Assembly (NCBI GenBank): GCA_017520545.1
Contig: JAFXFM010000013.1
Span: forward strand, 158,667 to 222,666
DNA: 64,000 nucleotides
Source: Alistipes sp.
GTDB taxonomy: Bacteria > Bacteroidota > Bacteroidia > Bacteroidales > Rikenellaceae
Reading direction: 5' to 3'
The notes below the pieces were generated by a model, which did no database searches, was not told where the DNA came from, and saw only the letters and a program-made list of their open reading frames with translations. Positions within the stretch are counted from its first letter, which is position 1; each line of letters starts with the position of its first letter. Positions 1 through 64,000 of this stretch are shown piece by piece. Made by a program: the position numbers and the translations under genes.

Positions 1-590
1 TGCTCGAAACCGCCGATTGGCGCACTATTACTCTCGATTCGGAGTTGAAGCCTGTTTTGGCTGATGATAAGAACGCTATCGTTCAAATTGAGAATGCTGT
101 TGAGGTCGTTAAGAATCGCGCATCGAAGAGTGAGGACGAGGTGGAATTTGCAATACGTAAAATCATTGAATTGACTATCGAGATGCACAATATCGCAAAC
201 GTATACCTCGAAGATTACCCATATTCGAAGGAGGACTTCGAGTATCGTCATTCGCAGGGTGGCTACGGCAAGAAGGAGAAGTTTAAGAATCGCAAGTGGA
301 AGAGCCTCTGGACCTATGGCTTCTCGGTTTTCCACTCGGCTTGGTCGGCAGAGATGCACGTACGCGATTTGAAGGTTTGCCACGGTCGCTACAAGGATCA
401 GTATATGGCAGGCACAGTTCGCGATTGGGCAACAGATATGGGTAAACTTGCAAAGCCGCTCTATGAGTGGGCAGGTCCATTCTGCGACCTCTCGCGTCAG
501 TCTCACGCCGAAGAGGAGGAGCGCTTCTATGCGGGTGTGGCTCGTGCATCGTTCCGCATCGCTGCGCTGATGAACGAGGCTACAAAATAG
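1..590 (+). CDS. S1/P1 nuclease-like secreted protein, 5'-truncated by the window edge
   Basis: The reading frame is open from base 3 to the TAG at 588-590, so the start lies outside the window. The visible ~195 residues align along their length with the paralogue at 1424-2224: LETADW matches LETEGW, EIENAVEVV-type helices match, and the ends RIAALMNEATK and RIAVLLNENLK correspond. The family is the S1/P1 zinc nucleases (periplasmic or secreted, single-strand-specific). The segment that should carry the HxxxD metal ligands reads EMHNIANV instead, so catalysis is doubtful. It is the first of three consecutive paralogues. Membership in the fold is inferred from the better-conserved middle copy. 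Confidence 0.7.
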   Translation, partial: LETADWRTITLDSELKPVLADDKNAIVQIENAVEVVKNRASKSEDEVEFAIRKIIELTIEMHNIANVYLEDYPYSKEDFEYRHSQGGYGKKEKFKNRKWKSLWTYGFSVFHSAWSAEMHVRDLKVCHGRYKDQYMAGTVRDWATDMGKLAKPLYEWAGPFCDLSRQSHAEEEERFYAGVARASFRIAALMNEATK

Positions 591-616
591 TATGAACACA
601 TCAAGCTTAATTTATT

Positions 617-1417
617 ATGAAACAGACAATTCTTAAAACTTTGCTTGTTGCGGTGGCGGCGATGTTCGTTACCGAGCGAGCTGTGGCGTGGGAGAATGTC
701 GGACACGCCGTTATTGCCTACAACGCAGAGCGACTGCTCGACCCCGAGGTGAAGGCAAAGTGTCGCCACTATCTCAAAGCCACAATCCCTTTCTACGCGA
801 CGTGGATGGATCAGGCTCGTTCAATTGAGCCGTATACTGTGTGCGACAAGTGGCACAGCACCAATATCGATGCTAATAATAAGGTGGTTGTGGGCAAATC
901 GACAACCGGAGCCTATCACATTGAGCGTATTCGCAAGGAGATGGCTAATGGTGCCTACAAAAATATGTCCGATTCGTTGGTGAAGATTAACTTGCAGTAT
1001 CTTATCCATATGGTTGGTGATCACCACTGCCCTGTGCACGTGCGTTGGAGCAAGAAGTCGCACCCTCAATACCATTACAGCCTTTTGAATAAAGGCAAAA
1101 AACGTAGTCCGCACGGCTTCTGGGACGGTGCTATCAAGTTCCGTCGCAGTAATTGGACCGCAGAGAAGCACTTCGAGAATATGCAGCTCCTCTCGCCAAA
1201 GAAGGCAAAGAAAATACAGAAGGGTACAGCCTACGATTGGACACAGGAGACTGCCGATGTGTGGCGCAAGTATTGTTATCCGGCAATGCCTGAGGGTACC
1301 GAGATTTCAAAAATGAGTGAAGAGGATGTTGCTACGGTTCACGCTATTGTGGATAAGCAGGTGCAACGTGCAGCATATCGTTTGGCTGGAGTATTAACTG
1401 AAATTTTTAAGGAGTAA
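617..1417 (+). CDS. Secreted S1/P1-type nuclease
   Basis: 266 residues. A signal peptide (hydrophobic residues 5-17, AVA cleavage site) places Trp25 at the mature N-terminus, as in S1/P1 nucleases, where the N-terminal Trp coordinates zinc. The other ligands appear in order: H30 in WENVGH, Asp in TWMDQAR, His in KWHST, HMVGD followed by HCPVH, and HGFWDG. The family cleaves single-stranded DNA or RNA and 3'-nucleotides with a trinuclear zinc site. The gene starts 26 bp after the preceding paralogue and ends 6 bp before the next, so the three are probably co-transcribed. It is the only one of the trio with a full ligand set. Confidence 0.85.
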   Translation: MKQTILKTLLVAVAAMFVTERAVAWENVGHAVIAYNAERLLDPEVKAKCRHYLKATIPFYATWMDQARSIEPYTVCDKWHSTNIDANNKVVVGKSTTGAYHIERIRKEMANGAYKNMSDSLVKINLQYLIHMVGDHHCPVHVRWSKKSHPQYHYSLLNKGKKRSPHGFWDGAIKFRRSNWTAEKHFENMQLLSPKKAKKIQKGTAYDWTQETADVWRKYCYPAMPEGTEISKMSEEDVATVHAIVDKQVQRAAYRLAGVLTEIFKE

Positions 1418-1423
1418 GAGCGT

Positions 1424-2224
1424 ATGAAGAAGATTATATTGGCGGTGTTGCTTATTGCAGCGACACTCTCGGCAAAGGCGTGGAGTACAAACCACGACAA
1501 GGCGGTGCTTTTGGTTGCGTCGCAGAACTATACACCTGCAACTCGCGCATTGGTTACGGAGTATGTAGGAGAGGACCATACCCGTCCGTCAAACCACCTT
1601 GCTTGGCATCGCCGTAATGGTCGCCACCTCGAAACAGAGGGCTGGCACACGCTCCATCTCGATGCAAATCTGCAACCTGCGGCAAAGGATGCTAATGATG
1701 CTTATGTGCAGATAGAGAAGGCGTTGGAGATTGTTCGTAACCACGAGCAGCACGACAAAGCAACGGTTAGTTTTGCTATTCAGACGGTGATGAATCTCGT
1801 TATTGATATGCACAACCTTTCGAATGTGAAGATTGAGGGTATTCCTCTCTCGGGTACCGATTTCCAGTTGGATATCTCGCAGTGTACCGTAGCGGGTCGC
1901 CCAATCAAGACCTTCAAGTATTCGTGGAAGAAGCTTTGGACGCACCGTTATCCTACGTTCCACGGCAATGCGGTCTATTCGCCGCAGATGTGGTCTGAGG
2001 ATATCGTTTGTATGTATGGCGACAAGAAGGAGGAGTTCTCGAAGGGAACGCTGAAAGAGTGGTGTACCGACATCGGTACCTATACCAAGGGTGTTCACGC
2101 AGTTTTGGAGAAGGAGGGTCGCTTTATTCATAAGACGGTGCAGGAGCACGAGCCTCTGAATATGGCGTGTTTAGCCCGTGCAGCGTATCGTATCGCGGTG
2201 TTGCTAAACGAGAATTTGAAGTAA
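1424..2224 (+). CDS. S1/P1 nuclease-fold protein with degenerate metal site
   Basis: 266 residues with a signal peptide ending SAKA, then Trp and WSTNHDKAV like the N-terminal zinc-binding segment. A WHTLHLD His is kept, but the central HxxxD...H ligand block is replaced by VIDMHNLSNVK and no HGFWD block is found; TFHGNAVYSPQMWSED occupies that region. It is therefore best described as a paralogue that has probably lost, or changed, activity. It closely resembles the truncated gene at 1-590. It is the last gene before the terminator at 2246. Confidence 0.7.
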   Translation: MKKIILAVLLIAATLSAKAWSTNHDKAVLLVASQNYTPATRALVTEYVGEDHTRPSNHLAWHRRNGRHLETEGWHTLHLDANLQPAAKDANDAYVQIEKALEIVRNHEQHDKATVSFAIQTVMNLVIDMHNLSNVKIEGIPLSGTDFQLDISQCTVAGRPIKTFKYSWKKLWTHRYPTFHGNAVYSPQMWSEDIVCMYGDKKEEFSKGTLKEWCTDIGTYTKGVHAVLEKEGRFIHKTVQEHEPLNMACLARAAYRIAVLLNENLK

Positions 2225-2245
2225 TTTGAAAATAAAATAAAAATT

Positions 2246-2280
2246 AGCGCGGTGAAATGTAATTTCACTGCGCTTTTCTT
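2246..2280 (+). terminator. Rho-independent terminator after the S1/P1 trio
   Basis: Stem of 13 positions (2246-2258 with 2262-2274, one G-T wobble) around a 3-nt loop, followed by TTTCTT. It separates the nuclease genes from the murG operon. Confidence 0.75.
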
Positions 2281-2310
2281 TTGTAGTTAGAATAATTATA
2301 GTTACTTTTG
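2280..2310 (+). promoter_or_regulatory. Bacteroidetes-type promoter for the murG-dapD operon
   Basis: TTTG at 2280-2283, 19-nt spacer, TACTTTTG at 2303-2310, matching the -33/-7 consensus TTTG/TAnnTTTG. It is 39 nt upstream of the murG ATG. Confidence 0.7.
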
Positions 2311-2349
2311 TAACTAATTAGCAAGATTGCACAAAAAGTAGCATCGAAA

Positions 2350-3453
2350 ATGAAGAGAATTATTCTATCCGGAGGAGGTACCGGAGGTCATATCTACCCA
2401 GCAGTTTCGGTTGCCGAAGAGTTGAAAAAACGCTTTGGCGAAGATGTTGAAATCCTCTTTGTGGGCGCCGAGGGTAAAATGGAGATGACGCTTATCCCAA
2501 ACTTGGGCTACAATATCAAGGGTTTGAAGATTGTGGGCTTGCAGCGCAGATTCACTTGGCAGAACTTTGCTTTGCCATACTATCTCTTGCGAAGCCTTAA
2601 TCAGGCACGTCGTATCATCAAGGAGTTTAAGCCCGATGTTGTTGCAGGCTTTGGCGGTTATGCAAGTGCACCTGTTGTATTTGTGGCACAGCGAATGGGT
2701 ATTCCTACCGTTATTCAGGAGCAGAACTCCTATGCAGGTCTTGTGAATAAACTTGTTGCAGGTCGTAGCAAGAAAATTTGCGTGGCTTACGACGGTATGG
2801 AGAGATTTTTCGACCAGGACAAAATTGTACATACAGGAAACCCTCTGCGTAGTGCTTTTGGTAGTGGCAACATCGACCGTGCGGCGGCGTTTGCTCACTA
2901 CGGTTTGAAGGAGGGTTTGCCTACAATTCTGCTCGTAGGTGGCTCGCTTGGAACGCGTACGCTGAACAATATGATGAAGTCGTGGATCGTAACGCTTGGT
3001 GGCGAGGCTCCCGTGCAGGTTATCTGGCAGACAGGCCGTTTCTACGAGAAGGAGATGCGCGAGTTTTTCAAGAATTATCCTACCAAGAACATTTCGCTCG
3101 TGCCGTTTGTGGATAGAATGGACTACGCCTACGAAATTGCCGATTTGGTTATCTCGCGTAGTGGAGCTTGTACGGTGTCGGAGTTGTGCTTGGCAAAGAA
3201 ACCTACGCTCTTTGTTCCGTCGCCTAACGTGGCCGAGGATCATCAGACCAAGAATGCTATGGCGTTGGTGAATAAGGGCGCTGCGGCTATGGTGAAAGAT
3301 GCGGATGCTGCAGACTGTGGCATCTCGACGGCATTGAAGATGATTGCCGACAAGGAGTTGCTTGCAAAGTTGTCGGAGAATATAGCGAAGTTGGCGACGC
3401 CCGATGCTGCGGAACGTGTGGCCGACGAGATTGTAAAATTGATAAAAGAGTAG
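2350..3453 (+). CDS. murG: UDP-GlcNAc:lipid I N-acetylglucosaminyltransferase MurG
   Basis: 367 residues, normal length. MurG adds GlcNAc to lipid I on the inner face of the cytoplasmic membrane to make lipid II. The N-terminal glycine-rich GGGTGGHIYPA loop (residues 8-18), GFGGYAS, QEQNSYAG, VGGSLGT and the SRSGACTVSEL UDP-binding motif (around residue 270) are all present. The ATG lies 39 nt after the promoter and starts a long run of closely spaced cell-wall and division genes, ending 8 bp before murC. In many Bacteroidetes ftsW and murD lie directly upstream; here the S1/P1 genes and a terminator do. Confidence 0.97.
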   Translation: MKRIILSGGGTGGHIYPAVSVAEELKKRFGEDVEILFVGAEGKMEMTLIPNLGYNIKGLKIVGLQRRFTWQNFALPYYLLRSLNQARRIIKEFKPDVVAGFGGYASAPVVFVAQRMGIPTVIQEQNSYAGLVNKLVAGRSKKICVAYDGMERFFDQDKIVHTGNPLRSAFGSGNIDRAAAFAHYGLKEGLPTILLVGGSLGTRTLNNMMKSWIVTLGGEAPVQVIWQTGRFYEKEMREFFKNYPTKNISLVPFVDRMDYAYEIADLVISRSGACTVSELCLAKKPTLFVPSPNVAEDHQTKNAMALVNKGAAAMVKDADAADCGISTALKMIADKELLAKLSENIAKLATPDAAERVADEIVKLIKE

Positions 3454-3461
3454 TCGAAGAG

Positions 3462-4838
3462 ATGAAAGATAGAGTATATTTCCTCGGTATAGGCGGAATC
3501 GGAATGAGCGCGTTGGCACGCTACTTCCTCCACGAAGGCTGGAAGGTGGCGGGCTACGATCGTACTGCAACCGATTTGACCCGTCGTTTGGAGGCGGAGG
3601 GTGCCGAGATTCACTACGAAGACGATGTGAAGCTTATCCCCGAGGCGTTTCTCGATAAGGAGCATACAGTGGTAATCTATACTCCTGCAATTCCGGCAGA
3701 TCACTCGGAACAGGCGATGTTTCGTGCGGAGGGCTTCGAGATTAAGAAGCGTTCGCAGGTGTTGGGCTTACTCTCGCAGGGTAAATATGTGCAGGCGGTG
3801 TCAGGTACTCACGGTAAGACATCGACTTCGACTTTGACCGCTTGGTTGAACTATGCCGTATCGGGCGAGGGCTCGGCGTTCTTGGGAGGTATATCCAAGA
3901 ATTTCGGCTCGAACTTGGTGCTCGGCACGGGAGAGCGTTTTGTGGTTGAGGCTGACGAGTTCGACCGCTCTTTCTTGCAGTTGTATCCAAACGCTGCGGT
4001 AGTAACTTCGGCAGATGCCGACCACCTCGATATTTATGGCACACACGAGAAGGTCAAGGAGGCGTTCTCGCAGTTTATCGCTCAAATCAAAGAGGGTGGA
4101 GTGCTCATTATGAAGAAGGGCGTTGATGTAGCTATTACGAACGATAAAATTTCGGTATATTACTACTCCTATAACGAGGAGTGCGACTTCTATGCCAAGA
4201 ATGTGGAGTTGTTGGAGGGTGGATACTATCGCTACGACATCGTAACTCCTACGGGCGTTATTGAAGGCTGTACACTCGGTATCCCCGGCTGGGTGAATAT
4301 CGAAAATTCGGTAGCTGCGGTGGCTCTGCTTTGGTCGGTGAAGCGTGATATCAAGTGCCACGACGCACTTCGCAAGGCATTGAAGGAGTTCTCTGGTGTT
4401 AAGCGTCGCTTCGAGTTCTATGTGAACACTCTGCAAGGTGTATATATGGACGACTATGCCCACCATCCACGCGAGTTGGCAGCTACTATCACTTCGGTAA
4501 AGCAGATGTTCCCGTCGCGTAAGGTTACGGCTATATTCCAGCCACACCTCTACACCCGTACTCGCGATTTGTATGTGGAGTTTGCCGAGGCATTGAGCGA
4601 GGCTGATGAGGTTGTGTTGTTGCCGATATATCCGGCTCGTGAGTTGCCTATCGAGGGCGTTACGACCGAGATTATCGCAAATCTTGTAACAAAGCCTTGT
4701 CGTATTGTCGAGCGTGAGGAGTTGGCACAAACTATTGGCGAGATGACGACCGATGTTGTGGTGTCGTTCGGTGCGGGCAATATAGACGCTTGCTGTGAGG
4801 CGATAGCCAAAGTGGTAGAACAAAAAGCAAAGAGATAG
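3462..4838 (+). CDS. murC: UDP-N-acetylmuramate-L-alanine ligase MurC
   Basis: 458 residues. It adds L-Ala to UDP-MurNAc in the cytoplasm. The N-terminal Rossmann segment carries GIGGIGMSALA, the central ATP-binding domain GTHGKTSTST, followed by EADEFDRSF and DADHLDIYGT. The C-terminal domain has MDDYAHHP and FQPHLYTRT, diagnostic for MurC among the Mur ligases. The gene sits between murG (8 bp upstream) and ftsQ (32 bp downstream), the conserved dcw order. Confidence 0.97.
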   Translation: MKDRVYFLGIGGIGMSALARYFLHEGWKVAGYDRTATDLTRRLEAEGAEIHYEDDVKLIPEAFLDKEHTVVIYTPAIPADHSEQAMFRAEGFEIKKRSQVLGLLSQGKYVQAVSGTHGKTSTSTLTAWLNYAVSGEGSAFLGGISKNFGSNLVLGTGERFVVEADEFDRSFLQLYPNAAVVTSADADHLDIYGTHEKVKEAFSQFIAQIKEGGVLIMKKGVDVAITNDKISVYYYSYNEECDFYAKNVELLEGGYYRYDIVTPTGVIEGCTLGIPGWVNIENSVAAVALLWSVKRDIKCHDALRKALKEFSGVKRRFEFYVNTLQGVYMDDYAHHPRELAATITSVKQMFPSRKVTAIFQPHLYTRTRDLYVEFAEALSEADEVVLLPIYPARELPIEGVTTEIIANLVTKPCRIVEREELAQTIGEMTTDVVVSFGAGNIDACCEAIAKVVEQKAKR

Positions 4839-4870
4839 AGGGTAGTTTATAGTTGTAATTCTCAATTTGT

Positions 4871-5848
4871 ATGTGGCGTAAGATAGGTCTGGTGGTAGCG
4901 GTGATAATAGGGTGGGGAGTAATCCTTGCCTATATCATCTTTGCATCGCATCTTGCGCAACAGCATCGTGCCGAGCAACGTGTCGAGAAGGTTGAGATTG
5001 TGTTGCCTAATGTCGAGAAGGGACGATTTGCTACGAAGGAGCAGATACGGCGCCATCTCGATTATCTCCATATTAGAACTGAGGGCGAGTTGATAGATAG
5101 TGTCGATTTGACAAGAATCGAGGAGTGCCTTTCCAAAGAAGGCTTTGTGAAGGGTGTGGATAGTTACGTTACCTCGTCGGGCAAGCTATATATCGATATT
5201 CATCAGCACGAGCCCATATTACGACTTATGTGCGGAGGCTTGAATGTTTATGTAACGAAGGAGCGTGATGTGTTTTGCCCGCCACGAGGTTCTGCCTGCT
5301 ACACCTCGGTTATAACGGGTAGCTACAAACCTCATTTTGGCAGAGGTTACGAGGGTAACGCCGAGGTATATTTCGATAAGTTGCTTGGCGACAAGGATGA
5401 CGAAATATTCGGAATAGAGAATGAGTTGGCAACGGTTAATAGTAAGCGCAGAAAGAGTGATGATGAGGTGGAACTTGCCGATTTGGACCGTCGTGAAATG
5501 CAGCTCAAAGAGCAACAATTGCTTGCCGAGAAGAGCAAAAAAAACTTGCTGAAAAAACGCACTGATTTTGTCAATCTCATTAACTTTGTATCTCGAGTTG
5601 AGAGCGATAACTTTTGGTCGGCAGAGATTTCACAATTTGTCGCAGATACGACCTATATGGGCGAGATAACTCTGCGAATGATACCTCGCAGTGGCAACTT
5701 CGAAATCGAATTTGGAACTCTTGATAATAGTGCCGGAAAGTTGGCTAAATTGCAAAAATTCTACGACAAGGGTTTGCCTTATGTCGGCTGGGAGCGATAC
5801 AAGCTGGTCGATGTAAGATACGATAAGCAGATAATATGTAAAGAATAA
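4871..5848 (+). CDS. ftsQ: Cell division protein FtsQ-like, with a charged coiled-coil insertion
   Basis: 325 residues. One N-terminal transmembrane helix (roughly residues 6-25, LVVAVIIGWGVILAYIIF) precedes a periplasmic part whose early region (ATKEQIRRHL, SVDLTRIEECLSKEGFVKGVDSYV, GKLYIDIHQHEPILRL) resembles the POTRA and beta domains of FtsQ/DivIB. Position between murC and ftsA supports the call. Residues ~180-240 are a highly charged, Lys/Glu-rich helix-forming stretch (EVELADLD, EQQLLAEKSKK) not expected inside a compact beta domain. It should act in the divisome, linking the FtsA/FtsZ ring with FtsL/FtsB partners. Confidence 0.85.
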   Translation: MWRKIGLVVAVIIGWGVILAYIIFASHLAQQHRAEQRVEKVEIVLPNVEKGRFATKEQIRRHLDYLHIRTEGELIDSVDLTRIEECLSKEGFVKGVDSYVTSSGKLYIDIHQHEPILRLMCGGLNVYVTKERDVFCPPRGSACYTSVITGSYKPHFGRGYEGNAEVYFDKLLGDKDDEIFGIENELATVNSKRRKSDDEVELADLDRREMQLKEQQLLAEKSKKNLLKKRTDFVNLINFVSRVESDNFWSAEISQFVADTTYMGEITLRMIPRSGNFEIEFGTLDNSAGKLAKLQKFYDKGLPYVGWERYKLVDVRYDKQIICKE

Positions 5849-5859
5849 ATATAGATAGT

Positions 5860-7368
5860 ATGACAGTGGTAGAGAAGGATAACGTAGAGCGCAAGGAGTA
5901 TATCGTTGGCTTGGATATAGGCTCTTCGAATATCGTTATGGCGGTAGGCGAGCGCAAGGAGGATGGCGAAGTGGCTGTTCTTGGCGTTGAGGTTCAAAAG
6001 ATTGAGAGCTGCGTTAAGGATGGAGATGTTACCAATCATCTTCTTCTTGGCGATGCTATCATCAAGGCCAAGAGTGCATTGGAGAACGATTTGGGCGTAA
6101 AACTCAACTCCGCATACGTCGGCATATCGGGACGTTCGGCATATTGCGTGCGCTATGAGGATTATGTCGAGATTAACGAGCGATCGGGCTGTGTAACCGA
6201 TTTCGATATGAAGGAGTTGAATACCCGTATCGATATGGTTGTTCCGGGCGGTGGCGATCAGATTATAGATCGTATTCCGCTTCGGTATGTTATCGACGAC
6301 CATCAGGAGGTGCAGGACCCGCTCGGTGCGTATGGTCGCAAACTCTCGGTAACATACCTCTTCGTGCTGGTTGGCAGGCACCAAATCGACCGCGTAAATC
6401 GAGCTTTGCATCGTGCAGAGATTAAGTCGTGCGGCTTGTGCGTTAATCCGACTCTGTTGGCAGATCTGCTTTTGAGTCCCGACGAGAAGGAGGAGGGTGT
6501 AGCGATTGTCGATATAGGTGGCGACTTGACCGATATCTCGATTATCCGCGAGGGTAAGTTAAACTACTTCTCATCGTTGCCTATTGGCTCGTCGAGTATC
6601 AACAACGACCTCCACGAGTTTTTGAAGATACAGAAGAAGGATATAGATCTGATTAAGCATAAGCACGGCTCGGCGATAGCAAGTTCTGTTCCCGAGGATA
6701 CGGCTATCTCAGTAAAGACGGCGGGACACGCCAAGAAGTCGGTTCTGCAACGAAATATTGCGGAGATTGCCGAGGAGCGATTGAAGGATATTGCACAGTT
6801 TGTGATGCGCGAGTTGAAGGCTGCGAAGTTCTCGACAAAGATTCCGTGCGGAGTGGTTCTTACGGGAGGTGCTACGTACCTATCGAATATCGACCAACTC
6901 TTTGCGCGTGAGTTGAATATGGAGGTGCGTCTCGGCTCGATGTTGTACGGCTTGGACGATAATTCGCAGGAGATGGTCTGCCCACTTCCGCAGTCGGCGG
7001 CTATGGCATTGTTGCTCTATGGCTCGAAGCACGATGCTTGCGATACAAGAGAGTTTGGCGCCTCTCCTATCGAGGAAGAGGAGGTAGAGCCTGCGCCAAC
7101 CCCAACCCCAACGCCAACCGTTACAACACCGCCAACAACTGCTCCTGTAACGCCACCGACAACTGCTCCTGTAACGCCACCGACAACTCCTGAGGTAGTG
7201 CCGCCAGCAGATGATACGGTAACACCGCCGGAAGATGGTTCGAACAAACTACCTCCAATCGAGGAGCCACCGGTAAAGCCAAAGCCGGAACCTGAGACCA
7301 AGAAGTGGTGGGAGAAGGTTCGTACTTGGGTCGAGACACGATTTGATGATGACGATCAATACATTTAG
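5860..7368 (+). CDS. ftsA: Cell division actin-like ATPase FtsA with long Pro/Thr linker
   Basis: 502 residues, longer than the usual ~420. GLDIGSSNIVMAVGE is the phosphate-1 motif, VDIGGDLTDISI the phosphate-2 motif and VLTGGATYLSNI the adenosine motif of actin-fold proteins. FtsA tethers FtsZ to the membrane. The body ends near residue 395; a Pro/Thr-rich linker with PTTAPVTP repeats follows, then a C-terminal amphipathic helix (KKWWEKVRTWVETRF), the expected membrane-targeting sequence. The linker is encoded by 24-bp repeats around 7130-7192. ftsQ ends 11 bp before and ftsZ starts 29 bp after. Confidence 0.95.
   Translation: MTVVEKDNVERKEYIVGLDIGSSNIVMAVGERKEDGEVAVLGVEVQKIESCVKDGDVTNHLLLGDAIIKAKSALENDLGVKLNSAYVGISGRSAYCVRYEDYVEINERSGCVTDFDMKELNTRIDMVVPGGGDQIIDRIPLRYVIDDHQEVQDPLGAYGRKLSVTYLFVLVGRHQIDRVNRALHRAEIKSCGLCVNPTLLADLLLSPDEKEEGVAIVDIGGDLTDISIIREGKLNYFSSLPIGSSSINNDLHEFLKIQKKDIDLIKHKHGSAIASSVPEDTAISVKTAGHAKKSVLQRNIAEIAEERLKDIAQFVMRELKAAKFSTKIPCGVVLTGGATYLSNIDQLFARELNMEVRLGSMLYGLDDNSQEMVCPLPQSAAMALLLYGSKHDACDTREFGASPIEEEEVEPAPTPTPTPTVTTPPTTAPVTPPTTAPVTPPTTPEVVPPADDTVTPPEDGSNKLPPIEEPPVKPKPEPETKKWWEKVRTWVETRFDDDDQYI
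7130..7192 (+). repeat. 24-bp tandem repeat coding for the FtsA PTTAPVTP linker
   Basis: The unit ACAACTGCTCCTGTAACGCC(ACCG) occurs about 2.5 times in register with the codons, so changes in copy number would lengthen or shorten the linker by 8 residues without a frameshift. Confidence 0.75.
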
Positions 7369-7397
7369 AGTAGATTTGCAGTTAAGAGAGTAAAGAT

Positions 7398-8738
7398 ATG
7401 GACAATTACAGCATATTGAATGACCTTGTGTCGATGAAGAGCCAGCCATCGCGAATTATGGCGATGGGCGTTGGTGGAGCCGGTGGCAACGCCATTGAGC
7501 ATATGTGGCAGATGCAGATTGAGGGGGTGAACCTCGCTGCCTGCAACACAGACCAAGATGATTTGGATAAATTGCACATTGCGGTCGAGAATCGTATTTT
7601 GCTCGGCTCCGACGGTTTGGGTGCGGGTAACACTGCGGAAAATGGCGCAAAGGCTGCCACTGCATCGTTGGATAAGGTGCGAGATCTCCTCACTGCGCGA
7701 GGAACAAAGATGTTGTTCTTGGCTGCAGGTATGGGTGCAGGTACGGGTACGGGTGCAACACCTGTAATCGCTGAACTTGCTCACGAAATGGGTATCCTTA
7801 CAGTGGCTATCGTAACTACTCCGCCAAAGAATGAGGGCCCTCATCGAACTGTGCAGGCCAATGCCGGTATCGAGAAGCTGCGTAAGCACGTCGATGCGAT
7901 TATCGTATTGAGCAACGACGCCATAAACGAACTATATGGCCATATGCCTGCGGCTACGGGCTTTGGCAGAGCGAACGATGTCGTGGCGTACGCCGCGAAG
8001 GGTATCGCCGAGATTGTTACTCACAAGTCCAATCTGGTCAATGTCGATTTCGCGGATGTATGTACCGTAATGCGTAACAGCGGAAGTGCTATTATGGGTG
8101 TAGGTACCGAGACGGGCGAGGATAGAGCGGATAGAGTAATCGACAAAATTCTGACATCGCCACTCTTTGGTAATGTTTCGATTAGTGGCTCACGCAACGT
8201 GTTGGTGAATATCTCGGTATCGAGTACCGACGGATTGACTTTGAATGAGGCTCACCGTGTGCGCGACCGTGTGCAGCACCACGCACAAGTTGAGGAGGAG
8301 AATGGTACAATTCGCTTTACCAACATTATCTGGGGTATGAGTATCAAACCAAATCTCGCGGAGAACGAGATGGAGGTTGTTATAGTGGCTACGGGCTTTG
8401 ATAATGACGACTTCTCGAAGCCGGCGGTTGTAAAGAATGTTCCTGACGGTCCTATCCGTAAGACGCCACTGCCACCGAAGGTCGCAGAGTATAAGAAGGC
8501 GACGGGAGCGAAGCCTCAGGAGTCGGTGTATACACCACCAACACCTAAGTATCGTCCGGCACCGGCACCTCTTACACGCCCGTCGCGTAACTTTGCCGAG
8601 ATAGAGGAGTGTAAGCGTGTTCCTGCATACCTTACTCACGGAATTACCCTATCTACCGCGACAAAGACGCATCAGATAGCAGGTATTGCGCAAGAGAATG
8701 AGCCTGCGGAGAGTGAGAATACATTGAAACTATTCTAA
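7398..8738 (+). CDS. ftsZ: Cell division GTPase FtsZ
   Basis: 446 residues. Tubulin-type GTPase that forms the division ring. GVGGAGGNAIEHM begins the nucleotide-binding fold, GAGTGTGATP is the signature loop (the common form is GGGTGTG, so one Gly is Ala here), and NVDFADV is the T7 loop that completes the GTPase site of the next subunit. After residue ~325 there is a variable Pro-rich linker (YTPPTPKYRPAPAPLTRPS) and a C-terminal tail rather unlike the classical conserved peptide. It follows ftsA by 29 bp. Confidence 0.97.
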   Translation: MDNYSILNDLVSMKSQPSRIMAMGVGGAGGNAIEHMWQMQIEGVNLAACNTDQDDLDKLHIAVENRILLGSDGLGAGNTAENGAKAATASLDKVRDLLTARGTKMLFLAAGMGAGTGTGATPVIAELAHEMGILTVAIVTTPPKNEGPHRTVQANAGIEKLRKHVDAIIVLSNDAINELYGHMPAATGFGRANDVVAYAAKGIAEIVTHKSNLVNVDFADVCTVMRNSGSAIMGVGTETGEDRADRVIDKILTSPLFGNVSISGSRNVLVNISVSSTDGLTLNEAHRVRDRVQHHAQVEEENGTIRFTNIIWGMSIKPNLAENEMEVVIVATGFDNDDFSKPAVVKNVPDGPIRKTPLPPKVAEYKKATGAKPQESVYTPPTPKYRPAPAPLTRPSRNFAEIEECKRVPAYLTHGITLSTATKTHQIAGIAQENEPAESENTLKLF

Positions 8739-8744
8739 ACGTCA

Positions 8745-10037
8745 GTGGAGGTGGATTTTATAGTTTATCAGAGTTGCCCACCCGAGACCATTGTGTTGAT
8801 GGTTATTACGCTACTGTTGCTGATGATGTCGGCAATGATGTCAGCGTCGGAGGCGGCATTCTTTTCGTTGCAACCATCGGATATACGCCAACTCAAGCAG
8901 CGTAACTCGATGGCTTCGGAGAGCGTGTTGAAGTTGTTGAAAAACAGCGACTCTCTGCTTGCTACAATTCTTGTGGGAAATAACTTGGTGAATATCGCCA
9001 TTGTAATATGCTCGTCGAAGGTTATACATACGCTGTTTAAGTTCAATAGCGCAATGGTCGAGTTTTTGATTATCAGTGTGCTGGTAACATTCTTGTTGTT
9101 GCTCTTTGGCGAGATTATGCCGAAGATTGTGGCGCAATCTTCGAATATGAAGGTGGCGTTGCTCTTTGCGCAACCGCTAAGCATACTGCGTGTGCTCTTC
9201 TATCCATTCTCCTATATTCTCATCAATACGAGTGGTCGTGTCGGCAAAATCGCTACGTCGAGTAGTGAGAATATCTCGATTGAGGAGTTGGCAGATGCCG
9301 TTGATATGACTACCGAGCCCGAGAGTGAGGAGCAGAGGATATTGTCAGGTATTGTGGGTATCGCCTCGCGCGAGGTTGAGGATATTATGCGCCCTCGTAT
9401 CGACATTAAGGCGGTAGAGCAGACAATGACCTTTACCGAGGTCAAGGAGGTGGTTACCGAGACAGGACATTCGCGTTTGCCGGTCTACGATGAGGATTTA
9501 GATAATATCAAGGGAGTACTCTTTGTGAAGGATTTGCTTGCTCACATCTCGAAGGGCGACGAGTTTGGTTGGCAACAACTTATTCGCGAGCCATATTTTG
9601 TGCCTATGCACAAGAAGGTTAATGCTGTGCTCGAAGATTTTCAGAAGCAGAAGTTCCATATGGCTATTGTGGTCGATGAGTATGGAGCGACTCAGGGTTT
9701 GATCTCTTTGGAGGATATTTTGGAAGAGGTTGTGGGCGAGATTTCGGACGAGAGTGATGTTGAAGAGTCGTTCTATCGTCGTTTAAACGAAAATACCTAC
9801 CTCTTCGAGGGAAAGACCCATATTGTCGATGTTGTGCGTATCCTCGACCTCGAAGATGATGTTTTCGAGGATGTTCAGGGACGCGCCGAGACGGTTGCGG
9901 GGCTGATGCTCGAAATAAATCGCAACTTTTTGAAGAAGGGCGATGAGGTTTCGGCTCACGGCATACGCTTCATTGTAGATTCGATGGATGGTCATCGTAT
10001 CGACAAAATTAAAATCATTGTAAAGGGCAATGAGTAG
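8745..10037 (+). CDS. GldE-like hemolysin-family CBS membrane protein
   Basis: 430 residues from a GTG six bases after ftsZ. The N-terminal half is a DUF21/CNNM transmembrane domain (hydrophobic stretches VLMVITLLLLMMSAMMSA, FLIISVLVTFLLLLFGEI). The middle has two CBS domains (VEDIMRPRIDIKAVE ... SRLPVYDEDLDNIKGVLFVKDLL; VVDEYGATQGLISLEDILEEVVGEI) and the end a CorC/HlyC domain. Family members include magnesium/cobalt efflux factors and, in Bacteroidetes, gliding-motility GldE. Followed by a phosphopantetheinyl transferase that overlaps its 3' end by 8 bp. The gene name gldE is plausible by context, but a gliding role is not implied. Confidence 0.85.
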   Translation: MEVDFIVYQSCPPETIVLMVITLLLLMMSAMMSASEAAFFSLQPSDIRQLKQRNSMASESVLKLLKNSDSLLATILVGNNLVNIAIVICSSKVIHTLFKFNSAMVEFLIISVLVTFLLLLFGEIMPKIVAQSSNMKVALLFAQPLSILRVLFYPFSYILINTSGRVGKIATSSSENISIEELADAVDMTTEPESEEQRILSGIVGIASREVEDIMRPRIDIKAVEQTMTFTEVKEVVTETGHSRLPVYDEDLDNIKGVLFVKDLLAHISKGDEFGWQQLIREPYFVPMHKKVNAVLEDFQKQKFHMAIVVDEYGATQGLISLEDILEEVVGEISDESDVEESFYRRLNENTYLFEGKTHIVDVVRILDLEDDVFEDVQGRAETVAGLMLEINRNFLKKGDEVSAHGIRFIVDSMDGHRIDKIKIIVKGNE

Positions 10038-10596
10038 CCACATCGTCATAGAGCATATCGAAGCGGAGTGCACTCTGCGAGATAGGGCTACGAAGGGGGA
10101 TTTGGCATTTGTTGAGCAGTTTAGTTCGGCTTCGCGTCGGTGCGAGGTGCTATCGTGGCGAGCGATTGTAAGGCGCGAGTTGGGCATTGCAGTCGAGATT
10201 TCGCACGACGAATATGGCGCACCGAAGGTAAAAACTCCCAATACCATATATAATATAAGTGTGTCGCATTGTCGAGATAGGGTGGCGGTGCTATTTAGCG
10301 AGGATGTATGCGCCGTAGATATCGAACAAATAGGGCGCGATTTTCGCAAGGTAGCAAGTCGCTATCTCTCTGACGAGGAGCAGACAATAGCGGAACGATA
10401 TGGACTCTATGCCGAGATGTGGTGCGCGAAGGAGGCTCTGTATAAATACTATAAAAAGGGCCATCTCGATTTGGTGAGAGATGTCGCCATTTCGGAGTAT
10501 GAAAGGGGAGTGCTGTATGGCTCGATACTTGGAAGTGCGCCGATAGCGGTGCGAGTGTGGCGCGAGGGCGATATAGCAGTGGCAGTGATAGATTAA
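10030..10596 (+). CDS. 4'-phosphopantetheinyl transferase superfamily protein
   Basis: 188 residues. NISVSHCRDRVAV, CAVDIEQIGRDFRKVASRYLSDEE and MWCAKEALYK are the three Sfp/AcpS-like motifs; Asp/Glu of VDIE and the Glu of WCAKEA bind magnesium. The enzyme moves 4'-phosphopantetheine from CoA to acyl- or peptidyl-carrier proteins. Its length fits the short Sfp-like forms of Bacteroidetes. The ATG overlaps the end of the CBS-protein gene, indicating translational coupling; dapD follows after 13 bp. Confidence 0.85.
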   Translation: MSSHIVIEHIEAECTLRDRATKGDLAFVEQFSSASRRCEVLSWRAIVRRELGIAVEISHDEYGAPKVKTPNTIYNISVSHCRDRVAVLFSEDVCAVDIEQIGRDFRKVASRYLSDEEQTIAERYGLYAEMWCAKEALYKYYKKGHLDLVRDVAISEYERGVLYGSILGSAPIAVRVWREGDIAVAVID

Positions 10597-10609
10597 AAAA
10601 CGAATAGAT

Positions 10610-11443
10610 ATGAACACTTTTTCGGAACTTAAAGTAGTGGTTGAGCAGGCGTGGGAAAATCGCGCGATGCTCGAACAAGAGGAGGTACGCGCCGTAATTC
10701 GTGCCGTTGTTGAGGCGGTGGATAAGGGCGAGTTGCGTTGTGCCGAGCCTATCGACGTCGAAAAGAGCGAGTGGCAGGTGAACGAGTGGGTAAAGAAGGC
10801 TATTATTATGTACTTCCCTATTCAGAAGATGCGCACAATGCGTGCCGGTGAGTTGGAATGGTACGATAAGATAGATTTGAAGCACGACTACGAACAGTTG
10901 GGCGTGCGAGTAGTGCCTCACGCAATGGCTCGCTATGGAGCATACATCGCCCCGGGTGCGGTGCTTATGCCGTCGTATGTGAATATAGGCGCTTATGTCG
11001 ATACAGGTACTATGGTCGATACTTGGGCAACCGTTGGCTCGTGTGCACAGATTGGTAAGCACGTTCACCTCTCGGGTGGCGTAGGCATTGGAGGAGTGTT
11101 GGAGCCCGTGCAGGCTGCCCCCGTAATAATCGAGGATAACTGCTTTATCGGTTCGCGTGCTATTATAGTCGAGGGGGCTCACGTTTGTCGCGAGGCGGTT
11201 ATCGGCTCGAATACAGTAATCACAGGTTCAACCCACATTATCGACGTAACGGGCGACGAGCCTATAACTTACAAGGGTTATGTTCCTGCGCGTTCGGTGG
11301 TTATTCCGGGTACCTATCCAAAGAAGTTCCCTGCGGGCGAATTCAATGTTGCTTGTGCTCTGATTATCGGCAAGCGCAAAGAGTCTACCGATAAGAAGAC
11401 GACGTTGAATGATGCTTTGCGCGATTTCGGTGTTCAAGCGTAA
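10610..11443 (+). CDS. dapD: 2,3,4,5-tetrahydropyridine-2,6-dicarboxylate N-succinyltransferase
   Basis: 277 residues. It uses succinyl-CoA in the succinylase branch of lysine/diaminopimelate synthesis, which also supplies peptidoglycan. An alpha-helical N-terminal domain is followed by left-handed beta-helix hexapeptide repeats (GAYIAPGAVLMPSYVNIGAY, VGSCAQIGKHVHLS, IIEDNCFIGSRAIIVEGA). The active-site segment YVDTGTMVDTWATVGSCAQ and GGVGIGGVLEP are typical of DapD. It is the last gene of the murG operon, ending directly in palindromic element A. Confidence 0.95.
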   Translation: MNTFSELKVVVEQAWENRAMLEQEEVRAVIRAVVEAVDKGELRCAEPIDVEKSEWQVNEWVKKAIIMYFPIQKMRTMRAGELEWYDKIDLKHDYEQLGVRVVPHAMARYGAYIAPGAVLMPSYVNIGAYVDTGTMVDTWATVGSCAQIGKHVHLSGGVGIGGVLEPVQAAPVIIEDNCFIGSRAIIVEGAHVCREAVIGSNTVITGSTHIIDVTGDEPITYKGYVPARSVVIPGTYPKKFPAGEFNVACALIIGKRKESTDKKTTLNDALRDFGVQA

Positions 11444-11566
11444 AAATCGTTCTGATTGGTGAATTTTGCACGAGTCGTCGGACGTCAAATTCCTCACATA
11501 GGCTGACTATGCTGCGGATTTGCCGCCTAGCCTCGCACAAAATTCCCTCAATCATTGACGATTTTT
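11443..11566. repeat. Palindromic intergenic element, copy A (full)
   Basis: Imperfect outer inverted repeat: AAAATCGT-x-GATTG-x-GAATTTTG-x-CGAG at 11443-11474 pairs with its reverse complement at 11531-11566. Inside is a hairpin CATAG (11497-11501), loop GCTGA, CTATG (11507-11511), flanked by AAAT/ATTT. Same architecture as copy D at 47226. It follows dapD directly and may end the transcript. Confidence 0.75.
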
Positions 11567-11574
11567 GGGACAGG

Positions 11575-11654
11575 GTTCTAATTGGTGAATTTTGCACGAG
11601 TCGTCGGATAGTGAAATGCTCGCATAGGTTTACTATGCGGCGCTCCTACAACCC
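11575..11654. repeat. Palindromic intergenic element, copy B (left half)
   Basis: Starts GTTCTAATTGGTGAATTTTG, nearly identical to the left half of copy A, and keeps the CATAG-GTTTA-CTATG hairpin (11623-11637), but the right outer arm is missing. Tandem with copy A. Confidence 0.7.
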
Positions 11655-11660
11655 TAAAAA

Positions 11661-11684
11661 TTTTTAATTTTTAATTTTTAATTT
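11661..11684 (+). repeat. Heptamer array TTTTTAA before birA
   Basis: Three copies of TTTTTAA end six bases before the birA ATG at 11690. One of several 7-bp arrays in this window that lie immediately upstream of start codons. Confidence 0.6.
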
Positions 11685-11689
11685 GACCA

Positions 11690-12424
11690 ATGGTCTATCA
11701 CATTGCCACTACCGCTTCGACAAACGACGATGCTCGCGACGAAAAGTACCGCGAAGGCGATGTCGTGTGGGCTGATTTCCAGACGGTAGGGCGTGGTCAG
11801 CGTGGGCACGTGTGGCATAGTCGCAAGGGCGAGAACTTGACCTTCTCGGTGGTGCTGGAACCCACGTTTGTGCCTATTGCCGAGCAGTTTGCGGTGTCGG
11901 AGGTTGTGGCGTTGTCGCTCGTTGATATGTTGGCTGAGTATGGCATCGAAGCGAAGATAAAGTGGACTAACGATATCTACGTTGGCGATAGGAAATTGGT
12001 GGGTATACTTATTGAGCACTCGCTTGCGCCAACGACCTTACGTCGTACGATTGTGGGGGTGGGAGTAAATGTCAATCAGACCGAGTTTGATGACTCGTTG
12101 CCTAACCCTGTGTCGATGGCTCAACTGCTTGGTAGAGAGTTGAATGTGAATGAGGTGCTGCAATCGTTTTTGATGCATCTGCAACGCAATTACGAAACAC
12201 TTCGTGAAATGCAAAATGCAAAATGCAAAATTCAGAATGTACTGCACGAACGATATAATTCGTTGTTGTATCGCCTTAACGAGTGGCATACTTACGCCTT
12301 GCCAAGTGGCGAGCGATTCGAGGCCAAAATTCTTGGTACAGCATCGAATGGAGCACTTTGCCTCGAAAATAAAAATGGCAAATTCAAAGATTATTTATTC
12401 AAAGAGATAGAATTTGTAATATAG
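11690..12424 (+). CDS. birA: Biotin-[acetyl-CoA-carboxylase] ligase
   Basis: 244 residues, lacking the N-terminal DNA-binding domain of E. coli BirA (monofunctional, class I). TTASTNDDA, GRGQRGHVWHS (biotinyl-AMP loop), KWTNDIYVGDRKLVGILIE and VGVGVNVNQ are the catalytic motifs. It activates biotin with ATP and attaches it to a lysine of carboxylase carrier proteins. Residues ~173-182 (MQNAKCKIQN) are encoded by a heptamer tandem repeat, located between the catalytic and C-terminal domains. Confidence 0.93.
   Translation: MVYHIATTASTNDDARDEKYREGDVVWADFQTVGRGQRGHVWHSRKGENLTFSVVLEPTFVPIAEQFAVSEVVALSLVDMLAEYGIEAKIKWTNDIYVGDRKLVGILIEHSLAPTTLRRTIVGVGVNVNQTEFDDSLPNPVSMAQLLGRELNVNEVLQSFLMHLQRNYETLREMQNAKCKIQNVLHERYNSLLYRLNEWHTYALPSGERFEAKILGTASNGALCLENKNGKFKDYLFKEIEFVI
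12207..12234 (+). repeat. Heptamer array AAATGCA inside the birA coding region
   Basis: Three copies of AAATGCA and one AAATTCA (28 bp). The same heptamer, in the other orientation, forms arrays at 29460-29484 and 52361-52493. Gain or loss of one 7-bp unit would shift the birA frame. Confidence 0.8.
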
Positions 12425-12453
12425 CCATTAGCTGTTAGCCATTAGCCATTAGC
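12422..12453 (+). repeat. Heptamer array TAGCCAT (left flank of four-helix-bundle unit)
   Basis: TAGCCAT-TAGCTGT-TAGCCAT-TAGCCAT-TAGC; the birA stop codon TAG is the first three bases. A short copy, GAGCCATTAGCCATTG, recurs at 12525-12540 just before the next gene. Confidence 0.75.
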
Positions 12454-12482
12454 TTTTTTTGAATAGACGAAATTGACGGCAA

Positions 12483-12515
12483 TTTGCTTTTTTTGAGAAA
12501 TTTTTTGTAACTTTG
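12483..12515 (+). promoter_or_regulatory. Candidate promoter of the four-helix-bundle gene
   Basis: TTTG at 12483-12486, 21-nt spacer, TAACTTTG at 12508-12515. It lies inside the region bounded by the heptamer repeats, so the unit carries its own promoter. Confidence 0.5.
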
Positions 12516-12548
12516 TAAAACAACGAGCCATTAGCCATTGACTTTTAT

Positions 12549-12902
12549 ATGAGAGATTTTCGAAAATATGCGGTTTGGAACTTGGCAATGGAACTTGCTA
12601 CTGATATATACGGCTACACTGCAAATTTTCCGAAAGAAGAAAAGTATGGTTTGGCTGGGCAGATACAGCGAGCTGCGGTTTCAATATCTTCTAATATTGC
12701 CGAGGGTGCTTCTCGAAAATCGGAGATGGAATTTATCCATTTTTTGGAGATAGCATTAGGCTCGGCATTTGAATTGGAAACACAGCTCATAATTGCTAAT
12801 AGGGCCGGCTACATTTCAGAGTTGGATAACACTCAATTATTGGAGCGGTTACACGCAATACAAAAGGGTGTCAACCATTTGATATCGATTATTCGCAAAT
12901 AG
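12549..12902 (+). CDS. Four-helix bundle protein (23S rRNA intervening-sequence/S23 family)
   Basis: 117 residues. RDFRKYAVWNLAMELATDIY, FPKEEKYGLAGQIQRAAVSI, SNIAEGASR and FIHFLEIALGSAFELETQL are the hallmark segments of the small four-helix-bundle family first seen in 23S rRNA intervening sequences and related to Avd of diversity-generating retroelements. The molecular role is unknown. Its codons are more A/T-rich than those of neighbours, and it is bracketed by inverted heptamer arrays, both hinting at a mobile unit. A 70-residue ORF follows after 9 bp. Confidence 0.85.
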   Translation: MRDFRKYAVWNLAMELATDIYGYTANFPKEEKYGLAGQIQRAAVSISSNIAEGASRKSEMEFIHFLEIALGSAFELETQLIIANRAGYISELDNTQLLERLHAIQKGVNHLISIIRK

Positions 12903-12911
12903 TACAACCGT

Positions 12912-13124
12912 ATGGATGCCAAAATTCAGAGAGCGTTAGAAGCGGAGGGTTTGAAAGTTACAGACCTTACAGAAGATGAACTGCGCGAGTTGCGAGAAGA
13001 AATTATTGCCAAAGAAAATGGCCAATATATCTTGGATGGTGTTTTGTGGTGGGTTAGTCGAAGAAAACGAAAAGAAGAAACCCTAAATTTTATTAGAGAA
13101 TTTGAAGAAAAAGCCAATGGCTAA
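12912..13124 (+). CDS. Small hypothetical protein (70 aa)
   Basis: Not recognised. Acidic/basic helical peptide (VTDLTEDELRELREEIIAKE, then WWVSRRKRKEE). Its last residues and TAA stop come from the heptamer repeat that starts at 13113, so the gene end lies in the array. Probably co-transcribed with the four-helix-bundle gene. Confidence 0.55.
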   Translation: MDAKIQRALEAEGLKVTDLTEDELRELREEIIAKENGQYILDGVLWWVSRRKRKEETLNFIREFEEKANG

Positions 13125-13188
13125 TGGCTAAAAGCAAAAAAAAATAAAGGAATCAGCTAATGGCTAATGGCCAATGGCTAATAGCCCA
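13113..13188 (-). repeat. Heptamer arrays AATGGCT (right flank, inverted relative to 12422)
   Basis: GCCAATGGCTAATGGCTAAA at 13113-13132 and CAGCTAATGGCTAATGGCCA with ATGGCTAATAGCC at 13154-13187 are reverse complements of the TAGCCAT arrays on the left side of the four-helix-bundle gene. Confidence 0.75.
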
Positions 13189-13258
13189 TAAATGAGAAAG
13201 CAAGTTGCAGTTAGCTACGGAGTACGCAAAAACTTAACAATTAAAAACCATTATAACT

Positions 13259-13642
13259 ATGTCAAACATTCCTGCTGAATTGAAGTATTCGAACGACCAC
13301 GAGTGGTGTCGAGTAGAGGGCGAGTACGCCTATGTTGGTATTACCGATTTCGCACAGAGCGAGTTGGGCGATATCGTATTTGTTGATATCCAGAGCGAGG
13401 GCGAAACCCTTGCGGCAGGCGATATCTTTGGAACTATCGAGGCCGTAAAGACTGTGTCGGACGCCTTTACTCCCGTGTCGGGTGAGGTTGTAGAGGTGAA
13501 CCCTGCAATCGATGCAGATCCTGCACTTGTCAATACCGACCCTTATGGTGAGGGCTGGATGGTGAAAATCAAGATGTCGGCACCTGAGGAGGTTGATTCG
13601 CTCCTTTCGGCAGACGACTATGCTGCCTTCATAGCGAAATAA
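13259..13642 (+). CDS. gcvH: Glycine cleavage system H protein
   Basis: 127 residues, full length. It carries the lipoyl arm that shuttles aminomethyl groups between the P, T and L proteins. [12 protein letters not shown] opens the protein; the lipoylated lysine is in [24 protein letters not shown] closes the lipoyl domain. No other gcv gene is adjacent. It is followed by palindromic element C, which doubles as its terminator. Confidence 0.96.
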
Positions 13643-13644
13643 GA

Positions 13645-13728
13645 AGTTCTGGTTGGTATATTTTGTGCCAATCGGCAATAACCGAGATGCTCACATAGGC
13701 TTACTATGTTGCGCTCTCGGTTTTTTTT
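13645..13728. repeat. Palindromic intergenic element, copy C, also a terminator for gcvH
   Basis: Hairpin CATAG-GCTTA-CTATG (13694-13708) inside an outer stem ACCGAGA (13681-13687) / TCTCGGT (13715-13721), followed by a run of T to 13728. The left part (GTTCTGGTTGG...) matches copies A, B and D. The stem plus T-run gives a Rho-independent terminator. Confidence 0.75.
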
Positions 13729-13800
13729 ATCATTCTCACTGTAATTTCTATCGACTCTATTACTCCTAACACCCTTTATCTCTTATTTTTCCGCTTTTTC

Positions 13801-13831
13801 TTTGTAATTCGATAAATGTTTACTAACTTTG
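13801..13831 (+). promoter_or_regulatory. Promoter of the secreted phosphoesterase
   Basis: TTTG at 13801-13804, 19-nt spacer, TAACTTTG at 13824-13831: a full match to the Bacteroidetes consensus, 44 nt before the ATG at 13876. Confidence 0.75.
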
Positions 13832-13875
13832 TATAAAATACAAAGAAATTACAAAATCAACTAAATTAATTTAAT

Positions 13876-16713
13876 ATGAGAAAACTTTTTCTTTCATTAA
13901 TTCTCTCCTTGGCGGTATTTGTCGCTTCGGCTGCGGGTATATCGAACTACAAGGAGTTGTTAGCCTTTGCCAAGGCTGTAAATAAAGAGGCGGATATCTC
14001 GATGTGGCAGGACGAAAACGGAGCTGTCTATCTCAATGCCGATATCGATATGAAGAAGGGTAAGAAGTTTCCTACAATCAAGACTTTCAACGGTACGTTC
14101 GATGGTCGTGGCCACAAGTTGTATAATTGGAATGCTCAATCTTCGCTCTTTGGCACTCTCGAAACAAAGGCAGTGGTTAAGAATATCATTATCGATGCAT
14201 CGTGTAAACTCGTGGTTACAACCTCCTACAATGACGAGTATGAATATATTGCATATATCGCCAAGGTAAATAGAGGTCGTATATCAGACTGTGTAAATCA
14301 CGGCTCAGTTGAACATATAGGTGAGGAGTCTAATCGTGAGATTATGGTTGGTGCTATTGTTGGAGCAAATCACAATATCGTGCACAGATGTGTGAATACG
14401 GGTGCTGTTTCATCGCGCATCACACTCTCCAATACAGAGGGTGGCAAAGCGACTCGTATTGGTGGTATTATAGGTACTTGCTATCACAAAAATGTAGAGA
14501 CCGGTTCAACAATCTCTTACTGTGTCAATACCGGAAGCGTATCATTTATGGGCGACTATCCTAATAACAATATCGGTGGTATTGTAGGTGAAGCGTCGCG
14601 CTCGACAGTGAAATACTGCGTAAATCGTGGTAACGTTGTAGCCGTAGGAATGGCATTTGCCGGTAAGACTAAGCCGATTTCGCGTGTAGGCGGTATTACA
14701 GCCTATGCAAATGCTGATATTATCTGTTGTGATAACTTTGGTGTTGTTGCGGTGTCGGGTGCGCACGAGTCTGTAGCGGGTGGTATCTGTGCCCGTCCAA
14801 ACCAAGGCTTCACAATGGTTGATTGCGTAAATCACGGAAAGGTGTCAGCAAACTCTTCGCGTTTTGGTATTGCCGGTGGTGTTATCGGCCGTACAATTCA
14901 GGCTATCCACGTTGCACAGTGTTTCAACTATGGCGAGGTTGTAAATGAAGGTCTTGAGGCTCCGGGTTGGGCTTCGGGCTTCTGTGGTACGCTCTCGACA
15001 CGTAAGGGTTTGAAAACGGGTGCCTATTTCAGAGATTGTGCTAACTATGGTAATGTAACCAACAAGTCAAAGAATGCAAAGGCTGCTTCGGCAGGCTTCA
15101 TCGCTTCGGGTGCGGGTTACCGAGCAAAGAATGTGGTTGTGCCTGTCTATATTAAGAATTGCGCTAACTACGGTAAAATTGACGATGCTCTTGGCAAATA
15201 TGCTGGCGATATATTGGGCTGGAACAAAGATATAAAAGTCAGCGGTAGACGCTATGACGATATGGCGAAGGTGGTGAAGCCGTTGGGTGATGGTTCTACT
15301 ATCTATGGCCGTGTGCAGGATAAGAGAGGTATGCCTATTGCCAATGTTGTGGTGAGCGATGGTGTGCAGAGCGTTATGACCGACGTTAATGGAGAGTACT
15401 ATATGAAGAGTAATATGGCAACTACCCGTTTCGTCTATATTTCGATTCCTGCCGACTACGAGATGCCGTTGCGTGAGCAACGTCCTCAGTTCTTCCGCCG
15501 TGTGCCGCGATATAGCGCAGCTGTGCGTGCCGACTTTGTGCTTGCCGAGCGCGCAAACAAGAGCGACAACTTTGTTTTGGCGATGGTTGGCGACCCTCAG
15601 ACTCGTGGTTTGAAGACAGATAAGGCAGTTGAGCGTTTCCGTGATATTATCGTTGCGGATATCAACAAGTACGCTGAGGCTACCGATAAGGATGTCTATG
15701 CTATTCATCTCGGCGATATTGTTTACAACTATATGACCTCTTATGACCACTATTTGGACGCTTCGGCAAAGGCTACGGTGCCGATGATTAACGTTATCGG
15801 AAACCACGACGTTGATCAGCAAACGCTCTTTGATTCGAAGTTGGGAACTCCATATTTTGAGTCGTACGTAGCGCCACAGAACTACTCGTTCAATATCGGT
15901 AAAATGCACTTTGTGGTCGTAAACGATATCATATACGATCGTCAGAATGTGAAGCAAAAGTATAAGTCGGGTCTTTCGGACGAGACTATTGCTTGGTTGG
16001 AGAGCGACTTGAAGTATGTCCCAACCTCTACTACCGTTGTCGTTTGCAGCCACTCGCCACTTATGAAGCGCCGTGAGCGTTTCTGCGAGCAAAATGTAAA
16101 CTACAAGAGGTATAGCGAGTTGTTGTCGAAGTATGACAACGTATATGCTTGGGCAGGACACACTCATCAAAACTACGAATACGACTACGCTAAGGCTCCT
16201 GCGAAGTATGCTGCGTTGAAGAATGTGAAGTCTATCATCGCAGGTCGTTGTATCGGTCAGATTCGCCTAAATCGCGAGTTGAATACCTGCGGAACTCCTA
16301 ATGGCTATATGGTTGCCGAGGTCAAAGGTGATAAGATGGAGTGGTACTACAAGACAGTGGGCAAGGACCGTAGCTATCAGATGAGAGTATATACCCCTAC
16401 GGTTACAAATAGCGAGTACTTGAAGGTGAACATTTGGAACTACTCGGCTGACACTTGGAGCGCAATCGAGTGGTGGGAGAATGGACAGAAGGTTGCTGAA
16501 ATGGAGCACGCCAAGGGAGAGTTTGACCCTGACTATTTGAAGATTTATGCTCAGCACCAGCAGCAGAAACTCGGGGCTAAGGAGCGTGAGTACTCCAAAC
16601 CGGTTAAGTCCCCTTATCTCTTCCGTGTTAAGCCATCTGCGGGCGTTACATCCGGCGAAATTCGCGTTACCGACCACTTTGGCGTAACCTATACCGAGAA
16701 GGTCGAGTGGTAA
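13876..16713 (+). CDS. Secreted calcineurin-like phosphoesterase with N-terminal GLUG-like repeats
   Basis: 945 residues. Signal peptide (residues 1-20, ending ASAAG). Residues ~60-450 hold repeats of the type C(V/A)N(H/Y/R/T)G-x-V followed by (I)GGI(V/I)G, a right-handed beta-helix resembling GLUG repeats. Around 475-555 is a carboxypeptidase-regulatory-like beta domain (IYGRVQDKRGMPIANVVVSDG). The metallophosphoesterase core (from ~570) has MVGDPQ, HLGDIVY, IGNHDVD, CSHSPL and AGHTHQNYEY; the first motif has Gln where His is usual. A C-terminal beta domain follows. Known MetallophosN/C arrangements lack the long beta-helix. It stands alone between promoter and terminator; its substrate is unknown. 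Confidence 0.88.
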   Translation: MRKLFLSLILSLAVFVASAAGISNYKELLAFAKAVNKEADISMWQDENGAVYLNADIDMKKGKKFPTIKTFNGTFDGRGHKLYNWNAQSSLFGTLETKAVVKNIIIDASCKLVVTTSYNDEYEYIAYIAKVNRGRISDCVNHGSVEHIGEESNREIMVGAIVGANHNIVHRCVNTGAVSSRITLSNTEGGKATRIGGIIGTCYHKNVETGSTISYCVNTGSVSFMGDYPNNNIGGIVGEASRSTVKYCVNRGNVVAVGMAFAGKTKPISRVGGITAYANADIICCDNFGVVAVSGAHESVAGGICARPNQGFTMVDCVNHGKVSANSSRFGIAGGVIGRTIQAIHVAQCFNYGEVVNEGLEAPGWASGFCGTLSTRKGLKTGAYFRDCANYGNVTNKSKNAKAASAGFIASGAGYRAKNVVVPVYIKNCANYGKIDDALGKYAGDILGWNKDIKVSGRRYDDMAKVVKPLGDGSTIYGRVQDKRGMPIANVVVSDGVQSVMTDVNGEYYMKSNMATTRFVYISIPADYEMPLREQRPQFFRRVPRYSAAVRADFVLAERANKSDNFVLAMVGDPQTRGLKTDKAVERFRDIIVADINKYAEATDKDVYAIHLGDIVYNYMTSYDHYLDASAKATVPMINVIGNHDVDQQTLFDSKLGTPYFESYVAPQNYSFNIGKMHFVVVNDIIYDRQNVKQKYKSGLSDETIAWLESDLKYVPTSTTVVVCSHSPLMKRRERFCEQNVNYKRYSELLSKYDNVYAWAGHTHQNYEYDYAKAPAKYAALKNVKSIIAGRCIGQIRLNRELNTCGTPNGYMVAEVKGDKMEWYYKTVGKDRSYQMRVYTPTVTNSEYLKVNIWNYSADTWSAIEWWENGQKVAEMEHAKGEFDPDYLKIYAQHQQQKLGAKEREYSKPVKSPYLFRVKPSAGVTSGEIRVTDHFGVTYTEKVEW

Positions 16714-16732
16714 ATCACTAAAACATATTTTT

Positions 16733-16765
16733 GATACCCGACATCATTGTCGGGTATCTTTTTTT
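16733..16765 (+). terminator. Rho-independent terminator
   Basis: Perfect 11-bp stem (16733-16743 with 16748-16758), TCAT loop, seven T. Confidence 0.9.
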
Positions 16766-16848
16766 GCTCAAAACTCGACTTTTTGGCGTGCGATTTGCTT
16801 GTTGCATAGGTGAAGTTATTGTAGTATTAACGCTAAAAAACAACACTT

Positions 16849-17046
16849 ATGAAACAGGCAACCTTCTGTATTCTTTCGCTGCTTGGCGGAGCTATTCTTG
16901 GCTCGGCCGTGGCATTGGCGCTGACGCCAAAGACGGGTAAGGAGATGCGCGGTATGGTGCGCGATTTTTTGAACGATGAGATTAACAAGTGGAGCTCTTC
17001 GTGTGGCAAGGACGGCGTTGCGTCGTGCGGCTGCGAGGAGAAATAG
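16849..17046 (+). CDS. YtxH-like small protein
   Basis: 65 residues. A glycine-rich hydrophobic helix (LSLLGGAILGSAVALAL) followed by TPKTGKEMRGMVRDFL, the pattern of YtxH-domain proteins (Gas-vesicle/stress-related, function unclear). The C-terminus is Cys-rich (SSSCGKDGVASCGCEEK). The next gene starts 12 bp downstream. Confidence 0.75.
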   Translation: MKQATFCILSLLGGAILGSAVALALTPKTGKEMRGMVRDFLNDEINKWSSSCGKDGVASCGCEEK

Positions 17047-17057
17047 TGTGGTGGCTT

Positions 17058-17360
17058 ATGCGCGAAAGACACTCCTACTTTGCCGCTCTCATCATCGTTG
17101 CTTTGGCGGCACCGGCGGCTGCACTTCTGCTTGTAGTGGCGCTCGTTGTTACGTTGGCGGAGCTTATGGGGTCCATAATTTACCCTTGTCTTATTCTTGG
17201 AGTGTTTTTTGCTCTCCTTGCGACTATAATATATAAGGTGTCGCTTCGAGAGGCAATGCGCGAAATAGACGAGCGCTTTGCCGTAATCTACGAAGTTACC
17301 CGCCTCCTCCGTCAAGGCGTGGAGTGGGGTGTCCGCCTGCTCTTCCGAGAGAATAGGTAA
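17058..17360 (+). CDS. Small membrane protein, holin-superfamily-III-like
   Basis: 100 residues from the ATG at 17058, chosen because it follows the YtxH stop; an upstream start would overlap that gene. Two transmembrane helices (FAALIIVALAAPAAALLLVV and IIYPCLILGVFFALLATII), then a charged amphipathic tail. The pairing of a YtxH gene with this kind of two-helix protein is common in Bacteroidetes. Function unknown; the holin likeness is by shape only. Confidence 0.65.
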   Translation: MRERHSYFAALIIVALAAPAAALLLVVALVVTLAELMGSIIYPCLILGVFFALLATIIYKVSLREAMREIDERFAVIYEVTRLLRQGVEWGVRLLFRENR

Positions 17361-17457
17361 CGAGAAGGCGGAGGTTGAATGGCTAATTCGTAGTCTATTG
17401 ATGTCAGTACCGTAAACTATCTACATCTATCACATCTCTCCATTACCCTTAAAAAGG

Positions 17458-17480
17458 CGGAGCCCAAGGCTCCGTTTTTT
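17458..17480 (+). terminator. Rho-independent terminator
   Basis: CGGAGCC (17458-17464), CAA loop, GGCTCCG (17468-17474), six T. The rest of the 17361-17678 gap holds the TetR promoter and nothing else recognisable. Confidence 0.88.
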
Positions 17481-17626
17481 GTTGATAGCCCCAAATTCAC
17501 CTATTTCGATACAATAACAGCCCGAAAAATACGTTAGTAATCGTGTGGCAAACGGCCGATTTTGTGAATCTCGCACGATATGTGAGAAATAGGATACTAT
17601 GTGCGCATAAAAACTTTGAAAACTTT

Positions 17627-17657
17627 TTTGGTGTTTTGAGTTTTCTTGCTATCTTTG
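17627..17657 (+). promoter_or_regulatory. Promoter of the TetR/RND efflux operon
   Basis: TTTG at 17627-17630, 19-nt spacer, TATCTTTG at 17650-17657, 21 nt before the tetR-type ATG at 17679. It also rules out the longer TTG start at 17646, which would lie upstream of the transcript start. Confidence 0.8.
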
Positions 17658-17678
17658 CACCGTAGTAAAGTGTATTTT

Positions 17679-18302
17679 ATGTCGAAACGGGAAAAAGTTA
17701 TCAAACGAGCGGCTGAGATGATTGCCGAGTTGGGCGTGAAGTCGTTGCGCGTAGATGATTTGGCGAGCGATTTGGGAATCTCGAAGCGAACTCTCTACGA
17801 GATGTTTGGCGATAAAGAGGAGTTGCTCTATCACAGCATCAAAGAGATTTTGCAGAGTGAGGCAAGCGCAATCAAGGCTAAGATGACGAGAGCATACTCG
17901 GGTATACCTTCTCTTTTTGAGACATTCGATGCGATGATGTCGGGCAGCGCTGTTCGCAAGCGTATTACGGAGAACTTGGCGAAGTTCTACCCCGAGTTGT
18001 ATGAGCGCGTGATGACCGAGAATCGCGAATATGGCTTGGCTACGTTGCGCGAGAAGTTGAACCACCTTGTGGAGGAGGGCTTGATATCTGAGATGGTGAA
18101 TATCGACCTCTCGATAACGATGTTCTACTATACCTCGATGGGCTTGATGCGCCGCCACGGACGATTGGTGCTGCCAGATGGAGTGTCCGAGTTGGAGGCG
18201 TTCCGCTATACGATAGTAAACTTCTTCCGCGGTATCGCAACCGTGAAGGGAGTGGAGCAGATTGATGCCTACTTGGCAGCGAAAACAAATGAGAACAAAT
18301 AA
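17679..18302 (+). CDS. TetR family transcriptional regulator
   Basis: 207 residues from ATG 17679. The N-terminal helix-turn-helix reads VIKRAAEMIAELGVKSLRVD, DLASDLGISKRTLYEMFGDKEELL, the standard TetR motif. The C-terminal half is a divergent ligand-binding domain. It is first in a tight operon with an outer-membrane channel, adaptor and RND pump, so it probably represses that efflux system and responds to one of its substrates. Confidence 0.9.
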   Translation: MSKREKVIKRAAEMIAELGVKSLRVDDLASDLGISKRTLYEMFGDKEELLYHSIKEILQSEASAIKAKMTRAYSGIPSLFETFDAMMSGSAVRKRITENLAKFYPELYERVMTENREYGLATLREKLNHLVEEGLISEMVNIDLSITMFYYTSMGLMRRHGRLVLPDGVSELEAFRYTIVNFFRGIATVKGVEQIDAYLAAKTNENK

Positions 18303-18323
18303 TATAATTTATATAACAAGAAG

Positions 18324-19778
18324 ATGAAAAAGTTAGGTTTATTTTTGGGACTTATCTCCTTGGCATTTACCTCGGTAGCACAAAATGCCGAGCAACAGGT
18401 TTTGACCTTGACTTTGGAACAGGCGCTCGAAATTGCTTTGAGCGAGTCGCCTACAATTAAGGTTGCCGATCAGGAGATTGAGATTAAACGTTTTGCGAAG
18501 CAGGAGACCTACTCCTCGCTCTATCCTCGTTTCGACCTCACGGCGCAGTATCAGCGCGTGTTGGCGAAGCAGACGATGAGTATGGACTTGCCATTAGAGA
18601 TGGGTGGTGGTACTCGGACAATGAAAGTTGGTAGCGACAACTCGTTCAATGGTGGTGTATCGGCGTCAATGCCTGTGGTGAATGCGCAGTTGTGGGAGAG
18701 TCTGAAAGTATCGGTGGCAGATGTGATGTTATCGATAGAGAAGGCTCGTTCGTCGCAGATAGATATGATTGAGCAGGTTTCGCAGGCCTACTTCTCGGTG
18801 TTGTTGGCAAAGGAGTCGTTGGTGGTGTATCAGCGCGTATATGACAACGCCGTAGAGAACAACAAAAATATCAAAATGCGCTACGATGTAGGCTCGGTGT
18901 CGGAGTTCGATTTTATCTCGTCAAATGTGTCGGTGCAGAATGCTATTCCGAACGTTATCGAGGCTGAGAATAGCGTAGTTTTGGCATTGTGGCACTTGAA
19001 GGCGCTGCTTGGCTTAGACCTGAAGAGGGAGATCGACGTTATCGGCTCTTTGAAGGACTATGAGGCGCAGATGAACTACGCATCCACAATTGACCAAATT
19101 GATATGTCGAACAACACAACTTTGAAGCAGTTGGACATTCAGGAGAATATGCTCGAAAGCGCACTCAAAATCTCGAAGTTGGCAAATGTGCCTACACTCT
19201 CGATAAATGCAGCATATCTCTATACTGCTCTTGGTAACGACGGCAAATTCTTCCAAGCAAAGGCGTGGAATCCATACTCGTATGCGGGTGTGCAGTTGAA
19301 TATCCCGATCTTCGCGGGTGGTCAGCGTCGCGCAGCTATTAAGAAGGCGTCGCTCAATCTTTCGAACTTGCAGTTGCAACGCGAGAATGCCGAGCGCCAG
19401 TTGCGTGTGGCTATCGTGCAGTCGTTGAACAGTATGCAGACAAATGTTAAGAAGTTCTCGGCGGCAGCGGCAACCGTAGGACAGGCGCAGCGCGGTTACG
19501 AAATCGCAGTAAAGCGTTATGAGGTTGGTCGAGGAACGCTTGTCGATGTAGATAACTCGCAGTTGGCTCTCACTCAGGCGGAGTTGGGCCGCAATAGCGC
19601 AATATACAACTTCCTTGTGGCGAAGATAGCTCTCGATAAGATTCTCGGAAATCACGAGGTGAAGAGCAGCCACGACTATATTGATCGTTTCGAGGAGATG
19701 TACGAGAAGCGATATGGTGAGAAAGAGGCAGAGAAAGATGCCGAGAAGAAGGAACAGACTAACGAACAGAAACAATAG
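18324..19778 (+). CDS. TolC family outer-membrane efflux channel
   Basis: 484 residues. Signal peptide ending SVAQ, then two repeated OEP-type coiled-coil regions (LTLEQALEIALSESPTIKVADQEIEI ... ; ALKISKLANVPTLSINAAYLY, NIPIFAGGQRRAAIKKASLN, YEVGRGTLVDVDNSQLALTQAELG are typical, here quoted in parts). The tail is very Lys/Glu-rich (EKEAEKDAEKKEQ). It forms the outer-membrane duct of the tripartite pump encoded downstream. Confidence 0.92.
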   Translation: MKKLGLFLGLISLAFTSVAQNAEQQVLTLTLEQALEIALSESPTIKVADQEIEIKRFAKQETYSSLYPRFDLTAQYQRVLAKQTMSMDLPLEMGGGTRTMKVGSDNSFNGGVSASMPVVNAQLWESLKVSVADVMLSIEKARSSQIDMIEQVSQAYFSVLLAKESLVVYQRVYDNAVENNKNIKMRYDVGSVSEFDFISSNVSVQNAIPNVIEAENSVVLALWHLKALLGLDLKREIDVIGSLKDYEAQMNYASTIDQIDMSNNTTLKQLDIQENMLESALKISKLANVPTLSINAAYLYTALGNDGKFFQAKAWNPYSYAGVQLNIPIFAGGQRRAAIKKASLNLSNLQLQRENAERQLRVAIVQSLNSMQTNVKKFSAAAATVGQAQRGYEIAVKRYEVGRGTLVDVDNSQLALTQAELGRNSAIYNFLVAKIALDKILGNHEVKSSHDYIDRFEEMYEKRYGEKEAEKDAEKKEQTNEQKQ

Positions 19779-19863
19779 AGGTGAAATAAATGCGTAGTAG
19801 CCAACGGCGATGTCCAATGGCTTAAAGGCAAGAAAATATAGAAAATAAAAATATAGAGTAGTT

Positions 19864-20898
19864 ATGAAAAAGATCTTTTTGAAGTCGATGTTTGCTATTG
19901 CAACCGTAGCGATGGTATCTTGCGGTGCAGAGCAGAAAACTGCGCAGAGTGAGGCGCAGGCAGAGGAGGTTGTAGAGCTTCCAAAGATTGAGGTGGCAAC
20001 AGCTGAATCTCGTCCGATATCGCAGGAGGCAACCTACACAGGAACTGTCGAGGCGAAGGTGGTGAATAACATCGCTCCGCAGCAGCCTTTGCGTATCAAG
20101 GATATCCGTGTCGATGTTGGTGATCGTGTAAAGAAGGGCGATTTGCTCGTTAAACTCGACACATCGACACTCGTACAGATTAAGACTCAGTTGGACAATG
20201 CAAAGTCGGAGTACGAGCGTACAAACGAGCTCTATCAGTTTGGTGGTGCTTCGAAGTCGGAGTGGGACTCTCGCCGTATGCAGTATGAGATGTTGCAGAC
20301 CAACTACAACAACCTTGTTGAGAACACTACGCTGATTTCGCCTATCACCGGTATCGTTACTGCTCGTAACTACGATAATGGCGATATGTATGCAGGACAG
20401 CCTGTATTGGTTATTGCGCAGATTCGTCCTGTGAAGATTATGATTAACGTGTCGGAGATGCTTTTCAGCAAGGTTAGACGTGGTATGCCGGTAACTATCA
20501 CACTCGATGCTTACGAGAATGATGTCTTCAATGGAAAAATTGTTCGTATCTATCCTACAATCAACCCTGCAACTCATACCTTCCAGGTTGAGGTTTCGGT
20601 GCCAAATGCCAACGAAAAGGTGCGTCCGGGTATGTTTGCTCGTGTAACACTCCCTTATGGTACAAAGAACAATGTGGTTATTCCGGATCGTGCTGTGCAG
20701 AAGTTGATGGGCTCGGGCGACCGCTATGTATTCGTATATAATCCGGCTGATGGCAAAGTTCGCTACTCGAAGGTAGAACTTGGTCGTCGTTTGGACGCAG
20801 AGTACGAGGTTTATTCGGGCGTAGAGAGTGGCGAGATGGTCGTTGTAAAGGGTCATATGGGCTTGACAAACGGCGCAGAGGTAGAACTTGTTAAATAG
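19864..20898 (+). CDS. Efflux RND periplasmic adaptor subunit (membrane fusion lipoprotein)
   Basis: 344 residues. Lipobox VSC with Cys20 predicts lipidation at the inner membrane. The HlyD/AcrA-like core has a split lipoyl domain (VEAKVVNNIAPQQPLRIKDI, GDRVKKGDLLVKLD; LISPITGIVTARNYDNGD), a hairpin and a beta-barrel (VRPGMFARVTLP). It bridges the RND pump and the TolC channel. It is 85 bp downstream of tolC and 17 bp upstream of the pump. Confidence 0.93.
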   Translation: MKKIFLKSMFAIATVAMVSCGAEQKTAQSEAQAEEVVELPKIEVATAESRPISQEATYTGTVEAKVVNNIAPQQPLRIKDIRVDVGDRVKKGDLLVKLDTSTLVQIKTQLDNAKSEYERTNELYQFGGASKSEWDSRRMQYEMLQTNYNNLVENTTLISPITGIVTARNYDNGDMYAGQPVLVIAQIRPVKIMINVSEMLFSKVRRGMPVTITLDAYENDVFNGKIVRIYPTINPATHTFQVEVSVPNANEKVRPGMFARVTLPYGTKNNVVIPDRAVQKLMGSGDRYVFVYNPADGKVRYSKVELGRRLDAEYEVYSGVESGEMVVVKGHMGLTNGAEVELVK

Positions 20899-20915
20899 TT
20901 AAATAGAGTTTCACG

Positions 20916-23900
20916 ATGAATATCTATAAATCATCAGTCAATAATCCGATAACGACAATTTTGATATTTGTCGCTATCTCGATATTGGGTGTGTTCTCGT
21001 TGGCGAAACTGCCTATCGATATGTTTCCGCACATCGAGACCACCAATATAATGGTAATTACCGCCTATCCGGGTGCGAGTGCAGTCGATATCGAGGAGAA
21101 CGTTACCCGACCACTCGAAAACACCCTGAACAGTGTTGAGGATTTGAAGCATATCCACTCGCAGTCGAAGGAGAATATCTCTATCGTAGTGCTCGAATTT
21201 GAGTACGGTATCGACTCGGACGTCGCAACGGCAAATATCCGTGATAAACTCGATGTTGCCACCAATATCCTGCCTGACGATGTCGATAAACCGATTATCT
21301 TCAAATTCTCGACCGAGGAGATGCCTATTATGCTTATGGCTATCAAGGCGAAGGAGTCGTGGAGTGGTCTGTACAAAATTATCGACGAGCGTGTAACAAC
21401 ACCTTTGGCACGTGTCAATGGTGTGGGTTCGGTGTCGGTAACGGGTATTCCCGAGCGTCAGATTCAAATCTACTGCGACCCATATAAATTGGAGGCTTAT
21501 GGATTGACAATCGAGCAGATTTCACAGGTCGTGGCGCAGGAGAATATCTCGATTCCGGGCGGACAGATGGATGTGGGCTCGAACACCTACTCGTTGCGTG
21601 TTGATCAGGAGTTTAATGGTGCCGAGGAGATGCTCGATATCGTAGTAGGCAACCGCAATGGCGTAAATATCTATTTGCGCGATGTGGCTACCGTAACCGA
21701 TACCCAGCAGGAGCGTGCGCAGGAGTCGTTCAACAACGGTACCCGAAGCGGTATGATGATTGTGCAGAAGCAGACCGATGCTAATGCCGTGCAGATTTCG
21801 AAGAAGGTGCAGGAGCGTCTTGTGGAGTTGCGCAAGGATCTCCCGTCGGATGTAACTATCGAGCCATATATTGATATGTCGGACAACATTCTGGATACGG
21901 CATCTTCGTTGGCTGATACGATCCTCATCACCTTTATCGTGGTTATGTTCGTAGTTATGTTGATGCTCGGACGTTGGCGTGCGATGTTTATTATCGTGCT
22001 TACGATTCCGATTTCGATGCTCTCGTCATTGATATATCTCTTGGCTACCGACTCGACACTCAACATTATCACAATGTCGGCAATCTCTATCTCGATTGGT
22101 ATGGTCGTGGATAATGCTATTGTGGTGTTGGAGAATATAACTACTCACGTCGATAGAGGAGCGCGAGTTAAGCAGGCGGCAATCTTCGCTACAAAGGAGG
22201 TGGGTGTCTCTATTATCGCTTCGACTTTGACTACATTGGCGGTGTTCCTTCCTCTGACTATGATTGACGGTATGGCAGGTGTACTGTTCAAGCCAATGGG
22301 CTGGATGGTAACTATTACGCTGACCGTTTCGATGGCTGCCGCATTGACCTTTACTCCGGTGCTCTGCTCGAAGATTATGAAGCAGAATCCGAAGAAGTCG
22401 CGTATGCAGAAGTATGTCGATGGTGCAATGGGCTGGTTGGAGAATGTATACGGTAAGGCGCTCAGATGGTGCGTACATCACCGCAAGACCTTTATCTTTG
22501 GTGCATTGTTGCTCTTCGTGGGCGTAATGGTCGGAATTGGACCTCGTGTTAAAACCGAGTTCTTCCCAACGCAGGATAACGGACGTATTGCAGTGAAGAT
22601 TAAGTTACCAATCGGTACTCGTCAGGAGATTACCCGTGAGTTGGCATTGCGTATCGACGAGCAGTTCCGTCGCGACTATCCGGAGATTATAGCAATCGGT
22701 ATGAGTGAGGGTACGGCAGATACCGACAACACCTTTGCTTCGATGCAGGAGAATGGTACTCACTATATCTCGATGAATATCCGTTTGACCAAGAAGACCG
22801 AGCGCGAGCGTACTCTGACCGAGATTTGCGACCTTATGCGTAAGGATTTGGATAAGTATGCCGAGATTCGCACATACGAGGTTATCGAGTCGGGACAGAA
22901 GGGTGGTGCCGGCGGTCAGCAGTCGGTAGATATCGAGTTGTATGGCTACGACTTCGCAACGACCGACCGCATCGCTGCCGAGATTAAGGAGAAGATGCTC
23001 TCGGTTGAGGGCTGTACCGAGGTTACCATTTCGCGTGATGAGTACACTCCTGAGTATCAGGTTGTTTTCGACCGCGATAAGTTGTCGCGCCACGGTTTGA
23101 ATGTGGCAACTGCTGCAACCTATCTCCGTAACCGTGTAAATGGTGCTGTGGCATCGTACTATCGTGAGGATGGAGAGGAGTATGATATCCTTGTTCGTTA
23201 CGACAGACCTTTCCGTGAGTCTATCGAGGATTTGGAGAATATCACTCTCTATGGCTCTACCGGTCAGTCGGTTAAGGTGCGCGATGTAGGTCGTGTTATC
23301 GAGGCAGAAACCCCTCCTACAATTCAGCGTATGGACCGTTCGCGCTATGTGAAAATTTCGGGTGCTATCGGCCACGGATATGCTATGTCAGACATTATTC
23401 AGGGAACCGTTGCCGAGTTGAATAAGATGGACTTCCCTGCAGGTATCACTTGGGAGCTTGGTGGTTCGTACGAGGATCAGCAGGATACGTTTAGCGACCT
23501 CTTTATGTTGTTGGCAATAATGGTAATCCTCGTGTTTGTGATTATGGCTTCGCAGTTCGAGTCGCTGACCTATCCATTCGTTATTATGTTCTCGTTGCCA
23601 TTTGCGCTGGTGGGAGTAATCCTTGGATTGTGGATTTCGGATACGGCAATGGGCGTTATGGGCTTGCTCGGAGTGTTGATGTTGGTGGGTATCGTTGTGA
23701 ATAACGGTATTGTGCTTGTCGATTACACTCGTCTGCTTGTGGGTAGAGAGATGTCAATCCTTGATGCAGCCGTTGCTGCGGGTCGTTCGCGTATGCGTCC
23801 TATCTTGATGACCACGCTCACTACCGTACTCGGTATGGTGCCTATGGCGATTGGTACGGGCGTAGGTGCCGAGATGTGGAACTCGCTTGGTATGACTGTG

Positions 23901-24038
23901 GCTTGGGGACTTTCGTTCTCGACACTCGTAACCCTATTCCTTATCCCTGTACTCTTTTCTATGTTTGCACTCCGTGACGAGCGCAAGAGGGCGAAAAGGG
24001 CAGCAAAGGAGGCAGCAAAGTTAAACGCTGCGAAATAG
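20916..24038 (+). CDS. RND efflux transporter permease
   Basis: 1040 residues, full length. Two copies of the RND core with twelve predicted membrane helices, N-terminal ITTILIFVAISILGVFSLAKLPIDMFP, porter-domain motif GVGSVSVTGIPERQI. The helix-4 motif is GMVVDNAIVVLEN (Asp399-Asn400) where AcrB has Asp-Asp, and the helix-10 motif is VGIVVNNGIVLVDY, with Asn in place of the proton-relay Lys. This marks the subgroup of RND pumps distinct from classical HAE1/AcrB. Substrates are unknown. Confidence 0.93.
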   Translation: MNIYKSSVNNPITTILIFVAISILGVFSLAKLPIDMFPHIETTNIMVITAYPGASAVDIEENVTRPLENTLNSVEDLKHIHSQSKENISIVVLEFEYGIDSDVATANIRDKLDVATNILPDDVDKPIIFKFSTEEMPIMLMAIKAKESWSGLYKIIDERVTTPLARVNGVGSVSVTGIPERQIQIYCDPYKLEAYGLTIEQISQVVAQENISIPGGQMDVGSNTYSLRVDQEFNGAEEMLDIVVGNRNGVNIYLRDVATVTDTQQERAQESFNNGTRSGMMIVQKQTDANAVQISKKVQERLVELRKDLPSDVTIEPYIDMSDNILDTASSLADTILITFIVVMFVVMLMLGRWRAMFIIVLTIPISMLSSLIYLLATDSTLNIITMSAISISIGMVVDNAIVVLENITTHVDRGARVKQAAIFATKEVGVSIIASTLTTLAVFLPLTMIDGMAGVLFKPMGWMVTITLTVSMAAALTFTPVLCSKIMKQNPKKSRMQKYVDGAMGWLENVYGKALRWCVHHRKTFIFGALLLFVGVMVGIGPRVKTEFFPTQDNGRIAVKIKLPIGTRQEITRELALRIDEQFRRDYPEIIAIGMSEGTADTDNTFASMQENGTHYISMNIRLTKKTERERTLTEICDLMRKDLDKYAEIRTYEVIESGQKGGAGGQQSVDIELYGYDFATTDRIAAEIKEKMLSVEGCTEVTISRDEYTPEYQVVFDRDKLSRHGLNVATAATYLRNRVNGAVASYYREDGEEYDILVRYDRPFRESIEDLENITLYGSTGQSVKVRDVGRVIEAETPPTIQRMDRSRYVKISGAIGHGYAMSDIIQGTVAELNKMDFPAGITWELGGSYEDQQDTFSDLFMLLAIMVILVFVIMASQFESLTYPFVIMFSLPFALVGVILGLWISDTAMGVMGLLGVLMLVGIVVNNGIVLVDYTRLLVGREMSILDAAVAAGRSRMRPILMTTLTTVLGMVPMAIGTGVGAEMWNSLGMTVAWGLSFSTLVTLFLIPVLFSMFALRDERKRAKRAAKEAAKLNAAK

Positions 24039-24103
24039 TGCTCGAAAAGTTTACAACGTACCAAATAATTACAAAAAACTGAAAGCTTAAAAGTCCAGAA
24101 ATT

Positions 24104-24397
24104 ATGAAAGCTTTATTTATAGCCTGCGATCAGGCACTCTATGACGAGGTGATGCAGAAGATGGCGGAACTTGGAGTTCGTGGATACACTTCGTGGGAGG
24201 AGGTAATGGGTTGCGGTACCGAAACCGGTGAACCGCACCTCGGCGACGCCGTGTGGCCGATCCTTAACTCTGCAATACTCTCAATTACCGACGATGAGCG
24301 TTGCGCGAAGTTGCTCGATGCGTTGCGTGCGCTCGATGCTGCAAACCCTAAGCTCGGAGTTCGTGCATTCTGGTGGGAAGTTGGTGGAACGATATAG
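24104..24397 (+). CDS. PG0541-like transporter-associated protein
   Basis: 97 residues. MKALFIACDQALYDEVMQKM, GVRGYTSWEEVMGCGTETGEPHLGD and FWWEVGG are reminiscent of PII-like ferredoxin-fold proteins and of the PG0541 family found beside RND pumps in Bacteroidetes. It may sense or modulate the pump. Placed 65 bp after the permease and 9 bp before the AraC gene. Family call from memory of the pattern. Confidence 0.7.
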   Translation: MKALFIACDQALYDEVMQKMAELGVRGYTSWEEVMGCGTETGEPHLGDAVWPILNSAILSITDDERCAKLLDALRALDAANPKLGVRAFWWEVGGTI

Positions 24398-24406
24398 CCG
24401 GAGACT

Positions 24407-25306
24407 ATGACGAAGAAGAGTATATTCCCATATTACACCGAGGTTTTGCGCAGTGTAGACGGCTTGGAGGTCTCGGACGTTGGTGGTGCAGCGATGATGC
24501 ACTTCGAGGATGTGGATATCGACCAGATGCCGGAGTTGAAATATCCTTGTCGTATCGACGCACTTGTGATTGTTGTTTGTCTGCGTGGCGAGGTGTCGTT
24601 CTCGTCGCAGTTGAATAACTACACATTGAGCGAGAACCAGTTCTTTATCTCGTCGGCATCGGTAATTCAGTTCTACTCGTTAGCCGATAGTGAGGCCTAT
24701 TTTATGGCGTTTACATCGGAGTTTTTGGCGAATATGAATATCGATGTGCGCGTTGTTGGGCAGTTGATTTCTCGTTTGGGTACAGGTGGCTATATTGTCG
24801 ATCTCAACAACGACGAGTTACAAGGTGTATCACGTTTCTTGGCTACATTGCACGACCATCATCGCACTGATCTAATGTCGGAGTATAGAATGGCGTCATT
24901 ATGCCACGTCTATTGCGCTATGATATACCGCATTGTCGATGCTCTTGTGGGCAGAGAGGTTGCGGTGGTGTCGATGGGTGTTAAAGAGCGTAGTTCGGAG
25001 TATTTCGAGAAGTTGATGTCGCTCCTCTCGGAGCACTATCGCGAGGAACGAGGAGTGGAGTTCTACGCCGAGAAGATGCACATCTCGTCGAAGCACCTTT
25101 CGCGTGTAATTCGTAGTTATACGGGCAGGTCGGTGCATCAGTGGATAGATGAGTTTGTGGCGCTCGAAATCAAAAACTTGCTGAAATACTCCAATATGAG
25201 TATTCAGCAGATATCCTACTTTTTGAACTTCCCGAATCCTTCATTTATGGGACAATACTTTAAACGTATTACCGGAATGACACCGGGCGAATACAAGAAA
25301 AGTTGA
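24407..25306 (+). CDS. AraC family transcriptional regulator
   Basis: 299 residues. An N-terminal cupin-like sensor half is followed by the two AraC helix-turn-helix motifs: FYAEKMHISSKHLSRVIRSY with GRSVHQWIDEFVALEIKNLL, and SIQQISYFLNFPNPSFMGQY, FKRITGMTPGEYKKS. It closes the RND operon, giving the locus two regulators (TetR first, AraC last). Ends at a strong terminator. Confidence 0.93.
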   Translation: MTKKSIFPYYTEVLRSVDGLEVSDVGGAAMMHFEDVDIDQMPELKYPCRIDALVIVVCLRGEVSFSSQLNNYTLSENQFFISSASVIQFYSLADSEAYFMAFTSEFLANMNIDVRVVGQLISRLGTGGYIVDLNNDELQGVSRFLATLHDHHRTDLMSEYRMASLCHVYCAMIYRIVDALVGREVAVVSMGVKERSSEYFEKLMSLLSEHYREERGVEFYAEKMHISSKHLSRVIRSYTGRSVHQWIDEFVALEIKNLLKYSNMSIQQISYFLNFPNPSFMGQYFKRITGMTPGEYKKS

Positions 25307-25315
25307 TAGACAAGT

Positions 25316-25342
25316 AAGACCGAGGCAACTCGGTCTTTCTTT
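25316..25342 (+). terminator. Rho-independent terminator
   Basis: Perfect 9-bp stem AAGACCGAG / CTCGGTCTT with GCAA loop, then TCTTTTT. Ends the RND/AraC operon. Confidence 0.9.
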
Positions 25343-25435
25343 TTAGAGAGTAGTGATATAATTGTCAATTGTCGTTTATAGAGTTCCATACCCACTTTTT
25401 ATTATAGAAAACCGCCGATTCGTTGAAAAAATTTT

Positions 25436-25463
25436 TTTGTAAAAAACAGACTATTTATATTTG
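25436..25463 (+). promoter_or_regulatory. Promoter of the variable-lipoprotein locus
   Basis: TTTG at 25436-25439, 16-nt spacer, TATATTTG at 25456-25463, 58 nt upstream of the small peptide gene. Confidence 0.65.
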
Positions 25464-25521
25464 CGACCGATTTATTAGGTAATGTGTAGATACTATAATA
25501 CTATAACTAATTACAATAATT

Positions 25522-25662
25522 ATGATTTTTAACGAACAGAACAATGAGTACGTTGCACCATCTGTAATGGTGGTCGATGTAGTTTGCGAGGCTGGTTTCA
25601 AGGCTTCGACAGGTGAGATGACATTTGTAGATGGTGTCGATGATGGTTGGTATGGTCTTTAA
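25522..25662 (+). CDS. Small 46-residue peptide upstream of the variable lipoprotein
   Basis: ATG at 25522, TAA at 25660-25662. It begins MIFNEQNNEYVAPSVMVVDV, then VCEAGFKAST, GEMTFVDG and ends DDGWYGL. There is no signal peptide. The layout (N-terminal polar part with a Pro, V-rich middle, C-E-A-G-F, acidic Gly/Trp tail) recalls short unclassified peptides encoded before surface-lipoprotein genes in Bacteroidales, which look a little like RiPP leaders; this is an impression, not a match. It sits between the promoter and the lipoprotein gene, 28 bp upstream of it. Confidence 0.65.
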   Translation: MIFNEQNNEYVAPSVMVVDVVCEAGFKASTGEMTFVDGVDDGWYGL

Positions 25663-25690
25663 TTAACAAATGCTAAAAGGAGGAAAATTT

Positions 25691-27895
25691 ATGAAAAAGT
25701 TATTTGTTTCGATTTTGGCTCTCGCGGCATTTGCTGCTTGTCAGAGCGATTTTAACGATGTGAATTTGGACGCACCACAGCAGGGCGGCAACGCGAATGT
25801 TGGTGGCTCGTATACAATTTATGCCGAGGTTGGTGTTGGCGAGGACGACACAAAGGCGACCTATGGCGATGGTTTGAAGGCTACTTGGGAGGAGAACGAC
25901 CAGATTGCACTCTTGCAGGAGCACGCAAACTATGGCGCAACTTTCAGCGTAGTAAACAAGTTGAACATTAAGAACGGTTGGGGAACAAGCAAGGCGTTTT
26001 TCAATGGCGAAATTTCGGTAGATGCTACTGCACCTCGTGTATATCACATTGCTTACCCTGCATCGGCAGTGTCGTTCGCGACTACAAGTGAGTTGTCAGT
26101 GGATAACCTTACATATGAGGATAGCGCCCAGCTTCCAGGATGGGACAACTGGGCAGCAAGTGGCTCAGGAAGATATACATATACATCCACTTTGAACGTT
26201 ACTGTTCCTGCAACACAGAAAGGTAAGTGGGAGCCATATATGTATGCTTCGACTTCGGAGGGCGTAGATGCAAATGCTATTGGTGCAAAGACTTTGAATA
26301 CTTTGACTGGTGCTATCGCAATCCGCGCATTCGAGGCTGATGGTGTAACACCAAAGCAGTTGAGCCGCGTTACTATCACTTCGAGCGATGTTGCTATCGC
26401 AGGAGCCTTCTCAGGTACTTCAGTAAGCGTTGGCTCGACAGATTCTAAAACAGGTGCAGGAACTGGCGATCAGAGTAATGTCCTTAATAGCGTAGATGAG
26501 TTGAAGGCAACTGCATACAATAATCTTGTTAATGTGCTGAAAGATTTGGCCCCAGCCTCTACTTCGGTAGTTGAGTCTATGTCGCTTTCGTTCGCTGGTA
26601 ATACTAAGAGTGTTACCGCAAACAACCTCGAAGCTATTGCAAGCGACGATAAGGGTTACTATACCTATTATATCAATGTTGCCCCTGCAACTTTTGCAGC
26701 AGGCAGTTTGACTATCGAGGCTACCGATGTTGATGGCTCTACTTTGACACGCGTTGTAAATAAGGAGGTAACCATCGCAGCAAGCCACCGTGCAGGTTTC
26801 AACCTCACTTGGGAGGATGCAACTTTGAATGGCGCAACCATCGAGACTTGGTACAACAACTGGAATACAGGCTCGCAGTTCCAGTTGGAGGGTAGCACAA
26901 TCTATGTTGATAATGTAAGCATTGATGGAAATATCTCGGCTGATCAGGTTTTGGCTATCGGTGTTCGTATCAATGGCGAGTTCCACGAGGCTTCGCAGCA
27001 GAGCGGTAAGTTGGCTATTTCGCCAATCGTAATCTCGGGTTTGTCGAGCGGTGTTTACAAGGTGCAGCCTGTTGCAAAGGTATCGCTCAATGGCGAGGAG
27101 AAGTGGTTGGAGTGTGCCGAGGTTGAGAAGATAGTTACTTCGATTCCGCAGGTTATCGACTACTCGGTTCGTACATCGTATTCGAGCAATGGTAACGTTG
27201 CCAAGACTAACGATATCAATGGAGATATTTTGAGGGTTAAGGCTAATATCTCGGACTCGTACGTGGCCAACAATCTCGTTAATGGCAAGACCTATACTAT
27301 CTGCTACGGCTCGAACACAGCTACGCAGACCCTCGGCTCAGAGAAGGATATTACTCTTGCGTACGGTGCTTGGGGACAATATGTATGTTATGTTAAAATC
27401 GCCCTTGCAAACGGATATGTCTGTGAATCAACACAATACACCACTCACGTAACGGGTATACCGTATTCGATAACATTCGATTCGGCAAATCCGGCAAATT
27501 GGGCTTGCAGTAATCAGGCTTTTCAGGATAAAGCCTTTATTTTGAAGACAAAGGAGGCTTACGCAATCTCTCCGAAGTTCCATATGCCAGAGAATTTGAC
27601 GTTGGCTGTATCAATACCTCTTTATGGCTATACTCCAAATAACTGGACTAAAAACTTTAATGAGACTTTTTATGTGTCGGCATCATCGGGTGGAGATGTT
27701 AAGACATCAGTGTTCTACTCGGAGTATATTAAAAACAATAGTTATGGTGATAGTAAGTTCTCGACCAAAAACGGAAGCGTAACTCTAACTCCTGCAAATT
27801 CGCATATTTGCTTGCACGCAACAGGAGATAATAATTCTAATGTAGCAGGAAAGAACTCTGGCTTGTTCTTGAAGTCGATTACTGTAAATTACTAA
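25691..27895 (+). CDS. Fimbrillin-like lipoprotein with exchangeable C-terminal segment
   Basis: 734 residues from the ATG at 25691, chosen because a strong AAAGGAGG lies 8 bases upstream (25676-25683) and the signal peptide starts there. Lipobox AFAAC, Cys17, predicts a surface lipoprotein. Residues ~45-390 resemble fimbrillin-type beta domains (TKATYGDGLKATWEENDQIA, YHIAYPASAV, LTGAIAIR). From residue 563 (QYVCYVKI) to the end is a separable ~172-residue module containing YTTHVTGIPY. Two alternative versions of this module lie downstream on the opposite strand, headed by the same DNA sequence. Fimbrial or adhesin role is inferred. Confidence 0.82.
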   Translation: MKKLFVSILALAAFAACQSDFNDVNLDAPQQGGNANVGGSYTIYAEVGVGEDDTKATYGDGLKATWEENDQIALLQEHANYGATFSVVNKLNIKNGWGTSKAFFNGEISVDATAPRVYHIAYPASAVSFATTSELSVDNLTYEDSAQLPGWDNWAASGSGRYTYTSTLNVTVPATQKGKWEPYMYASTSEGVDANAIGAKTLNTLTGAIAIRAFEADGVTPKQLSRVTITSSDVAIAGAFSGTSVSVGSTDSKTGAGTGDQSNVLNSVDELKATAYNNLVNVLKDLAPASTSVVESMSLSFAGNTKSVTANNLEAIASDDKGYYTYYINVAPATFAAGSLTIEATDVDGSTLTRVVNKEVTIAASHRAGFNLTWEDATLNGATIETWYNNWNTGSQFQLEGSTIYVDNVSIDGNISADQVLAIGVRINGEFHEASQQSGKLAISPIVISGLSSGVYKVQPVAKVSLNGEEKWLECAEVEKIVTSIPQVIDYSVRTSYSSNGNVAKTNDINGDILRVKANISDSYVANNLVNGKTYTICYGSNTATQTLGSEKDITLAYGAWGQYVCYVKIALANGYVCESTQYTTHVTGIPYSITFDSANPANWACSNQAFQDKAFILKTKEAYAISPKFHMPENLTLAVSIPLYGYTPNNWTKNFNETFYVSASSGGDVKTSVFYSEYIKNNSYGDSKFSTKNGSVTLTPANSHICLHATGDNNSNVAGKNSGLFLKSITVNY
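27377..27399 (+). other. Putative inversion site, expressed copy
   Basis: 23 bp beginning CAATATGTATGTTATG and ending TTAAAAT, starting exactly at codon 563 of the lipoprotein. An identical sequence lies inverted at 28488-28510; a 16-bp exact core with two later mismatches lies at 29315-29336. Confidence 0.8.
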
Positions 27896-27914
27896 AAGTT
27901 AATACACTACGACA

Positions 27915-27951
27915 AAGACCGCCCTGCGTAATTGCAGGGCGGTCTTCTTTG
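27915..27951. terminator. Bidirectional terminator between lipoprotein and cassette 1
   Basis: 13-bp perfect stem (27915-27927 with 27934-27946), GTAATT loop, CTTT on the right and AAA-rich on the left. It lies after the stop of the expressed gene and beyond the stop of the oppositely oriented cassette. Confidence 0.8.
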
Positions 27952-27973
27952 ATATTTAGGTTTATGAGTGAGT

Positions 27974-28510
27974 TTACAACTGATACTGTACTGTTACAGA
28001 CTTCATAATAACACCCATTGCACCTCCACCAACACTCCACGAAGAGCCCGAACCGGTTGAGTAGATGCTAACGCGAGGTGCGCTATTCGAAAGTGCTACG
28101 GTAGGTGTCCAGTTGGTATAACTTGCACCGCTATTAGGCAGGTAGTTACTACCCTTCAACTGAATTGATGTGCCCGATGCGCTACCCGATGTAGAAGATG
28201 TTGCCGAAGCATATACTGTTGGCTTGTAACTACCGTAAATCGAGCCTCCGTAAGCGTACATAGGGATAGTTACAACCACATTGCAAGCAGCAGGAACACC
28301 ATACTTCATCGATACGATATAGGCATTCTTACCCTCCTTCATACAGAGATATTCGTTTGTGGTGGTGTTGCTTGCGCTCCAACCAGAAATAGACGAAGTA
28401 CCCGACAATGATACCGTACCATATGGAATACCTGTTACGCTTGTTGTATATTTATCCGAAACGACTTCATATCCATTTCCGAGCAAAATTTTAACATAAC
28501 ATACATATTG
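27974..28510 (-). pseudogene. Silent C-terminal cassette 1 of the variable lipoprotein
   Basis: On the minus strand the frame opens within the inversion site: CAA TAT GTA ... gives QYVCYVKI exactly as in the expressed gene, then LLGNGYEVVSDKYTTSVTGIPYG, and runs 178 codons to TAA at 27974. It has no plausible start codon, ribosome site or signal peptide; upstream in frame is a stop. The protein is homologous in layout to residues 563-734 of the expressed lipoprotein but differs through most of its length. If the 27377-28510 segment inverted, it would be fused in frame. Confidence 0.8.
28488..28510 (-). other. Putative inversion site at the head of cassette 1
   Basis: Exact reverse complement of 27377-27399 over 23 bp, in the same codon phase relative to the cassette frame. 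Flanking bases differ on both sides. Confidence 0.8.
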
Positions 28511-28723
28511 CTTGCTACCAAAGAGTTAAAGTGTGCGACAAATTGAACATTATACGAGTGAAATAGAATAAATATGCGGTATTGGAGGCGATGGGAATGG
28601 ATGGGACAAGATGGAACAAGATAGGAATAGATAGTTCCCTATACCATCCTATGATTTCCTATCGAGTGCCGCAGGCACAAATCCTATAAAGTCCTATAAA
28701 TTCATATCCCAATGATATAATAT

Positions 28724-28768
28724 AAAGTAATAGCATAATTCTCGAAACGAGAATTATGCTATTACTTT
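28724..28768. terminator. Long perfect hairpin downstream of cassette 2
   Basis: 21-bp perfect inverted repeat (28724-28744 with 28748-28768) around AAA, A/T-rich with a CTCG/CGAG apex. It lies just past the stop of cassette 2 on the minus strand and would travel with that cassette, so it probably ends its transcript after inversion. The remaining 28511-28723 sequence holds no gene that I can see. Confidence 0.65.
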
Positions 28769-28785
28769 GTGTATGAGATGCGCTC

Positions 28786-29336
28786 CTATCGGTACTGTAT
28801 AAGTGCCTTGTGTAAATAATAGTAACTCTGTGTTATGCCACCGAAGATACTTGCCTTTGGTTTGGCCGATATACACATATAAGGGTTCGTTGAACTCAAT
28901 ACAACATTTGTGTCATTGCCCTTGTGTGTGGTAAGTCCACCTGTTGCTCCTGTGTTCAATGTGTTAAAGCCGGAATATTCGTTTGTCTGTACCTTTGTGG
29001 ATGGACTCGAAGTTGCACCTACATAGGCGGTACAACTACCTCCCAACTGATAGTATTTGTGTGTAAGTGTTGTGGTCGTGTTGATGTTTGCCGGCGTGTG
29101 GAATTTGGGCGATACCACATATCCTGACTTCGTTCCGCTATGTCCCAGGCACAACTGTTTCGATTGGGTAGTCCAATCCCCATTTAATGTCCAACCATCA
29201 GCCTGGATATTTCCCGTATTTACGCCGCCCGCATAGAAATCGTATTCGTAAGGTATGCCTGTAATATGGGTTGTATATTTATTCGACTCGATGGTGTAGC
29301 CATTTTTGAGCAAAATCTTTACATAACATACATATT
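28786..29336 (-). pseudogene. Silent C-terminal cassette 2 of the variable lipoprotein
   Basis: On the minus strand TAT GTA TGT TAT GTA AAG ATT gives YVCYVKI, then LLKNGYTIESNKYTTHITGIPYEYDF, open for 182 codons to TAG at 28786. An in-frame TAA stands just before the site, and there is no start codon, ribosome site or signal peptide. SPKFHTPANI matches SPKFHMPENL of the expressed module, while other parts diverge. It would be expressed only after fusion to the lipoprotein 5' part. Confidence 0.78.
29315..29336 (-). other. Putative inversion site at the head of cassette 2 (imperfect)
   Basis: Shares AATATGTATGTTATGT exactly with the other two sites, then differs at two of the last six positions (AAAGAT versus TAAAAT). 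Confidence 0.7.
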
Positions 29337-29410
29337 ACGTAACGCCAAACTCGCTATAAATTGGCCATTTAGAGTAAATATTTTGCTGTCGGAATAAATA
29401 TGAAGGAGGA

Positions 29411-29419
29411 GGGGGGGGG
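29411..29419 (+). repeat. G9 homopolymer
   Basis: Nine G preceded by GAGGA, in the non-coding stretch between cassette 2 and nusB (29337-29610). Confidence 0.6.
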
Positions 29420-29459
29420 TAAGGTTAGGTGGGGCGCACCTTCGGTGCTTACTGGGGTA

Positions 29460-29484
29460 ATTTTGCATTTTGCATTTTGCATTT
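29460..29484 (+). repeat. Heptamer array TTTTGCA
   Basis: About 3.5 copies of ATTTTGC. Same heptamer as in the tmk upstream array and, inverted, in birA. Confidence 0.75.
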
Positions 29485-29565
29485 CTCTCCGTTTCCAACT
29501 CCAAGCGAAAACCGAAAAAACTAAAAGTTTTCCGTTTTCCGCTTTCCGTTTTACAATTTTTTTGT

Positions 29566-29573
29566 TATCTTTG
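29566..29573 (+). promoter_or_regulatory. -7 element of the nusB promoter
   Basis: TATCTTTG, 37 nt before the nusB ATG. No clear TTTG at the expected -33 distance. Confidence 0.5.
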
Positions 29574-29610
29574 TGCGATTATTGTATAATTGAATTGTCT
29601 CTTTGAAGTT

Positions 29611-30549
29611 ATGTTGAGCAGAAGAGTTCTACGAACAAAGGTCGTGAAGGCGGTTTATGCCCATATGCAGTGTGAGGGCGTAACCCCCGTTGTGAGCGAG
29701 AAAAATCTCGTGCATTCGATAGATAGGGCCTACGACCTATATTTTCATCTACTCGCACTCGTTCCCGAGATTGCCGAGTATGCTGCCGAACGTATCCGCA
29801 TCGGCGAAAATAAGAAGTTGCCTACATACGACGACCTGCACCCAAACCGCAAATTTGTGGAGAACAAGGTTATCGTGCGCCTCAACGAGGATGAAGGCTT
29901 GCAGGCGGAGTTAAAGAGCCGAAAGTTGTCGTGGAAGAGCAACCGCGACCTTATCGTCGCTCTCTACAACGCTTTGGTGCGTCAGCCGTTCTATATGAAG
30001 TATATGGCGTCGGACGAGCGCTCATTCCGCGAGGATGCACAGCTTGTATCGGATATATATATGACGATGCTCGAGGAGTTTGAACCACTCGATGTCGCTT
30101 TGGAGGAGCAGTCTATATTGTGGAACGACGACTTGGGCTACTTGCTGACTATGGTATCGCGTACGGTGTTGTCTATGCGCGAGAGCCACGATGCAATAAA
30201 GCTTATGGAGCAGTATAAGAGCGAGGAGGACCTCGACTATGCGAAGTCATTGCTGCGCAATACGATTGCGGGCTACGAGCGTATATCGCTTATGCTCGAC
30301 AATGCTATGAATAATTGGGATATCGAGCGTGTAGCGTTGATGGATAAAATTATCCTCGTAACTGCTATTACCGAGGCGGAGAACTTCCCGTCGATACCTG
30401 TGCGCGTAACGATGAACGAGTATATCGACATTGCAAAGTGCTATTCCACCGAGTCGAGTGGTGGCTTTATCAACGGTATCTTGGATCGCATCATCGCTCG
30501 CCTTACCGACGAGGGTAAAATCGTGAAGTCGGGCAAAGGTTTGTTGTAA
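29611..30549 (+). CDS. nusB: Transcription antitermination factor NusB
   Basis: 312 residues from ATG 29611 (MLSRRVLRTKVVKAVYAH), the usual NusB opening; the in-frame ATT/TTG codons upstream are less likely. Bacteroidetes NusB is about twice the length of the E. coli protein, as here. The RNA-binding/NusE-contact domain is at the C-terminus (IEFARVALMDKI-type helix, PVRVTMNEYIDIAKCYS, SGGFINGILDRI). It binds boxA of rRNA transcripts. yajC follows after 47 bp, a common Bacteroidetes pairing. Confidence 0.93.
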   Translation: MLSRRVLRTKVVKAVYAHMQCEGVTPVVSEKNLVHSIDRAYDLYFHLLALVPEIAEYAAERIRIGENKKLPTYDDLHPNRKFVENKVIVRLNEDEGLQAELKSRKLSWKSNRDLIVALYNALVRQPFYMKYMASDERSFREDAQLVSDIYMTMLEEFEPLDVALEEQSILWNDDLGYLLTMVSRTVLSMRESHDAIKLMEQYKSEEDLDYAKSLLRNTIAGYERISLMLDNAMNNWDIERVALMDKIILVTAITEAENFPSIPVRVTMNEYIDIAKCYSTESSGGFINGILDRIIARLTDEGKIVKSGKGLL

Positions 30550-30596
30550 CGAACAAGACAGAAAATAGATAGTAACAATTTAAAACTTTAAAAACT

Positions 30597-30998
30597 ATGA
30601 TTAAATTTTTTCAGGCACCCGTAGCAGGTGTGACAGAGGCAGCCGTTCAGGTTGTAGAGCAGACAGCGCCACAAGGTGGTGAGGTTGTAACAGAGGTTGC
30701 CGACGGTGCAAATCTCTTTGGCGGAAACTTGTCGTTCTGGATTATGATTATCGCGATGATTGCCATTATGTACTTCTTTATGTGGCGTCCCGAGAAGAAG
30801 CGTCGCAAGGAGATGGAGGATTTTCGCAATGGTCTTAAAGCTGGTGATAAGGTTATCACCGCAGGTGGTATCTACGCCGTAGTGAAGAAGGTTGAGGAGA
30901 CTTCGCTCTTGATAGAGGTCGATAGCAACGTAACCCTTCGTATAGACAAGGGTATGGTTATGGCTGCTCCGGTTGCTGCAACCCCTGAGAAGAAATAG
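30597..30998 (+). CDS. yajC: Preprotein translocase subunit YajC
   Basis: 133 residues. One transmembrane helix (LSFWIMIIAMIAIMYFFMW) followed at once by RPEKKRRKEM, and the small cytoplasmic domain with GLKAGDKVITAGGIYAVVKK and EVDSNVTLRIDKGMV: all YajC hallmarks. It is an accessory of SecDF-YajC in the inner membrane. The N-terminal ~45 residues before the helix are longer than in E. coli. Confidence 0.95.
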   Translation: MIKFFQAPVAGVTEAAVQVVEQTAPQGGEVVTEVADGANLFGGNLSFWIMIIAMIAIMYFFMWRPEKKRRKEMEDFRNGLKAGDKVITAGGIYAVVKKVEETSLLIEVDSNVTLRIDKGMVMAAPVAATPEKK

Positions 30999-31037
30999 TA
31001 ATGATAGATCAATTCCTAATTCTAACTTAATATAACT

Positions 31038-33152
31038 ATGAAAAAACTTATTCTTTCGGTTGTTGCTCTTGCGTTGGCAACATCGGCATTCGCAGAGAAG
31101 AAGAGCGAGATGATGTCGTGGGAAGAGGCTACTGTCAAGGCTAACGAGGTTTTGGCTACGCTTTCGCTCGACGAGAAGATTGAGATGACTCACGGACACA
31201 ACAAGTTCTTCCTCCCGGGTGCACCGGCAAAGGGTTTGCCACACGTATTTATGGTAGATGCATCGGCAGGTGTGCGTATCAACCACACTTTGCCAGATCC
31301 AAACGAGGTGCGTCATCCTGCAAAGACTACGCAGTTCCCTGCAACTATTGCTCTCGCTTCGACCTTCAACCCTGAGTTGGCAAAGTTGTATGGCGAGGCT
31401 GTTGGCTACGAGACTCGTATGGCAGGTGCGGGCGTGTTGCTCGGTCCTGGTATGAACATCTATCGTTCGTCGCAGTGCGGTCGTAACTTCGAGTATATGG
31501 GCGAGGATCCATATCTGGCAGCTCGTATGGTTGAGAACTACGTTATCGGTATGCAGGGTACAGGTACAATGGCTTGCTTGAAGCACTTTGTCTGCAACAA
31601 TACCGAGTTGTATCGTAAGCTTTCGAACTCTATCGTTGATGAGCGTGCAATTATGGAGATCTACACCCCTGCATTTAAGGCGGGTATCGACGCAGGTGCC
31701 GGCTCTGTAATGACTTCGTACAACCTCGTAAATGGCGAGTGGGCAGGTCAGAGCAAGTACGTTATTACCGATCTTCTCCGTGGAACTCTCGGTTTCAAGG
31801 GTTTGGTAATGACCGACTGGCGTTCGGTATATGATTGGAAGAAAATTGTTCTTTCGGGTCAGAACGTAGAGATGCCGGGTACCCCTAACGAGTACTACCA
31901 TATCAATCAGGTTCGCGACCTTTTGAAGCAGGGCGAATTGACAGAGAAGAATATCGACGATATGATTCGTCCAATGGTTGCAACCCTTATCCGTTTCGGT
32001 TTGTACGAGCGTTTCAGGAATGGTCAGCCAAACGAAGACGCTCTCGAAGAGAAGTTCCCTCACCACGAGGCGGTGTCGTATCAGACAGCTGCCGAGGGTT
32101 CGGTGTTGTTGAAGAACGATGGTATTCTCCCATTGAAGGAGGGTCAGAGCGTATTGCTTGTAGGTCGTTGGGCGAAGGTTGCACCGCAGGGTGGCGGCTC
32201 ATCGCGAGTTAAGGGATTCAATCAGGTAACTTCGGAGCAGGCGCTCCTCAGCGCATTGCGTTCGAAGGTTAAGGCAGTTGAGAAGCCAAACTTTATTCAG
32301 TTGCAGCAGGCTGACGTTGTAGTTGTAGCCACAGGTACTTACGACACCGAGGGTCAGGAGCGTCCGTTCCAGATGATGGAGGAGGACGAGGCTTTGGTTC
32401 GTATGGCTTGCGCAGCAAACAAGAAGGTTATCGTGTTGATTCTTTCGGGTTCGGGTATCGATATGAGCGCTTGGAACGATAAGGTGTCGGCTATCATCTA
32501 CGGTTGGTATCCTGGTCAGAGCGGTATGCAGGCTATTGCCGATATTATGGTAGGTAAGGTAAATCCGTCGGGTAAGTTGCCTGCAACTATCGAGAAGTCG
32601 TTCAAGGATTCGCCGGCATACGGTATGGTACCACAGGGTTTGAGCGTAACTTATAAGAGCCGCAATACCAACGAGTTGTGGACTGCTCCAAAGCACTACG
32701 ATGTACACTATCACGAGTCGGTTTTGGTAGGTTATCGTTGGTACGAGACAAAGGGCATTGAGCCTCTCTATCCATTCGGTCACGGCTTGTCGTACACTAC
32801 ATTCGAGTTGAGCAAGGCGAAAGCTGCCAAGACAATTTCGGCAGAGAAGCCATTGAAGGTTACTGTTCGTTTGGCTAACACCGGTAAGATGGCAGGTGCT
32901 GAGGTCGTTCAGTTGTATGTTCAGGAGAATAACCCAACCGTATTGCGTCCAAAGAAGGAGTTGAAGGCGTTTAAGAAGGTACACCTCGAAGCAGGAGATA
33001 AGACTACCGTTACTTTCGAGTTGAACCACAAGGATTTGGCGTTCTGGAACGACAAAACTCACGCTTGGGAGGTAAATAAGGGTACATACACTCTCCACAT
33101 CGGAAATTCGTCGGCGAATATCTCGCAGACATTGACCGTGGAGGCAGAGTAA
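31038..33152 (+). CDS. Glycoside hydrolase family 3 beta-glucosidase-like enzyme
   Basis: 704 residues. Signal peptide ending SAFA. The N-terminal barrel has GPGMNIYRSSQCGRNFEYMG, EDPYLAARM, CLKHFVCNNTE and the nucleophile segment GLVMTDWRS (the Asp). The second alpha/beta domain has VLLVGRWAKVAPQGGGSS; the C-terminal fibronectin-III-like domain starts near residue 610. GH3 enzymes remove terminal beta-linked glucose, xylose or GlcNAc; the sequence does not tell which. It stands alone between yajC and a terminator, likely periplasmic. Confidence 0.92.
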   Translation: MKKLILSVVALALATSAFAEKKSEMMSWEEATVKANEVLATLSLDEKIEMTHGHNKFFLPGAPAKGLPHVFMVDASAGVRINHTLPDPNEVRHPAKTTQFPATIALASTFNPELAKLYGEAVGYETRMAGAGVLLGPGMNIYRSSQCGRNFEYMGEDPYLAARMVENYVIGMQGTGTMACLKHFVCNNTELYRKLSNSIVDERAIMEIYTPAFKAGIDAGAGSVMTSYNLVNGEWAGQSKYVITDLLRGTLGFKGLVMTDWRSVYDWKKIVLSGQNVEMPGTPNEYYHINQVRDLLKQGELTEKNIDDMIRPMVATLIRFGLYERFRNGQPNEDALEEKFPHHEAVSYQTAAEGSVLLKNDGILPLKEGQSVLLVGRWAKVAPQGGGSSRVKGFNQVTSEQALLSALRSKVKAVEKPNFIQLQQADVVVVATGTYDTEGQERPFQMMEEDEALVRMACAANKKVIVLILSGSGIDMSAWNDKVSAIIYGWYPGQSGMQAIADIMVGKVNPSGKLPATIEKSFKDSPAYGMVPQGLSVTYKSRNTNELWTAPKHYDVHYHESVLVGYRWYETKGIEPLYPFGHGLSYTTFELSKAKAAKTISAEKPLKVTVRLANTGKMAGAEVVQLYVQENNPTVLRPKKELKAFKKVHLEAGDKTTVTFELNHKDLAFWNDKTHAWEVNKGTYTLHIGNSSANISQTLTVEAE

Positions 33153-33173
33153 AATTGCAAAAAAATCAAGAGA

Positions 33174-33208
33174 TGGGGAGTTGAGGCATCTCGACTCCCC
33201 ACCTTTTT
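33174..33208 (+). terminator. Rho-independent terminator
   Basis: 12-position stem (33174-33185 with 33190-33201, one G-T), GCAT loop, CC then five T. Confidence 0.85.
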
Positions 33209-33249
33209 CTTGATTACTGATCGTTTAAGAAATTTTCCGTTTCCCGTTT

Positions 33250-34422
33250 ATGAAGAAGGTTGTCTCCTTTTCGTTGATGTTGATGGTCGGACTCGTACTG
33301 TCGCAGATGTTGCCGTCGCAGATGGGCGCGGAGCATTATGCCTACTTTCGCGAGGTTATAACCATAATGCTCGGTGTATGTTTGGCGTTTATTATGATAA
33401 ATGTCGGACGAGAGTTCGAAATTGACAAGACGAATGTTAGAGGCTATGCCAAGGATTACTTGGTGGCGATGTTTGCTGCTGCAATGCCGTGGTTGCTCAT
33501 AGCCTTGTACTACATCTTCGTTCTGCTTCCATCCGAAATGTGGGGCGAGGGCGAAGTGTGGAAGGAGTCGCTTCTTTTGAGCCGTTATGCCGCACCAACA
33601 TCGGCAGGTATATTGTTTGCAATGCTTGCGGCGCTCAATCTTCAAAAGAGTTGGATATATCAAAAAATACAGGTCTTGGCTATCTTCGACGACCTCGACA
33701 CCATCTTGCTGATGATTCCGTTGCAGGTTGCAATGATAGGTATGAAGTGGCAGATGGGCGTTGTATTGTTTGTGGTGTGCCTGCTTTTGTGGATAGGGTG
33801 GAGGTATATGTCGCGCTTCGACGTGCCGCAGAGCTGGAAGGCTATACTCTCCTATGCGCTATTGACCTATGGGGTGATATTGGCAATATATATGGCTACA
33901 AAGCACCTTTTTGGCGAGGAGGGTGCAATTCATATCGAGGTGCTTCTGCCGGCGTTTGTTGTCGGTATGGTGATTAAGAATCGCCACGTCGGAGGCAAAG
34001 AGGAGGAGAGGGTTGCTACGGGTATTTCTCTACTCTTTATGCTGTTGGTAGGTATGAGTATGCCGCTTATAAATGCCGGAGATGTCGCGAGCGATAATAT
34101 GAGTGTTATTGGCTCAATCCCGATGATTTCGTGGGGCGAGTTGGCGTTACACGTCTTGGCTGTGTCGCTCTTGTCTAATTTGGGCAAATTGGTGCCGATG
34201 CTCTTCTATCGAGACCACTCTTTAACCGAGCGCTTGGCGTTGTCGGTTGGTATGTTTACCCGTGGCGAGGTTGGCGCAGGCGTTATATTTATAGCTATCG
34301 GATATAATATAGGAGGCCCAATACTTTTGATTTCGGTGCTGACGTTGGTGCTTAATCTTGTTTTGACGATTGGCTTTGTCTATATCGTCAAGCGTTTGGC
34401 GTTGAAAGCACAAAAGATGTAG
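33250..34422 (+). CDS. Cation:proton antiporter-like membrane protein
   Basis: 390 residues with about eleven hydrophobic helices (for example FSLMLMVGLVLSQML, MFAAAMPWLLIALYYIFVLL, GISLLFMLLVGMSMPL). LAIFDDLDTILLMIP and FTRGEVGAGVIFIAIG resemble the ion-binding and motif segments of Na+/H+ exchangers of the CPA superfamily. It would exchange cations for protons across the inner membrane. Shorter than many CPA2 members and with no C-terminal regulatory domain. Starts 97 bp after the GH3 gene. Confidence 0.78.
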   Translation: MKKVVSFSLMLMVGLVLSQMLPSQMGAEHYAYFREVITIMLGVCLAFIMINVGREFEIDKTNVRGYAKDYLVAMFAAAMPWLLIALYYIFVLLPSEMWGEGEVWKESLLLSRYAAPTSAGILFAMLAALNLQKSWIYQKIQVLAIFDDLDTILLMIPLQVAMIGMKWQMGVVLFVVCLLLWIGWRYMSRFDVPQSWKAILSYALLTYGVILAIYMATKHLFGEEGAIHIEVLLPAFVVGMVIKNRHVGGKEEERVATGISLLFMLLVGMSMPLINAGDVASDNMSVIGSIPMISWGELALHVLAVSLLSNLGKLVPMLFYRDHSLTERLALSVGMFTRGEVGAGVIFIAIGYNIGGPILLISVLTLVLNLVLTIGFVYIVKRLALKAQKM

Positions 34423-34434
34423 AAAACTATATAG

Positions 34435-34797
34435 ATGCGTAAGTTAATTGCCATAATACTCTTTTTGCTCGGAGTTTTTGCTTACGAGCAGATAGATGTT
34501 GTGCCGGAGCAGATTGAGGTACCGAATGAGGTGTCGGACCTGCATCGTGAGCAATATACCTGCTGTCGTCGCTACAATGTTGATGCCGAGCGGACTACTT
34601 CGGTGGTCGTGCCTACGGCTCAAACAACTGTTGTAACCACTCCCCGCACGCACTCGTATCGTGCGCCACATATCGCTGCGTCGGGGCATTTCTATACCAC
34701 ATCAAACTATGTTGTGGCGCATTTCATTCACCGTTTGGGCTCTTTATCTCGTGCGGTGGATTTCTATCTCTATACGCTGTGTCAATTACGACTATGA
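34435..34797 (+). CDS. Small exported hypothetical protein
   Basis: 120 residues, not recognised. The N-terminal hydrophobic helix (LIAIILFLLGVFAY) is a signal peptide or anchor; the rest is Thr/Val/His-rich with CC in QYTCCRRYN. It begins 12 bp after the antiporter stop, so probably shares its transcript. A 9-bp inverted repeat (ATGATTGCA at 34794-34802 with 34821-34829) overlaps the stop codon. Confidence 0.6.
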   Translation: MRKLIAIILFLLGVFAYEQIDVVPEQIEVPNEVSDLHREQYTCCRRYNVDAERTTSVVVPTAQTTVVTTPRTHSYRAPHIAASGHFYTTSNYVVAHFIHRLGSLSRAVDFYLYTLCQLRL

Positions 34798-34864
34798 TTG
34801 CACTCCTTTCCCCTTAAAATTGCAATCATCATAGAGTATTAACACATAAAAGTATAGAAATCAA

Positions 34865-35365
34865 ATGGATATGTCAGAATTTAACGAGGCGTTGTACGCC
34901 TCGTCGAAGGGCGTTGTCGTAGAGCGCCGAAAGAGTTTAATTGTACCAATTTTAGTGCTATTGGCAGGTATTGCACTGCTCGTAGTAAACTTCTTTATCG
35001 AAAATGGCGACGATGCCAACAATCTTAAATCGACCCTCGTTCTTGCGGGTGGCGCGGTTGTTCTCCTCGGAGTGGCACTCTGCGGAATACGTATATTCGG
35101 TAGTGGTGCGCCATATCACAAGGGCGATAAGTGTATGCTTGTTTGCAAGCAATACTCGTTCGACCGTTCGCAGCAGGACGAGGTGGTGAAAATTGTTACG
35201 GCGTGCGACAAGGAGGCTCTCGATAATCTCGAAGAGGGGGATATCGCAGGAGTTGCGGTGTTGTGCTACCACTCGCCACGTGGCAAGTTTGTGGCTATGC
35301 AGGCGTTCGCCTACGAGGAGTTTACCTATAAGGAGATTACTTCGTTCAAGGTAAAAGCAGAGTAG
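34865..35365 (+). CDS. Hypothetical membrane protein with two transmembrane helices
   Basis: 166 residues, not recognised. Helices at about residues 26-45 (LIVPILVLLAGIALLVVNFF) and 58-76 (LVLAGGAVVLLGVALCGIRI), then a ~90-residue soluble domain (KGDKCMLVCKQYSF ... FVAMQAFAYEEFTYKEI). It ends at a strong terminator. Confidence 0.65.
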   Translation: MDMSEFNEALYASSKGVVVERRKSLIVPILVLLAGIALLVVNFFIENGDDANNLKSTLVLAGGAVVLLGVALCGIRIFGSGAPYHKGDKCMLVCKQYSFDRSQQDEVVKIVTACDKEALDNLEEGDIAGVAVLCYHSPRGKFVAMQAFAYEEFTYKEITSFKVKAE

Positions 35366-35387
35366 AGTACTACTATATAATAATAGA

Positions 35388-35422
35388 AGAGGTCGGCAAA
35401 AACTGCCGACCTCTCTGTTTTT
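35388..35422 (+). terminator. Rho-independent terminator
   Basis: 11-bp stem AGAGGTCGGCA / TGCCGACCTCT, AAAAC loop, CTGTTTTT. Lies between converging genes. Confidence 0.88.
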
Positions 35423-35467
35423 AAGGGTCCTCCCTCTTTGTCGCTAAAATTACGGGGGCGGTAATTA

Positions 35468-35476
35468 CCCCCCCCC
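35468..35476. repeat. C9 homopolymer just downstream of the TPR gene
   Basis: Nine C, 10 bp past the stop codon of the minus-strand TPR gene; GGGGGCGGTAATTACCCCC around it is also a short inverted repeat. Confidence 0.6.
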
Positions 35477-35485
35477 GAATAATAA

Positions 35486-36817
35486 TTACTGAATACCCTT
35501 CAACTTCTTAAAGAGGGCGTTGTACTTGTTGTACTTCTCCATTATGCCCTCCTCGTTGCGGAGACGGAAGCAAAGAACCTTCAAATACTCGGCGCAATCT
35601 ACGCTCTCAGGCTTCAACTCCATAGCCTTCTCCAACCAAGGCAACGACTTCAAATAGGCAGCATTAACCTCCTTCAAACCGCTCTGATACTCGTCTTGCG
35701 AATTGATGCTGTCGATGCGCTCGTTGAATTTGCGATTAGCCTCGTCGCCCTTTGCCATATAGAAGTAGCCAAGGTAGAAGTTGGTGTCGTAGTCGTTTGG
35801 CTTCAACTCGTTGATTTTGAGGAACGAGTTTATGCACTCGTCGAAGTTCTTCAAGTTGAAGAATACCTGACCGCGAGCATACCACAAATCAACATTGTCC
35901 GGCTTCTCGGCGAGCATCTTGTCGAGACGTCCAACCAACTCGGCAGGGTTGCCGATGTTCTTCTCCGAGGTGTAGAGCTGAATTAAACCCTCCATAATAC
36001 GCTCGTTGCGTGGGTTCGTCTCGATACCATCCAACAACGCCTGCTTTGCCTTCAAAAGGTTCTCTCGGTTCTCGTTGCGCTGACCATAGTAGCAGTGGAA
36101 CAAGAAGTAGTAGATGTTGCCCGGCTCGTCCTGATAGTTCAAAGCGAGAGCCTTGGTCAAATACTGCTCGCCATCTTTGAAGTATTGAGGCTCCTTCGCA
36201 CCGAGGAATGCAGCCAACTGACCTGCGAAGAAGTAGTAGCGAGGATCGACCTTGCCAATAGCTGGATTCTCCTGCAAACCAACAGCCTTCATATAGGCGT
36301 CGATAGCCTCCTTATACTTTGTGATTTCGAGGCTTGCCGAACCCAATTCCGAGTAGTAGTTTACGAGTTTATCAACCTCGGTCTTAATCTTCGGAGCCAT
36401 CTCTGGGTCCAACTCGTATGCCTTCAAAAATGCCTCTTTTGCGATGTCGTAGGCGTTCTCGATGACCTCTTTCTTAATCTCCCAAGCGATAACCTTGCCA
36501 TTCTTTGTGTAGATGTCGAGCCACTCGAACGATTGAACGTCGCCATTTACTGCATTAGGAGCGACTCCAATGCTCATCTGCAACATATCGGCAGCAAGAC
36601 CTGCGAAGATACTCTGCGTTGGAGCAACGATAGCATTAACACAGATTTTACCGCGGTTAAGCCAAGTTGCAGCCTTGCCCGACTTCTTTGCGTCTTGGAT
36701 ATCTGCATTACTCTTCTCTAACTTCGCCTTGTGCGAATCAACATTAATTTTCTGTGCGGTAACGGTAGGCACTACCAGTGTCGCTAAAACCACTACCATT
36801 GAGATAATCTTTTTCAT
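35486..36817 (-). CDS. Exported tetratricopeptide-repeat protein
   Basis: 443 residues. Signal peptide ending VTAQ. TPR-like helical pairs run through most of the protein (AKEAFLKAYELDPEMAPKI, YKEAIDAYMKAVGLQENPAI, VDLWYARGQVFFNLKNFDEC, INSFLKINELKPNDYDTNFY, LPWLEKAMELKPESVDCAEY). Likely a periplasmic scaffold; no specific partner is visible. It starts 27 bp after gyrA on the same strand, so it may be co-transcribed with it. Confidence 0.8.
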   Translation of the reverse strand: MKKIISMVVVLATLVVPTVTAQKINVDSHKAKLEKSNADIQDAKKSGKAATWLNRGKICVNAIVAPTQSIFAGLAADMLQMSIGVAPNAVNGDVQSFEWLDIYTKNGKVIAWEIKKEVIENAYDIAKEAFLKAYELDPEMAPKIKTEVDKLVNYYSELGSASLEITKYKEAIDAYMKAVGLQENPAIGKVDPRYYFFAGQLAAFLGAKEPQYFKDGEQYLTKALALNYQDEPGNIYYFLFHCYYGQRNENRENLLKAKQALLDGIETNPRNERIMEGLIQLYTSEKNIGNPAELVGRLDKMLAEKPDNVDLWYARGQVFFNLKNFDECINSFLKINELKPNDYDTNFYLGYFYMAKGDEANRKFNERIDSINSQDEYQSGLKEVNAAYLKSLPWLEKAMELKPESVDCAEYLKVLCFRLRNEEGIMEKYNKYNALFKKLKGIQ

Positions 36818-36844
36818 ATTAATCTAACGGATAATGTTTATAAT

Positions 36845-39400
36845 TTATTGTTCATTCTCATTATTTACCTCGGTTGCAGGTGCTTCGGCTGTGCTCTCTG
36901 CACCTTCAACTACTGCTCCCTCTTCGAGCTCCTCCTCTTCGGTTACAGGTACTACGGCTACCGATGCAATCTCATCGCCCTCGCGGAGGTTGATGATGCG
37001 TACACCCTGTGTTGCGCGACCTGCTACGCGAATCTGCTCGATAGAGGTACGGATAGTGATGCCCGAGCGGTTGATAATCATCAAATCGTTATCGTCGGTA
37101 ACAGCCTTGATAGCAACCAACTCTCCGGTCTTTTCGGTGATGTTGATAGTCTTGACACCCTTACCTCCACGATTTGTGATACGATACTCCTCCAAATCGG
37201 TACGCTTTCCGTAACCATTTGCCGAGAGTACCAATACATCCTCGTTCGAATCCGGTTCGATGCAAATCATACCGATAGCCTCGTTGTCGCCTTCGAGCGA
37301 TACGCCACGCACACCAATCGAAGTACGACCTACCTCGCGAACTGTTGCTTCGTTGAAACGAATTGCCTTACCCTCGCGTGTGGCAATCATAACCTCAGCA
37401 GCTCCGCTTGTGAGTTTAGCCTCGATAAGACGGTCGCCCTCACGAATCTCGATGGCGTTGATACCGTTGGTTCGAGGGCGCGAATATGCCTCCAACTTGG
37501 TCTTCTTAACTGTACCGTTCTTTGTACACATTATAATATAGTTGGAGTTGATATACTCCTCGTCGTTCAACTTCTTGCAGTTGATATAAGCACGAACCTT
37601 GTCGTCCGGCTCGATGTTGATGATGTTCTGGATAGCACGACCCTTCGAAGCGCGAGTGCCCTCAGGAATCTCGTAAACCTTCAACCAGAAGCAACGTCCC
37701 TTCTCGGTGAAGAACATCATCGTATTGTGCATCGAAGCAACGTAGATGTGCTCGATAAAGTCCTCGTCGCGTGTTGCAGAGCCCTTCATACCCACGCCAC
37801 CGCGATTTTGTGTGCGGTAGTCAGCCAACGATGTACGCTTGATGTAGCCGAGGTGCGAAATGGTAATAACCATATCCTCGTCGGCATAGAAGTCCTCAGG
37901 ATTGAACTCCTCCGAGGCGTAAACAATCTCCGAACGGCGCTCGTCGCCATACTTCTCTTTGATTTCGAGCAACTCCTCCTTTACGATGCTGAGCTGCATA
38001 ACCTCGTCTGCGAGAACGGCAGTAAGGTAGTCGATGGTCTTCTGCAACTCGTCTCGCTCTGCCGTGAGTTTGCCGTGCTCCAATCCTGTCAAAGCACGCA
38101 AACGCATATCCACGATAGCGGCGGTCTGCAAGTCTGTCAAACCAAAACGCTCCGAGAGGGTAGCCTTCGCCTCGTCTACGCTCTTGGCGTTGCGAATGAT
38201 GCGTACAACCTCGTCGATATTGTCCTGTGCAATGAGCAAACCGAGAACGATATGCATACGCTCCTCCGCCTTGCGCAAATCATAGCGGCTACGACGAACG
38301 ATAACCTCGTGGCGATGCTCTACGAAGTAGTGAATCTGGTCGCGAAGATTTAATAACATAGGACGACCATTTACGAGCGCGATGTTGTTTACAGAGAACG
38401 ACGATTGCAACTCGGTGTGCTTGAACAGCATATTCAACACAACGTTTGCTACGGCGTCCTGCTTTAAGGTTACAACTACGCGGGTTCCCTGACGGTCCGA
38501 CTCGTCGTTTACGTCGGCGATACCCTCCAAGCGACCCTCCTTGATAAGGGTGGCAATGTGCTTGATCATCTCCTGCTTATTTACCATATAAGGTATCTCG
38601 GTAAAGATAAGCTGCTGACGTCCTGTCGAGGTTGTTTCGATATCGTGGCGGGCACGCATAACAACGCGACCACGACCTGTCAGGAGAGCCTCTTTAACAC
38701 CCTCGTAGCCATAGATGATGGCTCCGGTAGGGAAGTCGGGACCTTTGACAAAGTGAAGCAAATCCTCGCAAGTGCACTCGCGGTTGTCGATATATGCGCA
38801 ACAAGCGTCGATAACCTCCGAGAGGTTGTGCGGTGCCATATTTGTAGCCATACCAACGGCAATACCGCTTGCGCCATTCACGAGCAACAACGGAATCTTG
38901 GTAGGGAGTACGGTAGGCTCCTTCTGTGTGTCGTCGAAGTTCATTGTCCAATCGATAGTCTCCTTATCGATATCTGCCATAACTTCGTTAGTAATCTTCT
39001 GCATACGAGCCTCGGTGTAACGCATCGCAGCAGGCGAGTCGCCGTCCATCGAACCGAAGTTACCTTGACCCTCTACGAGCGGATAACGCATAGCCCAAGG
39101 CTGAGCCAAACGCACCATCGCGTCGTAAACCGATAAGTCGCCGTGTGGGTGGAACTTACCGAGTACATCACCGACAATACGTGCCGACTTACGGGTTGGT
39201 TTGTCGTGGTAGAGATTCAACTCCGAGTTCATATCGAACAAAATTCGACGGTGAACCGGTTTCAAACCATCTCGAACATCGGGCAATGCACGCGATACGA
39301 TTACCGACATCGAGTAGTTGATGTAGGACTCCTTCATATGGTCTTCGATATTGATGCGCTCAATACGACCGGTAGGAGTTACTTTCTCTTCTTCAATCAT
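36845..39400 (-). CDS. gyrA: DNA gyrase subunit A, with Leu at the E. coli Ser83 position
   Basis: 851 residues, full length. It is the cleavage-religation subunit of gyrase; catalytic Tyr128 is in [10 protein letters not shown]. The quinolone-determining region reads [19 protein letters not shown]: Leu89 (codon TTA at 39134-39136) stands where E. coli has Ser83, while Asp93 keeps the Asp87 position. The 39-residue distance from Leu89 to Tyr128 equals that from Ser83 to Tyr122, fixing the alignment. The C-terminal beta-pinwheel contains [17 protein letters not shown]-type and [17 protein letters not shown] blades. The tail is acidic. Confidence 0.97.
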
Positions 39401-39455
39401 AGTTTTTTATTATTTGAGTTTATTGTTTTGTGTTTCCTGCGTTAAATAATATGCG

Positions 39456-39484
39456 CAAAAATAGCGATTATTCTTCGAATAATC
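39456..39484 (-). promoter_or_regulatory. gyrA promoter -7 element with adjoining palindrome
   Basis: On the minus strand TATTTTTG (39463-39456) lies ~55 nt before the gyrA ATG. Immediately upstream, in the -7/-33 spacer, is a perfect 8-bp inverted repeat GATTATTC-TTC-GAATAATC (39466-39484). The remainder of the 39401-39607 gap is A/T-rich without a gene. Confidence 0.5.
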
Positions 39485-39607
39485 AATTTTTGACTCTGAA
39501 ATTTTGAGATTTCGAAAAGATTTTTCGCCAAAAATGCGATTTTTGCCCATTTTTAGGCGATTTTAGCCACTTTGCGGCTCCGTTTCGACAGGGTGTCGGG
39601 TGGTGAA

Positions 39608-41509
39608 TTACTTTTGGACCAATTTTAGTTTGATGCCCTCGGTTAAAATTACGCCCTTATCAATAAGGCTACGAGTTGCTTCGATGATAAGTTGCTCGTT
39701 ACCTACGATTTTGGCAACGAGCTCTTTGATGGTCATCGGCTCGGCTTGCAGAAGCGTACAGATTTGCTCCTCGAAAGTGGCGCTTTGAGTGCGATTTTTC
39801 CGCTTCTTGGCGAGGCAGTTGTCGCAGATTCCGCACGGCTCCGATATTTTGTCGCAGAAGTATTGCTCGATAATGCGACTGCGACACTCCGTCTCCTCAT
39901 TGACGTAGTGGAGTAGGTGATTAAAACGCTCCAACATCAGCTCCTTGCGGTGTGAATATGTTTCGGGTGCGATGTAGACGTCGCGTGCAGGCAGTCGCTC
40001 CTCGTCAAGGAAGATTAACGGGTCGTGATTAGTTGGAATGTAACGAATTATGTTGGCACGCCAGAGCCGTTTCAGCAGATCGTGTACCTCCTCGTAAGAG
40101 TGTCGCGAATGGGCGGCAATCTCCATCTCGTCTATCGGTCGGAACTCGGAGAAAATTCCGGTGTAGAGCCTGAGGATTGTACGCAAAATTTGCTCCTCTT
40201 TCTCACTCTGCATCTTGATGCTGTACAGCTCGTCTCGTGTTGTCATAAACATCAGACGTGCAGGGTGTTCGCAGTCTTCAACTAAAGTGATGTATCCGTT
40301 GAGTTGCAACAGTTTTATAATGTTGTGAACCGTTACGACGGGCTGCTTTACGTGGCGGCAAAAATCGTAGATATTAAAGACGAATGAAGCCTCCTTTCCG
40401 TCGCCTATTGCTACGCCGAGATAGGCGCAAAGATCGTTGTAAACAGATTGAATAAGCGGAATGTCGGGAAACTCCTTTTCGAAGATGTTGAGTATTCTTT
40501 TGTTGTCGTCCGAGGCCATTAAAATTACCGCGTAACTGCGCCTTCCGTCGCGACCGGCACGTCCTGCCTCTTGGTAGTACGATTCGAGCGAGTCGCTCAT
40601 TGTGTAGTGTATCACAAATCGTACGTCGCGCTTGTCTATACCCATTCCGAAGGCGTTGGTGGCCACCATTATACGTGTCTTGCCGCTTACCCACTCATCT
40701 TGGCGTATCGCTCGCTCGGCATTAGGCAATCCTCCGTGATAGAACGATGCTGACTCTCCCTGCTCAATAAGGAAATTGGCGACTCTCTCCGCTGTCTCGC
40801 GCATACGAACGTAGACAATGCCGCATCCCGGAACGTTATTTACGATTCGCATCAACTGCTCCTCTTTGTCGTCGGTCAGCCGTACGCTGTACGATAGGTT
40901 TGGGCGCAAAAACGATGATTGCAGGATATTAGGCTCGGCAAACTCCAATTGCTGCATAATATCCTTTGCAACTTGTGGCGTTGCCGAAGCGGTAAGTGCC
41001 AAAACGGGAGTGTCGGGGAGGATACGTCGCAACTCCTTGATACGCAGATAGGCAGGGCGGAAGTCGTAGCCCCATTGTGAGATGCAGTGCGCCTCATCGA
41101 CGGCGAGCAGCGACACATTCATTCTATCCACTCGCAGACGGAACATTTCGCTCGATAGTCGCTCGGGTGCAACGTATAAGAATTTTACGTCGCCATAGAC
41201 GCAGTTGTCTAGAGCAATATCAATCTGTCGGCTCGAAAGTCCGGAGTGAACGGCTACTGCTGGGATACCCATACGACGTAACCTGTCCACTTGGTCCTTC
41301 ATTAGGGCTATAAGCGGTGTTACTACGATGCAGATACCGTCGTTTACCAATGTCGGGAGTTGGTAGATTATCGACTTTCCGCCACCTGTAGGCATAAGTA
41401 CCAGCGTATCGCGTCCCGATAAAACGGACTCTATCGCTTCGCTCTGCATAGGGCGAAACGAATCGTAGTGCCAATACTTTTTTAGCGTGTCGAGTAACTT
41501 TTGCTCCAT
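39608..41509 (-). CDS. recQ: ATP-dependent DNA helicase RecQ
   Basis: 633 residues. Superfamily 2 motifs: FRPMQSEAI (motif 0), MPTGGGKSIIYQLP (Walker A), DEAHCISQWGYDFRPAY (Walker B and aromatic loop), ALTASATPQ, VATNAFGMGIDK, HYTMSDSLESYYQEAGRAGRDG. The zinc-binding RQC part has CRSRIIEQYF-C-x6-CGICDNC. There is no clear HRDC domain at the end, only a short winged-helix-like tail. It unwinds 3'-tailed DNA in recombination and repair. Divergent from ispE with a 70-bp spacer. Confidence 0.96.
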   Translation of the reverse strand: MEQKLLDTLKKYWHYDSFRPMQSEAIESVLSGRDTLVLMPTGGGKSIIYQLPTLVNDGICIVVTPLIALMKDQVDRLRRMGIPAVAVHSGLSSRQIDIALDNCVYGDVKFLYVAPERLSSEMFRLRVDRMNVSLLAVDEAHCISQWGYDFRPAYLRIKELRRILPDTPVLALTASATPQVAKDIMQQLEFAEPNILQSSFLRPNLSYSVRLTDDKEEQLMRIVNNVPGCGIVYVRMRETAERVANFLIEQGESASFYHGGLPNAERAIRQDEWVSGKTRIMVATNAFGMGIDKRDVRFVIHYTMSDSLESYYQEAGRAGRDGRRSYAVILMASDDNKRILNIFEKEFPDIPLIQSVYNDLCAYLGVAIGDGKEASFVFNIYDFCRHVKQPVVTVHNIIKLLQLNGYITLVEDCEHPARLMFMTTRDELYSIKMQSEKEEQILRTILRLYTGIFSEFRPIDEMEIAAHSRHSYEEVHDLLKRLWRANIIRYIPTNHDPLIFLDEERLPARDVYIAPETYSHRKELMLERFNHLLHYVNEETECRSRIIEQYFCDKISEPCGICDNCLAKKRKNRTQSATFEEQICTLLQAEPMTIKELVAKIVGNEQLIIEATRSLIDKGVILTEGIKLKLVQK

Positions 41510-41514
41510 AGTTG

Positions 41515-41522
41515 CGAAGATA
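41515..41522 (-). promoter_or_regulatory. -7-like element close to the recQ start
   Basis: TATCTTCG (one mismatch to TAnnTTTG) ends five bases before the recQ ATG, implying an almost leaderless transcript. Confidence 0.4.
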
Positions 41523-41567
41523 GTGTATTTTTTTTGAAAAATAGTCTATTTTCTTGGAAAATATACC

Positions 41568-41575
41568 TATATTTG
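41568..41575 (+). promoter_or_regulatory. -7 element directly before ispE
   Basis: TATATTTG ends four bases before the ispE ATG at 41580; with a transcript start ~7 nt downstream of the element's centre, the mRNA would begin at or next to the ATG. No good TTTG at standard spacing. Confidence 0.5.
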
Positions 41576-41579
41576 TGGT

Positions 41580-42389
41580 ATGATTCTGAAAGCCAACTGC
41601 AAAATAAACCTCGGACTTGATGTTCTTCGCCGTCGCGAGGATGGTTTTCACGACCTCGAAACGGTAATGGTGCCTGTGTCGGGGGTGTACGATGTGGTTG
41701 AGGTGGAGAGGGTAGAGGGGACCTCTACTTTTTGCCAGAGCGGAATCGTGGTAGATTGCTGCGTCGAGGATAATCTCTGTATGAAGGCTTTGCGCCTGAT
41801 GCAGAGGTTGTATTGTGTTGGCGAGGTTGCTATCCGCTTGGATAAGCGTGTACCTTTTGGTGCGGGCTTGGGCGGAGGTTCGAGCGACGCTACGGCGGTA
41901 ATCTTGGCGTTGAATGAGTTGTTTGCACTCGGTTTGAGCGAGGCGAGATTGGTTGAGGTGGCTGCGATGATTGGTAGCGATACACCATTCTTTGTCCGCA
42001 ACACTCCGCAACTCTGCGAGGGCAGGGGCGAGATTATGACACCCGTCTTGTTGCCGTTGGAGGGTAAGTATCTCGCCATTGCAAAGCCCGATGTGGGTGT
42101 TTCGACCAAGGAGGCGTACTCGGGCGTAAGACCTGCGGTGCCTGCGGTGCGATTGGCCGATGCTCTGCAACGCCCTATTACGGAGTGGTGCGAGGTGGTA
42201 AAAAACGACTTCGAGAAGCATATATTCGAGTTGCATCCATCTATTGCTGCGCTCAAACAAGCGATGTACGATGCCGGAGCGGTTTACGCTTCGATGTCGG
42301 GTTCAGGCTCGGCGGTGTTCGGCATTTTCGACCACGAGCCCAAATTGGAAAACAATACGATTAAATACCTAAAAATTACAAAACTATGA
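41580..42389 (+). CDS. ispE: 4-diphosphocytidyl-2-C-methyl-D-erythritol kinase
   Basis: 269 residues. GHMP kinase of the MEP isoprenoid pathway, phosphorylating the 2-hydroxyl of CDP-ME. AKINLGLDVLRRREDGFHDLETV is present in the form CKINLGLDVLRRREDG; RVPFGAGLGGGSSDATA is the ATP loop; GSDTPFFV and MSGSGSAVFGIF complete the fold. Its stop overlaps the ATG of the first EEP gene by four bases (ATGA), so the nuclease cluster may be translated from the same message. Confidence 0.95.
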   Translation: MILKANCKINLGLDVLRRREDGFHDLETVMVPVSGVYDVVEVERVEGTSTFCQSGIVVDCCVEDNLCMKALRLMQRLYCVGEVAIRLDKRVPFGAGLGGGSSDATAVILALNELFALGLSEARLVEVAAMIGSDTPFFVRNTPQLCEGRGEIMTPVLLPLEGKYLAIAKPDVGVSTKEAYSGVRPAVPAVRLADALQRPITEWCEVVKNDFEKHIFELHPSIAALKQAMYDAGAVYASMSGSGSAVFGIFDHEPKLENNTIKYLKITKL

Positions 42390-43351
42390 GAAAAATTTTT
42401 CTTTGTGCAGCGATGGCGATGTTTGCCCTCACTGCAGTTGCACAGGAGTTGAATGTTGGCTCGTTCAATGTTCGTAATGGTAGCGCACTTCGTCCGGGAC
42501 GTGAGCGTCCAAAGAGGGGCGACTATTCTAAATTTAATGGTTGGGACGACCGTAAGGATATTCTTTGTGACCTGATCAATCTCGAAGCATTCGATGTTTT
42601 CGGGTCGCAGGAGGTTAATAAGTGGCAGTTGGACGATATGATTGAGCGATTGCCTGACTACGAGTATATCGGCGTAGGTCGAGATAACGGAGCCGAAAAG
42701 GGTGAGTATTGTCCGGTATTCTATCGCAGGAAGGAATTTAAGCTGCTCGATAGCGGAACATTCTGGTTGTCGGAGACTCCCGACGAGGTTTCGAAGGGCT
42801 GGGACGCTGCTTGCTATCGCATCTGCTCGTGGGGCCATTTCGAGCGCAAGAGCGATAAGTGTCGCTTCTATTTCCTCTCAACGCACCTCGACCACAAGGG
42901 TGCTGAGGCTCAGATGGGCGGTGCAAAGTTGATTGTAGATTGGATTAAGGAGAACTGCAAGGGCGAAAACGTAATCGTTGTAGGCGACTTCAATATCCAT
43001 CAGAATAGTGATGTATATAAGGTGTTTGTCGAGAGTGGCGTTTTATACGATACCTACGACTTGGCAAAGTATCGTTTCGCTCCTACAGGAACATTCAATG
43101 GCTTCAATCCACGTCGCTATACTACCTATCGTATCGACCACATCTTCGTAACAAAGGGCATTAAGGCGAGCCGTTACGGTGTATTGACCTATCACTATTT
43201 TCGTGATATGAAGGCTGAGGAGGAGGCTATGGATACCCTCGCTCCAAAGGAGATTAAGGGCGAAAATCGCGACACGAAGTGCATCTCTGACCACTATGCA
43301 ATTCAGTCGTGGATTACTTTGAAAAAATCGGGAAAGAAGGCTAAAAAATAG
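42386..43351 (+). CDS. Secreted endonuclease/exonuclease/phosphatase family protein 1
   Basis: 321 residues. Signal peptide ending AVAQ. DNase I-like fold with catalytic blocks GSQEV (Glu), LSTHLDHKG, VVGDFNIHQ, YRIDHIFV and ISDHYAIQ. Members hydrolyse phosphodiester or phosphate-ester bonds in nucleic acids, sphingomyelin or inositides; the substrate here is unknown. Start codon overlaps ispE. First of five tandem paralogues. Confidence 0.9.
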   Translation: MRKIFLCAAMAMFALTAVAQELNVGSFNVRNGSALRPGRERPKRGDYSKFNGWDDRKDILCDLINLEAFDVFGSQEVNKWQLDDMIERLPDYEYIGVGRDNGAEKGEYCPVFYRRKEFKLLDSGTFWLSETPDEVSKGWDAACYRICSWGHFERKSDKCRFYFLSTHLDHKGAEAQMGGAKLIVDWIKENCKGENVIVVGDFNIHQNSDVYKVFVESGVLYDTYDLAKYRFAPTGTFNGFNPRRYTTYRIDHIFVTKGIKASRYGVLTYHYFRDMKAEEEAMDTLAPKEIKGENRDTKCISDHYAIQSWITLKKSGKKAKK

Positions 43352-43357
43352 TTTGCT

Positions 43358-44323
43358 ATGAAACGATTTATTTTAATCGCTGTTGCTGTCGTTGTAGCCT
43401 TTTCGTTGTCGGCGCAGGAGCTAAATGTTGGTACAATCAATATCCGTAATGGTCGTAGTTTGAAACCTGGTCAGGAACGACCAGAAAAGGGCGACTACGC
43501 TAAGTTTAACGGTTGGGATGACCGTAAGCGCGAACTTTGTGATATGATTAACTTTATGTCGTTTGATTTGTTTGGAGCGCAGGAGGCGCGTCACGGACAA
43601 CTCGAAGATATGTTGGCGATGTGTCCCGATTATGCCTATATCGGCGAGGGTCGTGATGGCGGTACCAAAGGCGAATACTGCCCTGTATTCTACAAGAAAG
43701 ATGAGTTTAAGTTGCTCGATAGCGGTACACTCTGGATTTCGGAGACTCCCGATAGAGTATCTCGCCCCGTGTGGAATGGCAAGTATAATCGTATCTGGAC
43801 TTGGGGCTATTTTCAGCGAAAGAGCGACAAGTCGAAGTTCTATTTTATAAGCACTCACTTCTCCAATAACAGAAAAACTGACGAGGGTGCTATGAATAGC
43901 GCAAAACTCGTTTTGGGCTGGATAAAGGAGAATTGCAAGGGTAAAGATGTTATCCTTGTGGGCGATTTCAACGCTTCGCAGTTCAAAGGTTCGTATAAGT
44001 ATATAACCGAGAATGGAATGGACGACTGCTACGAGTTGGCAAAGTATCGCTATGCTCCGACAGGTACAGGTCACGGCTTTCGTGCTAATTCGCACACCTC
44101 CCGCCGTATCGACCATATTTTTGTGTCGGATGGTGTCAAGGTGAGCCGTTATGGTATTCTTACCCTCTATCGTCATCGTAGTACTTATGCCGAGCAGGGG
44201 CTTCCTGAGCCGGAGGGCGTATTCTATGACGAACGAGAGGTAAAGACACTTTCGGACCACCATCCGGTGCAGGCGTTTGTTACGCTAAAACACGCAGGTA
44301 GGTCGAAGAAAAATAAAAAATAG
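43358..44323 (+). CDS. Secreted endonuclease/exonuclease/phosphatase family protein 2
   Basis: 321 residues with signal peptide (ending LSAQ). GAQEARHGQ, ISTHFSNNRKT, LVGDFNASQ, RRIDHIFVS and LSDHHPVQ keep the catalytic residues. Gap to the previous copy is 6 bp. Differs from copy 1 mainly in the active-site loop after STH. Confidence 0.9.
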   Translation: MKRFILIAVAVVVAFSLSAQELNVGTINIRNGRSLKPGQERPEKGDYAKFNGWDDRKRELCDMINFMSFDLFGAQEARHGQLEDMLAMCPDYAYIGEGRDGGTKGEYCPVFYKKDEFKLLDSGTLWISETPDRVSRPVWNGKYNRIWTWGYFQRKSDKSKFYFISTHFSNNRKTDEGAMNSAKLVLGWIKENCKGKDVILVGDFNASQFKGSYKYITENGMDDCYELAKYRYAPTGTGHGFRANSHTSRRIDHIFVSDGVKVSRYGILTLYRHRSTYAEQGLPEPEGVFYDEREVKTLSDHHPVQAFVTLKHAGRSKKNKK

Positions 44324-44329
44324 TAGATT

Positions 44330-45256
44330 ATGAGAAAGAGCGTTTTTGCGCTTCTCCTCGTCTTGTTTACCCTTTCGGTTTCGGCGCAGGAGTTGAGCGT
44401 TGCTTCATTCAACATTAAGTGTGGTACTTCGCACGGCAAGGGAAATGTTAAGAGCTTCAATGGCTGGGACGACCGCAAGCAGTATATGTTCGACCTTATC
44501 AACTATGCTGCGTTCGATGTTCTCGGTGCGCAGGAGGTGCGATATGGTCAGTTGAAAGATTTGGCGGACGCGTTACCGAACTATGCCTACATAGGCGTGG
44601 GACGCGACGATGGTAAGACGAAGGGCGAATTTTGTCCGGTGTTCTATCGTCGTGATAGATTGAAATTGCTCGATAGCGGCACATTCTGGCTCTCCGAGAC
44701 ACCGGAAAAGGCGTCAAAGGGTTGGGACGGAATGTGCTATCGTATCTGCTCGTGGGGCTATTTCCAAGATAAAGTAACGAAGGTAAAGTTCTATTTCTTG
44801 AATACTCACCTCGACAATAAAGGCGCAGTGGCAAAAACCAAGGGCATAGAACTGATTTTGAAATTTATCGATGAGCATTGCAAAGGTGCGAAGGCGATTG
44901 TAACGGGTGATATGAATGTCAATCAGGATAGTGAGTGGTACAAAATGTTTGTGGCGAGTGGGGTGTTAAAGGACTCGTTTGAGGCGGCACAATATCGCTT
45001 TGCTCCTTCTGGAACATTCTCTACCTTCACCCATACACGCTACTCCACAAATCGTATCGACCATATCTTTGTGAGCAAGGAGATGGCGGTGCAAAGTTAT
45101 GGCGTATTGACACTCCACTATTGGCGTGCTACCGAGGAGGAGAATTATCAAGATACCCGATTTCCTGCCAATATCGAAAAGAGAGAGATACACCTTCTCT
45201 CCGACCACTATCCGGTGCACGTAAAAGTGTGGTTGAAGGAGTCGAAAAAGAGATAA
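44330..45256 (+). CDS. Secreted endonuclease/exonuclease/phosphatase family protein 3
   Basis: 308 residues with signal peptide (ending VSAQ). GAQEVRYGQ, LNTHLDNKG, VTGDMNVNQ (Met where the others have Phe), NRIDHIFVS, LSDHYPVH. It lacks the 'PGQERPEKGDY' block that follows the N-terminus of copies 1, 2, 4 and 5. 6 bp after copy 2. Confidence 0.9.
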   Translation: MRKSVFALLLVLFTLSVSAQELSVASFNIKCGTSHGKGNVKSFNGWDDRKQYMFDLINYAAFDVLGAQEVRYGQLKDLADALPNYAYIGVGRDDGKTKGEFCPVFYRRDRLKLLDSGTFWLSETPEKASKGWDGMCYRICSWGYFQDKVTKVKFYFLNTHLDNKGAVAKTKGIELILKFIDEHCKGAKAIVTGDMNVNQDSEWYKMFVASGVLKDSFEAAQYRFAPSGTFSTFTHTRYSTNRIDHIFVSKEMAVQSYGVLTLHYWRATEEENYQDTRFPANIEKREIHLLSDHYPVHVKVWLKESKKR

Positions 45257-45290
45257 CTACATTATATCAACTCAAATTATAAGGTTAATT

Positions 45291-46229
45291 ATGAAACGTT
45301 TAGTAATCGCGTTATTTGCCGCTGCCGTAGCATTTTCGGCATCGGCGCAGGAGATGAATGTTGCGACATTCAATGTTCGTGTAGGTGGCCGACTTCGCGA
45401 GGGACAGGCGCGTCCAAAGAAGGGCGACTACAAGAAGTTTAATGGTTGGGACGACCGCAAAGAGCATCTTTGCAATATGATTAAGTTCGAGGCGTTCGAT
45501 ATCTTTGGAGTGCAGGAGGCTCGCTATCCGCAGATTGAGGATATGCTCGAAAGAATGCCGGAGTACAAGTATATCGGCGTAGGTCGCGACGATGGCGATC
45601 AGAAGGGCGAGCACTGTGCTATCTTCTACCTCAAATCGAAGTATAAGGTGTTGGAGCAGGGCAATTTCTGGTTCTCGGAGACTCCCGATGTTCCATCGTT
45701 TGGTTGGGGTGCAAAGTATCGCCGAGTATGTACTTGGGGATTGTTCCAGAATAAAAAGACCAAGGAGCTGTTCTATTTCATCAATACCCACGTGAATTGG
45801 GGTTTATCGTCGGTCAATAGTGCCAATATGATTGTTGAATTTGTGAAGGAGAAGTGCAAGAAGACCGACAATGTGATTCTTATGGCAGACTTCAACGCTG
45901 CACAAGATAGTGAGTTGTATAAAATCATCACAAGCAACGGTTTTGAGGATACCTACGAGTCGTCGAAGTATCGTTTTGCTCCAACAGGTACAGGTAACGG
46001 ATTTCGTATCAACTACTTTAACTATCGTCGTATTGATCATATCTTTGTGTCGAAGGGTATAAAGTCGAGCCGTTACGGTGTATTGACCTACCACTATTAC
46101 CGTGATGTGAAAGGCAAGGAGGAGGATATGGAAACAGCCGCACCGAAGGAGATAAAGGGTGAGAATCGCGAGATTCATTGCTTGTCCGACCACTATGCTG
46201 TGCAGTCGTTTATTACTTTGAAAAAATAG
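45291..46229 (+). CDS. Secreted endonuclease/exonuclease/phosphatase family protein 4
   Basis: 312 residues with signal peptide (ending ASAQ). GVQEARYPQ, INTHVNWGLSS, LMADFNAAQ (Ala in place of the usual Gly), RRIDHIFVS, LSDHYAVQ. The loop after NTH is unlike the other copies. 34 bp after copy 3. Confidence 0.9.
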   Translation: MKRLVIALFAAAVAFSASAQEMNVATFNVRVGGRLREGQARPKKGDYKKFNGWDDRKEHLCNMIKFEAFDIFGVQEARYPQIEDMLERMPEYKYIGVGRDDGDQKGEHCAIFYLKSKYKVLEQGNFWFSETPDVPSFGWGAKYRRVCTWGLFQNKKTKELFYFINTHVNWGLSSVNSANMIVEFVKEKCKKTDNVILMADFNAAQDSELYKIITSNGFEDTYESSKYRFAPTGTGNGFRINYFNYRRIDHIFVSKGIKSSRYGVLTYHYYRDVKGKEEDMETAAPKEIKGENREIHCLSDHYAVQSFITLKK

Positions 46230-46255
46230 GGTAAGAAATTAAAAATAATTCAGAT

Positions 46256-47227
46256 ATGAAACGTGTAATTTTATCATTTTTGGTTGCGCTGTTTGCCCTT
46301 TCAACATCGGCGCAAGAGTTGAATGTTGGCTCTTTCAACATACGAAATGGCAAACCTCTGAAAGAGGGACAGGAGCGTCCAGAGAAGGGCGACTACTCAA
46401 AATACAATGGTTGGGACGACCGCAAGCAGTATGTTTGCGATTTGATTAACCTCGAGGCATTCGATGTGTTTGGTTCGCAAGAGGTACGTAAACAACAACT
46501 TGACGATATGATGGCAAATTTGCCCGATTACGACTATATTGGCGTAGGTCGTGATCACGGCGATGATAGAGGCGAGTTTTGTCCTGTATTCTATCGCAAG
46601 GATGTAGTTGAGAAGTTGGACGGTGGTACATTCTGGCTCTCACCAACTCCCAACGTCCCTTCGAAGGGTTGGGATGCAAGGTATAACCGCATCTGCTCGT
46701 GGGGCTTGTTTAAGCATAAGGTGTCGGGCAAGAAGTTCTACTTTTTGAACGTTCACTTCGACCACCGAGGCGTTCAGGCTCGCTTGGAGGCATCGAAGCA
46801 GATTGTACAGTATGTAAAGAAGGTGTGCAAGGGTGTTCCGGTGATTATCTCGGGCGACTTCAATGTAACACAGCATAGCGATAGTTATAAGGTGTTGGCT
46901 ACAAGTGGCGTGGTTAAGGACACTTACGATGCTGCAAAGGTTCGCTTTGCTCCTACCGGTACTTTCAATGGCTTCAACCCTCGTCGCTACACTACCTATC
47001 GTATTGACCACCTCTTCGTGTCGAAGAAGTTGAAGGTTAGCCGTTGGGGTGTCTTAACTTACCACTACTATCGCACTCCTACCGCTGAGGAGGTAGCCGA
47101 GAAGGAGGCTAAATTCCAGGCTGAGCTCGAAAAGAATCCGAAGAAGAAGCGTCCTACCGGCGAGAATCGCGATGTTAAGTGTATCTCCGATCACTATGCA
47201 ATTCAGGCGTGGGTAACGCTGAAATAA
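46256..47227 (+). CDS. Secreted endonuclease/exonuclease/phosphatase family protein 5
   Basis: 323 residues with signal peptide (ending TSAQ). GSQEVRKQQ, LNVHFDHRG, ISGDFNVTQ, YRIDHLFVS, ISDHYAIQ. A Lys/Glu-rich insert (KEAKFQAELEKNPKKKRP) precedes the final block. Its stop runs directly into palindromic element D, likely the end of the cluster transcript. Confidence 0.9.
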   Translation: MKRVILSFLVALFALSTSAQELNVGSFNIRNGKPLKEGQERPEKGDYSKYNGWDDRKQYVCDLINLEAFDVFGSQEVRKQQLDDMMANLPDYDYIGVGRDHGDDRGEFCPVFYRKDVVEKLDGGTFWLSPTPNVPSKGWDARYNRICSWGLFKHKVSGKKFYFLNVHFDHRGVQARLEASKQIVQYVKKVCKGVPVIISGDFNVTQHSDSYKVLATSGVVKDTYDAAKVRFAPTGTFNGFNPRRYTTYRIDHLFVSKKLKVSRWGVLTYHYYRTPTAEEVAEKEAKFQAELEKNPKKKRPTGENRDVKCISDHYAIQAWVTLK

Positions 47228-47349
47228 AATTGTTCTGAGCGGTAAATTCCGCACGAATCTGCGATAGCCGAGTTGCTCACATAGGTTTACTATGCTGCGC
47301 ACTCGGCTTCTTGCTTCGCACATAATTTCCTCGCTCATAAGCAATTTTT
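47226..47349. repeat. Palindromic intergenic element, copy D (full)
   Basis: Outer inverted arms AAAATTG...GAGCG...AAATT...GC-CGAA (47226-47256) and its complement (47313-47349); inner stem AGCCGAG (47266-47272) / CTCGGCT (47302-47308); apex CATAG-GTTTA-CTATG (47280-47294). Arms differ in sequence from copy A yet still pair. Confidence 0.78.
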
Positions 47350-47427
47350 AGATTAGCACCAATAAAAAAGGCTGGTAAGTTGTATCCTTACTAGCCCTTA
47401 ATTACCCTTACTAGCCGTTACTCGCCC

Positions 47428-47937
47428 TTAGATTCTAGTCAAGATTTCATCTAACGCCTTGCGCTTTTTCGGGGTAGGGGAGTCGGTGGCGTAGCCGAGT
47501 GGCACTATCGCTACGGGATAGACGTCGCCTTCGAGTCCCAAGACCTCATTTACCACCTGTGGGCGGAAGTTGCATACCCAGCACGAGCCGAGTCCCACTT
47601 CGGTCGCTGCAAGGCAGATATGCTCGGTGGCTATCGCTGCATCGATGTCGGCGTGGTCGTGCCCATCTCGTCTGCGGGTCCACGACTGCGAACGGTCGGC
47701 ACAAACCACGATGTACAGGGGTGCTTGCTGAAACCACTCCTGCGCATAACAGGCGTGCAGAGCAGTGCGCTTCTCCTCGCTCTCCACTATATAGAATTTC
47801 CACGGCTGGAAGTTCACGGCCGATGGTGCAAGTCGCGCACATTCAAGTATATAGTCAATCTTCTCTTGCTCCACTTTGCGGTCGCTGTATGCACGCGACG
47901 AGTAGCGGGCCTCAATCAATTCCAAAAGGTTTTTCAT
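47428..47937 (-). CDS. Nitroreductase family protein
   Basis: 169 residues. ARYSSRAYSDRKVE and LAPSAVNFQPWKFYIV are the FMN-binding N-terminal motifs, ATEHICLAATEVGLGSCWV and VAIVPLGYA the later ones. FMN-dependent NAD(P)H oxidoreductase, probably cytoplasmic; substrate unknown. Divergent from the suf operon. Confidence 0.9.
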   Translation of the reverse strand: MKNLLELIEARYSSRAYSDRKVEQEKIDYILECARLAPSAVNFQPWKFYIVESEEKRTALHACYAQEWFQQAPLYIVVCADRSQSWTRRRDGHDHADIDAAIATEHICLAATEVGLGSCWVCNFRPQVVNEVLGLEGDVYPVAIVPLGYATDSPTPKKRKALDEILTRI

Positions 47938-47959
47938 AGATTTTGTATCTTTTCAGCCA

Positions 47960-47967
47960 CAAAGATA
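47960..47967 (-). promoter_or_regulatory. -7 element of the nitroreductase promoter
   Basis: TATCTTTG on the minus strand, 22 nt before the ATG. Confidence 0.55.
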
Positions 47968-48020
47968 TAAAAAACCTCGCAGTTTTCCGTTTTCCGTTTT
48001 TCGTTTTCACCTTTTTTCAC

Positions 48021-48051
48021 TATATTTGCACTATTGTATCTTTGATACAAT
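48021..48051 (+). promoter_or_regulatory. sufB promoter -7 element and leader hairpin
   Basis: TATATTTG (48021-48028) followed by a perfect 8-bp inverted repeat ATTGTATC-TTT-GATACAAT (48033-48051) in the short leader. The hairpin could be an operator for an iron-sulfur or redox regulator; that is speculative. Confidence 0.55.
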
Positions 48052-48059
48052 TCTTTGTA

Positions 48060-49511
48060 ATGAAAATGAGAGAGGAAAATATAGATATTAAAACTACAAT
48101 CGAGGAGTCGGATTATAAGTATGGCTTCACCTCCGATATCGAGACCGAGTTTATTCCGAAAGGCTTGAACGAGGGGGTTATACGCCTTATTTCCGAGAAG
48201 AAAGAGGAGCCCGAATGGATGCTCGAACTCCGCTTGAAGGCGTATCGCCATTGGCTCACGTTGAAGCACCCGACGTGGGGACACCTTGATATTCCCGAGA
48301 TCGATTTCAACGACATAATATACTTCGCTGCACCGAAAAAGAGGAAGCAACTCGCCTCGATGGACGAGGTTGATCCCGAGTTGAAGGCTACGTTCGACAA
48401 GCTTGGCATTCCGCTTGAAGAGCAGAAGGTATTGGCGGGAGTGGCGGTAGACGCCGTTTTGGACTCGGTGTCGGTAAAGACCACATTCCAGAAGGAGTTG
48501 GCAGAGAGAGGTATTATATTCTGCCCGATATCTGAGGCGATACGCGAATATCCCGAGTTGGTGCGCAAGTATCTTGGCTCGGTAGTGCCTTATGCCGATA
48601 ACTTCTACGCAGCACTGAATACGGCAGTCTTTTCGGACGGTTCGTTCTGCTATATCCCGAAGGGCGTGCGTTGTCCGGTGGAGCTCTCTACCTATTTCCG
48701 TATCAATGCACAAGGTACGGGACAGTTCGAGCGAACGCTGATTGTGGCGGATGAGGGGGCGTATGTCAGCTATTTGGAGGGCTGTACTGCTCCGCAACGC
48801 GATGAGAACCAGTTGCACGCCGCAGTGGTCGAGATTGTTGTGGAGAGGGACGCCGAGGTTAAGTACTCAACCGTGCAAAATTGGTATCCTGGCGACAAAG
48901 AGGGCAAGGGTGGTATCTACAACTTCGTAACCAAGCGAGGCATTTGCAAGGAGAATGCCCATCTCTTCTGGACACAGGTCGAAACGGGCTCTGCTATAAC
49001 TTGGAAATATCCGAGCTGTGTGCTTATGGGCGACAACTCGGTGGGAGAGTTCTACTCGGTGGCGATGACCAACAACTTCCAGCAGGCAGATACCGGTACG
49101 AAGATGATACACATAGGTCGCAACACCCGCAGTCGTATTATCTCAAAGGGTATATCGGCAGGACGGTCGCAGAACGCTTACCGAGGTTTGGTTAAGGTTA
49201 TGCCAAAGGCGGATAATGCCCGCAACTACTCGCAGTGCGACTCGTTGCTTATAGGCGACAGGTGTGGTGCGCACACCTTCCCTACGGTTGATTGTCGCAA
49301 CTCGTCGGCTCAACTTGAACACGAGGCTACCACCTCGAAAATATCGGAGGAACAGCTCTTCTACTGCAACCAACGAGGTCTTTCGACCGAGGATGCCGTG
49401 GGGTTGATTGTCGGTGGTTATGCCCGTGAGGTGTTGGCAAAATTGCCGATGGAGTTTGCGGTCGAGGCGCAGAAATTGTTATCTATCAGCCTTGAAGGCA
49501 GCGTAGGCTAA
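48060..49511 (+). CDS. sufB: Fe-S cluster assembly protein SufB
   Basis: 483 residues from ATG 48060; a longer frame upstream begins before the promoter and is rejected. ATG 48066 is an alternative. SufB forms the SufBC2D scaffold. FVYYVPKG-like [60 protein letters not shown] and [18 protein letters not shown] are family segments. First gene of sufBCDS. Confidence 0.96.
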
Positions 49512-49517
49512 ACGCCA

Positions 49518-49549
49518 AATTAAGAATTAAGAATTAAAAATTAAAAATT
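49518..49549 (+). repeat. Heptamer array AATTAAR before sufC
   Basis: AATTAAG twice, AATTAAA twice, then AATTAT, ending at the sufC ATG (49552). No Shine-Dalgarno sequence is visible. Confidence 0.65.
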
Positions 49550-49551
49550 AT

Positions 49552-50304
49552 ATGCTAAAAATAAAAAACCTTCGTGCAAGTGTTGATGGCAAGGAGATTC
49601 TTCGAGGTATAGACTTTGAGGTTAAGGCGGGCGAGGTACACGCCATAATGGGACCCAACGGCTCGGGAAAGAGTACGCTTGCATCGGTGATTGCCGGTAG
49701 CGATAAGTTTGCAGTTGAGGCAGATGAATTGTCCTTCGACGGCGTGGATTTGCGCGATATGTCTATCGAGGAACGCGCCCGCAAAGGAGTGTTTCTCGGT
49801 TTCCAATATCCGGTGGAGATTCCGGGCGTTACGATGGCAAACTTTATGAAAATTGCCGTAAACGAGCAACGCAAATCTCGTGGTGAGGAGCCATTGACTG
49901 CCGCCGAGTTCTTGAAGATGATGCGCGAGAAGGCGAAGGTTGTGGAGTTGGACCCAAAGATGACTTCGCGTGCCGTAAATGAGGGCTTTTCGGGTGGCGA
50001 AAAGAAGAAAAACGAGATTTTCCAGATGGCGATGCTCGACCCGAAGTTGGCTATTCTCGACGAAACCGACTCTGGCTTGGATATTGACGCATTGCGCATC
50101 GTGGCTACGGGCGTTACGAAGTTGCATACACCCCAGAACGCTACGGTGGTGATTACTCACTATCAGCGTTTGTTGGACTATATCGTGCCGGACTTTGTCC
50201 ACGTGTTGTATAAGGGCAAAATTATCTATTCGGGCGACAAGTCGTTGGCTTTGAAACTCGAAAAGGAGGGTTACGATTGGCTTATTAACGACTATAAGGA
50301 GTAG
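49552..50304 (+). CDS. sufC: Fe-S cluster assembly ATPase SufC
   Basis: 250 residues. ABC ATPase: GPNGSGKSTLASVIAG (Walker A), FSGGEKKKNEIFQMAML (signature), LAILDETDSGLDIDAL (Walker B and D-loop), VVITHYQRLLDYI (H-loop). It drives conformational change of the SufBCD scaffold. Confidence 0.97.
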   Translation: MLKIKNLRASVDGKEILRGIDFEVKAGEVHAIMGPNGSGKSTLASVIAGSDKFAVEADELSFDGVDLRDMSIEERARKGVFLGFQYPVEIPGVTMANFMKIAVNEQRKSRGEEPLTAAEFLKMMREKAKVVELDPKMTSRAVNEGFSGGEKKKNEIFQMAMLDPKLAILDETDSGLDIDALRIVATGVTKLHTPQNATVVITHYQRLLDYIVPDFVHVLYKGKIIYSGDKSLALKLEKEGYDWLINDYKE

Positions 50305-50307
50305 GCG

Positions 50308-51129
50308 ATGAAGGTCGGAAATTTGATATCGGAGGGTTTGCTGCGAGAGTGCAAAGTTGGTCGTATTGACGAAAAGTGCGACCTTTCGTTGCCACTCGTT
50401 GTGGTAAATCCCCGCAAAGGAGAAATTGAGATTGCTACATCGCAGAGGGTGTCGTTGGTGTTGTGGCACGACGATGCGAAGGAGTGCGCTTTGTCGTTAC
50501 GCCTTGCTCCGCATACGCAACTCTCGCTTACGGAGGTCTATGCCTCGCAAAAATATGCTTCGATTACGATAGAGCAGGGCGAGGGCAGCGAGTGTCGTGT
50601 AACTACGGTGATGTTGCGTGGCGCACATACCGCCTACGAAACACTTCTCAACGCTTCGCACTCTTCATTTGTGATGAATGCCGCAGTTGTAACTGCGGGT
50701 TTTGACCACGCAGCCTTGTCGCTTGTAACGCGCCATAATGTTGCGGACTGCAAGAGCGACGCAACGGTTAAGAGTGTTGCTTCGGGTAGAGCGGTGGCAG
50801 AGTTTAAGGGCTTGGTGCATGTTGCGCAAGATGCGCAGCGCACCGATGCCAAACAGTTGAATCGCAATGTAGAGATTGGCGGTGGTCGTGTGGTGTCGGA
50901 GCCTCAATTGGAGATTTACGCCGATGACGTGAAGTGTTCGCACGGTTCGACCGTGGGACAACTCGACGACGTGGCGATATACTATATGCGTCAGCGCGGT
51001 ATCTCGGAGGAGAGTGCCGAGCGACTGATGCTGGAGGGCTTTGTCGGCGATGTTGTGGCGAAGTGCGAGATTGAGGCTTTGCGAGAAATACTCACCTATG
51101 AGCTTTCAAAAAGATTAAACGAAAAGTAA
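50308..51129 (+). CDS. sufD: Fe-S cluster assembly protein SufD
   Basis: 273 residues, short but normal for Bacteroidetes SufD. Beta-helix core; C-terminal RNVEIGGGRVVSEPQLEIYA, DDVKCSHGSTVGQLDDVAIY and YMRQRGISEESAERLMLEGF are the SufB/SufD family signature. 3 bp after sufC, 4 bp before sufS. Confidence 0.93.
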   Translation: MKVGNLISEGLLRECKVGRIDEKCDLSLPLVVVNPRKGEIEIATSQRVSLVLWHDDAKECALSLRLAPHTQLSLTEVYASQKYASITIEQGEGSECRVTTVMLRGAHTAYETLLNASHSSFVMNAAVVTAGFDHAALSLVTRHNVADCKSDATVKSVASGRAVAEFKGLVHVAQDAQRTDAKQLNRNVEIGGGRVVSEPQLEIYADDVKCSHGSTVGQLDDVAIYYMRQRGISEESAERLMLEGFVGDVVAKCEIEALREILTYELSKRLNEK

Positions 51130-51133
51130 CAAG

Positions 51134-52351
51134 ATGTTTGATGTAGAGCAAATACGCAAGGAGTTTCCGATACTCGCGCGAGAGGTCTATGGCAAGCCAC
51201 TGATATACCTCGACAGTGCTGCTACGGCGCAGAAACCGCGTTGCGTAGTGGAGCGAATGTCGGAACTGCTCTTGAACGATAATGCCAATATCCATCGTGG
51301 TGTGCATCTGTTGTCGGAGGAGATGACTGCCGAGTACGAGAGAGCTCGCGAGGTGGTGCGTCAGTTTATCGGTGCAGAGTGCCGAGAGGAGATAGTCTTC
51401 ACTTCGGGCGCAACAATGTCTATAAACACGGTTGCTACGAGTTGGTGCGAGAAGTTTCTGCGCGAAGGCGATAACGTGGTTGTCAGCCATATTGAGCACC
51501 ACTCGAATATCGTGCCGTGGCAGTTGGCTACGGAGCGCAAGAGAGCAGAGTTGCGAGTAATTCCGGTGGCGGACGATGGCGCATTGGTGCTCGATGCGCT
51601 CGATACACTTATCGACGCTCACACGAAGGTTGTCGCCATAACGCAGGCGTCGAATACACTTGGTACACGTCCCGACCTTGCTCCGATTATTGCAAAGGCT
51701 CACTCGGTGGGTGCTGTTGTTGTGGTTGATGGCTGTCAGGGCATTGTTCACGGTGGGGTAGATGTACGTTCACTCGACTGCGACTTCTACGCCTTCTCGG
51801 GACACAAACTCTATGGTCCTACGGGTATAGGCGTACTATATGGCAAGCGCGAGCTGCTCGATATGATGCCTCCTTATATGGGTGGTGGCGATATGGTCGA
51901 TAGGGTGTCGTTCGAAAGGACTACCTACGCACCGCTACCATTGAAATTCGAGGCGGGAACATCAAACTATATTGGTGCGATTGGCTTGGCGGAGGCGATA
52001 AAGTTCTTGCAGCGATTCTCGGTGCAGGAGATTGCCAAGCACGAGAAGGAGATGCTCGACTACGCTACCGAGCAGTTGATGCAGATTGAGGGCTTGCGAA
52101 TCTACGGCACGACCGAGGATAAGTCGTCGATAATATCGTTTAACGTAGCGGGTTGCGACCACTACGATATCGGAATGATTCTCGACAAGATGGGCGTTGC
52201 GGTACGCACGGGACACCACTGTGCCGAGCCAGTTATGGCTCGCTATGGCACAAATGGCGTGGTACGTGCCTCGATAGCACTCTACACAAATAAAGACGAT
52301 ATTGACGCACTCGTAAAAGCGGTTAAAAGAGCCGTTTCGATGCTGAAATAA
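51134..52351 (+). CDS. sufS: SufS-type cysteine desulfurase
   Basis: 405 residues. PLP enzyme that mobilises sulfur from cysteine. YLDSAATAQKP, NIHRGVHLLS, VVSHIEHHSNIVPWQ, VVVDGCQGIVH, the PLP lysine in FSGHKLYGPTG and the persulfide cysteine in RTGHHCAEPVM. No SufE or SufU gene is adjacent. Ends 9 bp before the tmk heptamer array. Confidence 0.96.
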   Translation: MFDVEQIRKEFPILAREVYGKPLIYLDSAATAQKPRCVVERMSELLLNDNANIHRGVHLLSEEMTAEYERAREVVRQFIGAECREEIVFTSGATMSINTVATSWCEKFLREGDNVVVSHIEHHSNIVPWQLATERKRAELRVIPVADDGALVLDALDTLIDAHTKVVAITQASNTLGTRPDLAPIIAKAHSVGAVVVVDGCQGIVHGGVDVRSLDCDFYAFSGHKLYGPTGIGVLYGKRELLDMMPPYMGGGDMVDRVSFERTTYAPLPLKFEAGTSNYIGAIGLAEAIKFLQRFSVQEIAKHEKEMLDYATEQLMQIEGLRIYGTTEDKSSIISFNVAGCDHYDIGMILDKMGVAVRTGHHCAEPVMARYGTNGVVRASIALYTNKDDIDALVKAVKRAVSMLK

Positions 52352-52360
52352 GAAAAATAA

Positions 52361-52493
52361 TTTTGAATTTTGCATTTTGAATTTTGCATTTTGAATTTTG
52401 CATTTTGAATTTTGCATTTTGAATTTTGCATTTTGAATTTTGCATTTTGAATTTTGCATTTTGAATTTTGCATTTTGAATTTTGCATTTTGAA
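52361..52493 (+). repeat. 19-unit heptamer array (TTTTGAA/TTTTGCA) abutting tmk
   Basis: Nineteen consecutive 7-bp units alternating TTTTGAA and TTTTGCA, so the higher-order period is 14 bp. The array fills the sufS-tmk spacer and ends two bases before the tmk ATG, leaving no Shine-Dalgarno site. It contains many TTTG -33-like words. Confidence 0.92.
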
Positions 52494-52495
52494 TT

Positions 52496-53176
52496 ATGTT
52501 TATAGTACTTGAAGGACTTGATGGTGCGGGTAAATCGACCCAAATAAAGAAGCTGCGTGAGATGTTTGCCGAGCGTGGCGTGGAGAGCGAGTATGTACAC
52601 TTTCCACGTTTCGATGCACCAATTTATGGCGAGTTGATAGGTCGCTTCTTGCGAGGTGAGTTGGGTAGTGTAGACCAGGTAGATCCCTATATCGTAGCAT
52701 TGCTGTATGCAGGCGACCGTGCCGATATGGCGCCGCAGATTCGTAAGTGGCAAGAGGAGGGCAAAGTTGTTATTGTCGATAGATATGTCTACTCGAATAT
52801 CGGCTACCAATGCGCCAAAATTGCCGACAAGGAGGCTCGTCTGCGATTGAATGAGTGGATTTTACACCTCGAATACGAAGTCAATAAAATTCCTCGCCCC
52901 GATGTGTCGTTATTTCTCGACGTGCCATTTGCCTTTACAAAAAGTCGTTTAACCGAACAACGCGAGGGCGATGATCGCTCATATCTCAATGGAGCCGCCG
53001 ATATTCACGAGCAGTCGTTGTCGTTGCAGCAACGTGTGCGCGAGGTCTATATCGAATCGGCCGAGCGAGATAGCGAACTGCTGGTTGTGGATTGTAGCAA
53101 TGACGAGGGTGCAATGGCGTCGCCCGACGAGATATTTGCACGCATAGAAAAAACGCTTGATACTCTTTTAAAATAG
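52496..53176 (+). CDS. tmk: Thymidylate kinase
   Basis: 226 residues. It phosphorylates dTMP to dTDP. FIVLEGLDGAGKSTQIKKL is the P-loop, FPRFDAP the dTMP-binding DR-like segment, VIVDRYVYSNIGYQ the DRY motif. Start fixed at the ATG directly after the heptamer array because the P-loop begins eight residues later. Confidence 0.93.
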   Translation: MFIVLEGLDGAGKSTQIKKLREMFAERGVESEYVHFPRFDAPIYGELIGRFLRGELGSVDQVDPYIVALLYAGDRADMAPQIRKWQEEGKVVIVDRYVYSNIGYQCAKIADKEARLRLNEWILHLEYEVNKIPRPDVSLFLDVPFAFTKSRLTEQREGDDRSYLNGAADIHEQSLSLQQRVREVYIESAERDSELLVVDCSNDEGAMASPDEIFARIEKTLDTLLK

Positions 53177-53182
53177 ACAAAT

Positions 53183-54271
53183 ATGGTTGCCAATCTGAGA
53201 AATAAGTTCTGGTTTGTGGTGCTCTCCTGCATCTGCCGATTTATCTTTGCCACCACCTTTATCGTGTCGGGAGCACTGAAATCGATTGACCCGTGGGGTA
53301 CAATCCTCGCGATAGAGAGCTATCTTGCCACCTATAACCTCGCTGCGCCTGATTGGTTGGTGTCGGTAGCTGCAATTGGCCTTGGTGCAACAGAACTTAT
53401 TCTGGGCTGCTTGCTCATTTTTGGAGCCTATATCCGAATAACCTCTGTGATATCGGTGGTGGTAATGGTGCTCTTCTCCGTAGTAACACTTCTCAGTGCT
53501 ACCGTATTGCCGATTGAAGATTGTGGCTGTTTTGGAGCGCTGATACCACTGACACCTTGGCAGTCATTCGCCAAAAATATGGTGCTTCTGCCTATGACGA
53601 TATGCTTTTGGTATCACTACCGCAAAGAGCAGGTGTTCGAAAATTGGAAAAAGGATCTGTTCATACTTATTATCTTCTCCGTAGCAGCTTTTGTATTAGG
53701 CATTTATAGCTATCTGCACCTCCCCGTATTTGACGCTACACCTTACAGAACGGGTGTGAATATCGCTGAGGAGATGGAGCGTAGCCGAACCGCACCAAGT
53801 CGGGATGAGGTGGTACTCGTGTATCGCAATCGCCACACCGACGAACTGCACGAATTTTCTGTTGATGATACCACGTGGCAGAATGATAGTATCTGGGTTT
53901 GGGTCGAAACACGTGTAGAGGAGAGTGCGCAAACACCTACGTTGTTAGAGTTTTACGTTGGTGATGCCGAGGGCGACAAGACAATGCTACTACTCTCCAA
54001 ACCGAAACTTTATATGCTCTTTATGGAGAGCTCCAACTATGATGACGATATCCGTGCCGCTTTCGAAACTGTTGAACAATATGCCAAAATCAACGGAGGA
54101 GAGGTCATCTATGTAACGCCGGAAAATCTCGACGCCGTAGAGTGTGCATATCCTTGCTACAATATGGACCCCAAAACGATGAAGACCATTCTTCGTGCCG
54201 AGTACGGATTGGTCGAGTTGGAAAATGGTGTTATTGTCGGCAAATATAACTATCGCGACATACCATATTAA
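53183..54271 (+). CDS. BT_3928-like membrane protein (DoxX/MauE-type)
   Basis: 362 residues. N-terminal DoxX/MauE-like four-helix membrane domain (FATTFIVSGALKSIDPWGT, LGATELILGCLLIFGAYIRI, MVLFSVVTLLSATVLPIEDC) with GCFG between helices; the C-terminal ~180 residues (after a further helix near 165) are soluble and Cys-poor except AYPCYN. The family is widespread in Bacteroidetes next to metabolic genes; function not established, possibly redox. Starts 6 bp after tmk. Confidence 0.8.
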   Translation: MVANLRNKFWFVVLSCICRFIFATTFIVSGALKSIDPWGTILAIESYLATYNLAAPDWLVSVAAIGLGATELILGCLLIFGAYIRITSVISVVVMVLFSVVTLLSATVLPIEDCGCFGALIPLTPWQSFAKNMVLLPMTICFWYHYRKEQVFENWKKDLFILIIFSVAAFVLGIYSYLHLPVFDATPYRTGVNIAEEMERSRTAPSRDEVVLVYRNRHTDELHEFSVDDTTWQNDSIWVWVETRVEESAQTPTLLEFYVGDAEGDKTMLLLSKPKLYMLFMESSNYDDDIRAAFETVEQYAKINGGEVIYVTPENLDAVECAYPCYNMDPKTMKTILRAEYGLVELENGVIVGKYNYRDIPY

Positions 54272-54369
54272 GGGGTAAAAGGGCAAGAAGGAGTTTTTGA
54301 CTAACTTATCGTATATGCAAGGCCTTCCATTTTTTGGAGGGCTTTTCGTTTACCCCTTAATATGGTATG
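54259..54369. repeat. 21-bp inverted repeat with nested terminator between converging genes
   Basis: Perfect 21-bp repeat: CATACCATATTAAGGGGTAA(A) at 54259-54279 and its complement at 54349-54369. The left arm overlaps the last codons and stop of the BT_3928-like gene. Inside is a separate hairpin (54322-54329 with 54335-54342) followed by TTTT: a terminator. Confidence 0.8.
54322..54346 (+). terminator. Rho-independent terminator of tmk/BT_3928-like operon
   Basis: 8-bp stem GCCTTCCA / TGGAGGGC (one G-T), T5 loop, T4 tail. Confidence 0.7.
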
Positions 54370-54380
54370 GTACTCTCGAC

Positions 54381-55763
54381 TCACTGAACGGGAACCCCTC
54401 CGCCGAGTGCCTTGCAGAGCGTTATGTAGTTGATATATTGCTGAGCCACAAGATTCTCGAACTGCATCTGCGAGGTGTAGAGCGAGCGCTCGGCATCGAT
54501 AACATCGAGATATCCCGACAGACCATTTCGATACAGAGCGTAGGTCTGAATGGCGATGTTGCGATACGACTCAACCAAGTCGGCATAACGCTTCAACTCC
54601 TCGCGTGAAGTGGTGATAGCCACTAATGCACTCTCCACATCGCTCAATGCCTCAATAAAACTCTGTTCGTATGCGAGTAGACTCTGTTTGTAGGCTTCGC
54701 GTGCTGCCAACTCGCTACGACGCAACCCTCCGAAGTTGTAGATTGGCTGCGACAAAGCTGCCATAGCACTTGCAACCCACCCCTTGCTCGAAAATAGTTT
54801 GCTTATTTTGCCCGAGGTTACGCCTGCGGAACGCGAAAATGAGAACGATGGAAATCGAGCCGTACGCGCCAACCCTACCGCTGCTGCCCTCTGCTCCATA
54901 GTGTAGTATGCTGCCATAATGTCGGGACGACGGTGCAGAATATCCGACGGAAATCCGACCGCAATATCGTATGGACGATACGCATTGGTAGTGAGCCTAC
55001 TATCTGCAACGCCCGTGTCAATGAAATCTTCGGGTTGGTCGCCTGTAAGCGTCGCCAACGACAGCAACGTCTGGGCAATAGCCCTCTCGTAGAGCGGGAT
55101 ATCCGCCTCGGAGGTGTAGAGCAGGCTTTGTGCCTGTTCGAGATTTACACCCGAAGCAAATCCGTAGCGATAGAGCGAATCTACCAACGAAACCATCTCG
55201 CGACGCAATTCGCTGCTACGCTTGGCTATGGCGAGGTCTTGACGATATTGCAATAGTGTGAAGTAGGTTGTGGCAACCTCTGCTTCGAGTGCGAGCCGTA
55301 TACCTCGATATTGCCACACTTCGTACTCGATGGCAGCTTTTGCCCCCTTTGTGGCTTGACGCAACGAGCCAAACAGTGGTACTTCCCAACTCGCCGCAGG
55401 GATAATTTTGTAATCCATTGCGATATCATTTGTTGCCCCTGTGTAACTCGCCTCTACAGATATGTCGCCCGAGAGTGAAGGCCAATAGGCAGAGCGGGTA
55501 ACTACAAGGTTGTGTCGCGCCTCCTCTATGCGCGATGCAGCAATCTCGATATTCTTGTTTTGCGAAATTGCCCGCTCGATAAGACGATTGAGTGTCGTAT
55601 CTCCAAACATCTGCCACCAATCATCGCGTAGTGCTATGCTATCGCCCGGAAACTCTTTGCCGAAGATATACTCCTTCTGTGAGGAGAGTTGCGGCTTTGC
55701 GAGGTGCAGGTTACACCCAACAGCTACTGATGCTATAAATAATATATAAGGTAACTTACGCAT
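54381..55763 (-). CDS. NodT-type outer-membrane efflux lipoprotein (TolC family)
   Basis: 460 residues from the ATG at 55763, chosen because a signal peptide with lipobox SVAVGC (Cys17) starts there; the longer frame to 55790 would lie in the pump gene. DDWWQMFGDTTLNRLIERAI, NKNIEIAASRIEEARHNLVV, YRYGFASGVNLEQAQSLLY and LYRNGLSGYLDVIDAERSLY are typical OEP repeats. Start overlaps the pump stop by 8 bp. Confidence 0.92.
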   Translation of the reverse strand: MRKLPYILFIASVAVGCNLHLAKPQLSSQKEYIFGKEFPGDSIALRDDWWQMFGDTTLNRLIERAISQNKNIEIAASRIEEARHNLVVTRSAYWPSLSGDISVEASYTGATNDIAMDYKIIPAASWEVPLFGSLRQATKGAKAAIEYEVWQYRGIRLALEAEVATTYFTLLQYRQDLAIAKRSSELRREMVSLVDSLYRYGFASGVNLEQAQSLLYTSEADIPLYERAIAQTLLSLATLTGDQPEDFIDTGVADSRLTTNAYRPYDIAVGFPSDILHRRPDIMAAYYTMEQRAAAVGLARTARFPSFSFSRSAGVTSGKISKLFSSKGWVASAMAALSQPIYNFGGLRRSELAAREAYKQSLLAYEQSFIEALSDVESALVAITTSREELKRYADLVESYRNIAIQTYALYRNGLSGYLDVIDAERSLYTSQMQFENLVAQQYINYITLCKALGGGVPVQ

Positions 55764-58700
55764 AATCTTCCTCCTTTCGTTTCTGCTCAAATCGAGCTAC
55801 TTTTCCAACTAAATAGTAGAGCGCAGGGTAGAGTAGTATGCCGAAAATGGTGGCAAAGAGCAGACCACCGACCAACGACACACCCATAATGTTGCGGGCG
55901 GTGGAGTAGACTCCCGACGCAAACACCAAAGGCAACATTCCGAGAATTGAGGCGAAGGCGGTCATCAATATCGGTCGTACACGCATCTTCGCAGCATTTA
56001 TTGTGGCATTGAGTAGCGACTGCTGCTCCTCGTGAAATAGTTTGTCGGCATACTCCACTACAAGGATAGAGTTTTTTGCTGCTAAACCTATCAACATCGC
56101 CAGCGATATCTGCATATAGATGTCGTTGATGAACTTCGGAGCAATAAGATGGGCTAATCCAACTGCGCACATCGCCCCCATAACCGCTAATGGCACACCC
56201 AATACAATCGAAAGCGGAAGACTCCAACTCTCGTACAAAGATGAGAGCGTGAAGAATACGAAGATGAAGGCTATAAGGAATACCCACGCGCCTTTGCCGC
56301 CCTCCTCGTGCTCCTGAAACGAAACGCCACTCCACGCAATTGTGGTGTCGTCGGGCAGAATTTCGTCGGCAATGCGCTCGATATCCTCCATAACGTCGCC
56401 CGTTGATGCCCCCTCGACAGGTGCAACGTTTATGCCTATCGAGCGATAGAGATTGAACTGCGAGAGATATTGCACGCCCGTAGTGTCGCGTACCGTAACA
56501 AACGATGTGAGTGGCACACTTTCGTTGTTGCTATTTTTAAGGAAATAGCCGTTGAGCGATGCTTCGTTCTCGCGATACTCGGGCGCCGCCTGCAAATAAC
56601 TCTGATACAGACGTCCATAGAGGTTGAAGTTGTTAATCATTCGACCTCCGAGCAGGGTGGCTGTTTCGGAGTAGAGCGATGCGAGCGATACTCCACTCAT
56701 CAGAGCGTGCTGCTTGTCTATGTCGAGGTGCTTTTGTGTTACACCATCACGAAATTCGGTGGTTGCAGAGCGTATGCGTGGCTCGTTGCGCAGCGCGGCG
56801 AGGAGCTTGTTGCTCTGCTCGGTGAGGTAGGCAGTTCCTTTGCCCGCTCTATCCTGCAACTCGAATGTTACGCCCGAAGTTACACCCAAACCGGGTATTG
56901 AGGGCGAGACGAATGCTCCGCACTCCGCCTCAGGTATGGCAGAGTACAACACATCGTTCAATTTTGCCACTGCCTCCATTGCCGACATTTTGCGCTTGTC
57001 AAAATCGACAAGTTTCACGAATATCACACCGCAATTGGTTGCCGCAACTCCCGAAACGAGGTTGAAGCCCGATACGACACCTGTGCTTTGTACAATAGGC
57101 AACGTAGCCTTCGTTACCGAATCGACCTTTGACATAATCTGCTCGGTGCGGGAGAGCGCGGTGTTGTCCGGCGCATTTACCGAGATGGTAAAAAATCCTT
57201 GGTCCTCCTCGGGTAGAAAACCGCTTGGCAGAAGTTTTAATAATGTGCCTATCGCAACGCCTGTAATAGCAACCACCGCAATTGTTGTGCGCCAACGATT
57301 TACAATGCGACCGATGACGTTGGCATAACGCCCCATTGCGGCATCGAAAAGACGATTGAACGCACCGAATATACCCGATTTACGCTCCTTGTGAGGACGT
57401 AGCAACATAGCGCACAGCGCAGGTGATAGCGATAATGCGTTTATCATAGAGAATACTACCGACACCGAAATAGTTACGGCAAATTGCTGAAACAGACGTG
57501 CCGAAATACCGCCCGAAAAGGATATTGGCAGAAAGACTGCCAATAACACTATCGTAGTGGCGATGATTGGCGATGTAACCTTGCTCATCGCCTCCTCCGT
57601 CGCCTTTTGTGGCGATAAACCGCGCTCAATGTTGGCTTGTGCCGCTTCGACCACTACGATTGCATCATCAACCACCAAGCCTATCGATAGTACCAAACCG
57701 AGCAATGATACGATGTTTATGGTGAAGCCTAAGAGTGGAAAAACCATAAATGTGCCTATGATTGAAACGGGTATGGCAATAAGCGGAATAAGCGTTGCAC
57801 GCCAATCCTGCAAGAAGATGAAAATTATAAGTATGACCAAGATGAGGGCAATAATCAAAGTCTCGAATATCTCGCGGATTCCTGCCGATATGCTCTTCGT
57901 GCCATCGACCAACACCTCGAACTCTACGCCATCGGGCATACGCTCAGCCAATTCGCTCATCTTTGTCTTTACCGCCTCGCCGAGTGCCACAGCATTGGAG
58001 TTCGGCTCCTGATAGATGGTGATAATGGTGGTGGGCTTGTCGCCAAAACGCGAACTTGCACCGTAGTTTTGGTTGCCCAACTCTACGGTTGCCACATCGT
58101 GCAGCCGCACCTGCGTACCTCGCTCGGTGGTGCGTAGCAGAATGTTGCCGAACTCCTCGGGAGTGGAGATTTGACGAGGCATTGTTACGGTGTAGGTGTA
58201 TTGCGTGGAGGGTGGGGTTGGTTCTGCGCCAAACTTTCCGGCAGGGTAGATACCCGCTTCGGTCGAGATGGCGGAGAGAATTTCGCTCACCGATATATTG
58301 TAGTAGGCGAGTAGGTCGGGGCGTAGCCAAACGCGCATAGCGTACTCGCCGGCACCCATAATATCGACCTTACCCACGCCATTGAGTTTGAGCAACTCAT
58401 TTTCGAGGTTTATGTAGGCATAGTTCGAGAGAAAGTTCTCGTCGTATCGCCCGTCGCTATACAGGGCGTAGACCATCAAAAAACCGGTCTGAGTTTTGCG
58501 CGTAACAACACCTTGTTCCACCACCGACGATGGCAGCTTAGCCATAGCCGTAGCGACATTGTTCTGCGTAAATATGGCGTTGAGATCGGCATCGGAGCCG
58601 ATGTCGAATGTAACTTGCAAGGTCATTGAGCCGTCGTTAGCACTCGTCGCCTGCATATAGAGCATATCGCTCACACCCATAACGCTCTCGGCAATGGGGG

Positions 58701-58887
58701 TGGCTACGGCGTTATTAACCGTTTCGGCATCGGCACCTTCGTAGGTGGCACTAACCTCCACGACCGGCGGAGTGATGTCGGGGTATTGCTCTATGGCGAG
58801 ATTGCCAATCGAAACGGCTCCCAACAGCACAATTATCACCGACAAAGATATGGCAAATATAGGTCTGCGAATAAAGAAGTTTTTCAT
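55756..58887 (-). CDS. RND multidrug efflux permease, HAE1/AcrB type
   Basis: 1043 residues. FFIRRPIFAISLSVIIVLLG opens helix 1; GLVVDDAIVVVEAAQANIER in helix 4 keeps both aspartates and IGLAAKNSILVVEYADKL in helix 10 keeps the relay lysine, so this is a classical proton-driven AcrB-like pump, unlike the first RND system in the window. GVGKVDIMGAGEYAMRVWL and the C-terminal RPILMTAFASILGMLPLV follow the family. 12 bp after the adaptor gene. Confidence 0.95.
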   Translation of the reverse strand: MKNFFIRRPIFAISLSVIIVLLGAVSIGNLAIEQYPDITPPVVEVSATYEGADAETVNNAVATPIAESVMGVSDMLYMQATSANDGSMTLQVTFDIGSDADLNAIFTQNNVATAMAKLPSSVVEQGVVTRKTQTGFLMVYALYSDGRYDENFLSNYAYINLENELLKLNGVGKVDIMGAGEYAMRVWLRPDLLAYYNISVSEILSAISTEAGIYPAGKFGAEPTPPSTQYTYTVTMPRQISTPEEFGNILLRTTERGTQVRLHDVATVELGNQNYGASSRFGDKPTTIITIYQEPNSNAVALGEAVKTKMSELAERMPDGVEFEVLVDGTKSISAGIREIFETLIIALILVILIIFIFLQDWRATLIPLIAIPVSIIGTFMVFPLLGFTINIVSLLGLVLSIGLVVDDAIVVVEAAQANIERGLSPQKATEEAMSKVTSPIIATTIVLLAVFLPISFSGGISARLFQQFAVTISVSVVFSMINALSLSPALCAMLLRPHKERKSGIFGAFNRLFDAAMGRYANVIGRIVNRWRTTIAVVAITGVAIGTLLKLLPSGFLPEEDQGFFTISVNAPDNTALSRTEQIMSKVDSVTKATLPIVQSTGVVSGFNLVSGVAATNCGVIFVKLVDFDKRKMSAMEAVAKLNDVLYSAIPEAECGAFVSPSIPGLGVTSGVTFELQDRAGKGTAYLTEQSNKLLAALRNEPRIRSATTEFRDGVTQKHLDIDKQHALMSGVSLASLYSETATLLGGRMINNFNLYGRLYQSYLQAAPEYRENEASLNGYFLKNSNNESVPLTSFVTVRDTTGVQYLSQFNLYRSIGINVAPVEGASTGDVMEDIERIADEILPDDTTIAWSGVSFQEHEEGGKGAWVFLIAFIFVFFTLSSLYESWSLPLSIVLGVPLAVMGAMCAVGLAHLIAPKFINDIYMQISLAMLIGLAAKNSILVVEYADKLFHEEQQSLLNATINAAKMRVRPILMTAFASILGMLPLVFASGVYSTARNIMGVSLVGGLLFATIFGILLYPALYYLVGKVARFEQKRKEEDYA

Positions 58888-58899
58888 ATTTGAAATGTA

Positions 58900-60012
58900 C
58901 TATTTTGTCGCTAACGAAACCTTCATTCCGTTGCTAAGTTTTTGCAATCCTGTTGTGGCGACCATTTCGCCTCTCTCTACACCACTCTCCACAATCCACC
59001 ATTCGCCTGTGGTGTTGCCGAGTCTTACCTCGCGGTATTCGGCAGTAGAGTCGGGGCGTATAACCCACACCGAGGAGATGTTCTGCACACGATTTACAGC
59101 TCGTTGCGGAACGATAACTTGTTCTTTGTCTGCTCCGAGCGAGGCCGATATGCGGGCAAATTGCCCCACTTTAAGGGTATAATCGGGGTTGCGGAAGCCA
59201 ACGACCAGAACTATTGTGCCCATTTCGCTCGCAACACTCTGACGCGTGTAGAGATAGAAGCCCTCTTCGGGATACTCGCTACCGTCAGCAACCCGCAATT
59301 TTATATTGGAGAGCAGCTTGTTATTCTCGTAAGAGAACGCCTTGCGTCCAGTTATGGCGAGATATTCCCTCATCGGTATAGCCAAATCGACTCCTATTGT
59401 GTCGATATTCTGAATGGTGGTGAGTTCCGAGAATTGTGTCCCCGGGCCTATGTAGTCGCCGGCCGTCGCTGCCGACGAGGATATTATACCATTTATAGGC
59501 GCGTATATGCGCGTGTAGCTCTCGTCGAGTCGCGCATTGCGCAGGCTCTGTTCTGCCGACTTAACGCTGGCTATGGCGGAGAGGTTCTCGGCGGTGTATT
59601 GGTCGAGCTGCGTTTGACTTATGGCGTTAATCTTCGCCAACGGAATGGCTCGCTCGTAATTTCGCTTCGCCTCGGCAGCCTTTGCTTTGGCAGAGGACAG
59701 GGCAGCTTCGGCAGCCAGACGGTTGGCTCGCTGGGGAGCATCGTCGATGGTGAAGATTAACTGTCCGCGCTTTACGGGCATACCATTTTTGAAAAATGAC
59801 GCGCGCAGAAAACCCGATATTCGAGGCTGAATTGTCGCCGAGTAGTTCGCTGCAATCGGAGCGATGAAAGTTCGTGTGTATGGAACTTTTCTCTCTTCTA
59901 CAGTCGCTACTTCGATAGAAATGGGCTCGGTACTACTCTTGGCGCGTTGCTTGCAAGATAGACAGCTAATGGCGAGCATAATTATGAGCGTCAGGCGAAT
60001 TTTTGCATACAT
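58900..60012 (-). CDS. RND periplasmic adaptor lipoprotein
   Basis: 370 residues. Lipobox CLSC (Cys20). Adaptor motifs RTFIAPIAANYSATIQPRIS, GMPVKRGQLIFTIDD, a long hairpin (LAAEAALSSAKAKAAEAKRN), SYTRIYAPINGIISSSAATA and the beta-barrel/MP parts. First gene of the adaptor-pump-channel operon; no regulator gene is adjacent. Confidence 0.93.
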   Translation of the reverse strand: MYAKIRLTLIIMLAISCLSCKQRAKSSTEPISIEVATVEERKVPYTRTFIAPIAANYSATIQPRISGFLRASFFKNGMPVKRGQLIFTIDDAPQRANRLAAEAALSSAKAKAAEAKRNYERAIPLAKINAISQTQLDQYTAENLSAIASVKSAEQSLRNARLDESYTRIYAPINGIISSSAATAGDYIGPGTQFSELTTIQNIDTIGVDLAIPMREYLAITGRKAFSYENNKLLSNIKLRVADGSEYPEEGFYLYTRQSVASEMGTIVLVVGFRNPDYTLKVGQFARISASLGADKEQVIVPQRAVNRVQNISSVWVIRPDSTAEYREVRLGNTTGEWWIVESGVERGEMVATTGLQKLSNGMKVSLATK

Positions 60013-60138
60013 ATCTTTAATTGTTAGTGTTTTATGTAAAAATCATATTGTAGGAGCTACTTTAACAAAAAATATACCCTAAAAAGGTCCGAATTGAGAA
60101 AAAAGTGGGTATTTAGAGCGTTTTTATTGAAAAAATTT

Positions 60139-60167
60139 TTTGTTTTAAAAAAAATATTTTACATTTG
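60139..60167 (+). promoter_or_regulatory. Promoter of the histone H1-like gene
   Basis: TTTG at 60139-60142, 17-nt A/T spacer, TACATTTG at 60160-60167. Confidence 0.75.
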
Positions 60168-60210
60168 TATCATAAACCATTAACACTTAACACTTAAAAA
60201 TTACAAGGTT

Positions 60211-60387
60211 ATGAAGAATTTAGTAGATCAGATCAATGCACAGGTTGCTGCTTTCCAGGCAAACGCTGCTGCTCAGGTAGAGAAGAACAACAAGGCTGCG
60301 GGTACTCGCGCACGTAAGGCTGCTTTGGAGCTCACTAAGCTCTTGAAGGAGTTCCGCAAGGTATCTGTTGCTGAGGCTAAGAAATAG
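60211..60387 (+). CDS. Histone H1-like (Hc1-type) small basic protein
   Basis: 58 residues: starts MKNLVDQINAQVAAFQANAA, continues with QVEKNNKAAGTRARKAALEL and ends KLLKEFRKVSVAEAKK. It is Lys/Ala-rich and helical, matching the short histone H1-like proteins common in Bacteroidetes. These bind DNA non-specifically and help shape the nucleoid. A good promoter and terminator frame it as a single-gene unit. Confidence 0.85.
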   Translation: MKNLVDQINAQVAAFQANAAAQVEKNNKAAGTRARKAALELTKLLKEFRKVSVAEAKK

Positions 60388-60414
60388 TTCTTGCTTACTT
60401 GCGAAAAAAATAGG

Positions 60415-60444
60415 CGTACCCCAAATGGGTACGTTTATTTTTTT
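60415..60444 (+). terminator. Rho-independent terminator
   Basis: CGTACCC / GGGTACG stem (60415-60421, 60427-60433), CAAAT loop, T-rich tail. Confidence 0.85.
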
Positions 60445-60500
60445 TGTGTAAATTACAGGAGTATGTTTTGGCTTAATTATTGCGATATGGAGCCATTGCT

Positions 60501-60944
60501 ATGATGAAACAACTTCTCGAAATACTGCGCGAATATCGCTATATCGACCGAGCGATACTCTTTTTGCGCCTCTTTGCAGGAGTACTAATCTCGCTGCACA
60601 TCATCGGTAAATTGCAAACCTACAACTTCGTGCTTACGGGCTATCCGGCACTGCTCTTCGGTAATAGTTGGGCGACGTTTGTCATCTTCACCTTCTTGGA
60701 GGCGGCATTTGCCGTGATGATAATTCTCGGCTACGGCACGCGCTTTGCAGCCTTTATTATGTCGCTCGGAATGTTTGTCGAGATATTTATTATCTACCCG
60801 TCGCTCGGCTGGGTGGGAGTGGAGCGACAGGTGCTATACATCGGCATCTACACAACCTTGGTTCTCTCTGGTAGTGGACGGTATGGCTTGGAGGCTCATT
60901 TCGATAGAGTGCGCAAGGGGCTACGTCGCCAAAAAGTCGCATAA
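60501..60944 (+). CDS. DoxX family membrane protein
   Basis: 147 residues from ATG 60501, which has GGAG eight bases upstream; the alternative TTG at 60480 has no such site. Four hydrophobic helices (AILFLRLFAGVLISLHIIGK, FVIFTFLEAAFAVMIILGYG, FAAFIMSLGMFVEIFIIYP, VLYIGIYTTLVLSG) in the DoxX pattern. Function of this branch is unknown. Confidence 0.78.
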   Translation: MMKQLLEILREYRYIDRAILFLRLFAGVLISLHIIGKLQTYNFVLTGYPALLFGNSWATFVIFTFLEAAFAVMIILGYGTRFAAFIMSLGMFVEIFIIYPSLGWVGVERQVLYIGIYTTLVLSGSGRYGLEAHFDRVRKGLRRQKVA

Positions 60945-61020
60945 TTGCGGCGTTCGTTTAAAGTTTTTGCCGATTGGTTGATTTTTGCTGTGAAAATAGT
61001 CGCTATTTTAAAAATAGTAT

Positions 61021-61028
61021 TATCTTTG
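61021..61028 (+). promoter_or_regulatory. -7 element upstream of the thioredoxin-fold gene
   Basis: TATCTTTG, 28 nt before the ATG at 61057; -33 TTTG not clear. Confidence 0.5.
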
Positions 61029-61056
61029 CAGGTCAAAACACTTAAATATATTGAAA

Positions 61057-61575
61057 ATGAGAACCTTTATATTAGCAGCTATTGTAACAATTTTCGCAGT
61101 TTCGGCGCAGGCGCAGTCGTTGCCTCGCAAGGTTAGCAACGTTACAATCAAGGACCTTTATGGCAATCCGACTTCGTTGCCTAACTATGGCAAGAAGAAT
61201 TTGCTTATTTTCTACGTAGACCCGGATGCTTACTTGGCCATGAACAAGAACAATAAGTTTGCCGAGGAGTTGGAGGCAAACGGTCGTGCTGCCGGTCCAA
61301 ACATCTATGGCTTCGGTATCTTGAACTTCCCTGACACCTTCTTGCCAAAAGATATGTTGCGTAAGATCTGCCGCAAGCGTGTAGAGAAGAATGGTGCAAC
61401 CATTATCGACGATGGCGAGCACCTCTTCAAGAATGCGTGGGGCTTGGGTGATTGCAACCAGAAGTTTATGTTGCTTATCGTGTCTAAGACTGGCGAACTC
61501 GTTTACGTGCAGAAAGAGGAGATTACTCCGGCAGGTAAAGAGGAGTTCTATCGCATAATTGAGAAATATCGTTAG
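61057..61575 (+). CDS. Exported thioredoxin-fold protein, YtfJ-like
   Basis: 172 residues from ATG 61057 (the TTG at 61051 is less likely). Signal peptide ending SAQAQ. NVTIKDLYGNPTSLPNYGKK, NLLIFYVDPDAYLAMNK and CNQKFMLLIVSKTGELVYVQ give a thioredoxin-like alternation resembling YtfJ, without a CxxC redox pair. Probably periplasmic; role unknown. The broken barrel gene begins 3 bp later. Confidence 0.65.
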   Translation: MRTFILAAIVTIFAVSAQAQSLPRKVSNVTIKDLYGNPTSLPNYGKKNLLIFYVDPDAYLAMNKNNKFAEELEANGRAAGPNIYGFGILNFPDTFLPKDMLRKICRKRVEKNGATIIDDGEHLFKNAWGLGDCNQKFMLLIVSKTGELVYVQKEEITPAGKEEFYRIIEKYR

Positions 61576-61578
61576 TAA

Positions 61579-62817
61579 TTGAAGCTTTGTAGAGTATTCA
61601 TATTTGCACTGCTCATTTCGATAACCTTCGACGCAGTGTCGCAAACTGATAGTATCCTTGTTGCCAACAAGGATACTGTTGCTTATTGATATACTCCAAT
61701 TGAGAATGTTGCCCCCGTATCGCGCCGACAAAAGAGCCGAGAGGCTTTTATGCGCTACTTCGTGGGCGTGGGTGCCGACGAGAGCTTTGAGCGCAAAGTC
61801 GATATGACCTTTGTGCCGACAATCTACTACACCCCTTCGACCTCGGTGGGTCTGCTTGTTATGGCGTCGGGACTCTATCGTATCGACAAGCAAAATCGCA
61901 ATATCCCGGCATCGAACTTCTCGGTTTATACTACGGCATCGCTCACGGGCTTCTATCGTGTGGGTGTGAACGGCAACAATATCTTTAAAAACGATAACCA
62001 ACGCCTCGCCTACAATGCCGAATTCTACGCAATGCCTACTTCGTTTTGGGGAGTGGGGTATAGTGCAGCTATGGTGAATGAGCCACTGCAATATATCGCT
62101 TCGCGCACGATTGTAGATGTACGCTTTCTGCAAAAGGCGACCAAAGGACTATATGTGGGTGCAGGTGTCGATTTTAACTACCACTTCGGACGATTTAACC
62201 GCAAGAACTGCTGTACGGAGACGGAATTTGCGACGAGGTTGAATGGCGAAAGGGTGAGCTATAATGCTACGGGCATTTCACTCTTTGTCGAGTTCGACAC
62301 TCGCGATGTTATCTCAGCTCCGCAACGAGGGGTCTATGTTGCTGTTCAGGCAAAGGTGCGCCCGAAGGGTATGAACAATGTCGGTCAGACGTTATGGATG
62401 GGGCGCCTCTCGGCAAACTACTATCAGCGATTGTGGAAGGGTGCAATTCTCGCCCTCGATTTGCAGGGCGAGTACAATAGCGAAGGCACACCTTGGATAT
62501 ATAACGCCACGCTCGGCTCCTCGATACGTGGATATTATGGCGGTCGCTTTAACGATTTGTGTGTTGTTACGTTGCAGGCGGAGTTGCGCCAACACATCTA
62601 TAAGGGCTTTGGCGCAGCAGCGTGGGGTGGAGCAGGAAATGTTTTCCATAGTTTCCGTACCTTTAAATGGGACGAAACATTGCCTACTTATGGCGTAGGC
62701 TTGCGCTACGAGGTTATGAAGGGCATCAATATACGCTTCGACTATGGCTTCGGCTGCCGCGACCACCGCGGAAAACTTATCCACGGTGCAGTATTCTCAT
62801 TCAACGAAGCTTTTTGA
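61579..62817 (+). pseudogene. Outer-membrane beta-barrel (BamA/TamA-like surface antigen) gene with in-frame TGA
   Basis: One continuous frame runs from TTG 61579 to the stop before 62817 except for a TGA at 61687-61689. The 5' part encodes a signal peptide (VFIFALLISITFDAVSQ) and about 15 more residues; after TGA come YTPIENVAPVSRR and then a long barrel (FVGVGADESFERKVDMTFV, GISLFVEFDTRDVISAPQRG, YYQRLWKGAILALDLQGEYN, VGLRYEVMKGINIRFDYGFG) ending in aromatic Phe as barrels do. An internal ATG at 61750 would yield a barrel without export signal. Either a nonsense mutation or a read/assembly error. Confidence 0.75.
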
Positions 62818-62833
62818 TAATTGATAATAAGTG

Positions 62834-63307
62834 ATGAAACAAAAGATACTTTTCGTCTGCCTTGGAAATATCTGCCGTTCGCCTATGGCGGAGGAGATTT
62901 TTCGCCAAAAGGTATTTGATAGAGGTTTGGCAGAGCAGTTCGAGATAGATTCTGCCGGTACATATTCGGGACACGCAGGCGAACTTGCCGACCCTCGTAT
63001 GCGCGAAGCTGCACATTGCCGCGGCTACTGCCTTACGCATCGTTCACGACCGCTCCGCGAGGAGGACTTCTACGAATTTGACCGAATAGTCGTGATGGAC
63101 GATAGCAACTATGAGCGTGTCTGTCGCCTCGCGCCCGAGCGCGCGCATATAAATAAAGTATACCGTATGCGCGACTACTTTACCACCTACCGACAGGACT
63201 ACGACTATGTGCCCGATCCGTATTACGAAGGTCGTGAAGGTTTCTACCTTGTTATAAATATGCTCGAGGAGGCGTGCGAGGAGTTGCTCAATGAGTGCTG
63301 CGAATAG
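62834..63307 (+). CDS. Low-molecular-weight protein-tyrosine phosphatase
   Basis: 157 residues from ATG 62834 (a GTG directly before it is possible). CLGNICRSPMAEE is the C-x5-R-S active-site loop and VPDPYYEG carries the general-acid Asp. It dephosphorylates phosphotyrosine, often on capsule or exopolysaccharide kinases, though no such kinase is nearby. Short gap (16 bp) after the barrel gene. Confidence 0.95.
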   Translation: MKQKILFVCLGNICRSPMAEEIFRQKVFDRGLAEQFEIDSAGTYSGHAGELADPRMREAAHCRGYCLTHRSRPLREEDFYEFDRIVVMDDSNYERVCRLAPERAHINKVYRMRDYFTTYRQDYDYVPDPYYEGREGFYLVINMLEEACEELLNECCE

Positions 63308-63310
63308 GAT

Positions 63311-63336
63311 AGTAGTTAGTAGTTAGTAGTTAGTAG
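63311..63336 (+). repeat. Heptamer array AGTAGTT
   Basis: 3.7 copies directly after the phosphatase stop codon. Confidence 0.8.
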
Positions 63337-63341
63337 CCGTT

Positions 63342-63384
63342 TCTCTAAACTCTCTAAACTCTCTAAACTCTCTAAACTCTCTAA
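63342..63384 (+). repeat. Nonamer array TCTCTAAAC
   Basis: Between four and five copies of a 9-bp unit. With the preceding array this fills the first part of the 660-bp gap before 16S. Confidence 0.8.
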
Positions 63385-63574
63385 GTTCACTAAACTCATC
63401 AATAACTCCAACGCCACTGGTCTTTAACACTCCTTAAACCTAATTTCACCCCATTTTACACACGTCTCCCAATTAATTATTAAAATTTTTGAAAAATATC
63501 ATTTCTGTAAATCGCTGATAACGAATGGTGTGCAGGAAAAGGCGTGAAAATTGTAGAAAAAAGTGTCCAAAATG

Positions 63575-63606
63575 TTTGGAAGTGTCAAAAAATTGCCGTT
63601 ACTTTG
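63575..63606 (+). promoter_or_regulatory. rRNA operon promoter P1
   Basis: TTTG at 63575-63578, 20-nt spacer, TTACTTTG at 63599-63606 (one base shorter than TAnnTTTG). Followed by CATCCGCTTTCGCGCT. Confidence 0.6.
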
Positions 63607-63723
63607 CATCCGCTTTCGCGCTTGAAATGGTGTGCAGAGTACACCGAAAAGTGGCGTAGGAAGAGCAAACAGAGAGGTTAGTAGAAGGTTCTGAGAATTT
63701 TTTCGAAAAAAGTTTCCCAAAAA

Positions 63724-63755
63724 TTTGGAGGATTAAAAATCTTGCCTTACCTTTG
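63724..63755 (+). promoter_or_regulatory. rRNA operon promoter P2
   Basis: TTTG at 63724-63727, 20-nt spacer, TACCTTTG at 63748-63755, a full consensus match. The following CACCACTTTCGCGCT repeats the initially transcribed sequence of P1. Confidence 0.75.
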
Positions 63756-63969
63756 CACCACTTTCGCGCTGATAAAATAGCGGAGAGCAAAAACTGAAAG
63801 AGAGAGCCGCAAGGCTTAATCAAATAGAGAGGGCAGACAAGCCCAATCGAGAAATGCGTTCTTTGAGGTACTTGAGCAGCTAAATAAGTTTTCCTTCACT
63901 TCGCAAGAAGTGATATTTCAAAACAATACCTTTGAGATAAGAGCTAAGATTTAATAATTTCTTTTTTTT
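63756..63969 (+). other. rRNA leader
   Basis: Contains GCGTTCTTTGAGG (63856-63868), similar to a boxA antitermination site, and a 7-bp hairpin TCACTTC-GCAA-GAAGTGA (63896-63913). No ORF of note. Confidence 0.55.
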
Positions 63970-64000
63970 ACAATGGAGAGTTTGATCCTGGCTCAGGATG
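63970..64000 (+). rRNA. rrs: 16S ribosomal RNA, 5' end (truncated by window end)
   Basis: AGAGTTTGATCCTGGCTCAG at 63977-63996 is the universally conserved 16S positions 8-27, which puts the 5' end near 63970. The rest lies beyond the window. Confidence 0.98.

Follow-up and report, generated by a model that had tools for sequence, protein, structure and literature searches.

In the R64 shufflon (Rci/sfx), protein ends are chosen by inversion at short repeats, and a dedicated invertase lies beside the locus; it is usually through such a neighbouring invertase that shufflons are discovered. The site dif is the target of XerC and XerD, and its normal use in the cell is the separation of joined chromosomes. 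The SusC/SusD shufflon of Bacteroides fragilis also selects its alternatives by inversion at short repeats, with the dedicated invertase Tsr0667 (PMC11852207). Acinetobacter plasmids undergo reversible inversions between pXerC/D sites that face opposite ways and share the same spacer (PMC9947245; PMC13141974), and in the mollicutes Ureaplasma (mba/XerC) and Mycoplasma agalactiae (Vpma), Xer-family inversion varies surface lipoproteins (PMC3599477; PMC11868660). In Ureaplasma, the inverted repeats were bound by one enzyme, XerC, and a potential dif site by another protein, CodV (PMC3599477). IMEX phages, in turn, hijack chromosomal dif/XerCD (PMC3025954; PMC5357621). The accessible text of a dif/XerCD review (PMC5357621) contains neither "phase variation" nor "antigenic", and no recognised dif-like protein-end shufflon or Alistipes shufflon was found in the open literature; a survey of gene-altering inversions may list such loci.

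The locus described here lies in a 64-kb stretch of DNA, hereafter the window, and appears to let a gut bacterium exchange, through DNA flipping at dif-like sites, the end with which a surface lipoprotein binds (Table 1). Like the R64 and B. fragilis SusC/SusD shufflons, it would offer alternative ends or alleles through inversion at short repeats; unlike these, each with its dedicated invertase, it sits on a contig without a PF00589 match, and its sites are dif-like. It resembles Acinetobacter pdif in its XerC arm, 6-bp spacer, TTATGTTAA-type XerD arm and putative matched-spacer inversion, but pdif sites, as presented in the available text of the reports, are plasmid-borne, lie between genes or modules and do not alter a protein end from within a reading frame (PMC9947245; PMC13141974). 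With mba and Vpma switching it would share Xer-family-type inversion of surface lipoprotein DNA, although here, unlike in the Ureaplasma mba repeats, the switching sites themselves resemble dif. The site architecture is also that of chromosomal dif/XerCD and of IMEX, where, however, DNA is resolved or integrated (PMC3025954; PMC5357621).

Table 1. Features of the putative shufflon locus (window coordinates).
Feature	Position	Strand	Details
AraC-type regulator	24407..25306	+	Upstream of lipoprotein gene, within conserved setting
Expressed lipoprotein-like gene	25691..27895	+	Constant part 25691-27376, then module 1
Expressed dif-like site	27371..27399	+	XerC-type arm 27371-27381, spacer TGTATG 27382-27387, XerD-type arm 27388-27399; score 22.0
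Module 1, expressed C-terminal module	27377..27895	+	Predicted jelly roll
Hairpin common to modules 1 and 2	27915..27946	.	Tail-to-tail; listed as terminator-like on + only
Silent cassette, module 2	27974..28510	-	178 codons, start-less; frame 28510 down to 27977
Inverted dif-like site, module 2	28488..28516	-	Spacer TGTATG 28500-28505; score 22.1
Hairpin after module 3	28724..28768	-	Perfect 21-bp arms
Silent cassette, module 3	28786..29334	-	182 codons, start-less; frame 29334 down to 28789
Inverted dif-like site, module 3	29315..29343	-	Spacer TGTATG 29327-29332, weaker XerD-type arm; score 15.3

The lipoprotein, whose reading frame is already open from ATG 25670, has a start that was judged lipobox-like by eye, and it would be located on the cell surface. 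No Pfam or NCBIfam family scored above cut-off for the window's three proteins; a profile search against solved structures returned 0 rows for the full lipoprotein and two weak rows (E 0.68 and 0.8) for the module. For the structure model (mean pLDDT 71.9), the highest-ranked fold comparisons were SGBP-B (6e57), followed by 3ufi and 4k4k, at query TM values of 0.11-0.21. The modules are predicted to adopt a jelly-roll fold like that of adhesins (cleaved-adhesin class) or carbohydrate-binding modules, and different modules may bind different ligands.

The first-pass annotation had placed a 23-bp sequence, in frame, at the head of the C-terminal module, and this was recovered: CAATATGTATGTTATGTTAAAAT lies at 27377-27399 (+), with 27377 in codon phase 0 relative to ATG 25691, and the exact inverted copy at 28488-28510 and the imperfect one at 29315-29336 (87% over 23 nt) were found again, as were the start-less, in-phase frames behind them, at whose heads no ATG was seen. 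Two of its readings were revised. The recurrence of the 23-bp unit is real, but a dif-like site 28-29 bp long describes the unit better; and the hairpin assigned to each unit holds for module 3, whereas modules 1 and 2 share one, leaving two hairpins for three units. The XerC-type arm TGGGGACAATA ends the constant part, and the spacer and XerD-type arm TTATGTTAAAAT begin each module; each window cassette has this single site at its head and none at its other end. Between pairs of window sites, identity is 87-100% over 23 nt, as against 20-37% in the 30 nt upstream and 47-53% in the 30 nt downstream. The copies exceed chance, since a 21-base core with up to 3 mismatches occurs four times in the 1.93-Mb assembly, at the three module sites and at the apparent chromosomal dif, and its reversed control 0 times.

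The scoring matrix was built from the arms of 28 presumed chromosomal dif sites of the genus, the 6-bp spacer being omitted; these reference sites were called dif by their likeness to E. coli dif (sequence from PMC3025954). On the window, the three module sites take ranks 1-3 (22.1, 22.0 and 15.3), the fourth best position scoring 7.8, and among 100 random windows none reaches 22. With two dif-type arms around a 6-bp spacer, the module sites match the presumed chromosomal dif of the genus, a likeness that suggests an enzyme for the inversion. As for the reference sites themselves, the GC skew of one genome (G002) flips some 150 kb from the dif candidate, not at the site, and on a 3.38-Mb contig of another (G177) the local cumulative-skew maximum is 0.13-0.19 Mb away from the candidate (3.178 Mb); the sampled skew curve of the latter has two minima, near 0.35 and 1.5 Mb, and the second alone is opposite the candidate. 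Taken alone, the module 3 site is less exceptional, 4 of the 100 random windows reaching 15.3 somewhere. The likeness to dif had been missed in the first-pass annotation.

Among 180 genomes of this Alistipes-like genus, at least 7 (six besides the window's) have an expressed gene accompanied by inverted start-less cassettes. Module 1 has a match in 26 genomes, and large regions were examined from the window's genome and 20 others; the count is a lower bound because the remaining five (G097, G104, G124, G140 and G151) were covered as loci of about 2.4-3.5 kb, which show one module each, that of G151 with one weak second match on the same strand. Beyond the genus, a module search of 393 order-wide genomes (E 1e-6) matched the window's own genome alone, and 24 genomes from other families gave 0 matches. 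Module starts score at least 11.4 on the dif matrix in 15 of 16 cases at cassette loci, and -8.6 or less in 14 of 16 cases outside them; dif-like sites without a cassette nearby occur at the G084 and G029 loci (22.5 and 23.8). The 6-bp spacer is identical inside six of the seven cassette loci, the exception being G119, and is unlike between several loci and unlike that of dif; within-locus identity this high arose in 2 of 200,000 permutations.

We consider it likely that the locus is a C-terminal shufflon in which XerC and XerD, acting in trans on dif-like sites, vary a fimbrillin-like adhesin lipoprotein; it would be a new form of shufflon, probably run by XerCD. If the expressed site crossed over, inside the spacer, with one or other of the inverted silent sites, ~1.12 or ~1.95 kb would flip; a different predicted jelly-roll module would then continue the frame of the constant part, and the formerly expressed module would be parked in silent form. 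Such inversion would take place within one strain, with XerCD as the probable inverting enzyme. Counting against this reading, XerCD is considered to act poorly on inverted sites at cer (PMC5357621).

Recombinases were searched as PF00589 (tyrosine) and PF00239 (serine). A serine recombinase was rejected as the common enzyme, PF00239 being found in three of the seven cassette genomes and absent from G000, G078, G083 and G116. XerC-like proteins were detected in six of the seven and XerD-like proteins in six, with both in five (G000 lacks a XerD-like match and G116 a XerC-like one); equivalog cut-offs were passed by 2/6 XerD-like and 0/6 XerC-like proteins. No dedicated invertase was found beside the locus, since the contigs carrying the seven loci have 0 matches to PF00589 and 0 to PF00239. 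The shufflon might nevertheless be genuine and served by a dedicated tyrosine invertase with a dif-like site that is encoded elsewhere, XerC/XerD being uninvolved, an arrangement that recalls the Bacteroides shufflon with its Tsr0667 (PMC11852207) and is compatible with the 8 PF00589 matches of G000 and with incomplete assemblies. We regard it as unlikely: both arms of the sites agree with dif, the contigs of all seven loci are devoid of PF00589 matches, and in G083 the two such matches, which fit XerD and XerC best, are the only tyrosine recombinases detected, although the assembly of this genome is 86% complete and may therefore lack the gene of a dedicated invertase.

When species are compared, the inversion can be seen. 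At the syntenic locus of G119, the expressed module aligns, flipped and with collinear flanks, to 470 nt that cover silent cassette 2 sequence and the adjoining hairpin, silent module 2 and that module sharing 74% protein identity; across species, related modules stand in opposite states, expressed versus silent, at 74% and 61% identity. The dS between the window and G119 is 2.13 for the paired modules versus 0.88 for the constant parts, so that the modules were not simply co-inherited. It seems improbable that the downstream frames are old duplicates, never inverted by programme, whose heads are kept alike by coding constraint or gene conversion. That explanation could draw on the degenerate expressed site of G119 (score -9.7), on the TAA that, counted by eye, precedes the module in 5/9 silent cassettes of the seven genomes (in module 3, immediately ahead of the first codon and in frame), and on inversion being read here from sequence comparison instead of reads. 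Against it, all nine silent cassettes found are inverted relative to the expressed gene, spacers match within loci, the alignment between species is flipped, and modules elsewhere retain the residues without the DNA motif. The silent frames are open and look to be under selection (dN/dS about 0.11-0.18, a rough range with dS near saturation), in place of the eroded pseudogenes of fixed order and orientation that the first-pass annotation had set against its own proposal; the C-terminal shufflon that it put forward is supported by comparison with the related genomes. That the cassettes are mobile dif modules of Acinetobacter pdif or IMEX type, inserting at dif-like sites with protein-end variation as a by-product, is very improbable, since the single head site makes a window cassette not excisable as a unit and the reading frame is preserved across the site, even if layout and spacer rule recall pdif (PMC9947245) and similar modules are present in different loci and genomes.

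If XerCD is indeed responsible, a 28-bp site plus a spare module would be enough to start surface variation at any place in a genome; no nearby recombinase gene would serve as a clue, and searches keyed to invertases would miss such systems; housekeeping XerC and XerD would be drivers of surface variation. The spacer rule, same within a locus and unlike dif, provides a testable code for permitted recombination partners. As the modules are predicted ligand-binding jelly rolls, a switch could alter binding in the gut, or recognition by phages and antibodies.

We also lean towards a wider role, in which XerC/XerD doubles as an antigen-shuffling invertase with dif-like sites that evolved within at least two unrelated adhesin lipoprotein frames. 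Because the locus spacers differ from that of dif, cassettes would swap inside a locus but would not exchange with dif itself, and FtsK could couple the switching to cell division. Among the matches listed for the 180 genomes, exact ATA-N6-TTATGTTAA inverted pairs with the same spacer and up to 10 kb apart comprise six cassette loci and G002, in which a lipoprotein gene unrelated to the first carries an inverted dif-like pair of its own with matched spacer. A contig scan for AATATGNNTGTTATGTTAARAT returned 11 stretches, six being known cassette loci; no such site pair was seen when L148 and L149 (the latter from 3000 on) were checked for inverted repeats, and L141, L143 and L144 were examined around the match only. 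Viral contigs yielded no relatives of the lipoprotein, and one viral stretch, read around the match only, fits the site pattern.

The lipoprotein-like gene of the window enters its C-terminal module through a 23-bp sequence that recurs twice downstream in inverted orientation, once exactly and once imperfectly, and each inverted copy is followed by a frame that stays open for 178 or 182 codons, in the phase of the module and with no start at its head; on both points the first-pass annotation was confirmed. Over the 23-nt site the two inverted copies are 100% and 87% identical to the expressed one; identity is at most 37% across the preceding 30 nt and about 50% immediately after the site. The expressed module (module 1) has identities of 36% and 38% with the two other modules of the window. 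A short ORF of ~46 codons (about 25522-25662, by eye) lies between the regulator and lipoprotein genes, and five tandem ORFs, similar by eye, occupy 42386-47227 on the + strand (42386, 43358, 44330, 45291 and 46256).

Features of the lipoprotein locus in the window and of a second such locus in G002, another genome of the genus
Feature	Position	Strand or orientation	Remarks
AraC-type regulator	24407-25306		precedes lipoprotein gene; PF12833 and PF00165 matches
Lipoprotein-like gene	25691-27895	+	734 residues; frame open from ATG 25670
First module site	27377 on	+	lipoprotein frame enters CAATATGTATGTTATGTTAAAAT here
Second module site	28488-28510	inverted	exact copy of 23 bases
Third module site	29315-29336	inverted	imperfect copy of 23 bases
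Second lipoprotein-like gene with inverted start-less cassette	L182:2813-6231 (G002:C4:488813-492231)		dif-like pair, spacer TTACCT

At up to three mismatches, the 21-base core of the site occurs at four places in the 1.93-Mb assembly of the window's genome (G000), namely the three module sites and one on contig C23, and its reversed control at none. The fourth place (L004) reads GGTGTGCAATA TGTATA TTATGTTAAATT and by eye is alike at 25 of 28 positions to dif of E. coli, the XerC/XerD target, given in PMC3025954 as GGTGCGCATAA TGTATA TTATGTTAAAT. Used as a probe, the L004 sequence has a match with up to three mismatches in 112 of the 180 genomes of the genus, mostly one each (reversed control: about 16 genomes, by our own count), and these matches are read in the main as chromosomal dif. 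The GC skew of G002 flips some 150 kb away from its dif-type site; in G177 the site lies 0.13-0.19 Mb from a local skew maximum, the minimum being ambiguous.

A matrix of the two dif arms without spacer was derived from 31 fetched sites (30 probe loci and L004; three poor ones dropped, 28 used), including the dif of G000 itself and excluding the module sites. In a scan of the window the module sites ranked first to third (22.1, 22.0 and 15.3), the next place scoring 7.8. Since none of 100 random windows with the same base-pair steps reached 22 and four reached 15.3 (an earlier set of six peaked at 12.0), the first two sites stand alone by score and the third draws attention by its position. 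Coding constraint leaves the motif unexplained, because 14 of 16 related modules from loci that lack silent cassettes score -8.6 or less, yet several still keep the residues YxCYxK.

Module 1 as query matched 26 of the 180 genomes, its own included, and a profile search over large regions fetched from 20 of the 25 others plus the window found 32 module copies. Silent cassettes occur in seven genomes (two each in G000 and G091, one each in G119, G121, G078, G083 and G116), a lower bound given the single query module and the draft genomes, and all nine are inverted relative to their expressed gene; in the five remaining genomes, covered by short loci only, no inverted cassette was in view. All sites within a locus share one spacer in six of the seven loci (TGTATG in the window, TGATTG in G121 and G091, TGACTG in G078 and G083, TGGCTG in G116), which only 2 of 200,000 permutations matched; the four spacers all differ from the TGTATA of G000's dif. 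The exception, G119, combines an intact silent site with a degenerate expressed one, and its locus may be locked. The module border of an expressed gene carries a good dif-like site in both G084 (C16:36817, L063) and G029 (C24:166122, L075); neither gene has a cassette in its vicinity, and the genus-wide site lists contain no partner with its spacer. These two loci, which have perhaps lost their cassettes, count against the simplest correlation of site and cassette.

The locus is common to G119 and the window (AcrB 90%, AraC 66%, constant parts 62%). Window positions 27913-28382, which take in the shared hairpin and the greater part of silent cassette 2, align at 75% to 15252-14783 of L056, the G119 stretch, in inverted orientation between collinear flanks, and in G119 this module is expressed. 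Cassette 2 and the G119 expressed module share 74% protein identity, against 40% for the two expressed modules; the G119 silent module is 61% identical to the expressed one of G091. Since dS of the cassette 2/G119 expressed pair exceeds that of the constant parts (2.13 versus 0.88), the modules either are older than the split of the locus or were exchanged. Values of dN/dS are 0.11-0.18 for three pairs of modules, including one silent-versus-silent pair, and are rough with dS near saturation; dS is saturated in two further pairs. A larger block, running from upstream of the lipoprotein gene through nusB, yajC, bglX-like and antiporter genes, has in G091:C31 (L059, about 7822-18105) the opposite orientation to window 25300-34753, with breakpoints at window 25300-25388 and 34407-34753 and a third module remaining next to the AraC gene.

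PF00589 matches number 8 in G000, 4 in G119, 3 in G121, 3 in G078 (one below cut-off), 5 in G091, 2 in G083 and 4 in G116, none on the contig of the cassette locus in these seven genomes. By best NCBIfam match, XerC-like and XerD-like proteins are both present in G083, G119, G091, G078 and G121, and in these drafts G000 has a XerC-like protein only and G116 a XerD-like one only; the equivalog cut-off was passed by two XerD-like proteins (G091, G078) and by no other protein of either type. G083 has no other PF00589-family protein, and at E 0.001 four of the seven genomes have no serine recombinase (PF00239). Xer is thus the best common candidate in these drafts.

Exact ATA-N6-TTATGTTAA sites were listed in the 180 genomes and read by eye; inverted same-spacer pairs no more than 10 kb apart are present in G000, G078, G083, G091, G116 and G121, all at module loci, and in G002 (C4:488926 and 490028), and reversed controls gave scattered single matches as well. 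The G002 gene is an 875-codon frame with weak, below-cut-off Fn3 and BACON matches, and ATATTACCTTTATGTTAAATC begins both its end and the adjoining inverted start-less frame, in a repeat longer than that of the module sites (88 nt, 93%). Neither of these two ends was found by the module 1 search of the 180 genomes. That two unrelated protein ends bear the same type of site argues that the site, and hence its enzyme, is the common factor. Two inverted dif-like sites with differing spacers lie 113 bp apart at G004:C3:29547-29677. Two dif-type sites per draft genome were seen in G116 (C28:63581, C36:20599) and G005 (C3:2477, C32:39898), which might be the trace of an element integrated at dif.

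There are known examples of shufflons, of Xer-type inversion affecting mollicute surface lipoproteins, and of pdif inversions; no shufflon that exchanges protein ends at chromosomal dif-like sites was found in the open-access literature searched. Inversions are described at matched-spacer pdif sites of Acinetobacter plasmids (PMC9947245; PMC13141974), and cer is considered to disfavour inverted sites (PMC5357621). In the proposed mechanism, XerC and XerD, possibly under FtsK control, would bring the expressed site together with an inverted silent one and exchange strands within the spacer, so that the XerC-type arm would remain with the constant part and the XerD-type arm move with the module. 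In five of the nine silent cassettes (by eye) the module is directly preceded by a TAA codon, inside the XerC-type arm; a crossover in the spacer would leave this stop behind, the expressed copy keeping CAA.
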